This document shows positions 1-43,032 of a stretch of 43,032 nucleotides of DNA, in pieces. Position 1 is the first letter of the stretch. Every line of letters begins with the position of its first letter. A program made the translations under genes and the position numbers. The DNA comes from a virus: positions 1 through 43,032 of the IMG/VR virus record IMGVR_UViG_3300043774_001155, one strand, 5' to 3'. The notes under the pieces are model-generated. The model saw nothing but the letters and a program-made list of their open reading frames with translations, had not been told where the DNA came from and made no database searches.

Positions 1-872
1 GATCCTTTAAGTTCTATATGATTAGTAAGAACTTTTGGAACCTGTCCGGTTCCTTCTTCTAATTGTTGAGCTGCTGTGGTTCCACCATCAGAATCATCAT
101 AAGTCATATTTACCAATAATTGAAGATCCAAATTAGTATCCTCGCTAAATTGATTATTGACGTTGATAAAATTTAAGTAGTAATACACATCAATAAAGAC
201 TGAAAAGAAGCTGTCATCGTCTTTCCACGCGTGAGCCGCTATGTCTTGTATAAGATCGTAGTAGTTTCCTCGAGGATTGATCCACGCCTGAGCATCTGCA
301 GTTTCACTATCATTTGAAGCAAATCCCAGTCCTATTTCTTTTGCAACCTCTTTTAGCACTTCATAGCTTGTTCCATTATATGCCTTGCTTATTGGATCGT
401 ACAAATAAGGAACCCAAAGTTCTCCTTCGATGTCAAAGAAAGAATTATTGCCTTCACGGTCTCCACCTTTTTGTCTTACCGATGTAATTCTATAATCATT
501 ACGTATTGGCTTAAAAGCATCATTTTTTGCTCTTACAAAAACAGCCATGCGGTCGCCGTCTTTTGGTATGGCTTCTGATGTAAATGTTTTTGATTTGATA
601 AACGCGCTCAATCTTACAGTAGGAATGAATCCAGTATAGTCAATTTCAAACTTTTCAATTGTATCAATTGAAAACACATAGTTATTAATTTCTATGAACG
701 GATAGTCTGAACCAATTTTCTTTGAAATTTTTCTACTTTTATCCTGGCCTTCTTGTCCAATTTCTTTTGCGGCAGGACTGGTACCAGTGTCAAGGTCATT
801 AATTTCCATAGTGTCTAGCACTACGGTTGGGTCTAGCAAGGACCTAATGATGGATTTTTCCTGTTGAGGCAT
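1..872 (-). CDS. Baseplate hub-like protein (C-terminus cut by window edge)
   Basis: An open frame runs without a stop from an ATG at 872 to the left edge, giving 290 residues with the C-terminus missing. Residues roughly 190-260 contain the pattern SYEVLKEVAKEIGLGFASND, then a tryptophan-containing stretch and a region rich in Tyr and Phe. That arrangement is typical of gp27/gpD-type baseplate hub proteins of contractile tails. The gene starts 2 bases after the stop of a gp53/LysM-like gene, which fits a baseplate operon. Visible: the frame and motif. Inferred: the hub role. It could instead be another baseplate component. Confidence 0.55.
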   Translation of the reverse strand, partial: MPQQEKSIIRSLLDPTVVLDTMEINDLDTGTSPAAKEIGQEGQDKSRKISKKIGSDYPFIEINNYVFSIDTIEKFEIDYTGFIPTVRLSAFIKSKTFTSEAIPKDGDRMAVFVRAKNDAFKPIRNDYRITSVRQKGGDREGNNSFFDIEGELWVPYLYDPISKAYNGTSYEVLKEVAKEIGLGFASNDSETADAQAWINPRGNYYDLIQDIAAHAWKDDDSFFSVFIDVYYYLNFINVNNQFSEDTNLDLQLLVNMTYDDSDGGTTAAQQLEEGTGQVPKVLTNHIELKG

Positions 873-874
873 TC

Positions 875-1483
875 TTACCTATTTATGCGATTTTTAATGA
901 GCTTTGCCAAAAACTCACTTTTGCTAAGTGGTTCTTCACACTCATTACCGTTTTTACTAACATTTGGCCCAAAGAAGATCTTACCACCACGGATCTCAAT
1001 TTCTTGGTCTCCGATATTTGCAAAGTTTGGTGGAAGCGGCGGCGCTGTTTTACTAGCATCGGCTTTCTTGGGTTTATTTCTCTTATCAAATTTACCCAGA
1101 GTTGGATCCAGTTTGGATTCTTTTTCTGGTTGAATATATTGATTACGAATATCAAGTTTTTGTTGATCATTTGCTCCTTCTGAATTTAAGTTCATTCGAG
1201 CATAGAGTAAGTCGGGAACAAATAGTAGATCACCAATATCAATAGTAAACGGATTGCTAATGTCATTAAACTTTAGCATTTTTTCTACATTATCAACTGA
1301 TCCTAATGCAACTTGGGAAATTATATCAACTCTCATGGCAGTTTCATCGCTAACTAAATAATAGTTAGTCATTGGTTGATCTACAACCAAATTAAGAGAC
1401 TGTTTTGTTAAGTCAATAATAACCGTGCCATCCTCTTTTTCAAAGATGGGTTTTTTGTCAATGGTATTTGGTAAATTGATCAT
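875..1483 (-). CDS. Baseplate wedge gp53-like protein with LysM-like segment
   Basis: 202 residues, ATG start. Residues about 40-95 read like the T4 gp53/LysM-like fold: a variable-loop region, then NVEKMLKFNDISNP, an Ile-Asp-Ile-Gly-Asp turn and LLFVPD, the usual 'work out where on the axis, then store at position' LysM signature (ND..NP...G..L.IP). The C-terminal half is Lys/Pro-rich linker ending in a short conserved-looking tail. In T4, gp53 joins baseplate wedges around the hub. The gene is 1 base from the large structural gene upstream and 2 bases from the hub-like gene downstream, supporting a baseplate module. Length is close to T4 gp53 (196 aa). Confidence 0.6.
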   Translation of the reverse strand: MINLPNTIDKKPIFEKEDGTVIIDLTKQSLNLVVDQPMTNYYLVSDETAMRVDIISQVALGSVDNVEKMLKFNDISNPFTIDIGDLLFVPDLLYARMNLNSEGANDQQKLDIRNQYIQPEKESKLDPTLGKFDKRNKPKKADASKTAPPLPPNFANIGDQEIEIRGGKIFFGPNVSKNGNECEEPLSKSEFLAKLIKNRINR

Positions 1484-1484
1484 A

Positions 1485-3656
1485 TTAATCTTTCTTAGGT
1501 TCAGCTTTTGCGTAGCCTAAGCCCCACTTAGCTCCAATTTTACTTGACGTTCTTTTGAACGCGTTAAGAGTATTATTTAAGGCACGGTCAACATCTCGGG
1601 GGTCTCCTGCTAACACAGTTTTTTGCGTTGTAAATCTTCCGCCTGGAGTAGTTCTTCCGTTTCGATTTGCTCCATTTCCGCCATTTGAGCTTGACCCATT
1701 TGGATTGTTGGCTCCAAGTCTTCTCTTATTTTGTCCGCCTCCAGTAGCAGAATCAACTTTTGACATACTAGTGGACGAAATAGATTCTTCGTATCCCGGA
1801 GGCAGAGAATAAAGTCGCCCACCACCGCCGTTAAACATAGATTCAATAGCATCTCGGTCTCTCGGCATTCCGTGTTCCAATGAAATTGTTGCTTTCATTT
1901 CTGTCGGAAAGTCATCTGGCCCAAGTTCCTCATTAAACTCAATTTTAACACCGGTACAAATAAGGTTTCCAATTACCATCATAGGGTTAAACGGGTTGCC
2001 TACAGTTACGTGCCATTCTCCAACCGGATCTCCGGTAAGAATAGCTTTTAAACCGGATACGTGTCCTCCAGGTGTTTTGTTACTGTTCATATATGCTTTT
2101 GCGCCCCCTGCGGCAAGGGATTTTAGAGCTTCTATTGGATTCTGCATAGCAGAAAAAAGAAAGTCGCTGATTGCACTAGCAGCTTTTGAGAATTGGTCGG
2201 TAACTGCATCTAAAAATTTAACAGGATCTCCACTCATCCAAGCAGCTCGCCCGGCCGGTCCTCCAAGGAACGGCGCTGTTTGTCCAGGAGAACCTGGACG
2301 GAAACGGTTAGCACCGCCCCAGAAGTTGGCGGTTGCTGAGGTAAGTACTAATATGTTTGACATAATATCCAGCATAGCAGCTTTGGTGTTAATGCCGCCA
2401 ATACTACGAGCTTCGTATTCAAAAACAAGCTCAATTTTATGAGCAAATTTCAAGCCTCTTTCACGAGCCTTAGTACTATCAATAACGTTGACGTTACCAA
2501 TGATTTTGTTATTCCATGTACCTTCTGTATAAGGATCTGGCGGCGCTCCTGCGTTAGGGTTGGTTGTACTGTTGTAATCACCTGAGATCAAACCTACCCA
2601 TTTTGCAACACCAGACATCGGCCCAGCACCAGCATCACCAGGTGAAGCCGGGGATACCACGTTCATTTCAGACTTAATATCTTTCCAGTTTAGGCCTGAT
2701 TCAATTCCACCAAGTATTGAGGAGATTTTGTTGCCTGTTGCCTCACCTAACCAGGTTATTGCCTGTGCTACAGGCAGTAACTGTGCAGGTGTATAGTCTT
2801 GTTTTTGGGCGTGATTTTCTCCAGCAGCTTCAAGGTTATCTGAGGTAGGATATGGGTATCTTCTAAGAGTTACAAGGTAGTTATTGGGAATCTTTTGCCA
2901 ATACTTACAATATGCAAAATCTTGGAACCTATACGGTCTACGGTCAGCATTGTCTTTTTCTTGACTCCAAGCTACAATTTCTGAAACTGATGGTGATTTA
3001 TATCGATGCGCCTTATCAGCATTTGCCTCATCAATTTCATACCATCTTGGTTGATTTTCCTGGTCAAATAATTTTGCTAGATAGTTTTGATCTTTAGTAC
3101 CTCTAAATTGTTGGAATCCAATATAGGCATTCGGATTCATAATTGAAGGAACACCTTTAAAGGTATCAATACCCGGATATGCTTTAATTTGATCGGCAGT
3201 CATTCCTTGAGTAGAAACACGGTTTCCATTACCTGTTGTGTCACCCGGGTCTTCGGTAACAACAAAACCGTCAACAAGCGGTTCGGCGTCAAATGCGCTA
3301 AAACTTAATACGTTATCAAAGGCACCCCAAATAAGTCGAGGGTCGGTTGGTTCAAAAATTGTAGGATTTGAATTTCCGCCTTGACCGTTATTCGTGGCAT
3401 TTGAGTTATTATTTGCATTTTGAAGAGGCTGATAGCCTTCAACGTTCTGCAACAAAAAGTCTACACTGATTTCTTCAATTACGCTACTCAACCCTGCATT
3501 AGGATCTGCCGGTGGTGTAGGTGTGTTTGGAGGGCCGCCACCTGAATTAGGAGTAGCAGCCTCTTTAACTGCAGCAGCAATCTTTGGGTCTGACGACTCA
3601 TAATAAACACGGTTTGCCTCGCGTTTAACAAATTTGTATAACTTACTATCAGCCAT
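1485..3656 (-). CDS. Large tail/baseplate structural protein
   Basis: 723 residues from the ATG (MADSKLYKFVKR). An upstream in-frame TTG at 3683 exists but lies inside the divergent promoter region, so I prefer 3656. The N-terminal 130 residues are Pro/Asn/Gly-rich. The middle holds Ala-rich segments that may be helical. Around residues 560-640 there is a beta-rich block (EWHVTVGNPFNPMMVIGNL, then FPTEMKATISLEHGMPRDRD) of the type seen in phage tail-tube or baseplate proteins. A Gly/Asn-rich linker and a basic C-terminus follow. Position directly upstream of gp53-like and hub-like genes supports a virion role. The exact T4 counterpart is not clear. Confidence 0.5.
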   Translation of the reverse strand: MADSKLYKFVKREANRVYYESSDPKIAAAVKEAATPNSGGGPPNTPTPPADPNAGLSSVIEEISVDFLLQNVEGYQPLQNANNNSNATNNGQGGNSNPTIFEPTDPRLIWGAFDNVLSFSAFDAEPLVDGFVVTEDPGDTTGNGNRVSTQGMTADQIKAYPGIDTFKGVPSIMNPNAYIGFQQFRGTKDQNYLAKLFDQENQPRWYEIDEANADKAHRYKSPSVSEIVAWSQEKDNADRRPYRFQDFAYCKYWQKIPNNYLVTLRRYPYPTSDNLEAAGENHAQKQDYTPAQLLPVAQAITWLGEATGNKISSILGGIESGLNWKDIKSEMNVVSPASPGDAGAGPMSGVAKWVGLISGDYNSTTNPNAGAPPDPYTEGTWNNKIIGNVNVIDSTKARERGLKFAHKIELVFEYEARSIGGINTKAAMLDIMSNILVLTSATANFWGGANRFRPGSPGQTAPFLGGPAGRAAWMSGDPVKFLDAVTDQFSKAASAISDFLFSAMQNPIEALKSLAAGGAKAYMNSNKTPGGHVSGLKAILTGDPVGEWHVTVGNPFNPMMVIGNLICTGVKIEFNEELGPDDFPTEMKATISLEHGMPRDRDAIESMFNGGGGRLYSLPPGYEESISSTSMSKVDSATGGGQNKRRLGANNPNGSSSNGGNGANRNGRTTPGGRFTTQKTVLAGDPRDVDRALNNTLNAFKRTSSKIGAKWGLGYAKAEPKKD

Positions 3657-3663
3657 GCATCGC

Positions 3664-3724
3664 TTATTTTTTCTATATATCAAAGCTTTTTTTGAACGGT
3701 GCCATTGAATATATAGAAAAAAGC
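3664..3724. promoter_or_regulatory. Divergent promoter pair, inverted GATATATAG/GAATATATAG
   Basis: Between the leftward structural gene (3656) and the rightward small gene (3732) lie two near-identical elements in opposite orientation. On the minus strand TTTGATATATAGAAAAAA covers about 3667-3684; on the plus strand ATTGAATATATAGAAAAAA covers about 3704-3722. Together they form an imperfect inverted repeat with about 19 bases between the arms. Each arm resembles the AT-rich motif found upstream of other genes here and recalls the T4 late promoter TATAAATA. Read as one promoter per direction; function is inferred. Confidence 0.55.
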
Positions 3725-3731
3725 TATAAAC

Positions 3732-3998
3732 ATGATTAAGTCATACAACGATTTCCACAAAGTAAACGAGGAAGAAGAAGGCAGAATGTATCTTCAGGAT
3801 CTTGATGAAATTTCTGCATATGCAAGACAGATCCGTGAATTGGTAGCTCCACAAGATGAGCTTGAAGCATGGGTACAAGACAAGATTGTAATTGCTCACC
3901 ATAATATGGATGCAATTCTTGGTTATCTCAAGTCTTTGGAAAAAGGTGGAACTAATTCTACCTCTCCAGATACAGGGACTAACATAAACTTTAAGTAA
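3732..3998 (+). CDS. Small conserved phage protein, rightward, CTS-like start
   Basis: 88 residues, acidic and mostly helical. It begins MIKSYNDFHKVNEEEE, resembling the T4 capsid-targeting pattern (aromatic-x2-Phe...x-Glu). The core (residues ~18-70) contains DLDEISAYARQIRELV and LEAWVQDKIVIAHHNM, a pattern I associate with small T4-like phage proteins that have an EAWVQxKI-type helix. It is one of only two rightward genes in the window, driven from the divergent promoter. Its stop overlaps the next start (TAATG). Function unknown; a prohead or virion role is a guess. Confidence 0.65.
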   Translation: MIKSYNDFHKVNEEEEGRMYLQDLDEISAYARQIRELVAPQDELEAWVQDKIVIAHHNMDAILGYLKSLEKGGTNSTSPDTGTNINFK

Positions 3999-4150
3999 TG
4001 AAAAGGGTTTTCCGTTTTGGAAAAAGTATGATGCCTAAGATAGAAAAGCCGAAAAGCGTTCTTTCTAAAAAGCCGCGTCCTTTTCGTCGCATGAAAATGG
4101 CAAAGATCAAACTGGAAACGCTTGATTTGCAAAAGGATCTAAATGATTAA
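3998..4150 (+). CDS. 50-aa very basic protein
   Basis: A short frame starts at the ATG of a TAATG overlap with the preceding gene and ends at TAA 4148-4150, where it overlaps the convergent gene's stop by 4 bases. The product is Arg/Lys-rich (MKRVFRFGKSMMPKIEKPKS, then KKPRPFRRMKMAKIK) with a short acidic tail. The translational coupling and lack of intergenic sequence argue that it is real. A basic peptide of this size could bind nucleic acid or line a prohead, but nothing in the sequence decides this. Confidence 0.55.
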   Translation: MKRVFRFGKSMMPKIEKPKSVLSKKPRPFRRMKMAKIKLETLDLQKDLND

Positions 4151-4596
4151 TCTTCGACTGGCAAATTATGAATCCATCTAAATAGGCTGCTCTCTAGCAT
4201 TTGGCAATCCATAATGTGGATTTTCTTTACGCAAGGAAAGAGGGCCACTCCATTAAACAGCTCATAATAATCTTCATCGTGGTGTTCCTCTGTTAGGAAT
4301 ACCACATCTTTGATTTCAGTATTTTCATTTACATAGAATACAATGAAACGAATAATCGCCTCATTGAGATCTGGGTTTGAGTATATGATTGAATACGCCC
4401 GATTAGCACGGGAAACATTTCGGATTTGTGTTTTAATCTCTTCATTGACAAGGAAACTTGCATACGGATCTAGAGTTTCTGGAGAGTACCCCATATTTTC
4501 TATAATTTCCGACACCGAGATGACGTGTTGCTTTCTCATATTTAAGAAAGCTTTTTTCAGCTTTTCGCGCTCAGCTCTTGTTATGTAAAGATTCAT
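4147..4596 (-). CDS. Hypothetical protein, 149 aa
   Basis: ATG start preceded by a leader with GTAAAC and a GTGAATATATTAAG promoter-like motif. The N-terminal 60 residues look helical and charged (REKLKKAFLNMRKQHVIS). The C-terminal half alternates strands and acids (DVVFLTEEHHDEDYYELFNG), ending in a Trp-containing segment. The fold looks like a small alpha/beta protein. I recognise no family. It ends convergently against the rightward 50-aa gene with a 4-base overlap and has no room for a terminator. Confidence 0.6.
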   Translation of the reverse strand: MNLYITRAEREKLKKAFLNMRKQHVISVSEIIENMGYSPETLDPYASFLVNEEIKTQIRNVSRANRAYSIIYSNPDLNEAIIRFIVFYVNENTEIKDVVFLTEEHHDEDYYELFNGVALFPCVKKIHIMDCQMLESSLFRWIHNLPVED

Positions 4597-4612
4597 ATGT
4601 TTACGGCTTTCT

Positions 4613-4623
4613 TAATATATTCA
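4613..4623 (-). promoter_or_regulatory. Promoter-like motif GTGAATATATTA
   Basis: On the minus strand GTGAATATATTAAG lies about 20 bases upstream of the ATG at 4596 and overlaps the stop codon of the gene behind it. It matches the GAATATA core seen at 6575, 23555, 27671 and 41616. Predicted by motif recurrence only. Confidence 0.4.
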
Positions 4624-4953
4624 CGCCGTTTTGATGGCCGTTTTTTCAGCTTTACGAGCGGCCTTTTTTGCATCCCTTTCATCCTGGATTTTTTTGTTCT
4701 TATCCATAACCTCGGTTGCCTCTTCTCGTGTATAACCACTTTCCATCAGCACTGTTAGTTCTTTTGACCATCTCTCAGCCTCTTCATTAATACGGCGATT
4801 TTCGTCCTCTTGAGCTTTAAGAAGCAGTAATTGCTTTACGTACTCTCTTTTACGTTTCTTAATCTCATCCAATTGAGCCTTTGACATGGTTTTTTCCAAC
4901 TTATGAAGACCCATTTGTTTTTCTGCCATTCGGCGCTCTCTTCTATTTTGCAT
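4621..4953 (-). CDS. Charged coiled-coil protein, 110 aa
   Basis: Very rich in Lys, Arg, Glu and Ala with almost no aromatic residues. Nearly the whole length is predicted helix: residues 1-60 hold heptad-like patterns (MGLHKLEKTMSKAQLDEI, KKRKREYVKQLLLLKAQ) and the tail is Ala/Lys-rich (AKKAARKAEKTAIKTA). Between them is a UBA-like stretch (VLMESGYTREEATEVMDK). It overlaps the 3' end of the NUDIX gene by 11 bases, suggesting translational coupling. No catalytic motif. A nucleic-acid-binding or scaffold role is possible but unproven. Confidence 0.6.
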   Translation of the reverse strand: MQNRRERRMAEKQMGLHKLEKTMSKAQLDEIKKRKREYVKQLLLLKAQEDENRRINEEAERWSKELTVLMESGYTREEATEVMDKNKKIQDERDAKKAARKAEKTAIKTA

Positions 4954-5479
4954 TCTTGAAAGATTTTTGATACATTATATTAAAAAGACGAAGGAATGAA
5001 CCAAGAACTAGGAGCTCGTTTGTTTGTAAAGCCTCATTTACATCCAACATTTCCAATTTTGATAATTGTTCTTGAGGAGTTCCGTCTCCAATGGCGGGTT
5101 GTTGTTCTTTGCCAGTTACATCAACCGCAAATGTAGGAATAACACGGTCAGTATCCTTTGAATCGTGGAATCCGCCTAGATAAGTCCATTTTTCTAGAGA
5201 ATCGCCTTTCATATCAAAACCACCTTCTTCTAGAAGTTCGCGAACTGCTGTGGCAAGGGTGTCTTCATCACTTACCTCAATTGAACCAGTAATAAGAGTA
5301 TTTGCATAGCCCCCTTCACGAAACTGGTTATACTCTTTTAAGATGCCTAATTTGTCGACAATTCTATTTTCATCAACCGTATAAGGCAATACAGCCACGG
5401 AAGGTATTTTGATATGTAGTCCGCTTTTTCCGGCAAACTGCACAAAATCAAAGTACTCGGTTTCAGCTAAAACTTTCAT
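4943..5479 (-). CDS. NUDIX hydrolase
   Basis: 178 residues. The NUDIX box is visible at about residues 66-88: GSIEVSDEDTLATAVRELLE followed by EGGF. It fits E-x7-REUxEExGU exactly; the leading Gly is one residue further away than in the consensus. NUDIX enzymes cleave nucleoside diphosphates linked to another group (ADP-ribose, dNTPs, capped RNA), and T4-like phages carry several. The segment GGFHDSKDTDRVIPTFAVDV resembles ADP-ribose pyrophosphatase-type members. Substrate cannot be told from sequence. It overlaps both neighbours (17 bases upstream, 11 downstream). Confidence 0.85.
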   Translation of the reverse strand: MKVLAETEYFDFVQFAGKSGLHIKIPSVAVLPYTVDENRIVDKLGILKEYNQFREGGYANTLITGSIEVSDEDTLATAVRELLEEGGFDMKGDSLEKWTYLGGFHDSKDTDRVIPTFAVDVTGKEQQPAIGDGTPQEQLSKLEMLDVNEALQTNELLVLGSFLRLFNIMYQKSFKNAK

Positions 5480-6020
5480 TCTTTGTTGGTTTTTTTCTTG
5501 TGTTCACTTGTTTAATACGTGCTTTAAGCAGATTTTTAATCTGCGCCATCATGTTTTCCTGGTCAATAGTTGATACCAAATAGTCTCCTATGATATCTGC
5601 GCCATCTGGAAATTCTCCAATCATAACTTTAAGAAGATCTTCAGAAGGCATGTCCACGCCTATAGTTACTTCAAGCTTTACTTGCTTCTTTTTGCTCATT
5701 TGAAGCAAATCGTGAATTGGGTGTAAAGATGTGGGCGTTGGTTGCACCATCGGACTTGGCGCTGGATTCTCTTTTTTTACAGGAGCGGGCGCGGGTTTTG
5801 GCTTTGGTGCTCCAGAAGTTATGGGAATCGGAGGATTCGCGCCAGGAGCTACCGGCAGAATCCAATCTCCAATTAAAGAGGAATTGCATTGGCTTCCGTC
5901 TTGAAAGATCAACCATTCAATGTTGTCCTCGACGAAAGTATCAATCACTGTTACTAGCTTTCCTTCATAGTCGCCTTTGATCCACTGAAAAACTTGAGAT
6001 TCTTGAGTTATATTTTCCAT
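5463..6020 (-). CDS. Hypothetical protein, 185 aa, SH3-like N-terminus and Pro-rich linker
   Basis: Start chosen at the ATG at 6020 (MENITQESQVFQWIKGDYEG), 4 bases after the stop of the gene behind it. The frame stays open further back to 6269, but that part lies over another convincing gene. Residues ~10-50 look like a small beta-barrel (GKLVTVIDTFVEDNIEWLIF). A Pro/Ala/Lys linker (PKPKPAPAPVKKENPAPSP) separates it from a C-terminal alpha/beta domain (KLEVTIGVDMPSEDLLKVM) ending in a basic tail. No recognised family. It overlaps the NUDIX gene start by 17 bases. Confidence 0.55.
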   Translation of the reverse strand: MENITQESQVFQWIKGDYEGKLVTVIDTFVEDNIEWLIFQDGSQCNSSLIGDWILPVAPGANPPIPITSGAPKPKPAPAPVKKENPAPSPMVQPTPTSLHPIHDLLQMSKKKQVKLEVTIGVDMPSEDLLKVMIGEFPDGADIIGDYLVSTIDQENMMAQIKNLLKARIKQVNTRKKPTKNESFS

Positions 6021-6024
6021 TTTG

Positions 6025-6351
6025 TTAGATTTTGATCCATTTGTTGTATTCGGTAATGTATTCTCTTGCCCATTCCGGGATTGGTTTTTGAACAGCCCAG
6101 CCCATAATTTCCTGACGAAACCCTTCAAGGAATTCTTTGATTCCTCTTTCGTAATCTCCGCTGGTTTCTTGGTTAAGTGCGGAAACTGGCTTCCTAAAGG
6201 TATGCCTTGTTTCGGCGACTCTCCAGAAAAAGTATCTTGCGTTTCCGATATCATCGTATCCGTATTCAATTGTTAATTGTTCCCATCCTTCTGGATGAAG
6301 TGGAAACTCTCCCTGATCTTGTAATTCATCAAAGTCTTTATGATACGGCAT
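6025..6351 (-). CDS. Hypothetical protein, 108 aa
   Basis: ATG start overlapping the gene behind it by 14 bases. Rich in aromatic residues: EGWEQLTIEYGYDD, ARYFFWRVAETRHTF, then a helical C-terminus with Trp at several positions (IMGWAVQKPIPEWAREYI). The frame is well filled with conserved-looking aromatic and acidic positions and the C-terminal half overlaps no other credible gene. The longer alternative of the downstream gene in this region is rejected for that reason. Function unknown; early-gene-type small phage protein. Confidence 0.6.
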   Translation of the reverse strand: MPYHKDFDELQDQGEFPLHPEGWEQLTIEYGYDDIGNARYFFWRVAETRHTFRKPVSALNQETSGDYERGIKEFLEGFRQEIMGWAVQKPIPEWAREYITEYNKWIKI

Positions 6352-6553
6352 CTTCTTTTGAGGTTTCCAGTTTTGCCTGTTCCTCGAGTGCCTGTACCAT
6401 CATTTCCATGACTTCACCTCGAGTAGTGCCGTGGGTTTCTGCCATTGCTTCAATGTCTTGACGCATCATGCGAATGTTTCCTCCTGCCGTTTTTTCTCCG
6501 TGGTTAAGCTGGATGATGATGCTATCCCAGTCGTCGTATTGTCTGTTGCTCAT
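6338..6553 (-). CDS. Hypothetical protein, 71 aa
   Basis: First gene of a transcription unit: a GAATATAAATAAAG promoter-like element and a terminator of the previous unit lie just upstream. The product is acidic and helical (DDWDSIIIQLNHGEKTAGG, then MRQDIEAMAETHGTTRGEVM, a possible small HTH-like pair of helices). No family recognised. It overlaps the next gene by 14 bases. Confidence 0.6.
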   Translation of the reverse strand: MSNRQYDDWDSIIIQLNHGEKTAGGNIRMMRQDIEAMAETHGTTRGEVMEMMVQALEEQAKLETSKEDAVS

Positions 6554-6574
6554 ATTTGTTATAGTTTTCTTTAT

Positions 6575-6582
6575 TTATATTC
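6575..6582 (-). promoter_or_regulatory. T4-late-like promoter motif GAATATAAATA
   Basis: Minus strand reads GCGAATATAAATAAAG, containing TATAAATA, the T4 late promoter consensus, about 22 bases from the ATG at 6553. It sits directly downstream of an intrinsic terminator, so it would start a new transcript. Best single match to the T4 late consensus in the window. Confidence 0.6.
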
Positions 6583-6607
6583 GCTTGTAGAAAAAAGTTT
6601 CAGGGCA

Positions 6608-6633
6608 CAAAAAAGCTGACTTATGAGTCAGCT
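6608..6633 (-). terminator. Intrinsic terminator after the 514-aa gene
   Basis: Perfect 8-bp stem AGCTGACT / AGTCAGCT around a 4-base loop (6614-6633), followed on the minus strand by TTTTTT (6613-6608). It lies 7 bases past the stop of the leftward gene ending at 6640. Confidence 0.85.
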
Positions 6634-6639
6634 CTGTAA

Positions 6640-8184
6640 TTATTTGCCAGAAGATCTTTGTTGGAATAGTGATTCGATTTTTGCCTTAGTGCCTGATGGA
6701 TCTTGTACCATGTTTCCAATGTAGTTTTTACCTTCGAATTCAAGGCCTGCCTGTTTGCTACTTGTAGTAGCAGCTCTTAACCTTATTTCATATGCAGAGT
6801 CTCCTATGCATACATAGTAGAAAAGTACAATATCCAATCGTGTGGCTGCATCTAAAATAGCCAAATTTGTTTCTTTGCTATCAAATCCACCTATTAAGAG
6901 CGAGAATTGGTTCCCTACTTTCACCTCTTCAACATCGGCGGATCCTTTGTTAGAACCTGTTACTTTGAAGTACGGCGGATTCACTGCAGCGTTACCTGCT
7001 TTAAGCCCAAACATTAAAATTCTGAGAAGATTACTATCTAGGTCTTCCGGACTATTTTTTGGAAGCGTGAGCAAATGATATGTAAGTTTTATCGCAGCAA
7101 GCTTATCTATCAAATTCTTTGGTTTAATAGCATTCACGTCGCTTGGGCTGTAGTTTACCGTTATTCCCGATGAAGACGCAGCGTCTTTCATCTTTTGTTG
7201 ATAACTCATGATTTCCGATTTAAGCCAATCAGAATCATTTTCTTTTGCAAGATCGTCTTTTGTTAAATTGTATTTTGCGTCTCCCGGAGAAATTGATTTT
7301 AGGAATTCCTTTGCCCTACCCAACCTAGCCACTTGTTGTTTAAGAGATATCGCAACAATTGAACCGTACGCTTCCGAGTTTGAAGAACGCGGCGTCAAAG
7401 TGTCATTGAACAGAAGATTCAATTCAGCAACTGTCTGGGCATTTGATATGTGTTGTAGAGCGTTTGCTTTTGCTGATGCATCTACCAGATAAACATCGCC
7501 CGGGCACCAGTTATCAGGAGAAAGCCCTGTGAGCTTTCGAGCCGCATCTCGTGCAGCACCGAGAACTGTTTTTCTGTCCATTCTATATCCAGCGTTCTTA
7601 AATGCTGATAGTGCGTTTGCGCAAGACTTCCATTGATTGGCAAGGCTTACAAGTTCTTTGTCCGAAGAATCAAACCCTAACAGCCATGCTCTAATTTTAT
7701 CAATGTAAACTTGACTAAGATCATCGGCAGGAATGTTACTAACTAGAGCAGCGGCGTCTTCCTCATCTATTGAGGAAAGATCTACATCTTGATTGTAGTA
7801 AAAATAGACCACCATAAGTTCTTTGGTGTCAGTATCTCCTGCTTTTGAAGTGCTAGTAAAGACTCCTGTTTTTTGAAGTTTTGTTAGTGGAATTTCTTCC
7901 TTTCCAACTTTCAAAAATGGGCCTTTTGCACTAATTTCTGCGCCCCCTCCAATATAAGCAATGATTTCTTCTAGATTAGAAATGTCTGACACTCTAAACG
8001 ATGAGACTCTGAAGCTTTTTTGAAATTCTGGATCTACTTTGAGTTCTTTTTCACGATCTTTTAAGAAAACCTGGAACATCTTGCGATACTTTCCCCCGCC
8101 CTTTACCCACTGAGCGGGCGCCATTGCACTTTCATACAATGCACCTTCATTTAACACCCAACTTTTGTAGTCTAGCAAGCCCAT
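6640..8184 (-). CDS. Conserved phage protein, 514 aa, CTS-like start
   Basis: Begins MGLLDYKSWVLNEGALYES, which fits the T4 capsid-targeting pattern with a possible V-x-E cleavage site. A central segment (~residues 225-285) reads NWCPGDVYLVDASA, then ELNLLFNDTL and GSIVAISLKQQ. I associate that order with a family of T4-like phage proteins of unknown function. The spacing of the acidic residue and S-x-K could be a remnant or variant of a PD-(D/E)xK nuclease core, but I would not call that. The C-terminus is beta-rich (AYEIRLRAATTSSKQAGLEF). Likely packaged or virion-associated; it closes a transcription unit with a strong terminator. Confidence 0.55.
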   Translation of the reverse strand: MGLLDYKSWVLNEGALYESAMAPAQWVKGGGKYRKMFQVFLKDREKELKVDPEFQKSFRVSSFRVSDISNLEEIIAYIGGGAEISAKGPFLKVGKEEIPLTKLQKTGVFTSTSKAGDTDTKELMVVYFYYNQDVDLSSIDEEDAAALVSNIPADDLSQVYIDKIRAWLLGFDSSDKELVSLANQWKSCANALSAFKNAGYRMDRKTVLGAARDAARKLTGLSPDNWCPGDVYLVDASAKANALQHISNAQTVAELNLLFNDTLTPRSSNSEAYGSIVAISLKQQVARLGRAKEFLKSISPGDAKYNLTKDDLAKENDSDWLKSEIMSYQQKMKDAASSSGITVNYSPSDVNAIKPKNLIDKLAAIKLTYHLLTLPKNSPEDLDSNLLRILMFGLKAGNAAVNPPYFKVTGSNKGSADVEEVKVGNQFSLLIGGFDSKETNLAILDAATRLDIVLFYYVCIGDSAYEIRLRAATTSSKQAGLEFEGKNYIGNMVQDPSGTKAKIESLFQQRSSGK

Positions 8185-8219
8185 TCTGGTTATATTTCTT
8201 TTTGTTTTATGGTTACCTT

Positions 8220-8236
8220 ATCTAATAGTATTAGAT
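8220..8236. repeat. 17-bp palindrome ATCTAATAGTATTAGAT
   Basis: Two 8-base arms perfectly complementary around a single central base, in the 67-base gap between the 514-aa gene (start 8184) and the DUF4494-like gene (stop 8252). No T-tract follows on either strand, so it is not an obvious terminator. An operator or transcript hairpin is possible. Confidence 0.5.
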
Positions 8237-8251
8237 CCCTCTATGAACACT

Positions 8252-8467
8252 CTATACAATCTCTGGGCCACCGATATACTCTAATATACCGCTTTTAGCC
8301 ACAGAACGGATTTCCCAGTCAAATGTGAATCCTTTAAAGTGATCTCTTACTTTTGCTTGAGACTCTTCTATCGTCTCAGCGTTTACCAGGTAAGTTTCGA
8401 TTTTTCCACGAACTTTACCGTTGTCATCTTCCATTGCAGTTCTTACTCTTACTGTCCAGTGTGCCAT
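8252..8467 (-). CDS. DUF4494-like small protein
   Basis: 71 residues: MAHWTVRVRTAMEDDNGKVR, then ETYLVNAETIEESQAKVRDH and a C-terminal beta segment ending near EYIGG. The order W-x-V-x-V, charged turn, E-x-YLV-x-A-x(3)-E, helix, beta strand is that of the DUF4494 family, a small Bacteroidota protein also carried by their phages. The biochemical role is unknown. Leader contains AAAACAAAAC upstream of the ATG. Confidence 0.6.
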   Translation of the reverse strand: MAHWTVRVRTAMEDDNGKVRGKIETYLVNAETIEESQAKVRDHFKGFTFDWEIRSVAKSGILEYIGGPEIV

Positions 8468-8491
8468 ATATGTTTTGTTTTAGTGTGTTAC

Positions 8492-8755
8492 TTAGTTTGA
8501 ACATTCGCTGCAGTGTGCAGAAAGTCCTTCTAACATTTCGGTTAACTTTGCGCTAGCCTCTTTCATGTAGCTTTCGGCAGTTTTCTCAGTCTCGTCGGCA
8601 TGGCAAGCAGCCATTTCTTTGCACATAGATTCTAGCATTTCATTGCATTTTTCTACCATGCTTTCGCTCATACAGCCTTTTGCTGATGATTCTGCCACCT
8701 TAGAGGTTTCTTTGGTGTTTTCAGCAAATTCGCTGAATGTCATTGTTGGTTTCAT
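8492..8755 (-). CDS. Cys-containing helical small protein, 87 aa
   Basis: Begins MKPTMTFSEFAENTKETS, weakly similar to the capsid-targeting pattern (aromatic-x2-Phe-x-Glu). The rest is helical and acidic with six Cys residues (GCMSESMVEKCNEMLESMCK, AACHADE, AHCSECSN). The Cys spacing does not match a known zinc finger. The leader has AAACAAACAAAA. Function unknown. Confidence 0.55.
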   Translation of the reverse strand: MKPTMTFSEFAENTKETSKVAESSAKGCMSESMVEKCNEMLESMCKEMAACHADETEKTAESYMKEASAKLTEMLEGLSAHCSECSN

Positions 8756-8773
8756 ATTTTTTTGTTTGTTTAT

Positions 8774-9769
8774 TTATCTCTCTTCCAGGAGTTTGTTTTC
8801 AAAGATGATGTTGCAAATCTCTCTTGAAATTGCAGTATCAGAAGGGAAGTGTATACCAGTTACTTCTCTACTGCGTGCAATCTTTTCGCCATGAGCCCGT
8901 AATTCTGTTGCAATTGCTGGATATTTATTTGCAAAATGTTCAGCCATTACAAAACCAGTTAGTGCATGGCCGCTTGGATATGCGGCGCTCATTGCATCAG
9001 TACGAATCAGTGGGTAAATTGGATAGTTGTAGTACTTTGCTAATTGATAAGGTCTTGGACGATTAATTACATCTTTCATAAAATGCAAAAGTCCTTCGGT
9101 CTGTGAATCAACACCAAAGAAGTCTCCCATACTTACTTCATGACCGTTTTCCGCCAAGATATCTAAAAAAGATTGAGCAAGGTTGCTAACGTCTTCCACA
9201 TATCGAGCGAATGTAATTTCTTCGGCAGTTGCTTTGGATGTCAGTTCTACCAATGCTTTCAAATCATTCTGAGTGGTTTCGCTGTCGTTGGCGGGTGCTT
9301 CTGCTCTCATTTTTTCTACAAGACCCTTTTCAATAAACCAATTTTTGATGTAGTCATCAGGCTCTTGCATAAGATCAAAATACTCTTTGGGGGGATTTCC
9401 ATAGTTAACCTGGTTGATGTTGATATTTTCATCCAGTACACCCATCTGAGATTCATATAGGTCAGTTTTCTTCTTTTTGCCTTTATCAGGTCCACCTTCA
9501 TGAGGTATCATACCCTGAGCAATCAGAGAGGTTTTAACGCCAAACGGAATTTCTTTACCATCTTCGTATTCCTTCTTATACTTTTGCAGAGTTTCCTCTT
9601 TGTATGGAGACTCCTTTTCACTTACTTGTGAGGTTTCATGTCCACACTTATGACAAGCATAAGGATCATTGCCGCCTGTGACAATATCCCATTTCCATCC
9701 ACAGTTATCGCAAATTACTTTGCCATTTGTGTTAACTCTTTCAGCTATGAATTCTCTGTAGTTTTTCAT
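8774..9769 (-). CDS. PAP2/class A acid phosphatase with N-terminal zinc-ribbon and CTS
   Basis: 331 residues. Residues 1-10, MKNYREFIAE, nearly match the T4 internal-protein capsid-targeting sequence as I recall it (MKTYQEFIAE), with cleavage expected after Glu10. Residues 20-42 carry C-x2-C and C-x2-C (ICDNCGWKWD, CHKCGHE), a zinc-ribbon seen in other phage proteins; residues 72-100 hold KEIPFGVKTSLIAQGMIPHE. Residues ~150-331 are a PAP2 phosphatase with all three signatures: K232-x6-RP (KDVINRPRP), PSGH at 265-268, and SR-x5-H-x3-D at 300-311 (SREVTGIHFPSD). This family removes phosphate from lipids, nucleotides or other small esters through a phospho-His. No membrane segments, so it should be soluble. 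I infer that it is packaged and injected. Confidence 0.85.
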   Translation of the reverse strand: MKNYREFIAERVNTNGKVICDNCGWKWDIVTGGNDPYACHKCGHETSQVSEKESPYKEETLQKYKKEYEDGKEIPFGVKTSLIAQGMIPHEGGPDKGKKKKTDLYESQMGVLDENININQVNYGNPPKEYFDLMQEPDDYIKNWFIEKGLVEKMRAEAPANDSETTQNDLKALVELTSKATAEEITFARYVEDVSNLAQSFLDILAENGHEVSMGDFFGVDSQTEGLLHFMKDVINRPRPYQLAKYYNYPIYPLIRTDAMSAAYPSGHALTGFVMAEHFANKYPAIATELRAHGEKIARSREVTGIHFPSDTAISREICNIIFENKLLEER

Positions 9770-10062
9770 TTATCAAGTAGGTCTTCTCTGCCGAGCTGTT
9801 TGTAAACCTCTTTGCGAGTTTTTTCCATTTTCTCAGCATATTCAGGGTCATCATTACGGTTAAACACAATTTGCTGTGTAAGACTTCCACTAATCTTTTT
9901 TAGATCCTTATCACGAGTTTTAATAAGCCAGGCAGCCAAGTCCTTGATGCCAAGGTCGCGAAAACGACCTTCGGCATCAGGCGCATCACTGTCTTTCCAT
10001 TCCGGAGCACCTTTTGGCTTTTTTTCATTCAGCCAATCTTCGTATAGTTTGACGATTTCCAT
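9766..10062 (-). CDS. Conserved phage protein, 98 aa, CTS-like start
   Basis: Begins MEIVKLYEDWLNEKKPKGAP: aromatic-x2-Trp-Leu-x-Glu, again like a capsid-targeting sequence with an L-x-E cleavage site. The core reads WKDSDAPDAEGRFRDLGIKD, then AAWLIKTRDKDLKKISGSLT and NRNDDPEYAEKMEKTRKEVY, a strongly patterned sequence typical of a conserved phage family of unknown function. It overlaps the phosphatase gene by 4 bases (ATGA), so the two are translationally coupled. Confidence 0.65.
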   Translation of the reverse strand: MEIVKLYEDWLNEKKPKGAPEWKDSDAPDAEGRFRDLGIKDLAAWLIKTRDKDLKKISGSLTQQIVFNRNDDPEYAEKMEKTRKEVYKQLGREDLLDK

Positions 10063-10068
10063 ACAGTT

Positions 10069-10902
10069 CTATTTTGTAAGTGCTGTGTAGTACTCTTTGA
10101 AATGCTTAATACGGTCGGCCAAACCAATGGTACCGCCGTTAACTCTTTTAGTTACTGCAGTAACTGTAGCATCATCTGCGCCTTTATCGCAAATAGCCCA
10201 AAGCTTATTTGAATCAAAGAAAAATGCAGCAGAAGCCAAAGGATATTTAGTTGCAACCAAATCAGGATTAGCAACAGTGTCTTCACCAATAAACTTAGCA
10301 AAAGCAGTGTAATTGCTTTTTCCTGTTAGTTGAATATATCCACGGCCACGAAATTTGAATCCTTCTTTAGATGCTTCATCTCCGTTCCCCATTCTAGAAG
10401 CGTAAACTCTAGATGCAATCTTTTCAGGTTGACGAGCATACGACTCATTAAGATTTCCAGGAAAGTATTTTCCAAAGATTTTCTTCAAACCATCTGCAGA
10501 GTAATTAAGGTTTTCACTTACTGCCTTGAACCCGCCAGACTCATGTCCACATTGAGAAAGGAAGTGAGCAAGTCTCAAATTGTTTGTGATATTGAATTTT
10601 GCAGCAGTATCAGGTATTTGAGCAATTACTGCATCAGGAACGTGTCCTTTCAAACCTTCAAGATTAAGACCTTCAACTTTCGGCGCTGGTGTTGAAGCCA
10701 CGGGCGCCGCAGGTGCAGCTGCTCCAAACAATTTACCCCATGTTCCATCACCTACAATACCGTCAGCAGTCAAGCCGTTTGCTTGTTGCCATGCAACTAC
10801 AGCAGCTTTGGTTTTAGGACCAAAATTTCCGGTTGGCTCTACGCCCAACTTTGCTTGGATTTTTTTAACGTCTTCTCCTTTTGAACCTTCTTTTAATAGC
10901 AT
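10069..10902 (-). CDS. Endolysin: peptidoglycan-binding domain plus GH19 chitinase-like domain
   Basis: 277 residues. Residues ~3-58 form a PG_binding_1 domain (KEGSKGEDVKKIQAKLGV, GNFGPKTKAAVVAWQQANGL, DGIVGDGTWGKLF). An Ala/Pro linker follows (60-76). Residues ~85-277 are a GH19-type muramidase/chitinase domain: FLSQCGHESGGFKAVSE puts the catalytic Glu at about 121 with a second acid near 130, and GRGYIQLTGKSNY is the family hallmark. No signal peptide, so access to the wall needs a holin; the holin-like gene is immediately upstream. Degrades host murein at lysis. Confidence 0.9.
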   Translation of the reverse strand: MLLKEGSKGEDVKKIQAKLGVEPTGNFGPKTKAAVVAWQQANGLTADGIVGDGTWGKLFGAAAPAAPVASTPAPKVEGLNLEGLKGHVPDAVIAQIPDTAAKFNITNNLRLAHFLSQCGHESGGFKAVSENLNYSADGLKKIFGKYFPGNLNESYARQPEKIASRVYASRMGNGDEASKEGFKFRGRGYIQLTGKSNYTAFAKFIGEDTVANPDLVATKYPLASAAFFFDSNKLWAICDKGADDATVTAVTKRVNGGTIGLADRIKHFKEYYTALTK

Positions 10903-10919
10903 ATCTTTTCTATATTATT

Positions 10920-11273
10920 TTAGCATTGACAAGGATCTTGTCCACATGATTCGCATGTTGATGAAGCTGCTTCAGGCTTAGTAGCTGTAGTAGCTGAATT
11001 GATGTCTTTTCTTGTTTTAACAAATTTGTCAACAGATGATAAACCAAGAGTTGCAAACGCAAGCAGAGCAACCGCATCTACCAAGTATTGTGCTGGCGCA
11101 ATGTCAGTAGTAGAAAAGCTGTTGTGATACATTGTAATGCACAATGTAAGAGCGCAAACAACACCTACAAATCTTTTTGATGATGGTGTGCCTGTTTCAT
11201 CTTTGAAAAGACCAGCTAACCACGTTGTAGATCCACTAGAGATCTCCTTAATGATTGAAAAAAACTTTTTCAT
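10920..11273 (-). CDS. Holin-like two-helix membrane protein with Cys-rich tail
   Basis: 117 residues. Two membrane segments are visible at about 33-50 (RFVGVVCALTLCITMY) and 62-82 (YLVDAVALLAFATLGLSSV), preceded by a charged N-terminus and followed by a polar tail ending CESCGQDPCQC. Size, topology and position immediately before the endolysin fit a holin. The C-terminal cluster of four Cys is unusual and may bind metal or form disulfides. A second two-helix protein at 16714-17082 is a rival holin candidate. Confidence 0.65.
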   Translation of the reverse strand: MKKFFSIIKEISSGSTTWLAGLFKDETGTPSSKRFVGVVCALTLCITMYHNSFSTTDIAPAQYLVDAVALLAFATLGLSSVDKFVKTRKDINSATTATKPEAASSTCESCGQDPCQC

Positions 11274-11304
11274 GTTTTGTGTGATTTATTTTATTTATCC
11301 ATTG

Positions 11305-11772
11305 TTAGTCTTTGAGTTTGGACCTATAGAGAATGATCTTATCAATGGCATTCTGAAAGAGCCAGCTCTCAACGTATGGAAGCTTGCAAATAAACTCGTA
11401 TTCTTTTAAGTAGCATTCGTATTCTTCACGATTTGGATCCAAAATTGTGCCATGATTGAATAGGTACAAATGATAAGATTCATGAACAAGTACGCATGCT
11501 ATATTATTGATAGAGTTTAATTTGAATTCTTTTGTAGAAATGGATATTGTATGCGGCGTGTATGTTGTTGAAAAATTGCCTAAGGTATAGTCTATGGTTT
11601 TGCAATTTTCAATCAAAATTTGATATGAGACGCTATCAGTGTCCTTAATAAGTTGAATTGCTGAATCAACTTTGGCGTTCCACCCATCACCAGCATCCAC
11701 GACTTTAATTTGTGCAAAAACGCTGTTTGCAAAGAAGAGAAAAATAAACGCTATGGCATTTGCAATACGCAT
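11305..11772 (-). CDS. Exported HExxH metallopeptidase-like protein
   Basis: 155 residues with a clear signal peptide (hydrophobic 5-18, cleavage after SVFA). Residues 93-105 read CVLVHESYHLYLF, containing H97-E98-x2-H101, the zinc-binding motif of gluzincin-type peptidases; acidic residues around 116-124 (REEYECYLKEYEF) could give the third ligand. The protein is short for a full peptidase, so it may be a minimal one or a degenerate relative. It overlaps the preceding secreted gene by 22 bases. Target unknown; periplasm or outside by the signal peptide. Confidence 0.6.
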   Translation of the reverse strand: MRIANAIAFIFLFFANSVFAQIKVVDAGDGWNAKVDSAIQLIKDTDSVSYQILIENCKTIDYTLGNFSTTYTPHTISISTKEFKLNSINNIACVLVHESYHLYLFNHGTILDPNREEYECYLKEYEFICKLPYVESWLFQNAIDKIILYRSKLKD

Positions 11773-12206
11773 TGTTCAATCGCTTTTTTAAGTGCAGAAG
11801 ATACGGTCATCTTCTGAAATGGTATGGAGCCTTCAACAACTTCAAGCATAACTGTTCGTATTTCAGTGTCTGATTCTCCGTAGGCTTCATATTTCTTTCC
11901 ATCATAATGGATTCGTACCCCAACTTGAGTAATTTGATTTGTTTTTTCAACACCTACAATTCTAACGGTAGTTTTAGGAAGCCCAAAGAAAAAGACCTCT
12001 ACATGAAGAGGCAGGCCGCTTTCTGATATGCAATACTTTTCAGAAAGCATATCCTCTGTCATTTGTTTGATCCCAAACCGAATATCTCTCTTACCAAGAT
12101 CTTTAAATTTGGCAGTGGAATAAACAGAGTCTACTGACAAACAATTTTGTGCTTGCGCTGAAATTGTAAACAAAGCCAGTATAAAAAGAAAGATTAGTTT
12201 TCTCAT
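11751..12206 (-). CDS. Exported protein, 151 aa, possibly distant CsgG relative
   Basis: Signal peptide 1-19 (MRKLIFLFILALFTISAQAQ). The mature part has a stretch TTVRIVGVEKTNQITQVGVR followed by IHYDGKKYEAYGESDTEIRT and a C-terminal helix (SSALKKAIEQCVLQM). The order TQ[IV]-x-[VL]-G[VL]-, a Gly/Glu-rich turn, then a terminal helix also occurs in the CsgG homologue at 15992-16711 (TQITRLGLQVKF ... SLETASARIVQRM), so a diverged relation is possible but weak. Cys residues at both ends could pair. Role unknown; part of the exported-protein block. Confidence 0.5.
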   Translation of the reverse strand: MRKLIFLFILALFTISAQAQNCLSVDSVYSTAKFKDLGKRDIRFGIKQMTEDMLSEKYCISESGLPLHVEVFFFGLPKTTVRIVGVEKTNQITQVGVRIHYDGKKYEAYGESDTEIRTVMLEVVEGSIPFQKMTVSSALKKAIEQCVLQMP

Positions 12207-12793
12207 TTTATGCGATATTTTTTGTAGTCAGTTGAAAGTGGTTTTTCATTTTTGAAATAATAGACCTCAGTCGTCTTACCGTATTTGATGGTCTTAAAGT
12301 AACCATCTGGAATAGTTGCTCCAGTTGGAAGAACTATAGATTTTGCACTATAAACACAACGTATTTCAACCACCACATTTTTATGAGTCTTTGCAAGTTC
12401 TCTTTCGTATGCTTCCAGCAACCTCCAGGTTGTGCGGTTAAGATTTTCTTGTTGAAGCGAGCAATTCAAGTAGCTGAACGTTTTAAGAAGAGTTTCTCGA
12501 GTGCAGTTAAAGTCCGCGGCCGGAGCCATGTGGCCTTTGTCATACGGGTTATTGTAATAGTCGTTATTGTCTGATGTCAAAATGCTATCACAAACATAAA
12601 AGTCCATGCCAGATCTAGAAGCAGAACCAGTTGGACATTGCACGGTATATTTTACAAACTTGGGTTGCTGCAATTTTTCTGAGTACACAACTTCAAATAT
12701 GTCAGTTTTGATGTAGATGGAGTCTCTTAAAACTTTTTGAGCGTTTGCCAGGATTGGCGCAACAAATAATAGTAGAAATAGAAGTTTTTTCAT
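12203..12793 (-). CDS. Exported DNA/RNA non-specific endonuclease (NUC1, His-Me finger)
   Basis: 196 residues with signal peptide 1-18 (cleavage after NAQ). The His-Me finger is visible: YDKGHMAPAADF at ~84-95 (family DRGHxxP, Arg replaced by Lys, catalytic His88), then YLNCSLQQENLNRTTWRLLE (108-127) with the metal-binding Asn of the N-x4-Q-x3-N signature, and IPDGYFKTIKY near the C-terminus. This family (Serratia nuclease, EndoG) cuts DNA and RNA without sequence preference. With a signal peptide it acts in the periplasm or outside. It might clear host or competitor DNA at the cell surface, or act at lysis. Overlaps the next gene by 4 bases. Confidence 0.85.
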   Translation of the reverse strand: MKKLLFLLLFVAPILANAQKVLRDSIYIKTDIFEVVYSEKLQQPKFVKYTVQCPTGSASRSGMDFYVCDSILTSDNNDYYNNPYDKGHMAPAADFNCTRETLLKTFSYLNCSLQQENLNRTTWRLLEAYERELAKTHKNVVVEIRCVYSAKSIVLPTGATIPDGYFKTIKYGKTTEVYYFKNEKPLSTDYKKYRIK

Positions 12794-12809
12794 AGTTTGA
12801 AATTGTTTT

Positions 12810-14483
12810 TTAGTAGTTTACTTGACCTGCATATCCAGGTGCTATTAGGTATAAGTTTAAAGATCCACCGCTAATAGGAGAATTTACTGTATATGAACTT
12901 ACTCCAGGATAAGTAGACTTAAGATTTGTAGTTCCGCTATTAAGAGCAGAATACTGTGCTGTGGTATACAAAGCAGATGGCAAAGTAGATACCCATGAAT
13001 TGAATCTACCTTGTCTTTTAGCACTTATGTAATACTTATCAGTAATTGTAAGTCGCCCATCATTATTTACATCATACATATTCCAATGCAAGCTTTTTCT
13101 TATCGTAATTCCAAGTATTACATTTCCTATTGCTGCTAAGTCGGATTGCTGAATTAACGTAGTAGGATTCCCAGCGTCAACTTGTATGTACCATTCTGTT
13201 GCTGGATTGGTTGACTGGCTAAAACTCCAATATCCAGAAGAATTGGTATAAACGGTTTGGTGTAGGATCCAAGGAGTAAATGTAACCACATAGTCAAATT
13301 CAATTACATAAGGAAGCGAAGTATTTGGTAAGTCATTCCATTTACCACCGCCTACAAATTGAGCGTAATCTTCATTGCCAGAATTATTAGGTTCTCCGCC
13401 ATTCCAATTGGTGTATTGATTTGTTTTATATCGATACGCATAGAGATTGTACGTTCTATCCAATTCATCTATAGTCAAAGCTCTATTAAAAACTTGAAAA
13501 CTTCCTAAACGAAATGCCCCATATCCACCGTGCCCCATATTAGTGGCATCAGACAGACCGAGTGCAAAATGCTCGCCATTTCCATATAAATGAGCAGCTT
13601 GCCTTGCAAAAGCAATTGATCCAAAATTTACATTATTCAGATAGCCTCTCATTGTAGTGCCATCATAAGTTACTGCAATTAAATGCCAAGCATTAAGTGT
13701 AATAGCAGTACTTAGTTGTGTAATGCCAATCCCATTCCAAAATCCTACTCTCAGCGTATTACTACCAGTAATTTCAATTACCGATTCATGCCAGCCTGAA
13801 GATGGACTACCCACGCCAAGCTCAGATGCAATAACACCATTTCCTGTAGGATAAACCCAAGCCAATAGAGTTATAGCACTAGTGGAACCCATTTTGCTAG
13901 ATAAATTATTTGTAATAGCATATGTAGTAGATCCATTAAATGTTAAGTATTTGCCTCCCGTGCTTGTATAAGTAGGTGTATTGTAAAGAGTTGCATGCAC
14001 CGGTGAAGCTGTGATGTCTGATAAGGTAGTTCCGCTAACATAAGAAGAAACATCGTAATCTGCTTGTAAGTTTGTTGTTACTTTGGATTCGGTCCATCGG
14101 TAACCACCATTTGGTTCAGAATAGGTGTAACCAGCAACTCTATCCTGGTAATAACCAATCCATCCAGATGGCCATGTGTTAAAAAGGAAATTGTTTTCTG
14201 CTAAATTGGAAACCGTCGCAAGATGCCCACCCATGTTTTCACAAGCAGCCTTTGCAGCAGTCCAAGTCATAGACCCTGTTGAACGATAATAAGAGTGTCC
14301 ATTGTAATTGGTCTGTGATGTAAACCCTGATAAAGTAGGTGTGGTTCTTTTGTAAAGTTTGACCGGTACGTTTACAGCGCCTGAACCATTTGCGTTATAC
14401 ACATAACCAGAATATGTAAAGGTTTGAGCAAACAAATCTCCAATTCCAAGTAAAAGCGCAAATACAAAAATCTTTAGCTTCAT
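12810..14483 (-). CDS. Exported protein: LamG domain nested in a C-type lectin domain, plus dockerin-like repeat
   Basis: 557 residues, signal peptide 1-20. Residues 58-138 are the first half of a C-type lectin fold (GHSYYRSTGSMTWTAAKAAC, GGHLATVSNLAEN, YRWTES). Residues ~140-350 form a LamG/concanavalin-like domain (YLTFNGSTTYAI, ITLLAWVYPTGNGVI, AWHLIAVTYDG, FQVFNRALTIDEL). Residues 355-398 complete the lectin: TNWNGGEPNNSGNEDYAQF, KWNDLPN, YVIEF. Flanking stretches 21-50 and 400-437 look like two halves of one beta-sandwich, so the lectin itself may be inserted. A dockerin-like calcium loop (DVNNDGRLTITDKY) is at 471-484. No T9SS domain at the end. Likely binds glycans; ATGA overlap with the gene behind it. 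Confidence 0.75.
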   Translation of the reverse strand: MKLKIFVFALLLGIGDLFAQTFTYSGYVYNANGSGAVNVPVKLYKRTTPTLSGFTSQTNYNGHSYYRSTGSMTWTAAKAACENMGGHLATVSNLAENNFLFNTWPSGWIGYYQDRVAGYTYSEPNGGYRWTESKVTTNLQADYDVSSYVSGTTLSDITASPVHATLYNTPTYTSTGGKYLTFNGSTTYAITNNLSSKMGSTSAITLLAWVYPTGNGVIASELGVGSPSSGWHESVIEITGSNTLRVGFWNGIGITQLSTAITLNAWHLIAVTYDGTTMRGYLNNVNFGSIAFARQAAHLYGNGEHFALGLSDATNMGHGGYGAFRLGSFQVFNRALTIDELDRTYNLYAYRYKTNQYTNWNGGEPNNSGNEDYAQFVGGGKWNDLPNTSLPYVIEFDYVVTFTPWILHQTVYTNSSGYWSFSQSTNPATEWYIQVDAGNPTTLIQQSDLAAIGNVILGITIRKSLHWNMYDVNNDGRLTITDKYYISAKRQGRFNSWVSTLPSALYTTAQYSALNSGTTNLKSTYPGVSSYTVNSPISGGSLNLYLIAPGYAGQVNY

Positions 14484-15991
14484 AGCAAAAACCGAGTACC
14501 CATCATAACGGTATAGTTAAGAGCGTTTTCCTGAATAGCCCACGCGCCGCCGCCATTGATGTTTATTTTGAATTTTTTCGTTATGCCAATGTTAGTTCCA
14601 ATAATAGGTAGAACTACATGTGGTGATTTTAAGAGTATGTCATTGTAATAACTTACATAAGGTGCATAAACATACAGACCCATAAGTTTAATGTCTAGTC
14701 TCTTTCCAATTTTTAGATCGTACATGGCCCCTGCTATTGCAGCGGTTCCTACAAAAGGTTCTCCGTAAACAGAACCTGCGGAAGCTGTTAGCATATAAAG
14801 AGCTTTTATCTTTTTCTTTTTGTCCAAGTCCCACATTTGGCCAAGAGCAAGCGTGCCATAAACAGTTGGCTTTCTGTCAAAACCAATAGTAAGAGAAGTA
14901 GAAATTAAGTCAATTCTACGCTTTCTTATGAAAGCATAAAATCCACTAATGTTTGGTCCTCTTAGAGCAGTTGTATAATCAACAAGTACTCCATGAGCTC
15001 GTGCACCATCCCACCTTGCTGATGTATAGCCTCCGGTAAATTTACCGCCATAGTCTACATCAGAGTTTTTGAAATTAAAGCCTACAAAATCACTGCTCGC
15101 TATAACATTTGGTCTATTTCCATTCTTATTGGAGGCGGATTGAACATTATTTGTAGTCGACCCAATTATGTTAGTCTTTCCACCACCAGATTCTTCTGTT
15201 TTTGGATCTTCCGTTGTACTCCCAGAACCATTTGATCCTCCATTAGATCCAGAGCCGCCAGAACCATTTGATCCTCCATTAGATCCAGAGCCGCCAGAAC
15301 CATTTGATCCTCCATTAGATCCAGAGCCATTTGAGCTGCCGGGCGGATTTGATCCTTGCTGGCCCTGTCCTCCATTGGATTCAGACCCACCAGCTGGATT
15401 TGAACCTTGCTGACCTTGCTCGCCAGATGGATTTGTTGAGCTTCCACTTCCGGGGTCTTGAGAACCTACCTGTCCTTGTCCTTGCGACGCATTTCCGCTA
15501 TTGCTTTGACCAGAGGTATTGACACCACCAGTCCCATTAGAACCAGAATTATTTGATGAATTTCCATTTTTCTTACCTTCTTTTTTCCCATTAGTTGCTC
15601 TAGATGCATTGTCAACTCCTGAAAGAATGTTAGTAGAACCTCCTGCCAGGTCTTTAACCGCATCCAAGGAATTAATGATGCTTAAAAAGTTTAGTGTAGT
15701 TCCTTGAGCTATATTAATACCAGTCGGTAGACCGATAACAGTAGCGCATGGGTTATTCCCACCAAAAGAACCATAAACGCCTTGAGCCCAGTTCTCAAAA
15801 GTCCCGCTATAAAAATCTCCAGGCTGAAACGTATTTACCTGACCATAGTATGTTACCGTGATTCCATTTGATGGCACTACAAGAGTTTTTGTAACTCCGG
15901 TGCATGGATCCGTGTATGAGTAGTTTACCTGCCCATAAGAAATAATAGGCAAGAGTATTGATAGTATGACAAGCAGGAGTTTTGCATTCAT
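14480..15991 (-). CDS. Exported protein with Gly/Ser/Asn repeats and outer-membrane-barrel-like C-terminus
   Basis: 503 residues, signal peptide 1-20 (cleavage near SYGQ). Residues 21-100 form a small domain with two Cys (DPCTG, NNPCATV). Residues ~130-270 are low-complexity Gly/Ser/Asn/Gln, including three exact 12-residue repeats. Residues ~295-503 alternate strands and turns (VYGTLALGQMWDLDKKKKIK, SAGSVYGEPFVGTAAIAGAM, LDIKLMGLYVYAPYVSYYND), ending MMGTRFLL with a terminal hydrophobic residue, as in outer-membrane barrels. It directly follows the CsgG homologue (1-base gap), so it may be that pore's partner or substrate. Function unproven. Confidence 0.55.
   Translation of the reverse strand: MNAKLLLVILSILLPIISYGQVNYSYTDPCTGVTKTLVVPSNGITVTYYGQVNTFQPGDFYSGTFENWAQGVYGSFGGNNPCATVIGLPTGINIAQGTTLNFLSIINSLDAVKDLAGGSTNILSGVDNASRATNGKKEGKKNGNSSNNSGSNGTGGVNTSGQSNSGNASQGQGQVGSQDPGSGSSTNPSGEQGQQGSNPAGGSESNGGQGQQGSNPPGSSNGSGSNGGSNGSGGSGSNGGSNGSGGSGSNGGSNGSGSTTEDPKTEESGGGKTNIIGSTTNNVQSASNKNGNRPNVIASSDFVGFNFKNSDVDYGGKFTGGYTSARWDGARAHGVLVDYTTALRGPNISGFYAFIRKRRIDLISTSLTIGFDRKPTVYGTLALGQMWDLDKKKKIKALYMLTASAGSVYGEPFVGTAAIAGAMYDLKIGKRLDIKLMGLYVYAPYVSYYNDILLKSPHVVLPIIGTNIGITKKFKININGGGAWAIQENALNYTVMMGTRFLL
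15222..15329. repeat. Three tandem 36-bp direct repeats in coding sequence
   Basis: Units at 15222-15257, 15258-15293 and 15294-15329; the first two are identical, and the third differs only in its last base. They are in frame and encode a 12-residue Gly/Ser/Asn unit three times inside the 503-aa exported protein. Recent slippage or duplication is likely. There are no spacers, so this is not a CRISPR array. Confidence 0.9.
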
Positions 15992-16711
15992 TTACGATTT
16001 GAAGATTCCTTTTTTGATCATTCTTTGAACAATTCTAGCAGAGGCAGTTTCTAGCGACTTTTTGGTTGTGATACCAATATGAGATTGGTTGAATTTTATT
16101 TCGCTCTCATCAATACCATCTAAAATTGAAACGGTTTTGACTGTTTTAGCCTCGCCAAGTCCAGAACCCATTATGATTTCTCCGGTTTCTGCATCAACAA
16201 ATTTTACTTGCAATCCCAGTCTTGTAATTTGTGTAGTCTGTGATTGCCCGTTTACTTTAACAACTTCATCGTCAGAAACTGAGAAGTCATAGACTTCAAT
16301 ATAAACAAAGTATTCAGCAAGCTTAATTTTCCCACGCCCATCTACTTTGTTTTCAGTAAAACCTTTGTCAGATGCCTTAAATTGCTGAACCATTCTCTCT
16401 TTAATTTCCAATTTGTCCTCTGTAAAGACAAAACGGTTTGTATACTCCAAATACTCAAGTACAATGTTTGTTACACCCAATCCAACTCTTTTGTCTTTTA
16501 ACTCTGGGTACATTTCGTACAATTCCTCGTTAATGCCAATCTTTAAGATTTGAATAGGAATTTTGATGGTGTCTGTGTACTCAGGTACTGAGTCAATAGA
16601 CATCTTCTTTTCAAAGTCAGCTTGGTATTGCTCGGTCTTGATAGTTCCGACCTGAGCAATACCTTGCAATGACAAGAAAAGTGTTGCAAATATGAGTGCA
16701 AACTTTTTCAT
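15992..16711 (-). CDS. csgG: CsgG-family curli secretion pore homologue
   Basis: 239 residues, signal peptide 1-19 (cleavage after GIAQ). The mature sequence follows the CsgG pattern: VTNIVLEYLEYTNRFVFTED, then ERMVQQFKASDKG, GKIKLAEYFVYIEVYDFS, TTQITRLGLQVKFVDAETGE and IIMGSGLGEA, with a C-terminal helix (SLETASARIVQRMIKKG). CsgG forms the nonameric outer-membrane channel for curli subunits. The usual lipobox Cys is absent: the cleavage region reads GIAQVGT, so this version is not lipidated by that route. Flanked by a barrel-like protein and two small membrane proteins. It may serve export or membrane perforation during infection. Confidence 0.75.
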   Translation of the reverse strand: MKKFALIFATLFLSLQGIAQVGTIKTEQYQADFEKKMSIDSVPEYTDTIKIPIQILKIGINEELYEMYPELKDKRVGLGVTNIVLEYLEYTNRFVFTEDKLEIKERMVQQFKASDKGFTENKVDGRGKIKLAEYFVYIEVYDFSVSDDEVVKVNGQSQTTQITRLGLQVKFVDAETGEIIMGSGLGEAKTVKTVSILDGIDESEIKFNQSHIGITTKKSLETASARIVQRMIKKGIFKS

Positions 16712-16713
16712 TT

Positions 16714-17082
16714 TTAATCAGCAGTATTTGATGTTACATTTGAAAGAGAAACACCGTCCTCTTCGTCAACTTTTTGAATTAGCATTTTGTCACGGTCTTC
16801 CGAATTGAACCAGTAGTCAACCACTTTATTGAGATTTCCTACAAACGCACCAAAAAGAATAAGCAGCATTTCTTTCCAGTTTTCAGCAATTTCTATGCCA
16901 AAAAATACTGCTGAATTAATGCCTAAGATGATAAAAAAGAACAGGCCCAATACAATGGCTGTAATTTTCCAGCGATTAGCCTGCATTTGTTGCAGCATAT
17001 AGTAGAACCGATTTTTAGGATCTACTGGAACTGGCTCAGCTTGACTGAAGCCCGCTAGGTTTTTGATTTTTTTGAGAGCCAT
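16714..17082 (-). CDS. Two-helix membrane protein, holin candidate
   Basis: 122 residues from the ATG at 17082 (MALKKIKNLAGF); the frame could extend to a TTG at 17106, but that overlaps the gene behind it. Two membrane segments are seen at about 41-60 (ITAIVLGLFFFIILGINSAV) and 73-88 (EMLLILFGAFVGNLNKVV), followed by DYWFNSEDRDKMLIQKVDEE. The DYWF(N)...RDKMLIQK tail is a pattern I connect with small phage membrane proteins. Sits between another single-helix protein and CsgG. Could be a holin or an accessory of the export pore. Confidence 0.6.
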   Translation of the reverse strand: MALKKIKNLAGFSQAEPVPVDPKNRFYYMLQQMQANRWKITAIVLGLFFFIILGINSAVFFGIEIAENWKEMLLILFGAFVGNLNKVVDYWFNSEDRDKMLIQKVDEEDGVSLSNVTSNTAD

Positions 17083-17099
17083 CTCTAATCTTGTAATTT

Positions 17100-17438
17100 T
17101 TACCAAGGAGCGTCAGAGCTTTCGCTTTTCTCCTCTTTTTTCTTCTCTTCTTTTGCAGGTTTATCAGTAGACTTCTCACGAATTACCGTGGTACTTCCAC
17201 CGCTTGTAGCATTATTCTTTGATGAGTTATCTACATTAAGAATAATGTTAGGCTGTTGAGCAGGCGCCGCTTGCTCAGTTTTTGGCTCTTCTTTTTCTTC
17301 GTGACCTCCGTTAAACAGAGCCACGCCAAGCCAGGTTCCGCCACCTGCAATAAGTGTGGTAATAGTTCCAATGATAGTTTTCTTTAGCCCAGACCAGGTG
17401 CCATCATTGTGATCTGTGTTTGTTGCTTCTTCAGACAT
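17100..17438 (-). CDS. Single-span membrane protein with charged low-complexity tail
   Basis: 112 residues. One hydrophobic segment at about 19-41 (LKKTIIGTITTLIAGGGTWL, then GVALF), then a Glu/Lys/Pro/Ser-rich region with a short strand-like stretch (NIILNVDNSSKNNATSGG). The last 30 residues are nearly all Lys, Glu and Ser. Leader contains AAACAAAAAT. It lies in the exported block between the T9SS protein and the holin-like gene. Spanin-like or anchor role possible; no family recognised. Confidence 0.55.
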   Translation of the reverse strand: MSEEATNTDHNDGTWSGLKKTIIGTITTLIAGGGTWLGVALFNGGHEEKEEPKTEQAAPAQQPNIILNVDNSSKNNATSGGSTTVIREKSTDKPAKEEKKKEEKSESSDAPW

Positions 17439-17449
17439 GATGTATGAAT

Positions 17450-19369
17450 TTATTTTTGTTTGATTATTCTAGCCCCTTCGGACTGTGTGCTTGATTGCAA
17501 AGTTGCTATATAAAGCCCCGATGCTAGTGTTTCAATGTTTGATTGATATGTATAGTTTCCAGCAGGCATTTGTTTATCAAGAATGATATGCTGAATTGAA
17601 CCGTTTGAATTGATAAGGTAAAGTTTTACCTGGCTAGACTCCTTTACGGAAAAGTTTACATAAAAGTCTCCTGTTGTAGGGTTAGGGTAAACTACCATAC
17701 GGTCAGATTGATTATTGATTGTAGCCATTTTTGCAACAATTAAGATGCCATTTGTAGGATTGATGGACATATCTTTAGATGCATCATTACCGGAAAATTT
17801 GCGTGTAGTCCATAGAGGTGATGTTTCCCAATCGCCCTGCGGCTTTTTAGCAATAAAGTTAAGTGTAAAGATATTGTAGTTATCAGGAATCATATACTTT
17901 TTGTCAACCGAAGGATCATAACCAGCCCAGTCAATCATACCATTCATTGGATTGAGTGAAGACATCCAAAACATTGCCTTATCAGAATTCTTAAGTTCTT
18001 TGAATTCTAAAAGTTCTTCGTCATAAAGCATTCCAAGTTGTAATGCAGAAATGTTTTGACCGTTGGTCTTTAATGTTACTGGAATCTCTACCAGATTGCC
18101 TTCATTAACTTTAATCTTTGGCATATTTACTTCCATGAAAGAGGTTGGAAAGTCATACTCAACACTCATATCAATGATATTTTCCATTGCAGAGGGATAG
18201 TTAGGATCTGGGTTAGGAAGAATTTCAATAGGAGTAAGACGAGCCATGTGGTAGCCAGTACCGTTAGCATCACCAGGTACAAGAACGTAGAATGTTACAG
18301 AGTCAGGCTGGCCTGGTAAAATTGTATGATAGAAGTTGGTTACACCAGCAATTGTTGATGTATAGTTGGTTGAAGGAGTTCCTGTAATGGTGTTGTATTC
18401 AGAAACTGTAAAGAACTTGATGTCCTTTACGTTATTTGGCCAAGTATTAAATCTTCCAGATATTCTACCAAATACGCCATAAGCATCGGTAATTGTTAAG
18501 TTGTTTGAACCATTAACATCTGCCGTGTAAAAGTCCCATCCAGATGGAGCAGATCCACCAAGAACCCACTGATTAATTAGCTGGGCATCGGCTGTTGTAA
18601 TAACGTTGCCTACACCCATCGTGTCACCTTGAATTGCAAGACGAACTGCGTAGTATGTTGTATCGATGATTTCAGAAAATGAAAAGTCACCGTTAATGTC
18701 TGTTGTATATGTAGCATGCTGCGACCATGTAGATCCAGAATGCGGCTTTTTCTCCAGAGCTAGAGTTAAGTTTTTAGCAGCTGAACCGGTTACGTTTGTA
18801 AATGTGCCGTGATACGTAAGAGTCGGCTGATCCCATTGACCGCCATAGCTGTGTAAGGCTAAAGTAGTATCAAGACCATTCTGCGCTGCTGCGTATTGGT
18901 TATATGATTGTACTCCGGTCCATTCCAAGTCGCTTATAGAAGGCAAAGCAAAGAATGTTGCAGGAGCTACGTGATTGAATGTAATAAGGAATCTTTCACC
19001 ATCAGCTAATGTATACGATGCGCTACTTCCTGTGTAGACCAGGGTGATTGTTACATACCCGCTTGCATTGTTGTCGAGGTATTGTAAGTCTAGGTTTGTT
19101 GTTGAACCTATAAGTGAAACTGATGCAGAGTCAAATGCATTTTTATCATAGAAGACTCTGAACTGCACGCCGGTAAAGAGGGTTGCAGTAGTATTTTTAA
19201 GAGTTATTTTTGCTTGTGATTGCCCTTGTGTACTAGTACCTACTTGATATGTTGTATCAATTAAGGCGTATATTCCATTGCCTGGAGCGGGCGGACCCGA
19301 TTGTGCAAACAGGTCATTTGTTGAGAACAGTAGCACTAACAACGTCAGTGCCGCGAGGATTTTTTTCAT
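17450..19369 (-). CDS. Exported cohesin/dockerin-like protein with T9SS C-terminal sorting domain
   Basis: 639 residues, signal peptide 1-23 (cleavage after FAQ). Residues ~36-150 and ~413-545 each resemble a cohesin domain (QAKITLKNTT...GVQFRVFYDKNAFDS; VEIPVTLKTNGQNISALQLG...MLYDEELLEF). Residues 184-248 form a beta-sandwich; 252-310 a dockerin-like repeat pair with a DVNGSNNLTITDAYGVF calcium loop. Residues 558-639 are a Por/T9SS type A sorting domain: MVVYPNPTTGDFYVNFSV, VKLYLINSNG, MPAGNYTY, LASGLYIATL. That domain sends proteins through the Bacteroidota type IX system to the cell surface. In a phage this implies use of the host's T9SS. Function may be adhesion or surface modification. 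Confidence 0.8.
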   Translation of the reverse strand: MKKILAALTLLVLLFSTNDLFAQSGPPAPGNGIYALIDTTYQVGTSTQGQSQAKITLKNTTATLFTGVQFRVFYDKNAFDSASVSLIGSTTNLDLQYLDNNASGYVTITLVYTGSSASYTLADGERFLITFNHVAPATFFALPSISDLEWTGVQSYNQYAAAQNGLDTTLALHSYGGQWDQPTLTYHGTFTNVTGSAAKNLTLALEKKPHSGSTWSQHATYTTDINGDFSFSEIIDTTYYAVRLAIQGDTMGVGNVITTADAQLINQWVLGGSAPSGWDFYTADVNGSNNLTITDAYGVFGRISGRFNTWPNNVKDIKFFTVSEYNTITGTPSTNYTSTIAGVTNFYHTILPGQPDSVTFYVLVPGDANGTGYHMARLTPIEILPNPDPNYPSAMENIIDMSVEYDFPTSFMEVNMPKIKVNEGNLVEIPVTLKTNGQNISALQLGMLYDEELLEFKELKNSDKAMFWMSSLNPMNGMIDWAGYDPSVDKKYMIPDNYNIFTLNFIAKKPQGDWETSPLWTTRKFSGNDASKDMSINPTNGILIVAKMATINNQSDRMVVYPNPTTGDFYVNFSVKESSQVKLYLINSNGSIQHIILDKQMPAGNYTYQSNIETLASGLYIATLQSSTQSEGARIIKQK

Positions 19370-19398
19370 TTTTCATGCGTTGTTTTTTTAGGGGGGTT

Positions 19399-20466
19399 TT
19401 ATAGTAAGTTGTTTATTTTGTCCACATATGTGGACACCAATGTTTTCACCTTCTCTGCTGCAGCCTTTGCAGCAGGAGTTTCTGCCTTATCAAACTTTGT
19501 GTTTGATGCGGCTGCTTCCATCTTTTGAATGTATCTTTCCTTCACGGCTTTGAGGAGATCATTCGCAGATTTGTATTTTATGACTGTGCCAAATTCTCCA
19601 AGTTGTTCCAGCGTATCGGCAACTCCGCGAATACCGTCTACTAAATCCTCAAAAGTAGGGTTATTGGAGTTGATGCCTTTCCAAGATTTTAATGAAGATG
19701 CTTCTTCATATGGCTTTTCAGTCCCGCCTTGTTCCCAAAAGAACTTGGCAATATCGTGCATAAACGTAGATATGTTTGATGTAATAAGTTTGTCCTCTAC
19801 ACCAGCCCGCTTACTGTAATTTACCATTTGTGTGCCAGCAAATTTAGCGCGAACTCCTCTTGGTTGAATACTAATTTCCAAAACTTCACCAAACGCTGAA
19901 TAGAGATTGCCAAGGACAAATCCTTTTATATTGCGGATTGGTGTCATGCGAAAAATAGCCCATTCCTTATAGCCACTATGAGTAACTACCATATCAACTT
20001 GAATCCACCCATCACCTTCTGGCGTAGCTACTTGCATAATAAGTTTCAGGTCAGTTGTGGACGACACCTTTTCGGTTTCTGCCACATCAATAAAAGAATA
20101 CCTTTGTGTTTTTAGGAAGTTAAGTAGTTCCTCATTATAGAGTTTTACAGATGCAATTTCATTTTCCCGCTCACTTTTTTCTGTTAAGTTAAGGGTAGGA
20201 TATGAAACCATAAAGTCCACATCGCCATAAACCTTATCAGGCTGGGAATCAATATCATCTTTATACCACGTGCCACTGCCAATTGGCTTAAGGAATTCCA
20301 ATGTAGGCAGCTCAATAGTTTTACAGTGTTTAACAAAGTCAGAAGAAATTGCTGCTAACTTTTTGACAGAGTCCGCAATGACTTTTGGACGAATCACAGT
20401 CTCCTGTGTTTTTGTAGTCGCCCAGCCGCCTTCTGCTAGCCATTGTTCAAAAAGTTTAATGTACAT
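19399..20466 (-). CDS. Nucleotidyltransferase-fold protein with CTS-like start
   Basis: 355 residues. Residues 1-12 (MYIKLFEQWLAE) match the capsid-targeting pattern with an L-x-E site. Residues 60-87 carry the nucleotidyltransferase core: KPIGSGTWYKDD then YGDVDFMVSYP, giving GS at 63-64 and the two metal-binding Asp at 82 and 84; the third Asp is at 158 in WIQVDMVVTH. The C-terminal ~100 residues are helical. The family adds nucleotides to RNA, proteins or small molecules. Stop/start overlap (TAATG) with the next gene. I infer that it is packaged and injected; the target is unknown and antitoxin-like or AMPylation roles are open. Confidence 0.7.
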   Translation of the reverse strand: MYIKLFEQWLAEGGWATTKTQETVIRPKVIADSVKKLAAISSDFVKHCKTIELPTLEFLKPIGSGTWYKDDIDSQPDKVYGDVDFMVSYPTLNLTEKSERENEIASVKLYNEELLNFLKTQRYSFIDVAETEKVSSTTDLKLIMQVATPEGDGWIQVDMVVTHSGYKEWAIFRMTPIRNIKGFVLGNLYSAFGEVLEISIQPRGVRAKFAGTQMVNYSKRAGVEDKLITSNISTFMHDIAKFFWEQGGTEKPYEEASSLKSWKGINSNNPTFEDLVDGIRGVADTLEQLGEFGTVIKYKSANDLLKAVKERYIQKMEAAASNTKFDKAETPAAKAAAEKVKTLVSTYVDKINNLL

Positions 20467-21668
20467 TATGCTGTTGCCTCTTTTGGTTTTTCTTCTTTTG
20501 AAGAGTCTTCTCCTGAAGTCTCACCTTTCTTTTCCTTTTCTCCTTGGCCTGCTAGCTGTTCAATAATTCCATAAACAAGTAGACCGATTCCACAATACTT
20601 AATAATGCTGAAAACAATTCCCGCTCCGGGAATTGCAATCCCTAATGCATGTTCTAGTGCGTGAAGCCCCATTTTAACAGCGCTCTTTGCAAAATTTTCT
20701 GCGTAGTAACCAACCACAACGCCTACCAGCCCGCCTACAATATAGAAATTAAACGGTCCAGGAGCGCTTGCTATTTTTGAAAGAACAGCACTCATTCTGT
20801 TAAGACCGTCATTTACTTTTACCTCTACCTTGCTGCCAAGATCGTGGAAGTATTTGAAAGGTGGTAAGTGACCAAGCTTTTTGAACACAGCGGATATGAA
20901 AGGTATATTTAGTCCGCCCTCTTTTCCGTGTCCGCCACCTTCGTTAAGTTGACGAGATATTTCATCTCGACTTAGTCCTTCAATTTGTTTAATTGTTTCT
21001 TCCAAAACAGCAGCCTCTACATAGTTCATATAAAAACTCTCCTCTGTCTTGGCCGCGGTTGCTGCAGATTTTCCCATCGACTCTACAAAGCCTCCAGTTA
21101 TCCAGCCAGCGCCTGCGCTAGCCATCTGCTTCATATTTTTGGCTTCTTCAAGAAGACTTTTCTTCTTTTCCCCGTCCTTTATGATAGACTTGATGCGCTC
21201 TTCAAGTTTGCCTTTTACTGCATTTAGAGATTGAGCAGCAAGCTCTTTGCCTTTTTCCCATACCTGTTTGATACCTTCTGCTATCTTTTGCAGAACCATC
21301 TTAATAGGCTTGAGAAGGTCTCCGGCAAATTTCATAGTAGCCTTGGTAGCATCGCTCAATTTTTCTTTTGCTTTTGCTCCAAGTTCTTTTGCTTTTTCAA
21401 ATCCTTCTTTGGCTTTTTCTTTGAATTTTGCAAAAAGAGACTCCTCATTAAGAGCAATACTTTCATAAAGAGACTCGTAATTGTCAGATTCGATTGCTTC
21501 AAAAATTTGCTCGGTATAACCAAGATCTAAAACGCTCTCAAAAAGTGCACGGTCTTTCCATCCAAGGACTTTTTTGGAAGTCTCTGATAAAAAGCGTTTT
21601 CTTACGTGAGAAAGCTTTACTTCACCATATGACTCCAACAAAAATTGTTGATAAGAGAGTAGTGACAT
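20466..21668 (-). CDS. Helical, partly membrane-active protein with CTS-like start
   Basis: 400 residues. It begins MSLLSYQQFLLESYGE, with a possible L-x-E cleavage after residue 12. Residues ~75-200 are amphipathic Lys/Glu/Ala helices (KFKEKAKEGFEKAKELGAKA, KLEERIKSIIKDGEKKKSLL). Residues ~305-375 hold three hydrophobic segments (FYIVGGLVGVVVGYYAENFA, LEHALGIAIPGAGIVFSII, GIGLLVYGIIEQL), then an acidic tail. Such a protein could be an internal virion protein that reaches the host membrane during DNA entry. No enzymatic motif. Confidence 0.55.
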   Translation of the reverse strand: MSLLSYQQFLLESYGEVKLSHVRKRFLSETSKKVLGWKDRALFESVLDLGYTEQIFEAIESDNYESLYESIALNEESLFAKFKEKAKEGFEKAKELGAKAKEKLSDATKATMKFAGDLLKPIKMVLQKIAEGIKQVWEKGKELAAQSLNAVKGKLEERIKSIIKDGEKKKSLLEEAKNMKQMASAGAGWITGGFVESMGKSAATAAKTEESFYMNYVEAAVLEETIKQIEGLSRDEISRQLNEGGGHGKEGGLNIPFISAVFKKLGHLPPFKYFHDLGSKVEVKVNDGLNRMSAVLSKIASAPGPFNFYIVGGLVGVVVGYYAENFAKSAVKMGLHALEHALGIAIPGAGIVFSIIKYCGIGLLVYGIIEQLAGQGEKEKKGETSGEDSSKEEKPKEATA

Positions 21669-21677
21669 ATTAAAAAG

Positions 21678-22298
21678 TTACTTTTCTGGTTCTATAACCA
21701 CAACTGCTGTTACATCAGCCGTAGGTTCTACTTCGGTTGATCCATTTTGGTTAACCACATTAGCTCTTCCATAAACTGCCATGTTTACATCGTGATTGAT
21801 CGGAACGTTACGAAGAACTTCTGAACCAAGCATATTGTTATAGCTTGGATAGAGAGCAAAGTTCTCAGAAATAAAATCTCCGAAAGATGCGATATCTTTG
21901 GCTTCTTTGATTGGATATGTCTTTCCATTGAATTCAAACTCTTTCAAGCCTTCCTCTTTAGCCTTCATCATCGCTGCAGTAAAAGCATTTCCTTCTTTTA
22001 CCTCAGTTTCATCTTCAACTTCTTTATTGGCATCATCTGCTGCATCAGAAGCTGGAGTTTCAGAAGCATCTGCTTTTGGATCCTCTTTTTTCTCTTCGTC
22101 AGGTGAAGTTGTATTTGGCTTTTCAGCGCCAGGCGCTTCTGGAGTTTCTGCAGGCTTTTCAGCAGTAGGAACTACATCAGTTTTAGGCTCTTCAGCGGTT
22201 GCTGTGGTATCAGCTGCGCCAGTATCTGGCTTTTTCTTTGGGTCCACATTCGGATTCTCATCCTGAAGGAACTCATCAAATTTCTTTACGTGTTTCAT
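21678..22298 (-). CDS. Acidic low-complexity phage protein, 206 aa
   Basis: First gene after a terminator/promoter boundary. It starts MKHVKKFDEFLQDENPN, a weaker capsid-targeting-like sequence. Residues 15-100 are Pro/Ala/Glu/Thr-rich and very acidic, like phage scaffold or core proteins. Residues ~102-135 contain EGNAFTAAMMKAKEEGLKEF and EFNGKTYPIKEA, a compact motif I associate with Bacteroidota phages. The C-terminus is beta-like and ends in a Val-rich strand (ADVTAVVVIEPEK). A prohead core or internal-protein role is inferred. Confidence 0.55.
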   Translation of the reverse strand: MKHVKKFDEFLQDENPNVDPKKKPDTGAADTTATAEEPKTDVVPTAEKPAETPEAPGAEKPNTTSPDEEKKEDPKADASETPASDAADDANKEVEDETEVKEGNAFTAAMMKAKEEGLKEFEFNGKTYPIKEAKDIASFGDFISENFALYPSYNNMLGSEVLRNVPINHDVNMAVYGRANVVNQNGSTEVEPTADVTAVVVIEPEK

Positions 22299-22323
22299 TG
22301 TGCATGTTGTTTTTTATGACTCA

Positions 22324-22338
22324 GACTATATATCTTTG
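22324..22338 (-). promoter_or_regulatory. Promoter-like motif AGATATATAG
   Basis: Minus strand CAAAGATATATAGTC, about 26 bases upstream of the ATG at 22298 and just past a terminator. Matches the GATATATAG element at 3671-3681. Followed by an AAAAAACAAC leader. Confidence 0.5.
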
Positions 22339-22348
22339 AGGGATGCAC

Positions 22349-22376
22349 AAAAAAAAGCCGGCATAGAGCCGGCTTT
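22349..22376 (-). terminator. Intrinsic terminator after the DUF932-like gene
   Basis: Stem AAAGCCGGC / GCCGGCTTT with a 5-base loop (22354-22376), followed on the minus strand by a T-tract. G+C-rich 7-bp core. It ends the unit finishing at 22396. Confidence 0.9.
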
Positions 22377-22395
22377 GGTTGAACTGAGTAACGCT

Positions 22396-23529
22396 TTAGT
22401 TCATTGTAATCAATCGCTTGTAGTCGACTGGTACAGAGGTTGCGATATCTTCAAGGTCAAGTTGTTTTTTGAACATTAACCCTGATGCATCAATTTGTAA
22501 TTTCAAACGGTCGCTGTGATCCATAAGAACCTCTTTTGGATGCGATGCAAGATATGTAAGGTGGTTAAAGAAGTCGTAAGCGTTAATACCGCTGTTGGCA
22601 GTGCTTTTCCACTTGTATGATTTTTCCTTAATGTTTACTCCATATGCTTGGTAGAATGGCTTCTCATCGAAGTATTGTGAAAGAATGCGGTCGTAACGGC
22701 CATTTTCATTGCGGCTTTCAAAGAAGTTTTTGTACGCGTAGAATTCAGCAATTGAAACATTGTTGTCTTTCAAGTGATTTACCGCGTCAGAAAGAAGAAC
22801 CGGAATATCGCCATTTCTTTCAATGATTGAACGACGGATTGATTCCTCAATTTTTGCGTTGTTGTAACGTTGTTTGCTGATGTCAGCAGATTTTCCATAC
22901 TGACGAGCAACATTACCATTGGTGCAAATCAACCTTTCAAAGAATGGAGCGTAGTTGTAATAGAGACCGGAGAACGTAAAACGCTGTCCGCTTTTCCACA
23001 TATCCAACCCAGTTCCAAATACATCCAATTCAGTGTCCTGCTCCAGAAGTGTTAAGTTGAAGACGTCCTCTTTGGTGTTGTAGTGGAAGTCTTTTAACTC
23101 ATAAGATTTCTCAGTTTCACCAAGGCTTTCGGTTAACCAATTGAAGTAGTTTTCATAGTTTACCTGGTCGTCTGAGCGTTTTTTGTTTTCATTAACATCG
23201 TAAGCCCAAGTGATTTCCTTGCTTTCGCCTTCACCTGTGATAGCACCATGTAATTTGATTTCTCCTTCGGCTTTCTTTAATTTGTAAGAAACCTGAGACC
23301 AATCTTCAGGAGACATTTTGTGGACCATGTCGGTAAAGTTTTTCTTTACTCGAAGTGTGTTTAGAACTTTGGCAGCTGCCTGTCCACGAAGCGGCGTACC
23401 GCGTAAAGTGATTCCGTTTTCAAAGTCGAGATCCTTTAAGGAAAACTCGGTGAAGGTACGGTCCTTCATAGATGAGAGAGCTTCTTGTGATTTCTCTCGG
23501 ATTTGATCAATGACTAGTGCGTTACTCAT
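22396..23529 (-). CDS. DUF932-like phage protein
   Basis: 377 residues. Around residues 185-240 the sequence reads SGQRFTFSGLYYNYAPFFER, LICTNGNVARQYGKS, then SIRRSI. The arrangement of a Phe/Gly/Leu strand, R-L-[IV]-C-[ST]-N-G and a following helix is that of DUF932 phage/plasmid proteins, of unknown function but common in large phages and often highly expressed. The remainder is alpha/beta with several aromatic positions. Begins a transcript with a GAATATAAG motif and an AAACAAATTAAAA leader and ends with a strong terminator, so it may be transcribed as a single gene. Confidence 0.55.
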   Translation of the reverse strand: MSNALVIDQIREKSQEALSSMKDRTFTEFSLKDLDFENGITLRGTPLRGQAAAKVLNTLRVKKNFTDMVHKMSPEDWSQVSYKLKKAEGEIKLHGAITGEGESKEITWAYDVNENKKRSDDQVNYENYFNWLTESLGETEKSYELKDFHYNTKEDVFNLTLLEQDTELDVFGTGLDMWKSGQRFTFSGLYYNYAPFFERLICTNGNVARQYGKSADISKQRYNNAKIEESIRRSIIERNGDIPVLLSDAVNHLKDNNVSIAEFYAYKNFFESRNENGRYDRILSQYFDEKPFYQAYGVNIKEKSYKWKSTANSGINAYDFFNHLTYLASHPKEVLMDHSDRLKLQIDASGLMFKKQLDLEDIATSVPVDYKRLITMN

Positions 23530-23554
23530 ATTGAAATTTTTAATTTGTTTAAGC

Positions 23555-23562
23555 TTATATTC
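23555..23562 (-). promoter_or_regulatory. Promoter-like motif GAATATAAG
   Basis: Minus strand CGAATATAAGCTTAAACAAA, about 26 bases before the ATG at 23529. Same GAATATAAG core and AAACAAA leader as at 27671. Confidence 0.55.
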
Positions 23563-23571
23563 GTTCTGTGA

Positions 23572-23982
23572 TTAAAGTTTCACGTACTTAATAACATTTA
23601 AGTCGCGAATGAACTGCGTGTCATATAGTTCTCCAATTTCAACTTGCAGATTTTGTGGCTGTGAAGCATCGTATGAAGCAATATGTCTTTCAATCGCCGG
23701 ATCTTCTTCTCTGTCAAAACGTGCATCCATTTCATAGAGAACATAGAGTTTTTTACCAGTTTTCTCAGAGGCTTTTAAAAGCTTTTCTGCATCAACAGTT
23801 AGATCTACATCTCCATGCCAAACTTTGACATGCTTTCCAGCATCCTCAATAACAAGGTTTGCATTAAATACTGGAACATTCTCAGGATACACTTTTCGGT
23901 ATCCACTTTTAGAGCCTGAGATCATTCTGCCAGAATAGCCTAAAACTCGTTCAACGATTTGTGTGATTTCTATGTTTTTCAT
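23572..23982 (-). CDS. Hypothetical protein, 136 aa
   Basis: Small alpha/beta protein. Notable segments: SGSKSGYRKVYPENVPVFNA, HVKVWHGDVDLTVDAEKLLK, KLYVLYEMDARFDREEDPAI. The balanced acids and the alternating strand pattern suggest a folded soluble domain. No family recognised. It overlaps the lytic transglycosylase gene behind it by 4 bases (ATGA) and precedes the DUF932-like transcript. Confidence 0.55.
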   Translation of the reverse strand: MKNIEITQIVERVLGYSGRMISGSKSGYRKVYPENVPVFNANLVIEDAGKHVKVWHGDVDLTVDAEKLLKASEKTGKKLYVLYEMDARFDREEDPAIERHIASYDASQPQNLQVEIGELYDTQFIRDLNVIKYVKL

Positions 23983-24524
23983 TGGTAACTTGGTTTGAAA
24001 TTGTATACTCGGTGTGCATATTCGTTAATGAGTGGACGCCCCGTATTGTAACAACCAAAAACAATCTTCCAATCTCCATATTTGTCATAGAGATGACGAA
24101 GAAGTTTCATGCTGGTTCTTACATTAAATTGAATATCGGTGCGTAGCCGGTCAGTTGTAAAAGTAGAGTCAGGCCACATATGTCGAGCAGTTGCATGCAT
24201 AACTTGCATAGGACCAACTGCACCGGCAGAAGATGTAAGACCTGGTTTGTACGACCAATCAAAAGGGCCTTCATAACGTGTTTCTACAAAGGCAATGCCG
24301 TAGGCATATGCATGAGGTATACGATATTCATCCGCGTATTTTTCAATGTAGTGATACATCGTGATACATGGTGGAGTTCCACTCGTAATAGGAACTCCAC
24401 CAGGAATGTGCGCAACCTCATTGCTATCAGCCTTCTTTTGCTTTACGTCATTCTTGGAGAAAGCCAATAACATGGCAGTTGCGATTGCCGAAAGAAAAAA
24501 TAGTGATTGCAAATACGGTTTCAT
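23979..24524 (-). CDS. Membrane-anchored lytic transglycosylase (SLT, GH23)
   Basis: 181 residues. Hydrophobic segment 6-22 (QSLFFLSAIATAMLLAF) acts as a signal anchor. The SLT fold follows: IPHAYAYGIAFVETRYEG with catalytic Glu81, SSAGAVGPMQVMHATARHMW (the GxxGPMQ hallmark), then NVRTSMKLLRHLYDKYGDWK and VFGCYNTGRPLINEYAHRVY (the CYN..xP..YA motif). GH23 enzymes cleave murein by forming 1,6-anhydro ends. It may thin the wall locally for DNA entry, export or lysis, complementing the soluble endolysin at 10069. Phage copies are usually tail-associated; this one carries an anchor instead. Confidence 0.85.
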   Translation of the reverse strand: MKPYLQSLFFLSAIATAMLLAFSKNDVKQKKADSNEVAHIPGGVPITSGTPPCITMYHYIEKYADEYRIPHAYAYGIAFVETRYEGPFDWSYKPGLTSSAGAVGPMQVMHATARHMWPDSTFTTDRLRTDIQFNVRTSMKLLRHLYDKYGDWKIVFGCYNTGRPLINEYAHRVYNFKPSYQ

Positions 24525-24532
24525 ACGCTTAA

Positions 24533-24853
24533 TTATTTAGAGTTCATATTAGCGTACATTCTGCCTGCATAAAGATTGAAAATGGCAGTTCCGATGCTGT
24601 CTGAGTAGATAGCAAACTTGCCGGATTTTCTATCAATAATGAGCAATTCTCCGCGTTCATTGGTTGCAATTGAGGTATGCTCAATTGAACGTGTTGGAGG
24701 CATAACAGATACCTCTTTTTCGCGGTTCTTTTTGTAGGAGTTCAGAGCCTCAGAGATTCCGAATCCAACTAACATGGCAGAAACAATTACAACTGTTTTG
24801 CCGGCTGCTCCGAAGAACTTTTGGAGCTTTTCTACGATAACTTGCTTGTTCAT
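24533..24853 (-). CDS. Single-span membrane protein, 106 aa
   Basis: A basic N-terminus, a membrane helix at about 18-36 (KTVVIVSAMLVGFGISEAL), then a soluble 65-residue part with strands (GELLIIDRKSGKFAIYSDSI). The positive N-terminus suggests the C-terminal part faces the periplasm. Located directly before the lytic transglycosylase gene, so it may assist it. Leader contains AATAAACATAAA. No family recognised. Confidence 0.55.
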   Translation of the reverse strand: MNKQVIVEKLQKFFGAAGKTVVIVSAMLVGFGISEALNSYKKNREKEVSVMPPTRSIEHTSIATNERGELLIIDRKSGKFAIYSDSIGTAIFNLYAGRMYANMNSK

Positions 24854-24871
24854 ATGATTTATGTTTATTGG

Positions 24872-25279
24872 TTACTTGTTTTTGATTTCTTGGCGATATG
24901 TTTCAGTTTGAATGGTCTGTTTTCTAGTCCATTTGCCAAGTTCTTGGTCATTTGGTGTGTTAATTAGTTCTTTACTTGATACTACCACATCAGGAAACTT
25001 CTCTTCCCAGATTTCTTTAAACTCAGGATATTTCCCAAGAACATAGTCTAGATTTCCAAAGTCATAATCACTTTGATAGAAGTCGCCGTATTCTGTGATA
25101 ATGTGGAAAGTTGGCCCACCGTCGTACCAGCCCGCTTCCACAATTTTGATACTGATTGGATCTTCCGTGGTTGGAACCAGATTGTAGCAAACCATGCTTC
25201 GGCCTTTTTCCAATGGAATCTGTATTTCGCGGGTGACTGTGGATCCGTTTTGCTTGTTGTAAGTTTCTGTTACTTTCAT
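24872..25279 (-). CDS. Hypothetical protein, 135 aa
   Basis: Soluble, beta-rich N-terminal half (STVTREIQIPLEKGRSMVCY, ISIKIVEAGWYDGGPTFHII) and a helical, charged C-terminus (ELGKWTRKQTIQTETYRQEI). One Cys. ATG start preceded by an ACAAACAATC leader. No motif seen. It stands between two small exported proteins and a membrane protein. Confidence 0.5.
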   Translation of the reverse strand: MKVTETYNKQNGSTVTREIQIPLEKGRSMVCYNLVPTTEDPISIKIVEAGWYDGGPTFHIITEYGDFYQSDYDFGNLDYVLGKYPEFKEIWEEKFPDVVVSSKELINTPNDQELGKWTRKQTIQTETYRQEIKNK

Positions 25280-25280
25280 G

Positions 25281-25454
25281 CTATTTGATTGTTTGTGTAT
25301 GCTGAAGAGTGTCTCCTACATCGTGTTTTGATGTAGTATAAACGGTGTATGTCGTTTTATCTTCAATACATTGTGCCTCATATTGGTAGGCCCCGTTTGG
25401 CATATGATCGCCGCAGCAAATGATTATGAAAAGCTTTACGATGACAGTCTTCAT
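25281..25454 (-). CDS. Small exported or membrane protein, 57 aa
   Basis: Chosen start is the ATG at 25454, 1 base past the stop of the lipoprotein gene; the frame runs back to 25607 but there overlaps that gene. The product begins MKTVIVKLFIIICCGDHMPN, a short hydrophobic leader, then GAYQYEAQCIEDKTTYTVYT and a polar tail. Two adjacent Cys after the hydrophobic stretch might serve as lipid-attachment sites, though the lipobox is poor. Function unknown. Confidence 0.5.
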   Translation of the reverse strand: MKTVIVKLFIIICCGDHMPNGAYQYEAQCIEDKTTYTVYTTSKHDVGDTLQHTQTIK

Positions 25455-25455
25455 G

Positions 25456-25725
25456 TTATTTTCGGATTTCTGTGATTGTGTAAGTACCTTCCATAACACC
25501 CCAGCTAGATTTTTCTGAGAAATGATATGTGTTATAGGTAGTGTCCTCGTTTGTTCTTTGTTTTGTAAGAACCCAGAGTTCATTTTCTTTCCAGGTAACA
25601 TTGACAAACTTTTGATTGAAGGGGATTTCCATTATAGCGGATCCACCAAAGTTCTTTACTCTTTCATTGTCGGTGCAAGAACTGAGTGTGGCTATGGCCA
25701 GGAGTGCAAAGAATGTTTTTTTCAT
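25456..25725 (-). CDS. Small lipoprotein, 89 aa
   Basis: A lipoprotein signal is clear: MKKTFFALLAIATLSSCTDN, with the lipobox LSSC and Asn/Asp-rich following residues. The mature part is beta-rich (KFVNVTWKENELWVLTKQRT, NTYHFSEKSSWGVMEGTYTI). First gene after the terminator of the glycosyltransferase unit, with an AAAAAACAAATAAC leader. Surface lipoproteins of this size in phages are often superinfection-exclusion factors; that is only a possibility here. Confidence 0.65.
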   Translation of the reverse strand: MKKTFFALLAIATLSSCTDNERVKNFGGSAIMEIPFNQKFVNVTWKENELWVLTKQRTNEDTTYNTYHFSEKSSWGVMEGTYTITEIRK

Positions 25726-25761
25726 GTTATTTGTTTTTTAATTATAGTATAAAAATAATAC

Positions 25762-25790
25762 AAAAAACCCAAAGATAAAAATCTCTGGGC
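25762..25790 (-). terminator. Intrinsic terminator after the GT4 gene
   Basis: Minus strand GCCCAGAGATTTTTATCTTTGG: stem CCCAGAGA/TCTTTGGG with one internal mismatch, A+T loop, then a run of T. Lies 9 bases past the stop at 25800 and ends the long operon that begins near 41596. Confidence 0.7.
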
Positions 25791-25799
25791 TAAAAGTTA

Positions 25800-26936
25800 T
25801 TAACAATTTTTCGGGTACTTTCGGGTCATCCAATCCAATTCTTCTCGTTCGGGATTTTGATGATACCAACCACCCTTGTTTTTAATTCGATGTAAACTAT
25901 CAAAATACTCATCATACATTTGAGCAACTCGCTCCAATGAGTAGTTTTCCATTGCCCAGTATCGGCAATCTTTGGATTTGATTTTGTGAATGTTTTTAGT
26001 CGCCCATACAAACTGCTCCATCGTTCTACAACGATATCCGGTAATACCGTGCAAATTGTTTTCAGCAAAAGAACCCCAATCGGTGGAGATAACTGGCGTG
26101 CCCGAAAAAAAGGCTTCAATCATAACTCCACCGAAGGGTTCTACATAATGACTTGGGACGTATAGCCCCTGTGCTCCAGCCATCAAACTCTTACGCTTTT
26201 CAGCGTCTGCAAATCCTACAAATTCAACATTTTCAGGTGCATTTGGAAAGTCTCTTTCAAAATTTCCCTGTCCCGCTATTTTGAGCTTTACGCCTGCCCG
26301 TTCTGCAGCTTGCATTGCAATCTCTAGCCCTTTAACCTTGACCAGTCTACCTATATAAAGAAAATAGTCATCTTTCTCCTCACGGTACTCAAAATCATTT
26401 GGGTCAAAATAATTAGGTATGATTGCATCGTTCCAGCCCGGATTGCCCCAGTCCATTTTTTCGTAGGCGATATCCCTTACGCTGTAGGACTCAAAAACAC
26501 GGTATTGAGAAAACAATCCCACATGATAACCGATGCCCGGCTCTACCGCAATTAGGTCTTGGTGAGCAAAAGCAATTGGTTGATGACCGATACCCCAAAA
26601 ACAGAGGAGAAAGTCTCCTGGTTTTTTGTGTTTATGAAGTTCGCGGATTGCGTTCTCGTTGAATGTAAAATTAGCTTTGTCTTGAGAATGATGCTTAAAC
26701 TGGTTTTCCTTCCAATTATATTCGCCGTAGGTTTCAATTAGTACTTTGTCGTTGGTCACAGGTATAAAGACATCGCAATCAGCCTCAGAACGCTCGTGAG
26801 CGTAAAGGTAAATTGTGTGTCCTCTTTCCTTCATCATCTTGCAAAACTTTACCACCTTTTGAGTGTAAGCGCATGAGATGTACTCTTTGGAAGTTACCGT
26901 ATGAGGAAGACCAAGTACGTGAAACCTATGCTTCAT
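25800..26936 (-). CDS. GT4-type glycosyltransferase (GT-B fold)
   Basis: 378 residues. N-terminal domain with FHVLGLPHTVTSKEY and a MMKERGHTIYLYAHE segment. The C-terminal donor-binding domain is clear: DYFLYIGRLVKVKGLEIAMQ (190-215), then KLKIAGQGNFE, and HYVEPFGGVMIEAFFSGTPV followed by ISTDWGSF, the E-x7-E nucleotide-sugar motif of GT4 (residues ~262-285). Such enzymes build surface polysaccharide or glycosylate other acceptors using an NDP-sugar. It is the last gene of a 16-kb leftward operon whose upstream part holds T4-like DNA glucosyltransferase homologues, so DNA or surface polysaccharide could be the acceptor. One-base TAATG overlap with the gene behind. Confidence 0.85.
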   Translation of the reverse strand: MKHRFHVLGLPHTVTSKEYISCAYTQKVVKFCKMMKERGHTIYLYAHERSEADCDVFIPVTNDKVLIETYGEYNWKENQFKHHSQDKANFTFNENAIRELHKHKKPGDFLLCFWGIGHQPIAFAHQDLIAVEPGIGYHVGLFSQYRVFESYSVRDIAYEKMDWGNPGWNDAIIPNYFDPNDFEYREEKDDYFLYIGRLVKVKGLEIAMQAAERAGVKLKIAGQGNFERDFPNAPENVEFVGFADAEKRKSLMAGAQGLYVPSHYVEPFGGVMIEAFFSGTPVISTDWGSFAENNLHGITGYRCRTMEQFVWATKNIHKIKSKDCRYWAMENYSLERVAQMYDEYFDSLHRIKNKGGWYHQNPEREELDWMTRKYPKNC

Positions 26937-27361
26937 TAGGCAGGATTCTCAGTCTTTGGTTTGCGAGGAGCTCGTACTTTTTTCACTGGCTTTTCAGCAG
27001 TTGCTTTAGTAGTCTCAACAGATTTTTCTGCTTTTGGTTTAGCAGTTTTTGCTGGCTTCGCAGCTGTTTTTGGTGCTTCAGTCGCAGGCTTATCAGCCGT
27101 CTTTTTCTCTGGACGGTAGATGAAAGACAAGTGATAGAAGTCAGTGTTTCTTAGACGGATTGGGAACACCAATTCACCAATACGTTTTTTGCCTGTCAAG
27201 ATAGCCCATGCAGCGGCCAATCTTTGGCCAAAGCTCATCTTTAAGGATTCCATGTCGGTAGCCGACAATTCTGTCGTACCGTTGTCTTCACGTCGGAATT
27301 CCAAGGTGTAAGACTTGTTTGTTGCTTTCATTCCGAAAGCCTTGTTTGGGTCAATACTCAT
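26936..27361 (-). CDS. Protein with histone H1-like Lys/Ala/Pro tail
   Basis: 141 residues. Residues 1-85 are a folded alpha/beta segment (KSYTLEFRREDNGTTELSAT, GQRLAAAWAILTGKKRIGEL, RNTDFYHLSFIYRP). Residues 86-141 are Lys, Ala, Pro and Thr only (PKTAAKPAKTAKPKAEKSVE, VKKVRAPRKPKTENPA), much like histone H1 or bacterial Hc1 tails. Such tails bind nucleic acid without sequence preference. It might compact or coat phage DNA. No homology to a named phage protein recognised. Confidence 0.6.
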   Translation of the reverse strand: MSIDPNKAFGMKATNKSYTLEFRREDNGTTELSATDMESLKMSFGQRLAAAWAILTGKKRIGELVFPIRLRNTDFYHLSFIYRPEKKTADKPATEAPKTAAKPAKTAKPKAEKSVETTKATAEKPVKKVRAPRKPKTENPA

Positions 27362-27376
27362 TTTTTGTTTTTATAT

Positions 27377-27655
27377 TTAGATTGAACTGGGGTCCATGTT
27401 TTCGTACTCATCCAAGGTGATCCACTTTACCATGACGTGTTCTTCGTTATTAACGTCTTGTTGGTCCTCTTCAGCAAAGGCCAAGTAAATGTGTCCATCA
27501 TCGGACTTTCCAACTGCTCGCATTCCGCAACCTTCGCAAAGAACTATTGCATAATGGTCATTTTCGAGAGTTTCGGTAAGTTTCTGGATGTTAATTTCTG
27601 GTTCAACATCACCTCCGAACATACGCTCGGAACATTTGTTACAAAAGTCTGCCAT
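27377..27655 (-). CDS. Zinc-binding small protein, 92 aa
   Basis: Two CxxC pairs: FCNKCSERMFGG at residues 4-15 and VLCEGCGMRAVGK around 38-50. Together they make a probable treble-clef or ribbon zinc site. The rest is acidic and ends WITLDEYENMDPSSI. Begins a sub-unit with GAATATAAG upstream and an AAACAAACAA leader. Small CxxC proteins in phages often modify host transcription or are nuclease inhibitors, but nothing fixes the role here. Confidence 0.6.
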   Translation of the reverse strand: MADFCNKCSERMFGGDVEPEINIQKLTETLENDHYAIVLCEGCGMRAVGKSDDGHIYLAFAEEDQQDVNNEEHVMVKWITLDEYENMDPSSI

Positions 27656-27670
27656 TTGTTTGTTTAGATC

Positions 27671-27678
27671 TTATATTC
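27671..27678 (-). promoter_or_regulatory. Promoter-like motif GAATATAAG
   Basis: Minus strand GTGAATATAAGATCTAAACA, about 16 bases before the ATG at 27655. Clearest copy together with 23555. A variant (AAATATAAAAAC) lies at 27371-27378 before the gene at 27361. Confidence 0.55.
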
Positions 27679-27922
27679 ACTCAGGGGAATTAGTTTCCTT
27701 CTGGGTTGAGAAGCTATTAATGCCCTGATCTTTCATCATGTCCATTACAGTGTACATGGAAATTCTGCCATCTAATTCTTCTAAGATTTGCTTAAGGGCA
27801 TAAAACCTCTCAAGAGGTGGCATATGTTTAATTGCGTCTCCAATTCTTACAGCAAATGCGCTGAGTTCGTCATTGATATCGCCAGTAAACTGGACATCAA
27901 ATTCTTCATTGATTGTGATCAT
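27677..27922 (-). CDS. Hypothetical protein, 81 aa
   Basis: Start taken at the ATG at 27922 (MITINEEFDVQFTGDINDEL), overlapping the gene behind by 17 bases; the frame extends to a TTG at 27952 but with a larger overlap. Helical C-terminal part (RFYALKQILEELDGRISMYT). Possibly a small regulatory or accessory protein. No family recognised. Its stop is immediately before the GAATATAAG motif of the next unit. Confidence 0.5.
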   Translation of the reverse strand: MITINEEFDVQFTGDINDELSAFAVRIGDAIKHMPPLERFYALKQILEELDGRISMYTVMDMMKDQGINSFSTQKETNSPE

Positions 27923-28295
27923 TTTTGTAGGGTTTGTATGATTTTTCCTCAACGAACATTGAGTTGTACTTGAGGTTGATTTCTTTTTTTACTTCGGCTC
28001 TTTCATCGTTTACATAATAGACGCTTCTTGCAAGGGCAACAAATTCTTCATCAAATTCCTGTTTTGCTTCCTTTACACGGATTGCATCTTCAATATCCCA
28101 AAGCTTTTTGTTGATGTGATAGAGCTTAAACATATCAGACCATTCAAATTCAGGCATTTCATCTTTAACCTGCTCTTTTAGATAGTCCAGCTCCTTTCGA
28201 ACGTTGAGGTACTTGTCTCCTTTGACCTCGTTAACTTTGATCTCCAAGATACTTATCTTGTCAATGATTTCACCGATTGATACTTCAATTTTCAT
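27906..28295 (-). CDS. DUF6165 family protein
   Basis: 129 residues from ATG at 28295 (MKIEVSIGEIIDKISILEIK); an in-frame TTG at 28307 is less likely. The sequence fits the DUF6165 pattern: IEV-x-IGEIIDKI-x-ILEIK, then YLNVRKELDYLKEQV, LYHINKKLWDIEDAIRV, FVALARSVYYVNDERAEVKK and the terminal VEEKSYKPY. The family is typically found next to LPS and capsule biosynthesis genes. Biochemical role unknown; wholly helical. Its presence beside glycosyltransferases is consistent with polysaccharide work or with being a phage-borne remnant of such a locus. Confidence 0.7.
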   Translation of the reverse strand: MKIEVSIGEIIDKISILEIKVNEVKGDKYLNVRKELDYLKEQVKDEMPEFEWSDMFKLYHINKKLWDIEDAIRVKEAKQEFDEEFVALARSVYYVNDERAEVKKEINLKYNSMFVEEKSYKPYKNDHNQ

Positions 28296-28695
28296 TTTGT
28301 TCTTCAATTAGTTTAGTAATGCGGGTTCTGCCTTTTTCTCCGATTGGAATAGGGTTGCCTTCCTCGTCAATGTGAACAAACTTGATATGAGTTTTCAAAA
28401 CACAGGTTTGCCTACCTGTGTAGACATTGTGAGCTCTTGCTTCCAGATAGAGCGTAATAGAGGTATGACCCAGGTCAGAAGGCCTTCCATAGATCTTTAC
28501 CAGGTTGCCCTCTTTGGCTGGCTTTTCAAAAATGCATTTATCAATACTCACCGTTACCATCCGGGGAGAGTCGCATAACTGCATGGAATATCCAGCCGCA
28601 GCCGCGTCGATCCACGCAAGCAGCTTGCCGCCAAATAGGTTTCCATGGAAACCAAGGTCGCTCTTCTTGATAGGATGAGTATTGAGTAGTTCCAT
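28285..28695 (-). CDS. Acyl-CoA thioesterase (hotdog fold)
   Basis: 136 residues. Hallmarks of the YciA/BACH acyl-CoA hydrolase group: GFHGNLFGGKLLAWIDAAAA at 16-35 (the N-x-FGG-x-LL-x-W-x-D catalytic helix), then VTVSIDKCIFEKPAKEGNLV, KIYGRPSDLGHTSITLYLE and KFVHIDEEGNP. It hydrolyses acyl-CoA to free acid and CoA. A complete thioesterase in a phage is uncommon and may remodel host lipid or CoA pools. The start is coupled by a TAATG overlap to a small lipoprotein gene and the stop overlaps the DUF6165 gene start by 11 bases. Confidence 0.8.
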   Translation of the reverse strand: MELLNTHPIKKSDLGFHGNLFGGKLLAWIDAAAAGYSMQLCDSPRMVTVSIDKCIFEKPAKEGNLVKIYGRPSDLGHTSITLYLEARAHNVYTGRQTCVLKTHIKFVHIDEEGNPIPIGEKGRTRITKLIEEQNEN

Positions 28696-28829
28696 TACTT
28701 TGTTATGTTAAGTGTTCTATGTGTCCCGTCTTTCTTCAGTCCTTTTGAATAAGCGTCGCAATTCTGTTTTTTGGAAGTTCCACAGGCGACTAAAAAAGTT
28801 GCCAGTGAGAGTAATAGTATTCTTTTCAT
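28695..28829 (-). CDS. Small lipoprotein, 44 aa, overlapping the cytidylyltransferase gene
   Basis: Read directly: a 44-residue frame from ATG 28829 to TAA 28695-28697, whose stop overlaps the thioesterase start (TAATG). The product begins MKRILLLSLATFLVACGTSK, a textbook lipoprotein signal with lipobox LVAC, then a Lys-rich mature peptide of 30 residues ending HRTLNITK. It lies in a different frame over the last 37 codons of the cytidylyltransferase gene (28717-29226). The lipobox and the coupling argue that it is real and that the overlapped tail of the other gene is not conserved. Confidence 0.7.
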   Translation of the reverse strand: MKRILLLSLATFLVACGTSKKQNCDAYSKGLKKDGTHRTLNITK

Positions 28830-29226
28830 TGATTGATTCTGCTATGAGTTTCTTGTATTTTGTGGTGGACCAACCATGGTCCCTGTTGAGGTAGTGTATG
28901 CGAACAGGCAAGTCATCTCCCGTGAAGCTTTTACCAATGTAGTCTTCTCCAAGAAATCTTACGTCTGGCTCATACCATTTGAGGAGATTGTAGAGGTCAG
29001 CCTCGGTTTGATACCAGACCACCTTGTCAACCATTTCAAGAGCCATAAGAACTTCTCTGCGTTCTCTAACTGTGAGCACTGGTTTACATTTTTCAGGGCG
29101 CTCTGCTGATGGATCATCGTGCAAAAATACGATAAGGTAGTCGCAATACTTTTTGCAGTCTCTGAACATTTTTATGTAACCCGGATGTATAACATCAAAG
29201 TTACCTGCTATCGATCCTCTTACCAT
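28717..29226 (-). CDS. Cytidylyltransferase-like protein (GCT/RfaE N-type)
   Basis: 169 residues. The nucleotidyltransferase core is clear: SIAGNFDVIHPGYIKMFRDC at 5-24 (usual HxGH is HPGY, so the second His is Tyr), CDYLIVFLHDDPS, KPVLTVRERREVLMALEMVD, VRFLGEDYIGKSFTG, and HGWSTTKYKK at 117-126 (the ISTT motif). Family members couple CTP to glycerol-3-phosphate, ethanolamine phosphate or sugar phosphates. The core ends near residue 130; the 37-residue extension overlaps the small lipoprotein in another frame. The frame may be shorter in relatives, or an indel may be present. HPGY seems normal in one subfamily, but it should affect catalysis. Confidence 0.75.
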   Translation of the reverse strand: MVRGSIAGNFDVIHPGYIKMFRDCKKYCDYLIVFLHDDPSAERPEKCKPVLTVRERREVLMALEMVDKVVWYQTEADLYNLLKWYEPDVRFLGEDYIGKSFTGDDLPVRIHYLNRDHGWSTTKYKKLIAESINEKNTITLTGNFFSRLWNFQKTELRRLFKRTEERRDT

Positions 29227-29900
29227 TCTGCACCTTTGTGGTTATCAACATAAGCAATTTCTCGTTTGCTCATAATTTGCTGTATCTCATCAAATGAATA
29301 TGGACGAAACTCTGGGTGCGTATCAACACCAACATCCATCACTTTTCCGTTTGGATGTACTTTAGGGTGTCTTCCATCCGCCAATAGATGAAGCTCATCG
29401 TATCGCTTTTTGTTTACTAACTCGTGTACAACATCTCCACAAATGGAAGGCTGTAAAGTTCCGTGACTATGACCATGTAACATCCATGATCCACGATGAG
29501 AATGGTTCCAAACCCGGAAAGCATAGTGGCTCATAATAATTTTCTGTCCACTAATTGTAGCCTCTCGATAAAAGCCAACGTCCGTAAAGAGCGACTGTAG
29601 ATCATAATTGTTTTGAATGATCCACTCATCATGGTTTCCATAGATAAGGTAAACATTTCCGCAATTGATGCGTGAGCGAAAATCACGATAGTACATTGGA
29701 TCACCAAAGGAGTAATCTCCTAAATGAAAAAGAATATCACCGGATTCTACAACGGAGTTAATGCCGTCAGCCAACGCGTCGTCCATGTGCTGTAAGAGTT
29801 CAAAATCTCTACAGCTGTCCTTGTTGGACCAATTGGAACTTCCGCGACAGATGTTCTTGTGGTGATAGTGTGTATCGCTGGTAAAAAATACTTGTGCCAT
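29220..29900 (-). CDS. Calcineurin-like metallophosphoesterase
   Basis: 226 residues with every metallophosphoesterase motif: FTSDTHYHHKN (6-16, D-x-H), GDILFHLGDYSFGD (GDxxxxxGD), YGNHDEWI (GNHD), IMSHYAFRVW (H), HGHSHG (GHxH). Cleaves phosphomono- or diesters with a di-metal site. Members of this single-domain group occur widely in phages, some acting on nucleotides. Overlaps the cytidylyltransferase start by 7 bases. Substrate not predictable. Confidence 0.9.
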   Translation of the reverse strand: MAQVFFTSDTHYHHKNICRGSSNWSNKDSCRDFELLQHMDDALADGINSVVESGDILFHLGDYSFGDPMYYRDFRSRINCGNVYLIYGNHDEWIIQNNYDLQSLFTDVGFYREATISGQKIIMSHYAFRVWNHSHRGSWMLHGHSHGTLQPSICGDVVHELVNKKRYDELHLLADGRHPKVHPNGKVMDVGVDTHPEFRPYSFDEIQQIMSKREIAYVDNHKGAEW

Positions 29901-29901
29901 G

Positions 29902-30186
29902 TTAAATACGTGCTGATTCTTCTAAAGCCTCTTCTACTCTTTCCAATACCCAGCCTTGACGTTCGTTGAAGCCAATTACTTGAGGTATGTCTTTTGCAAT
30001 GTAAATACTTCGATGTGTTACTTTTCTTGACTTGCGTTCAACGGTATACTCTGAGATAAACCATGCATCCTCTTCATCTTCACAATAGAGCAGTTCCGTT
30101 TTTGCACGGTACTTGGTCATCTTGTAAATGATGCGGCCTGTCACTGTTGTGGAGGCTGGATCTGGTTCCTTCTTCCATTTACTCAT
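29902..30186 (-). CDS. Hypothetical protein, 94 aa
   Basis: ATG at 30186 (MSKWKKEPDPASTTVTGRII); a TTG three codons earlier is not preferred. Soluble alpha/beta (AKTELLYCEDEEDAWFISEY, SIYIAKDIPQVIGFNERQGW). No family recognised. Overlaps the gene behind by 8 bases. Confidence 0.5.
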   Translation of the reverse strand: MSKWKKEPDPASTTVTGRIIYKMTKYRAKTELLYCEDEEDAWFISEYTVERKSRKVTHRSIYIAKDIPQVIGFNERQGWVLERVEEALEESARI

Positions 30187-30370
30187 TATCAGCAAGCATT
30201 ATGTATTCATCGTAGGATACTGCCACCTGAATTGTGTCCATTTCAGGATAGAGGTGCCAGCGGCCGCGGATGTTGTTTCCTTCTTCCACAAACTCATTCT
30301 GGTCGTTCCAGTTCAAAAAATGAACCAGATTATCCATCACGGGTTTGTCAACAAAAATTGTGATTGTCAT
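30179..30370 (-). CDS. Hypothetical protein, 63 aa
   Basis: MTITIFVDKPVMDNLVHFLN start, then RGRWHLYPEMDTIQVAVSYD. Looks like a small beta-alpha-beta domain. Stop and start overlap on both sides (1 base and 8 bases), supporting it as a translated member of the operon. No family recognised. Confidence 0.5.
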   Translation of the reverse strand: MTITIFVDKPVMDNLVHFLNWNDQNEFVEEGNNIRGRWHLYPEMDTIQVAVSYDEYIMLADNE

Positions 30371-30828
30371 TATTCTGCCATTTCAAATTGTGCGTAAACA
30401 GGAGCCTCTTCTACCTGTAACTTGGTAATAGTTTCATCCACCATACTTTCATACGGTGTCCCTTCCCATGTACGGTCAGTTTCAAATGATGAACGACGAA
30501 AGACTGGATAAATCACAGCTTCATTTTTCATTGAAGAGATTTCGTGAATGCAAAACACAGAAAGCGCATATCCATTTTTGTCCTCAAATGCTTTTGAAAT
30601 ATAGTCTCCTGTAGAGATTGGCACCAGGGCTTGTTTCTCAGAATTTTTCTTTAAGTATAGCGCCTTTTTGTGTGAAGCGTCAGAGTTGTAAACCACAGTT
30701 GCTCTACGTAGGTCAGAAAAGTCTGTTGCGCTTTCCCATAAGCAAGGTACACCAGTGCGGGTTCTTGCAATCTTAATTGTTTTTGTAGTTACGCCTTCTG
30801 GCAATTCTATGTTTTTAATTGTGTCCAT
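30370..30828 (-). CDS. Hypothetical protein, 152 aa
   Basis: Start at the ATG at 30828 (MDTIKNIELPEGVTTKTIKI), 13 bases past the stop of the dCMP-hydroxymethylase-like gene; the frame extends back to 30933 but that would overlap the enzyme. Beta-rich, with ATVVYNSDASHKKALYLKKN and YALSVFCIHEISSMKNEAVI. No motif recognised. AAACAATCAAAACC leader. Position next to the nucleotide enzymes may indicate a linked role. Confidence 0.5.
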   Translation of the reverse strand: MDTIKNIELPEGVTTKTIKIARTRTGVPCLWESATDFSDLRRATVVYNSDASHKKALYLKKNSEKQALVPISTGDYISKAFEDKNGYALSVFCIHEISSMKNEAVIYPVFRRSSFETDRTWEGTPYESMVDETITKLQVEEAPVYAQFEMAE

Positions 30829-30841
30829 TGGTTTTGATTGT

Positions 30842-31765
30842 TTATTGAATGATAAAAATTTGTTTAAGTGCTTCTTTGCAGTTTTCGTGATTGATTTCGC
30901 CTGATTCAACAATTGCATCAATTGTTTCTTCAAATGCCATTGCCTCAGGAGTGTATTCGATGATATCGTCGTTGTCGTGGATATTGAACAATGGATACTT
31001 CATATAGAAAAACATTGGTGGCTCAGGTGTGTTTTCAATCGATGCTTCAATTACTTCATTTGAAATTTTATCGGCAAGATCAAAATGTCTTTCATAATAA
31101 TGAATGTTATCTGCGCAATGGTAATACTTTCCAATTTGCAATTCTGGATAAGTTCTGCGAAGGTTATGCCACATTGTTTGCTGAATGGTTGCAAAGAACG
31201 GAACATCATATGAAAAGCCGTAAAACAAATCGTTGGAACGCATTTGTACTTTCATGTGAAGTTGATCTTCGCGAATCCAGAAGTTTAGATAAACTGTACA
31301 AACAAAATCTTTATTGCCTTCATATTGAAAGTCGGGACGGCTTACAAAAGATATTGCTTGTCGACTGTTCTTATCTTTTACTAATGAACGATATGACCAA
31401 ATAAGCTGTTCACCAATTAAGAGGTTTCCATAGTTTGAATTGATGGTACCGTCCTCGTTGGTAATGCCTTTCCAAAAGTTGGAAAAGTTGTTGATATAGT
31501 CAATTGTCTTTACGCGTTTCATGTACCATGCCAATTCACCCGCAAAGTATTTCCAATTGAATCTTCGACTTGGAAAATCCGGAAGCGGAAATAGTGGGCT
31601 GATTGTTAAGGTTTCAAGGAAAAGCTCGCGGACTTTTTGTCCTCGAGGGGCTGATTCCAAGCCAACCGTTTTACATGAATGTAAGGTTTCTACAAATGCA
31701 TCAGAGGCTGACGAAACCCCGGATTTCATCAGCGATTGAGTGAAAATCTCTGTACTTGTCTCCAT
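30842..31765 (-). CDS. Thymidylate-synthase fold enzyme, probable dCMP hydroxymethylase
   Basis: 307 residues, ThyA/T4 gp42 superfamily. Recognisable: FNWKYFAGELAWYMKRVKTI (69-88, E-LLW-like), FWKGITNEDGTINSNYG (97-113), catalytic-Cys region FVCTVYLNFWIRE with Cys156, MRSNDLFYGFSYDVPFF (175-191) and IGKYYHCADNIHYYERH. In E. coli ThyA the residue after LPF is Asn177 and sets dUMP specificity; here it is Asp187 (GFSYD). Asp at this site is the known mark of dCMP-specific hydroxymethylases such as T4 gp42. The usual CH pair after the catalytic Cys is CT. It overlaps the dNMP kinase gene by 65 bases. Likely makes 5-hydroxymethyl-dCMP for modified DNA. Confidence 0.75.
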   Translation of the reverse strand: METSTEIFTQSLMKSGVSSASDAFVETLHSCKTVGLESAPRGQKVRELFLETLTISPLFPLPDFPSRRFNWKYFAGELAWYMKRVKTIDYINNFSNFWKGITNEDGTINSNYGNLLIGEQLIWSYRSLVKDKNSRQAISFVSRPDFQYEGNKDFVCTVYLNFWIREDQLHMKVQMRSNDLFYGFSYDVPFFATIQQTMWHNLRRTYPELQIGKYYHCADNIHYYERHFDLADKISNEVIEASIENTPEPPMFFYMKYPLFNIHDNDDIIEYTPEAMAFEETIDAIVESGEINHENCKEALKQIFIIQ

Positions 31766-32258
31766 TGTTAACTTTGATTGTGAGTTTATTGATGATTTTG
31801 CTATGATCGACGGCTTTTTGGAATGCCTCGATCTCTTTTTGTTTGTTTTCTACGGTATCGGAATATGACTTGCCATCATCCTGCCTTGCAATGAATTCGG
31901 CATCGGCAGTTAGATGAATTAGGTAAACATCTGGGTCATTTACCATGCCATAGTTGATTTCCATCATAGGTACCCATGACCAGGGTTGGCTATCCCGATA
32001 AATTGTTCCGTAAACAAGTTCACCTAAGTGAGCGCGATTCCAAAAAAGAATATGTCCGGGAAACCTGGCCTTAAGAAAAACGTAATGACTGAATTCATCA
32101 ATGAATGAATTCTTTTGCCAAGTAGTTTTCTGTTCATTGGTTTCGCCTTTTGGGAATGACCAATGGCGAATGGTATAGTTACTCAGATGAGTAGAGAGTT
32201 CCTCGATGAGACTGTCTTTGCCGCATCGGTCCATACCTTCGAAAATGATTAACTTCAT
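31701..32258 (-). CDS. Thymidylate kinase-like dNMP kinase
   Basis: 185 residues. P-loop at 7-16 (EGMDRCGKDSL), then HWSFPKGETN, a DR-type lid region replaced by ILFWNRAHLGELVYG, and DVYLIHLTADAEFI with a basic lid. The fold is that of TMK/dNMP kinases, which phosphorylate dNMP to dNDP. Beside a dCMP hydroxymethylase it could play the role of T4 gene 1 (hm-dCMP kinase), though its fold is thymidylate-kinase-like. Its 3' end overlaps the hydroxymethylase start by 65 bases. Confidence 0.8.
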   Translation of the reverse strand: MKLIIFEGMDRCGKDSLIEELSTHLSNYTIRHWSFPKGETNEQKTTWQKNSFIDEFSHYVFLKARFPGHILFWNRAHLGELVYGTIYRDSQPWSWVPMMEINYGMVNDPDVYLIHLTADAEFIARQDDGKSYSDTVENKQKEIEAFQKAVDHSKIINKLTIKVNNGDKYRDFHSIADEIRGFVSL

Positions 32259-32277
32259 ATTGTTGATTATTTAGAGC

Positions 32278-32285
32278 TTATATAC
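32278..32285 (-). promoter_or_regulatory. Promoter-like motif GTATATAAGC
   Basis: Minus strand AAGTATATAAGCTCTAAATA, about 20 bases before the ATG at 32258, in the 27-base gap between two genes. Variant of the GAATATAAG element; would give the nucleotide enzymes their own start. Confidence 0.45.
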
Positions 32286-32981
32286 TTATCCTTCAAAAGG
32301 TTTTAACAAAAACGTGGTAATAAACGGATAGTGATCCGACAGTGAAGTGCGTATTACTCGCTGATCAATAGGTATTACACGGCCACGACCAAGGCAATAA
32401 TCAATTCTGCCAGATGTTGATGTGATACTTTCGCCAATATCAACACATTCACTAAGTACCATTTGCATTTCCGAAGAGATTGGATATGCATTAAAGTCCC
32501 CGCCAATAATGATGTCCTTTGGAAAGGATATGTCATTAAGCGTGCTCCATGCCATTTCAGTGTGAATGAAACCAGTGTGTCCATCATATGGCATATGCAA
32601 ATTAATTACTGATAGCGGATTTCCATCTACATCAATTTCACATTCCTGTGCGTAGCATTTTTCATTATGCAAATCTGAAAGTAGGTGATTGTTTGACGTG
32701 TAAATAGGGTGCTTTGTAAAAGTTGCTAAACCATAGAGACCGGTCCATCCTAGCCTGGTTCGTGTTGTCCATATTCCATGCCATTCATAACCAAGAGCCT
32801 TTTTGATTTCCAGAAACTGGTCAATCTTACCCGAGCGGTTTGCAACCCGGTCAACTTCCTGTAAGAGTATTACATCAACTTCATGACGCAATATCTCTTC
32901 GATTACAGCCTCAATATCAACCAATCCTTCATCGGTGAGCGCGTGCCTAATGTTCCATGTGAGTACTCTTACTTTATGCAT
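32286..32981 (-). CDS. Endonuclease/exonuclease/phosphatase family enzyme
   Basis: 231 residues. EEP (DNase I-like) motifs in order: VLTWNIRHALTDEG (N), VILLQEVDRVAN (QEVD), GLYGLATFTKHPI, LSVINLHMPYDGHTG, IIIGGDFNAYPISSE (GDFN), SGRIDYCLGRG (DY), and TSLSDHYPFIT (SDH). A Mg-dependent phosphoesterase; family members cut DNA, phospholipids or phosphoproteins. Could degrade host DNA or act in nucleotide metabolism. Overlaps the GT32 gene stop by 8 bases. Confidence 0.85.
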   Translation of the reverse strand: MHKVRVLTWNIRHALTDEGLVDIEAVIEEILRHEVDVILLQEVDRVANRSGKIDQFLEIKKALGYEWHGIWTTRTRLGWTGLYGLATFTKHPIYTSNNHLLSDLHNEKCYAQECEIDVDGNPLSVINLHMPYDGHTGFIHTEMAWSTLNDISFPKDIIIGGDFNAYPISSEMQMVLSECVDIGESITSTSGRIDYCLGRGRVIPIDQRVIRTSLSDHYPFITTFLLKPFEG

Positions 32982-33780
32982 TTAGATATTTTGCTGTGAT
33001 CCACGCAAAAGAGCAACCTTCCGGTTCTCTAAGTATGCGTTCTTCAGGCCAGGCCTGGATTTTCTTAAAATGTGCGCTGTCGTATAAGTGTACGCTAACC
33101 GTTGATGGTACAATTAATTCAGGACGATACTCATCATATAACTTTTCAATCATTGTGTAGCGGTACGGATAAAAAGTCTCATAGGTAAGAACCTTAAAAT
33201 GACCTTGTAAACTTTCCCTTGATGTAAGAGTATGATGTAGCTTTACACTGTGTTCATCCCAGTATTCATCTTTGCCTTTACTACGGAACCATGTGTATTC
33301 AGCATACCACTCTTCCAAATACTTGGAATTTGGCGGGCATACCAATACGCCGTTTCCATAAGTTTTGGAGTTGGAAGCCAATCGTGCAATTACAAATTTG
33401 TCTTCCTCAAGAAGGTGATCAAAACTGCCTACCGTGATGGTATCAAAATCACAGTAAACTCCGCCTTCTTCCATCAGTTTACGAATACGAAAGATGTCTG
33501 ACGCATGAGCCGGGTGAATAAGTGGGTTGCCAAAAACTTCAGTAGGCGGTTCTACATAATGAACTTTAACAAAGTTTTTTGCGCGTTCCCAGTATTCTCC
33601 GCATGGTTCAGCGTTGGTATAAAAATTGACTTCATAGTCAGGGTTTTCTACGTGAAATGACTTTACAGACAGATAACGCATCAGATCCCATTCAGCAAAT
33701 CTTTTACTCTTATCATTGTAAAAGTAGATGAAGTGTCCCTTTCGAGAAATGTCTTTCTTTGGCAAATCAAATAATGACAT
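32974..33780 (-). CDS. GT32/OCH1-like glycosyltransferase with DxD motif
   Basis: 268 residues. It starts MSLFDLPKKDISRKG, a motif shared with the gene at 36130-37638. Central sequence AHASDIFRIRKLMEEGGVYC followed by DFDT (D111-x-D113) is the sugar-nucleotide binding DxD of GT32-type sugar transferases, and a GNPLIHPAHASD segment precedes it. Then GVLVCPPNSKYLEEWY, typical of this family. Uses an NDP-sugar. In this island the acceptor might be hydroxymethylated DNA or an already glucosylated base; lipopolysaccharide is the alternative. Confidence 0.8.
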   Translation of the reverse strand: MSLFDLPKKDISRKGHFIYFYNDKSKRFAEWDLMRYLSVKSFHVENPDYEVNFYTNAEPCGEYWERAKNFVKVHYVEPPTEVFGNPLIHPAHASDIFRIRKLMEEGGVYCDFDTITVGSFDHLLEEDKFVIARLASNSKTYGNGVLVCPPNSKYLEEWYAEYTWFRSKGKDEYWDEHSVKLHHTLTSRESLQGHFKVLTYETFYPYRYTMIEKLYDEYRPELIVPSTVSVHLYDSAHFKKIQAWPEERILREPEGCSFAWITAKYLNA

Positions 33781-33789
33781 TAGAATAGT
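33767..33789 (-). repeat. Gene-junction repeat copy A (stop-LF / start-LFD)
   Basis: Minus strand ACTATTCTAATGTCATTATT then TGA: end of the first C5-MTase (LF stop) and start of the GT32 gene (MSLFD) in 23 bases. A copy with one inserted base and one substitution lies at 37625-37648. Similarity reaches across stop and start codons. Confidence 0.7.
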
Positions 33790-34976
33790 GTTTTAGAGGT
33801 TTGAAGAATTTTAGTATCTATCCGCTTCACAGTATTGTCCTGTTTGAGATAGTCAACTCCGCTGTCCTGCAATCCGCCTTCCATCCATTTAAGTACTTGT
33901 AGAGCCCAATCAGCTGCTGTGTTAACCGGTACATTTTGTGAAATTTGTTGGAAACCTTCATGTGCAAGTTTGAACTCGCCGTTTATTCCCATCAGCCACA
34001 TAAGTTCCTGAACATTCATCCATCGGTGTTCAGTTGGATGAACAGAAAGTTGAAGCGTTCTTCCAACCACAGCTGTAATATCATTTGCATTGATATGTGG
34101 AGTACTGTCCCAAACTCTTTTTTGTGTAGCTCGTTTTACAAGTTCCAAATACTTTTTGGCCTTTGCATCTTCCCGAGCTTCCAAATAAGCCATTACACTG
34201 TTTACTCGTGATTGTTCACGGAAGATATAAATGAGCATTGAACGATTGCCTTCAAGAGCTGCCTCGTGTGGAGTTTTCTTTTCAACATCTCGCAACCATT
34301 GATAGATTGGATCATCAGTCAGTGGTTCTTTCATAAAGAACTTTTCAGTGTACGGTCCGCTTGGAGTTTTGGAAATATACTCTTCCAGGGTTTGCTTTTC
34401 ACGGTCAATCCATTCCAGGAGTGGAGCGGTTTCACCTTTCCAAAAGAAGTAAAAAGATCTTGTACGATTTTGTGGAATTCCATGATACGATGTGCTGGTC
34501 TTAATCATACTGAATGAATACCCGTGCTTCTTTCCAATTTCATGAAGACGGTCTGCTACCTTTTTTCCTAAAGCAGTATAAAGGCCTGGAGCATTTTCTC
34601 CCCAAAGAACTTGTGGTTGTACATTTTCCAAGATGTATTCGGAAGACTTATACATCCATTCGTTTTGAATTGCATCTGCACCTCGTGCTTTTTCGCTCCC
34701 TTCCTTGGTGGATGAATTGAGAGCAGACAGTCCTGCACAAGGGCAAAGACTGACTACCATGTCAATTCCTTCATAGTTTTGAGTAAAGGGGCGGTCCCAG
34801 GAGACTCCATTGTCATCTATCAGGCCGTAAGGAACTTCTGGAAAGTTCTCCCGACAGTGACTATCGTTACTTTGAAACGGCTCATACGAAAGTATGAATT
34901 CCGGATCTTGTCCCGTGGCTTTCTTTGCTCCCAGGACCATTCCCCCTATAAGTGGTATTACTGCTGCGTATTTCAT
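33780..34976 (-). CDS. Divergent cytosine-C5 DNA methyltransferase, paralogue 1
   Basis: 398 residues from ATG at 34976 (MKYAAVIPLIGGMVLGAKKA); the in-frame upstream TTG at 34988 is not used. Dcm-type motifs: IPLIGGMVLG (motif I region), VSLCPCAGLS with catalytic Cys in motif IV (PCA instead of PCQ), LWGENAPGL (motif VI, ENA instead of ENV), YHGIPQNRTRSFYFFW (motif VIII QxRxR), and NVQELMWLMG with QNVPVNTAADW (IX/X). Ends in TSKTLF. It overlaps its paralogue by one base (TAATG). The altered catalytic motifs could mean a different group or base context is used. Confidence 0.8.
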   Translation of the reverse strand: MKYAAVIPLIGGMVLGAKKATGQDPEFILSYEPFQSNDSHCRENFPEVPYGLIDDNGVSWDRPFTQNYEGIDMVVSLCPCAGLSALNSSTKEGSEKARGADAIQNEWMYKSSEYILENVQPQVLWGENAPGLYTALGKKVADRLHEIGKKHGYSFSMIKTSTSYHGIPQNRTRSFYFFWKGETAPLLEWIDREKQTLEEYISKTPSGPYTEKFFMKEPLTDDPIYQWLRDVEKKTPHEAALEGNRSMLIYIFREQSRVNSVMAYLEAREDAKAKKYLELVKRATQKRVWDSTPHINANDITAVVGRTLQLSVHPTEHRWMNVQELMWLMGINGEFKLAHEGFQQISQNVPVNTAADWALQVLKWMEGGLQDSGVDYLKQDNTVKRIDTKILQTSKTLF

Positions 34977-36190
34977 TAAAATAGACAAGTTGATTTGTGT
35001 TCCTCTTCGACTTTATGGTGGCCGTTAAGGTTATTTTGTCGGAAAAGTTTTTGACCTGAAGACGGAAGTTCTCCTTTGATGTATTTTACCACTTCTAAGG
35101 TCCAATCACGAGCGGTAACAGTTGGTACGTTTTGAGCAATGTGGTTCCATTGGCCTTTATCTAACAACTGAAAATCGTGTGGTAAACCCATGAGGTGCAT
35201 ATATTCTCTTAGCGTAATAAAACGCTTTTCTGTTGGATGCGCACCGCAGATCATATTTTTGGAAATTACCGCATTGAAGTGATCACGGCCTAATCTTGGT
35301 GAACCATCCCAGAAGCCCTTACCCATCGCCAATTTATCTTTGATGTGATGAAGTACTCGTGAGTCAACTGAGCCTGGCATAATTTCATCGGCGTATTCAA
35401 TGCATTCATCCAACCAACCGTTTTTAACGATGTACCAGTTAAGAGTTCCTTTTTCCTCATCGGCCATAATGTCTTCCCATTTCAATCCCTTCTTTTCTTC
35501 CAGGAATCGAATGGTTGGAAGATCCTCAATTTTCCATGCGTTAAAAGTTTCTTGTAGACTTGCATCAGCTGGAACTTCCGCGAGATATTCTACCAAGTCT
35601 TTTCTTTCACGGTCATAATAGTTCATTACCGGAGCATATTCACTATCCCAGAAGAAGTAGAATGTTCGTGATCTTTCTTGTGGAATACCATGCTTTACAG
35701 TTGAAGTTTTCATTAAACTCATGCTGTAACCGTATTCCTGAGCAATTTCAAACAGCTTTTCTACAACTCCTTTTCCAATTTCGCCAAATAGACCTGGCGC
35801 GTTTTCGCCAAAGAATACTCGTGGTTTAAGAGTTCCCAAGACAAATTTAGCAGACTTATACATCCATTCATTTTGAGCGGCGTCAGAGCCTCTAGATTTG
35901 CCTCCTTCTCCTTTGGAATAGTTTAACATGGAAAGACCTGCGCAAGGGCATGTGGTGCTTACAAAATCAAGTCTGTCCACCACAGTGTCCTCCTCATCAA
36001 GATTTATGTAAGGAACATCCGGCCAATACTCTCTTAAATGTTTTTCGTTTGCTTGAAAGCCGCTGTAAGTGTATAGTACAGAAGGCTTATTGCCAGTAGC
36101 TAATGAATTTCCAATGGAGAATCCTCCGATTAGTGGGACAATGCTACCCCAACGGATATCCCCATTTGTTTCTCTATGATTTTCTTCCAT
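34976..36190 (-). CDS. Divergent cytosine-C5 DNA methyltransferase, paralogue 2
   Basis: 404 residues, same architecture as the neighbour and clearly homologous: IVPLIGGFSIGNSLATGNKP, TTCPCAGLSMLN (catalytic Cys83, PCA), FFGENAPGLFGEIG, KHGIPQERSRTFYFFW, REYMHLMGLPHDFQLL, QNVPTVTARDW. Its start is the ATG at 36190, inside the last 61 bases of the beta-GT-like gene. Ends KSTCLF. Two copies side by side with different variable regions suggest different target sites or different roles. No restriction enzyme is near, so this is not an R-M pair. Confidence 0.8.
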   Translation of the reverse strand: MEENHRETNGDIRWGSIVPLIGGFSIGNSLATGNKPSVLYTYSGFQANEKHLREYWPDVPYINLDEEDTVVDRLDFVSTTCPCAGLSMLNYSKGEGGKSRGSDAAQNEWMYKSAKFVLGTLKPRVFFGENAPGLFGEIGKGVVEKLFEIAQEYGYSMSLMKTSTVKHGIPQERSRTFYFFWDSEYAPVMNYYDRERKDLVEYLAEVPADASLQETFNAWKIEDLPTIRFLEEKKGLKWEDIMADEEKGTLNWYIVKNGWLDECIEYADEIMPGSVDSRVLHHIKDKLAMGKGFWDGSPRLGRDHFNAVISKNMICGAHPTEKRFITLREYMHLMGLPHDFQLLDKGQWNHIAQNVPTVTARDWTLEVVKYIKGELPSSGQKLFRQNNLNGHHKVEEEHKSTCLF

Positions 36191-37638
36191 TCTTGTATAA
36201 AATTGTAGTAATTAAAGTGCGTTTTCAATTCATGCATTACCTGTTCCTTTTCTTCTGGATGGGCGTCGTAATACGCGATTCTTTCCTGAATTTCTTCATG
36301 GCTGCGGACCACAATTTTTTCTTGGATCTCTGCAGGAATACCTTTACAATCAGGATCATAACGATAGTCGAGTAAAGGGAAAACACCCAGAGCAAGGTAA
36401 AGAGCAGGTCTAAAATTGATGCTATCGTACCGAGCAATGTTTTTAGCGATGAGCGCATATTCATATTGTGCTAAAACCCCGTTAAGTTCTTGAGTATCAA
36501 GATACCCACGGTAGTTTGGATGATTTGATACGGACTCCCACAATTCTGCAATGTCAGCATCATCCTTTACACGGTCATTCAATCTTGTTATGCTGGCACC
36601 TTCCTTGCGTCTTTCGGAAATGTGGCCATCCATTTTAGGCGGAACATAGATGTCTATGTCATCACCTCGAAGGTTTCTAAGGTATGTATCCCAGAGGTTT
36701 TTGCGGGTTTTCTTGCTTAGGAAAATTGTTCCGTAAAAGCAGAATTTGCGCTTTTTAGTTTGATCAACATCCCAAGGTTTTTCATACAGGAAGTGTTGCA
36801 TTTCCTGAACTGGGAAGAATTCAAAATCGCGGGTTCCTCGGAAGTCTTCAGCCATTGCAAAATTGCTATGGTTTGGAGATATTCCATCAAATACACGGTA
36901 GTAACTTCCTGGATCAATTACAAAGTAGTATGACTTCTTAAAAGTACCTGCATCTACTGAATTGTCAACGCACCATTTACCAAGATTGTAAAGTACATTT
37001 TTCATCCAATAGGTAAAGGTGAGTATGCCTACATGATAGTCATATTTTGCGTTCACTTCGTCGCAAACTTTATGAATATACTCTTTTGCAGACTCGTCAG
37101 CACCGATGTAATCATGGAATTCATTTCCACCATTGACAATACCGCTGTCCTTGATATTTTCAGGAGCGGCTTTCTTTGACCAATAATCTTTCAAAGGTAA
37201 GAATGCCCAGCGTTCGTCAAGCCACATTACATACTCAGGACAGAGGTTAGGCATTTCACGGTTAAAGTGACCTAACATAATGTCGCGGTTGTATTCCCAT
37301 GAAGAGTTATCCGCGTCCTCTTCCATTTCTTTGGCGCGCTTAAATTGTTTTGCTTTGATAGCCTCAAAGTCAGCGCTGTGTACGGTGTATATGTTGCTGT
37401 ACCCCATTTCCAATAAACGGCTCGGGTCATTGTCAACACCTAACCAAACCAGGTTAAAGCGTGGTTCCAATACCTCTTTTACCATTTGGCGATACCAACC
37501 AATAATGTGGTCCTGCTCTTTGGAAAAGATAAGCTTGGAAAAGATAAGAGCCATTGTTTCCTTGTTAGGATCTAACGGCTGAATGTTGTGTGACCTTATC
37601 AGAGTCAACGGTTTTTCAGGTGCGTCAAATAATGCCAT
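36130..37638 (-). CDS. T4 beta-glucosyltransferase-like DNA glycosyltransferase (GT-B)
   Basis: 502 residues, start MALFDAPEKPLTLIRSHNIQ. Residues 250-470 follow the T4 BGT order as I recall it: DFEFFPVQEMQHF (BGT FEYFPIEQY), KRKFCFYGTIFLSKKTRKNL (BGT VIYGGSFRSGQRESKM), YRGYLDTQELNGVLAQYEYA (BGT FTGKIPMNMVSEKNSQAIAA), then NFRPALYLALGVFPLLDYRY (BGT RVWETMASDAVMLIDEEF). The match is pattern-level, not close. T4 BGT moves glucose from UDP-glucose to 5-hydroxymethylcytosine in DNA with beta linkage. Overlaps the second methyltransferase start by 61 bases. Confidence 0.6.
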   Translation of the reverse strand: MALFDAPEKPLTLIRSHNIQPLDPNKETMALIFSKLIFSKEQDHIIGWYRQMVKEVLEPRFNLVWLGVDNDPSRLLEMGYSNIYTVHSADFEAIKAKQFKRAKEMEEDADNSSWEYNRDIMLGHFNREMPNLCPEYVMWLDERWAFLPLKDYWSKKAAPENIKDSGIVNGGNEFHDYIGADESAKEYIHKVCDEVNAKYDYHVGILTFTYWMKNVLYNLGKWCVDNSVDAGTFKKSYYFVIDPGSYYRVFDGISPNHSNFAMAEDFRGTRDFEFFPVQEMQHFLYEKPWDVDQTKKRKFCFYGTIFLSKKTRKNLWDTYLRNLRGDDIDIYVPPKMDGHISERRKEGASITRLNDRVKDDADIAELWESVSNHPNYRGYLDTQELNGVLAQYEYALIAKNIARYDSINFRPALYLALGVFPLLDYRYDPDCKGIPAEIQEKIVVRSHEEIQERIAYYDAHPEEKEQVMHELKTHFNYYNFIQEWKKIIEKQMGISVGVALSH

Positions 37639-37648
37639 TTAGAATAGT
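37625..37648 (-). repeat. Gene-junction repeat copy B
   Basis: Minus strand ACTATTCTAAATGGCATTAT then TTGA: end of the alpha-GT-like gene (KLF stop) and start of the beta-GT-like gene (MALFD). Pairs with 33767-33789, differing by one inserted base and one substitution. Confidence 0.7.
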
Positions 37649-39060
37649 TTTGTTACGTTTGATACTGCTGCAGTTTTTGGAGCATTCCACTTAACGAATA
37701 CTTGTTTTGCGCCATCCAGGTAACTTAATTGTTTACCCATAACTTCTTGAATCCCGAGTGCAGGTACTTTGCCTTCCGCTTCAAATTTTGAAATCTCTTC
37801 AGCATATACCGCGCCGCATAGATTAGTAAGCAATTCGCGTTCGTCGGAGTATTTATTGGTGTCCTTACCCATTGAAAAAATATGTTCTAGGGTTTGCGGA
37901 ATGATACGGTCTGCATTAAATTCCTCATATGCAACTTCAAATGAAGTTTGTTGATATCTTTTCATGGTTGGAATATCGTGACTCATTTCCACCATTTTTG
38001 CAGCAACTTCCTGAACATCGGTTCCATCAGAAAGAATACAGAAGTTTGGAATATCTGCATATAGAGTGCCATCGCTGATGCGATTGTGTTCAGCCCAGTG
38101 ACGGTCGAAAAGTGGAACTGCGCCAGTACCGATGATTTCAATTTGAGTAAATTCCATTCGGTCACCATAGTTTTGCGGCTGTTTTGGCAGAGAATAGAAT
38201 GCCGAACCAAACATGTGTGTAGCAAAGTGATTAAGACCAAAATCACGAGTACAAGGTTCCCATGCTTTCACTGGTCCATCGCCATATACACGGTTTTCAA
38301 TGTTCTTATTGATTTTGGTGTAGGTTGTCCATGGGTGATCAATGATCTGAAACTTAGCACCTACCGATGCCTCAATACCATGGATTTCAGTAATGAACTC
38401 AGGATCTAATTGATTTGCATAATAACCAACCTCTACGGTACGGTCGATGTTTTTCAATGTAGACCAACGGCCAACATAGGTTAAACCACGTTTGCGGCCT
38501 TCAATTGGATATTTTTCTTTGTATGCAAGAAGTTCTTCAAAGTTCATCCACATTTTGAAGCGGCACATACGTTCATTGGCTTTCTTGGAAGGCATCATTG
38601 CAATTACCTGTTGAGCCATCCAGGTGTCAGTACCAAAGTGATATACCAAATCAGCATCGTTTAACATTGGAACTAGATAAGCAATTTTATCCACGTTTGC
38701 TTTTGAGATCTCGTGAACAAACATTACTTTCAGTGCCTGCAATGGTTTGAATAAGTTATGGTAGAACTTACGAATTGCAGCGTGCTCGTACTTATTGTTT
38801 GGATAAGAGTTGAAGATCACCAAGTCATATTTTTCCAATGCCTGTTTGATTTCATCTACGTTATCAACGGTAAATGAACGGTAGTTCAATTTGTGAGCTG
38901 CTCGACGAGTGTAGAATTTTTCGTCGTAAGAAAAGGTGTCAAGTTGACAGCCTACTTTTTTGGACCAGAGCTCAAGCTCGGCACCAACGCGTGTTACGCC
39001 ACAGCCTTCGATGCCTTGGCCATAAACTACCGCGATCTTTTTGTCTTTCCAGTTAGTCAT
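37639..39060 (-). CDS. T4 alpha-glucosyltransferase-like DNA glycosyltransferase (GT-B)
   Basis: 473 residues. N-terminal strand and loop VVYGQGIEGCGVTRVGAELE (11-30) matches T4 AGT GLEGCGVTKFSLEQ, then YDEKFYTRRAAH (AGT KDKSFTRTSSH). Further down, LVIFNSYP, VGRWSTLKNIDRTVEVGYYA (196-215; AGT GRTTTWKGFYQM) and EFTQIEIIGTGAVPLFDR (303-320; AGT YTHLELGACGTIPVF) keep the order. T4 AGT adds glucose with alpha linkage to 5-hmC in DNA. The protein ends NVTKLF. Start MTNWKDKKIAVVYGQ; only 9 bases follow the acetyltransferase stop. Confidence 0.75.
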   Translation of the reverse strand: MTNWKDKKIAVVYGQGIEGCGVTRVGAELELWSKKVGCQLDTFSYDEKFYTRRAAHKLNYRSFTVDNVDEIKQALEKYDLVIFNSYPNNKYEHAAIRKFYHNLFKPLQALKVMFVHEISKANVDKIAYLVPMLNDADLVYHFGTDTWMAQQVIAMMPSKKANERMCRFKMWMNFEELLAYKEKYPIEGRKRGLTYVGRWSTLKNIDRTVEVGYYANQLDPEFITEIHGIEASVGAKFQIIDHPWTTYTKINKNIENRVYGDGPVKAWEPCTRDFGLNHFATHMFGSAFYSLPKQPQNYGDRMEFTQIEIIGTGAVPLFDRHWAEHNRISDGTLYADIPNFCILSDGTDVQEVAAKMVEMSHDIPTMKRYQQTSFEVAYEEFNADRIIPQTLEHIFSMGKDTNKYSDERELLTNLCGAVYAEEISKFEAEGKVPALGIQEVMGKQLSYLDGAKQVFVKWNAPKTAAVSNVTKLF

Positions 39061-39069
39061 GTTAGATGT

Positions 39070-39627
39070 TTAGTTATTTATCGTGAGGTTTTTCTGAATG
39101 AATTTGTCAATGTCGTTTGACCACATTTCCATCGCATTTTCTCTTATCTTTTGTTCTTCCCAATCCCACCAGGAGATTTGAAGTAGGTTTTTTATTTGGT
39201 CTTCGCTGAAACGATACTTTACAACCTTGGCAGGATTGCCTGCTACAATTGCATAAGGTGGAACATCTTTGGTAACAACCGAGCCTGCCGCAACCACTGC
39301 GCCATTATGAATTGTAATACCAGACATAATGGTAGCCTTTGCACCAATCCATACATCATTTTCAATTACGATATCTCCTTTACAAGAAGGGTGACCCATT
39401 CTCATATGCATATCAGCAATTTCCGGAGTAACTGGGCCATACAACTGTGAACTTGTAGTTACCCAATCAGGACGATGATTTGCATGTAGAAAAAAGTTGC
39501 AATCACGACCAATTGAGTTATACTTTCCAAGCTTTATTTTATAGTCATCGCTCCATGTAATGATGTTAACGTGCCTATCAAAATAAGTACCTCGGTCGGC
39601 ATGCCATAGATGTAAATTTTCTATCAT
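39070..39627 (-). CDS. CatB-like hexapeptide acetyltransferase
   Basis: 185 residues of left-handed beta-helix. [17 protein letters not shown] (catalytic His region), [60 protein letters not shown] are those of the CatB/Vat xenobiotic acetyltransferase and sugar O-acetyltransferase group. In this setting acetylation of a sugar is more plausible than antibiotic inactivation. ATGA overlap with the fusion gene behind it. Confidence 0.85.
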
Positions 39628-41201
39628 ATGCTTAATTGTTTTATGAGTTTCTTTCCACGAGCAAACATTGCTTTTTGACGGTCGGGATCGTCTGTATGAA
39701 ACGGTATTGCTGTGATAAGCAAAAGGATTGCCAATTGCTTTAGAAGATCTACGTCATAACCATGTACTTTCAATTCACTTTCCAAAAATGTTGAGAGATT
39801 TTCAGTTCCAGGAACCCAGTCAATTTCAATATCCTCTTCGCTTTTCCATGTATACCTTCCTGCCATAATCATTGCATACCCACAGTAAAAATCTTGAAGA
39901 AGCTTTCCCATGTCATATCGGATATCGCCCTGCGTCCACATATTTCCAAAGACGCCACGAGGATCTACAAATTTAATGCTTCCACTGTGTGGATCATAGA
40001 TGATATTTCCAAGATGACTGTCGCCGTGCATTACCTGTGACCATACTGGACTTGCTGAAAGTTTCAAGGCAGTATCAAGTAAAAAACGTGTTTGATCTCT
40101 GCGAAGTGATACATACTTAGAAATTTCTTCCAGCCTTGAGCGAGTTTTAATGTAGTAATGTTCAAAACAATACTGTGATGCTTCATCCCGATTAACAGTT
40201 TCATCCGTGTATGTATGAAAAACATCGTGATGAACTTGCAAGATTTTACGAATGATTTCGTGCCAAATGTCAGTACGAAGGTTATCATAAACCAGGACTT
40301 CATTTAAGGCAGTACCAGGTTCAAGTGACATTCTTAAGGTTCCGCCTGGACTTTCCAAAACGCGTGGGCAAAACAGTGATTGTTCTTCGCTTAGGTTTTT
40401 GAACCAATTTTTCTCGGCTTCAATTTTTTCGGCTTTTGCCAAATCAGCAGAACTTTTGGTTACCGTTCCATAAAATGTATCAACTTCAATCCTATTAAAA
40501 GACCGAGCAGTTCTGCTAAGCAGACGCGCTTTGGATTCGTAGTATGTATTAAGTTCTCCACAGTCATACCATTCAGCGGTTTCTGCTAACTGCATCGGAC
40601 CTTCAGTTTTCATATAGGCTTCAAGCAGAGCAGCAATTTGATATTCGCCTTTATGAGTTGGCTTTTTCATTCCCTTCTCAAGAGACTTATTGAATGCTTT
40701 ACGATTAGTAAAGTTATAGACACCAACCAGAGCAAGGTCGGTTGGTACATCCTCTTCGGGCTTATCATAGAGAACCCCGTCTCTATCAACTAAACACCAA
40801 CGGTGTGGATCTGGAACATTGTGGACTGCTAAAAAGTCTTTACGATAATTGAAATCATCTAGGCAAATAGTATCACCTAACCAGATTGTTATACCACTTT
40901 CATAATTTTCCAAGGCAGTAAAACCTACATTGATAGCGTGCAAAGGGCCAAGCTTTTCTTCCTGAACCACACATTTGATATTGTGGTTTGGATAAACTCG
41001 TGAAACAAATTCCGCGATATCGCCAATTTCATTTTCTACAATGACAACCTCATCCGCGTCAGGGTCTTCAAAGATTTTTTCAATTACATAGGAGATGAGC
41101 GGCCTGCCATTGACTGGGATCATGGCTTTGCTGACGCCTCGGGACAGTGGCTTCATACGAGTTGCTAACCCAGCGGCAGGAATAATGATGCTTCTTTTCA
41201 T
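39624..41201 (-). CDS. Sugar nucleotidyltransferase fused to APH-type kinase
   Basis: 525 residues. Residues 1-240: nucleotidyltransferase domain ([74 protein letters not shown]). Residues ~265-525: kinase domain of aminoglycoside phosphotransferase/choline kinase type, with [19 protein letters not shown] (HGD-x4-N, 392-399) and [11 protein letters not shown] (D413). The order is NTP transferase first, kinase second, in one chain, so both could act on one sugar or aminoalcohol: phosphorylate, then activate as NDP-sugar. AmgK/MurU and LicA/LicC do this as separate proteins. Overlaps the HAD gene stop by 4 bases. Confidence 0.8.
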
Positions 41202-41596
41202 AGAGTAAGTATGTTTGTCTGGAGGACATCTTCGTATCCTCTGCTATAATGAGCAAATACGTAAGGTGAAAGAGCTCGGTCATCAACATAGAAGACGTTA
41301 GGACCCCAAGGTTTTCCAAGCACCAATTCATCATAGGGAACCTCGTGTTTTTCCAACCAGGCTTCCATGATAGGACGAACATACAGTTCAATTTTTTCAC
41401 GGTCACCTCCGTGAGTTTTCATTCCACGAGCAGAATGCAGTATGATGGTGTGACCGCCTGATTTTAGTTCGCGGATTCTACTGATGACGGCATCAATAGG
41501 CCGTGCATTAGGATAATCAAAGGTATCTGTGCCTTTAATCTTTTCCGCTACGCAGATGGTGCCATCCACGTCAATTACGAATGTTGACTTTTCCAT
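41198..41596 (-). CDS. HAD-family phosphatase, capsule/sugar type
   Basis: 132 residues. HAD motifs: FVIDVDGTICVAEKI (Asp8, Asp10), TIILHSARGMKTHGG (motif II), and GKPWGPNVFYVDDRALSP (motif III Lys with motif IV Asp pair). Matches the small capsule biosynthesis phosphatase type. Probably removes phosphate from a sugar phosphate. First gene of a long leftward operon with a GAATATAAC motif 20 bases upstream. Coupled by 4-base overlap to the sugar activation fusion. Confidence 0.85.
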   Translation of the reverse strand: MEKSTFVIDVDGTICVAEKIKGTDTFDYPNARPIDAVISRIRELKSGGHTIILHSARGMKTHGGDREKIELYVRPIMEAWLEKHEVPYDELVLGKPWGPNVFYVDDRALSPYVFAHYSRGYEDVLQTNILTL

Positions 41597-41615
41597 ATTA
41601 TGTTCCTTACTATAG

Positions 41616-41623
41616 TTATATTC
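41616..41623 (-). promoter_or_regulatory. Promoter-like motif GAATATAAC
   Basis: Minus strand TTGAATATAACTATAG, about 20 bases before the ATG at 41596, within the largest intergenic gap of the window. Probable start of the hypermodification operon. Confidence 0.5.
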
Positions 41624-41731
41624 AATAGAGTATAAAAGTTTTCCTTCAGCAGTATATATGCAGCCACTTTAGGGATTCTAGTGTCATCTAGTGAATTTTG
41701 TTCTTTCTTAAATAGGTTACCTTATACACTT

Positions 41732-41756
41732 CAAAAGAGCCATCTAGAATGACTCT
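41732..41756 (-). terminator. Intrinsic terminator after the 59-aa gene
   Basis: Minus strand AGAGTCAT/TCTAG/ATGGCTCT (8-bp stem with one G:T pair, 5-base loop; 41756-41736) followed by TTTT. It lies 29 bases past the stop of the small gene at 41785. The rest of 41597-41784 shows only the promoter motif and no reading frame of note. Confidence 0.65.
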
Positions 41757-41784
41757 CTCGGGATCTTGTTGCTGCACTCTTTAT

Positions 41785-41964
41785 CTATCCTTTACTTTTT
41801 TCCTTTTCTTGCAATTTTTTCCACTCCTCATCAATGTAGTCGAGGGTTTCTGCTGGACCAATGAGTGCATCTGCTTTCCAGCAATACTTAATGTAATCAG
41901 GGTTAGTTTCTAGAATCTTCTTGAATTCTTCTAGGCTTGGTAAATACTTTTTGTTGAATCCCAT
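41785..41964 (-). CDS. Small phage protein, 59 aa
   Basis: Short frame read directly. MGFNKKYLPSLEEFKKILET begins it, then NPDYIKYCWKADALIGPAET and a Lys/Glu-rich tail (EEWKKLQEKEKSKG). It has its own terminator downstream and an AACAAACACA leader, and a terminator lies upstream, so it is probably its own transcript. I recognise no family for certain; the start resembles small early T4-like proteins. Confidence 0.6.
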   Translation of the reverse strand: MGFNKKYLPSLEEFKKILETNPDYIKYCWKADALIGPAETLDYIDEEWKKLQEKEKSKG

Positions 41965-41977
41965 GTATGTGTTTGTT

Positions 41978-42001
41978 AAAAACTGGGGAGCCGTCCCAGT
42001 T
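41978..42001 (-). terminator. Intrinsic terminator overlapping the zinc-ribbon gene stop
   Basis: Minus strand AACTGGG/ACGGCTC/CCCAGTT followed by TTT. Seven-bp stem; the first arm starts at 42001, inside the TAA stop codon of the zinc-ribbon gene. Separates it from the small gene at 41964. Confidence 0.75.
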
Positions 42002-42729
42002 TAGAGTTTTTCTCCGCAGCTTGGACAAAATTTCCAAGTTGCTTTTTTGATGCGAGTTCCGCATCCAGTGCAATAGTTTCTTATTTCTCCAGAGTCTACT
42101 GGTTTTGCTGATAGTGGAAGCAGCTTAATATCAACCTTTTCAAAAGACCATGAATTATAGCTTCCATAATCAGTGTCAAATGACTGATTGCTATTTTCGC
42201 CTTTTTCCACTCTTCCAGTCTCAAGAGAACCTTTGGCAGTCTCATTAATGTTACTGCTGTATAAGCTGGTAACATTTACAGTACCACTATTGCCTCCACA
42301 CCAGATATCATTGGTGTAATTGATATGGTTTGGACGATAAGTCCAGTCTGTCGTAGTGGTAAAGAATCCGCCGGAAGGAAGATACTCAGCATAGAATTCC
42401 ACTTCAAGGTTTCCGTTTTCTGCAATAGCCTTGAGAGCCTCTACAGTTCCGTCAATCTCGTAGGTTGAGAAAAGAAATTTGTTTGATGAGTCTAAATAAC
42501 GTTCCAGGTAAACGCGTTGTCCTGGTTTAAGTACAATACCGCTGTCAGAAAGATAGTGGCCGTTGATTTTGATTTTGGCTAGTACTCGATAGCCGTGTGG
42601 GTTAAAGATTTCCAGTTCGAAATTTTGTCCATCCTTAAGGTAGACCTTTCCGCTGTAGCTTTTTACCCGGTTGCGGTTGGTAGTGATATTAACACTACAC
42701 TTTGGTTGTGTTGAATTTATTGTATACAT
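42001..42729 (-). CDS. Protein with C-terminal zinc ribbon, 242 aa
   Basis: Start set at ATG 42729 (MYTINSTQPKCSVNITTNRN) because it follows an ATAAAATAAAACAACC leader like other genes; the frame can be extended to a TTG at 42780. The N-terminal domain is beta-rich: KVYLKDGQNFELEIFNPHGY, VLAKIKINGHYLSDSGIVLK, PGQRVYLERYLDSSNKFLF. The middle is Gly/Asn/Ser-rich. The last 30 residues hold a zinc ribbon (YCTGCGTRIKKATWKFCPSC, then GEKL; two CxxC). The N-terminal family is one I associate with large dsDNA viruses, but I cannot name it. Likely virion or surface-associated. Confidence 0.55.
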   Translation of the reverse strand: MYTINSTQPKCSVNITTNRNRVKSYSGKVYLKDGQNFELEIFNPHGYRVLAKIKINGHYLSDSGIVLKPGQRVYLERYLDSSNKFLFSTYEIDGTVEALKAIAENGNLEVEFYAEYLPSGGFFTTTTDWTYRPNHINYTNDIWCGGNSGTVNVTSLYSSNINETAKGSLETGRVEKGENSNQSFDTDYGSYNSWSFEKVDIKLLPLSAKPVDSGEIRNYCTGCGTRIKKATWKFCPSCGEKL

Positions 42730-42828
42730 TTCTGGTTGTTTTATTTTATGCGTACTTCTTCGCGTCTCTTCAACGCTCAAGGGCTATGAACCCGAAGCAA
42801 ACAGTAAGGTTTGGCTCCCCAGATCTTT

Positions 42829-43026
42829 TTATTTATCTTTGGCTTTTGCGACTTTTACTTTGAAAAAATGCGTGGTGTTGACTGTGATAACCTCAATTTC
42901 ATTTGGAGTTTTATTTTGGTTAAGAGCCACACCTCTCATTTTGATTTTTGAAAGTCCGTTGCAGTATTCTTTCACCGCTAAATGTGCGGCTTCTGGATTG
43001 TCTACATGCTGTTCAATTAGAAACAT
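42829..43026 (-). CDS. Small protein, 65 aa (upstream context cut)
   Basis: ATG start at 43026, only 6 bases from the window edge, so the leader is missing and a longer N-terminus is possible. MFLIEQHVDNPEAAHLAVKE, then NGLSKIKMRGVALNQNKTPN and a Lys-rich end (KVKVAKAKDK). No family recognised. The 99-base gap between it and the zinc-ribbon start holds no other frame. Confidence 0.45.
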   Translation of the reverse strand: MFLIEQHVDNPEAAHLAVKEYCNGLSKIKMRGVALNQNKTPNEIEVITVNTTHFFKVKVAKAKDK

Positions 43027-43032
43027 TACTTT

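Follow-up and report, generated by a model that had tools for sequence, protein, structure and literature searches.

In phage T4, the internal proteins IPI, IPII, and IPIII and the Alt protein carry a removable N-terminal tag of 10 to 19 residues that is cut at an [LI]xE site by gp21 (PMC9026906, PMC3012670). As reviewed, mutagenesis of IPIII assigned residues 4 and 7 of this capsid-targeting sequence (CTS) to targeting and residues 8 and 10 to processing, and an Asp at position 10 of the T4 CTS is reported to allow targeting and to inhibit processing (PMC9026906). The internal proteins of the T-even phages are described as varied among themselves but alike in their conserved CTS (PMC3012670). 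Here, we describe a T4-like CTS that starts six minus-strand genes, and in degenerate form a seventh, plus-strand gene (3732-3998), in 43,032 nt of IMG/VR virus record IMGVR_UViG_3300043774_001155, a 43-kb fragment that we refer to as the window. As among the T4 internal proteins, a conserved tag precedes varied protein bodies, and the same positions stand out (4, 7, 8, and 10 of IPIII). We consider it very probable that a large T4-related phage packs the tagged proteins inside its head, with a removable tag that would be cut, and that they would leave the head with the DNA.

A T4-like tag at the start of window genes

A search of the phage collection with the window returned no close match, and genes of the window are common to three sister contigs, G001 (142.9 kb), G002 (126 kb), and G003 (202.5 kb). 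The capsid protein of G001 shares 43% identity with its counterpart in the 462-kb phage LR756500 and ~40% with those of the Prevotella Lak phages. The window also encodes signal peptides of the Bacteroidetes type and a sorting domain for type IX secretion, which together with the capsid kinship of the sister suggest that the host of the window phage is probably a member of the Bacteroidetes.

Using genes from a simple longest-ORF caller (60 in the window), we found all seven CTS-like N-termini that a first-pass annotation of this DNA had listed, at the positions quoted there. The features discussed below are as follows.

3732..3998, plus strand: 88-aa protein with a degenerate tag, MIKSYNDFHKVNE
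6640..8184, minus strand: tagged 514-aa protein, MGLLDYKSWVLNE
8774..9769, minus strand: 331-aa PAP2/class A acid phosphatase bearing a tag and, behind it, a zinc ribbon
9617..9625, minus strand: second predicted cut site, VSE, ahead of the KESPY start of the enzyme
9638..9712, minus strand: zinc ribbon CDNCGWKW..CHKCGH, between tag and enzyme
9740..9769, minus strand: MKNYREFIAE, the tag of gene 8774-9769, with a cut predicted behind E10
9766..10062, minus strand: tagged 98-aa protein, MEIVKLYEDWLNE followed by KKP, with an ATGA overlap with 8774-9769
19399..20466, minus strand: tagged protein modeled as a Pol-beta-type nucleotidyltransferase, MYIKLFEQWLAE followed by GGWATT
20466..21668, minus strand: tagged helical protein with a hydrophobic C-terminal half, MSLLSYQQFLLE
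21678..22298, minus strand: tagged acidic protein with Asp at the cleavage position, MKHVKKFDEFLQDE

The earlier annotation had placed a tagged set in 8774-22298, with the starts at 6640 and 3732 outside it. Tagged genes do lie there, but the run is broken by the stretch 10069-19369, whose signal-peptide proteins, endolysin, and holin-like gene are without tags. The likeness of MKNYREFIAE to the T4 tag was borne out, T4 IPII and IPIII reading MKTYQEFIAE, and aromatics at the positions of T4 Y4 and F7 are present in the short N-terminal tags. An [LIV]xE site, said to be present in most of the starts, ends six of the seven tags; it is in register in 8774 (IAE), 9766 (LNE), 19399 (LAE), and 20466 (LLE). 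In 6640 (LNE), the site is displaced by one residue, in 3732 (VNE) it is spaced more loosely, and in 21678-22298, which has Asp, it is absent.

To compare gene starts with a control of internal methionines, we defined a strict motif as Met and then [YF]xx[FWYH][LIVM]xE within the first residues. This motif occurred in 4 of the 60 window genes and after 12 of 2,738 internal methionines (0.44%, or ~0.3 genes expected; P = 1.5e-4), and a relaxed motif in 7 of 60 genes versus 59 of 2,738 internal methionines (P = 3e-4). One relaxed match, 1485-3656 (MADSKLYKFVKRE), is probably a chance match, as its orthologs do not keep the tag. The N-terminal tag is retained in the sister orthologs of 9766, 19399, 20466, and 21678 and loosely in those of 3732, where the G003 (78%) and G001 (64%) orthologs keep [YF]x[ED]F..[LV]NE. 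In a positive control of 241 T4 frames, the strict motif recovered IPII and IPIII, missed IPI and Alt, and also flagged 61.1 and 61.4, so individual tag calls may be wrong.

The tag is a module shared by sisters and relatives

The first-pass annotation had suggested looking for further CTS starts, and the sister contigs contain many. Strict tags begin 17 of 157 genes in G001, 26 of 143 in G002 (28 by another count), and 15 of 219 in G003, and beyond the sisters 15 of 288 in G013 and 24 of 672 in LR756500. Chryseobacterium phage MA9V-2, a relative that has been cultured, has four strict candidates, reading FINE or FVNE with A or S behind it. The N-terminal excess stands against both internal-methionine and shuffled controls, with P values of 1e-12 to 1e-37 in sisters and relatives; the same strict scan of PTm1, PAU, Lak-A1, and G004 gave matches at chance level only. 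An alignment of 70 tagged proteins has the consensus MKHxxxFExFLNE and hardly any conservation beyond it, and the window and the three sisters together encode 64 strict-tagged proteins, whose tags by definition all have [LIV]xE and whose bodies fall into 44 unrelated families. Thus, the tag behaves as a module. At the DNA level, the tag pattern was present in at least 120 stretches of viral contigs, its exact codon permutation in none, and the reversed pattern matched nowhere. These results bear on whether the likeness arose by chance or by simple paralogy of short amphipathic N-termini. Single matches are indeed short and degenerate, and the 1485-3656 match suggests that chance matches occur in the window, but the P values across sisters and relatives, the 44 unrelated bodies, and the empty permuted and reversed patterns make this explanation hardly credible.

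The residues around the tag Glu also have the character of a protease site. Glu occupies the +6 position in 72% of the N-terminal matches to the other motif columns, compared to 14% of matches elsewhere. In 49 of 64 tags, the Glu is followed by A, G, S, or N, versus 26% for other [LIVM]xE sequences (P = 9e-17), a bias that recurs in LR756500 (P = 6e-5) and G013 (P = 8e-4) and that would be expected of a protease site. We found no excess of extra cut sites just downstream of the tag ([LI]xE frequency of 1.41% versus 1.38%). In most of the relatives sampled, SLNE or AINE with a small residue behind it lies at around residues 45 to 55 of the capsid protein, with the L083 capsid protein (VFEQ) as an exception; the resemblance of this [LI]NE site to the end of the tag fits a single protease acting on both.

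Tagged enzymes and other candidate cargo

The first-pass annotation had named a phosphatase and a nucleotidyltransferase among the cargo, and both assignments held. Gene 8774-9769 matches Pfam PAP2 at 33.6 bits (cut-off, 27.2) and acid phosphatases in the PDB with E values down to 9.7e-8, and its catalytic motifs KxxxxxxRP, PSGH, and SRxxxxxHxxxD are intact, with the third motif having Thr in place of Ser in G003. The tag of its G001 ortholog is MKNYKEFITE. In all four phages, the PAP2 body starts with KESPY, and an [LIV]xE site lies directly ahead of it in each of four different architectures. The site is VSE after tag and zinc ribbon in the window and the ITE of the tag itself in G001, whose ortholog lacks the zinc ribbon. 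In G002 it is an LDE that follows the 98-residue protein, and in G003 it is the VNE that ends an internal, tag-like FQTFEEFVNE. The zinc ribbon module recurs in other phage proteins, two of which (L012 and L015) have it right behind a CTS-like start and then LGE, so the ribbon may belong to a longer propeptide.

The neighboring 98-aa protein (9766-10062) has orthologs in G001, G002, and G003 and is joined to PAP2 in the latter two. In G013, its domain is internal with VSE ahead of it, and in all contexts, including this one, the body starts with KK after a Glu. For the tagged gene 6640-8184, the syntenic genes of G003 (MGLLDYKSFILNE) and G001 (MSLLDYKNFIITEE) also lie beside the PAP2 gene and have near-identical tags, and the body of the window protein found no match in either genome.

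The protein encoded by 19399-20466 has the predicted fold of a Pol-beta-type nucleotidyltransferase, and its carboxylates are conserved. A Pfam search assigned it to no family. Residues G63, S64, D82, D84, and D158, which correspond to the GS..DxD motif and third Asp of a Pol-beta palm fold, are invariant in five orthologs, and the AF2 model has a pLDDT of 81, with values below 50 for residues 1 to 16, placing the tag outside the confident fold. The best PDB match in Foldseek was DNA polymerase beta (E = 1.1e-4). As the overall TM score of ~0.32 is low, only the core supports this family assignment. The apparent lack of a tag in the G013 nucleotidyltransferase stems from the start codon that was chosen, and with TTG as the start the protein has the tag-like KNIKSFTDFTDINE.

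The helical protein 20466-21668 has a G002 ortholog with 40% identity and a retained tag. It possibly inserts in the membrane, judging by its hydrophobic C-terminal half; an AlphaFold model with a pLDDT of 36.5 was discarded as too poor. Gene 21678-22298 reads FDEFLQD, with the Asp at +6 conserved in the G001 and G003 orthologs. With Asp where Glu belongs, the tag is without the cut site, and by analogy with the T4 position 10 variant we predict that the protein is packaged yet uncut at that position.

Among the 70 tagged proteins, the other recognizable families are few (cytidylyltransferase, LicD, acetyltransferase, ATP-grasp, and DUF5824), and cargo families differ between close relatives. 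It could be argued that the tagged proteins are packaged and processed and yet serve chiefly as parts of the core or head structure rather than as injected effectors. The acidic, low-complexity, presumably uncut 21678-22298 and the helical 20466-21668, which resembles a core protein in its many LxE sites, would suit such a role. We consider it unlikely for the set as a whole, as the cargo includes enzyme domains and its families vary between close relatives in the manner of the T-even internal proteins (PMC3012670).

A protease-scaffold with tag-like repeats accompanies the tag

A search of the 43-kb window found neither an S77 protease nor a capsid gene. The gp21-like protease that the first-pass annotation proposed to look for is present in the sister G001, where it adjoins a gp23-type major capsid protein as in T4. 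The G001 protease is fused to a scaffold containing ten tandem heptads (such as YAEYLAE and YAEHIAE) with a 14-residue period. Repeat and tag have a common spacing, an aromatic followed by an aromatic at +3, an aliphatic at +4, and Glu at +6, and these four columns are the same four CTS positions that were mutagenized in T4.

We then compared contigs in both directions. Among 20 contigs of at least 100 kb selected solely by the DNA pattern of the tag, 16 have S77 (in G025, the match is a 132-residue frame only), 16 have gp23, and 18 have one or the other, and all 15 S77 frames of at least 504 residues carry 6 to 13 heptads. As controls, we used 20 large contigs (92 to 462 kb) picked by a PhoH motif; the tag pattern was found in none of the 20, and their 10 S77 proteases, all stand-alone proteins of 209 to 224 residues, have no repeats (0 of 10; Fisher P = 3e-7). 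Since these phages are related, the co-occurrence does not count independent events.

This association, the bias after the Glu, and the correspondence to mutagenized T4 positions all indicate the head. They speak against the proposal that the N-termini target another compartment or virion part (tail, membrane, or replication site) with the Glu site incidental, an improbable reading even though a membrane role could suit the hydrophobic half of 20466-21668.

Within the head cargo explanation, which it refines rather than opposes, the tag may amount to one unit of the scaffold repeat that the phage itself encodes. Cargo would then pose as an extra repeat of a protease-fused core made of ~6 to 13 14-residue repeats ([YFWH]xx[YHFN][LIVM]xE), and we hypothesize that the attached protease cuts the cargo at the equivalent Glu. 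By imitating the unit of a self-digesting protease-scaffold, the tag would obtain docking and release from one sequence. The identical four-position spacing, the heptads in 15 of 15 long frames and none of 10 control loci, the control contigs free of the tag pattern, and the lack of tag excess in PTm1, PAU, Lak-A1, and G004, which have a repeat-free S77, all argue for such mimicry. On the other side, when a full 7-column matrix was derived from the repeats, N-terminal matches were in clear excess in just two cases, G001 (P = 2e-5) and LR756500 (P = 3.5e-3), and not in the window, G002, or G003, so we set it aside as an unbiased tag finder and claim mimicry for the four-position pattern only. 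Sequence preferences also differ (Y-x-x-Y-L-A-E in repeats, F-x-x-F-L-N-E in tags), the T4 CTS exists without such a repeat, and the co-occurrence may reflect one clade. Given the limits of the matrix, the confounding phylogeny, and the T4 precedent, we regard the case for mimicry as evenly balanced.

Proposed packaging route and comparison with known systems

In the route that we propose, each cargo protein would carry a removable N-terminal CTS of 10 to 15 residues, in which two aromatics three apart let the tag dock in the prohead core. Once the shell has assembled, an S77 protease of the gp21 type would cut behind the Glu of [LIV]xE, mostly before a small residue, and the cut cargo, free in the head, would exit with the DNA at infection. 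A swappable tag could thereby recruit unrelated proteins, in the window a PAP2 phosphatase and a Pol-beta-type nucleotidyltransferase, and in the sisters a cytidylyltransferase, LicD, acetyltransferase, and ATP-grasp proteins among a majority without an assigned function. The tag, its N-terminal excess and conservation, the swapping of bodies, the bias after the Glu, and the co-occurrence with the protease-scaffold were computed directly, and capsid targeting by the tag is well supported; from these sequences we infer packaging, cleavage, and ejection, and it is the T4 analogy that suggests injection of effectors into the host. More tentatively, and with slightly less confidence than for mimicry itself, we suggest that large to huge phages of one clade load their heads with ~15 to 40 fast-exchanging proteins per genome through tags that imitate scaffold repeats, and that some tagged genes encode polyproteins cut in the head.

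Because the tag sits on unrelated proteins and marks ~15 to 40 of them per related phage, packed and probably injected proteins should be predictable from sequence. If this is true, a motif scan would predict the virion cargo of large uncultured phages, at tens of candidates per genome, mostly without known function and swapped between close relatives as host-takeover or anti-defence proteins would be. The scaffold repeats also provide a concrete hypothesis for the binding partner of a capsid-targeting tag. In the open-access literature we found no description of a CTS for the LR756500 group, Lak phages, or bS21 phages, the last of which have a 'prohead core scaffolding and protease' gene (PMC9723584). 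As far as we found there, the scale, the repeat scaffold, the internal tags, the zinc-ribbon propeptide, and the conserved Asp variant are likewise undescribed. Papers on MA9V-1 and RaK2 yielded no cargo proteomics of use for this question.

The arrangement parallels T4 gp21 (Peptidase S77) and gp22 in having an S77 protease, an adjoining gp23-type capsid protein, and a core rich in [LI]xE. It differs in that protease and scaffold form a single polypeptide of ~500 to 690 residues, with the scaffold made of tandem 14-residue repeats that have the tag pattern. Where T4 has few tagged proteins, the phages described here have ~15 to 40 per genome or contig, with other enzyme types, internal tags in fused proteins, a zinc ribbon within a likely propeptide, and the fusion of protease and repeat scaffold. 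Like phiKZ and SPN3US, which package many ejection proteins whose propeptides are removed by a gp21-like protease (PMC5694885), they would carry a large cargo, but the propeptides of phiKZ and SPN3US are mostly far longer, and a short shared CTS set is without description there. Lak-A1 has the capsid protein and the protease but neither the repeats nor the tag excess. In LR756500, a huge Bacteroidetes phage, both the capsid gene and the protease-scaffold are present, along with 24 strict tags. CTS-tagged internal proteins as such are a kind already known from T4.

Other gene content of the window

A run of genes at 11305-19369 of the window carries Bacteroidetes-type signal peptides, and the sister contigs, which share genes with the window, carry different genes at this site. 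The block includes the following:

12203-12793, secreted DNA/RNA non-specific endonuclease
12810-14483, lectin/laminin-G protein
17450-19369, cohesin-domain protein bearing a sorting tail for type IX secretion

Another signal-peptide protein (14480-15991) has low-complexity repeats rich in Gly, Ser and Asn at 15166-15447.

A cluster of genes for sugars and nucleotides occupies 25800-41596, with these members:

glycosyltransferase
sugar NTP-transferase, whose kinase-like match is weak
cytidylyltransferase
exo/endonuclease-phosphatase

Two C-5 cytosine DNA methylase genes lie side by side at 33780-36190 and are apparently tandem paralogs.

Recurrent sequence motifs in phage proteins

The zinc ribbon CDNCGWKW..GG.D.Y.CHKCGH was found repeatedly in many unrelated phage proteins (loci L003, L004, L006, L007, L012 and L015, among others), placed either at the N-terminus or between domains. 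In T4, the strict capsid-targeting motif, [YF]xx[FWYH][LIVM]xE, identified gene 61.1 (NC_000866 18966-19130, locus L191; N-terminus MKTFKEFIKED) as a candidate by sequence match, alongside the known internal proteins IPII and IPIII.
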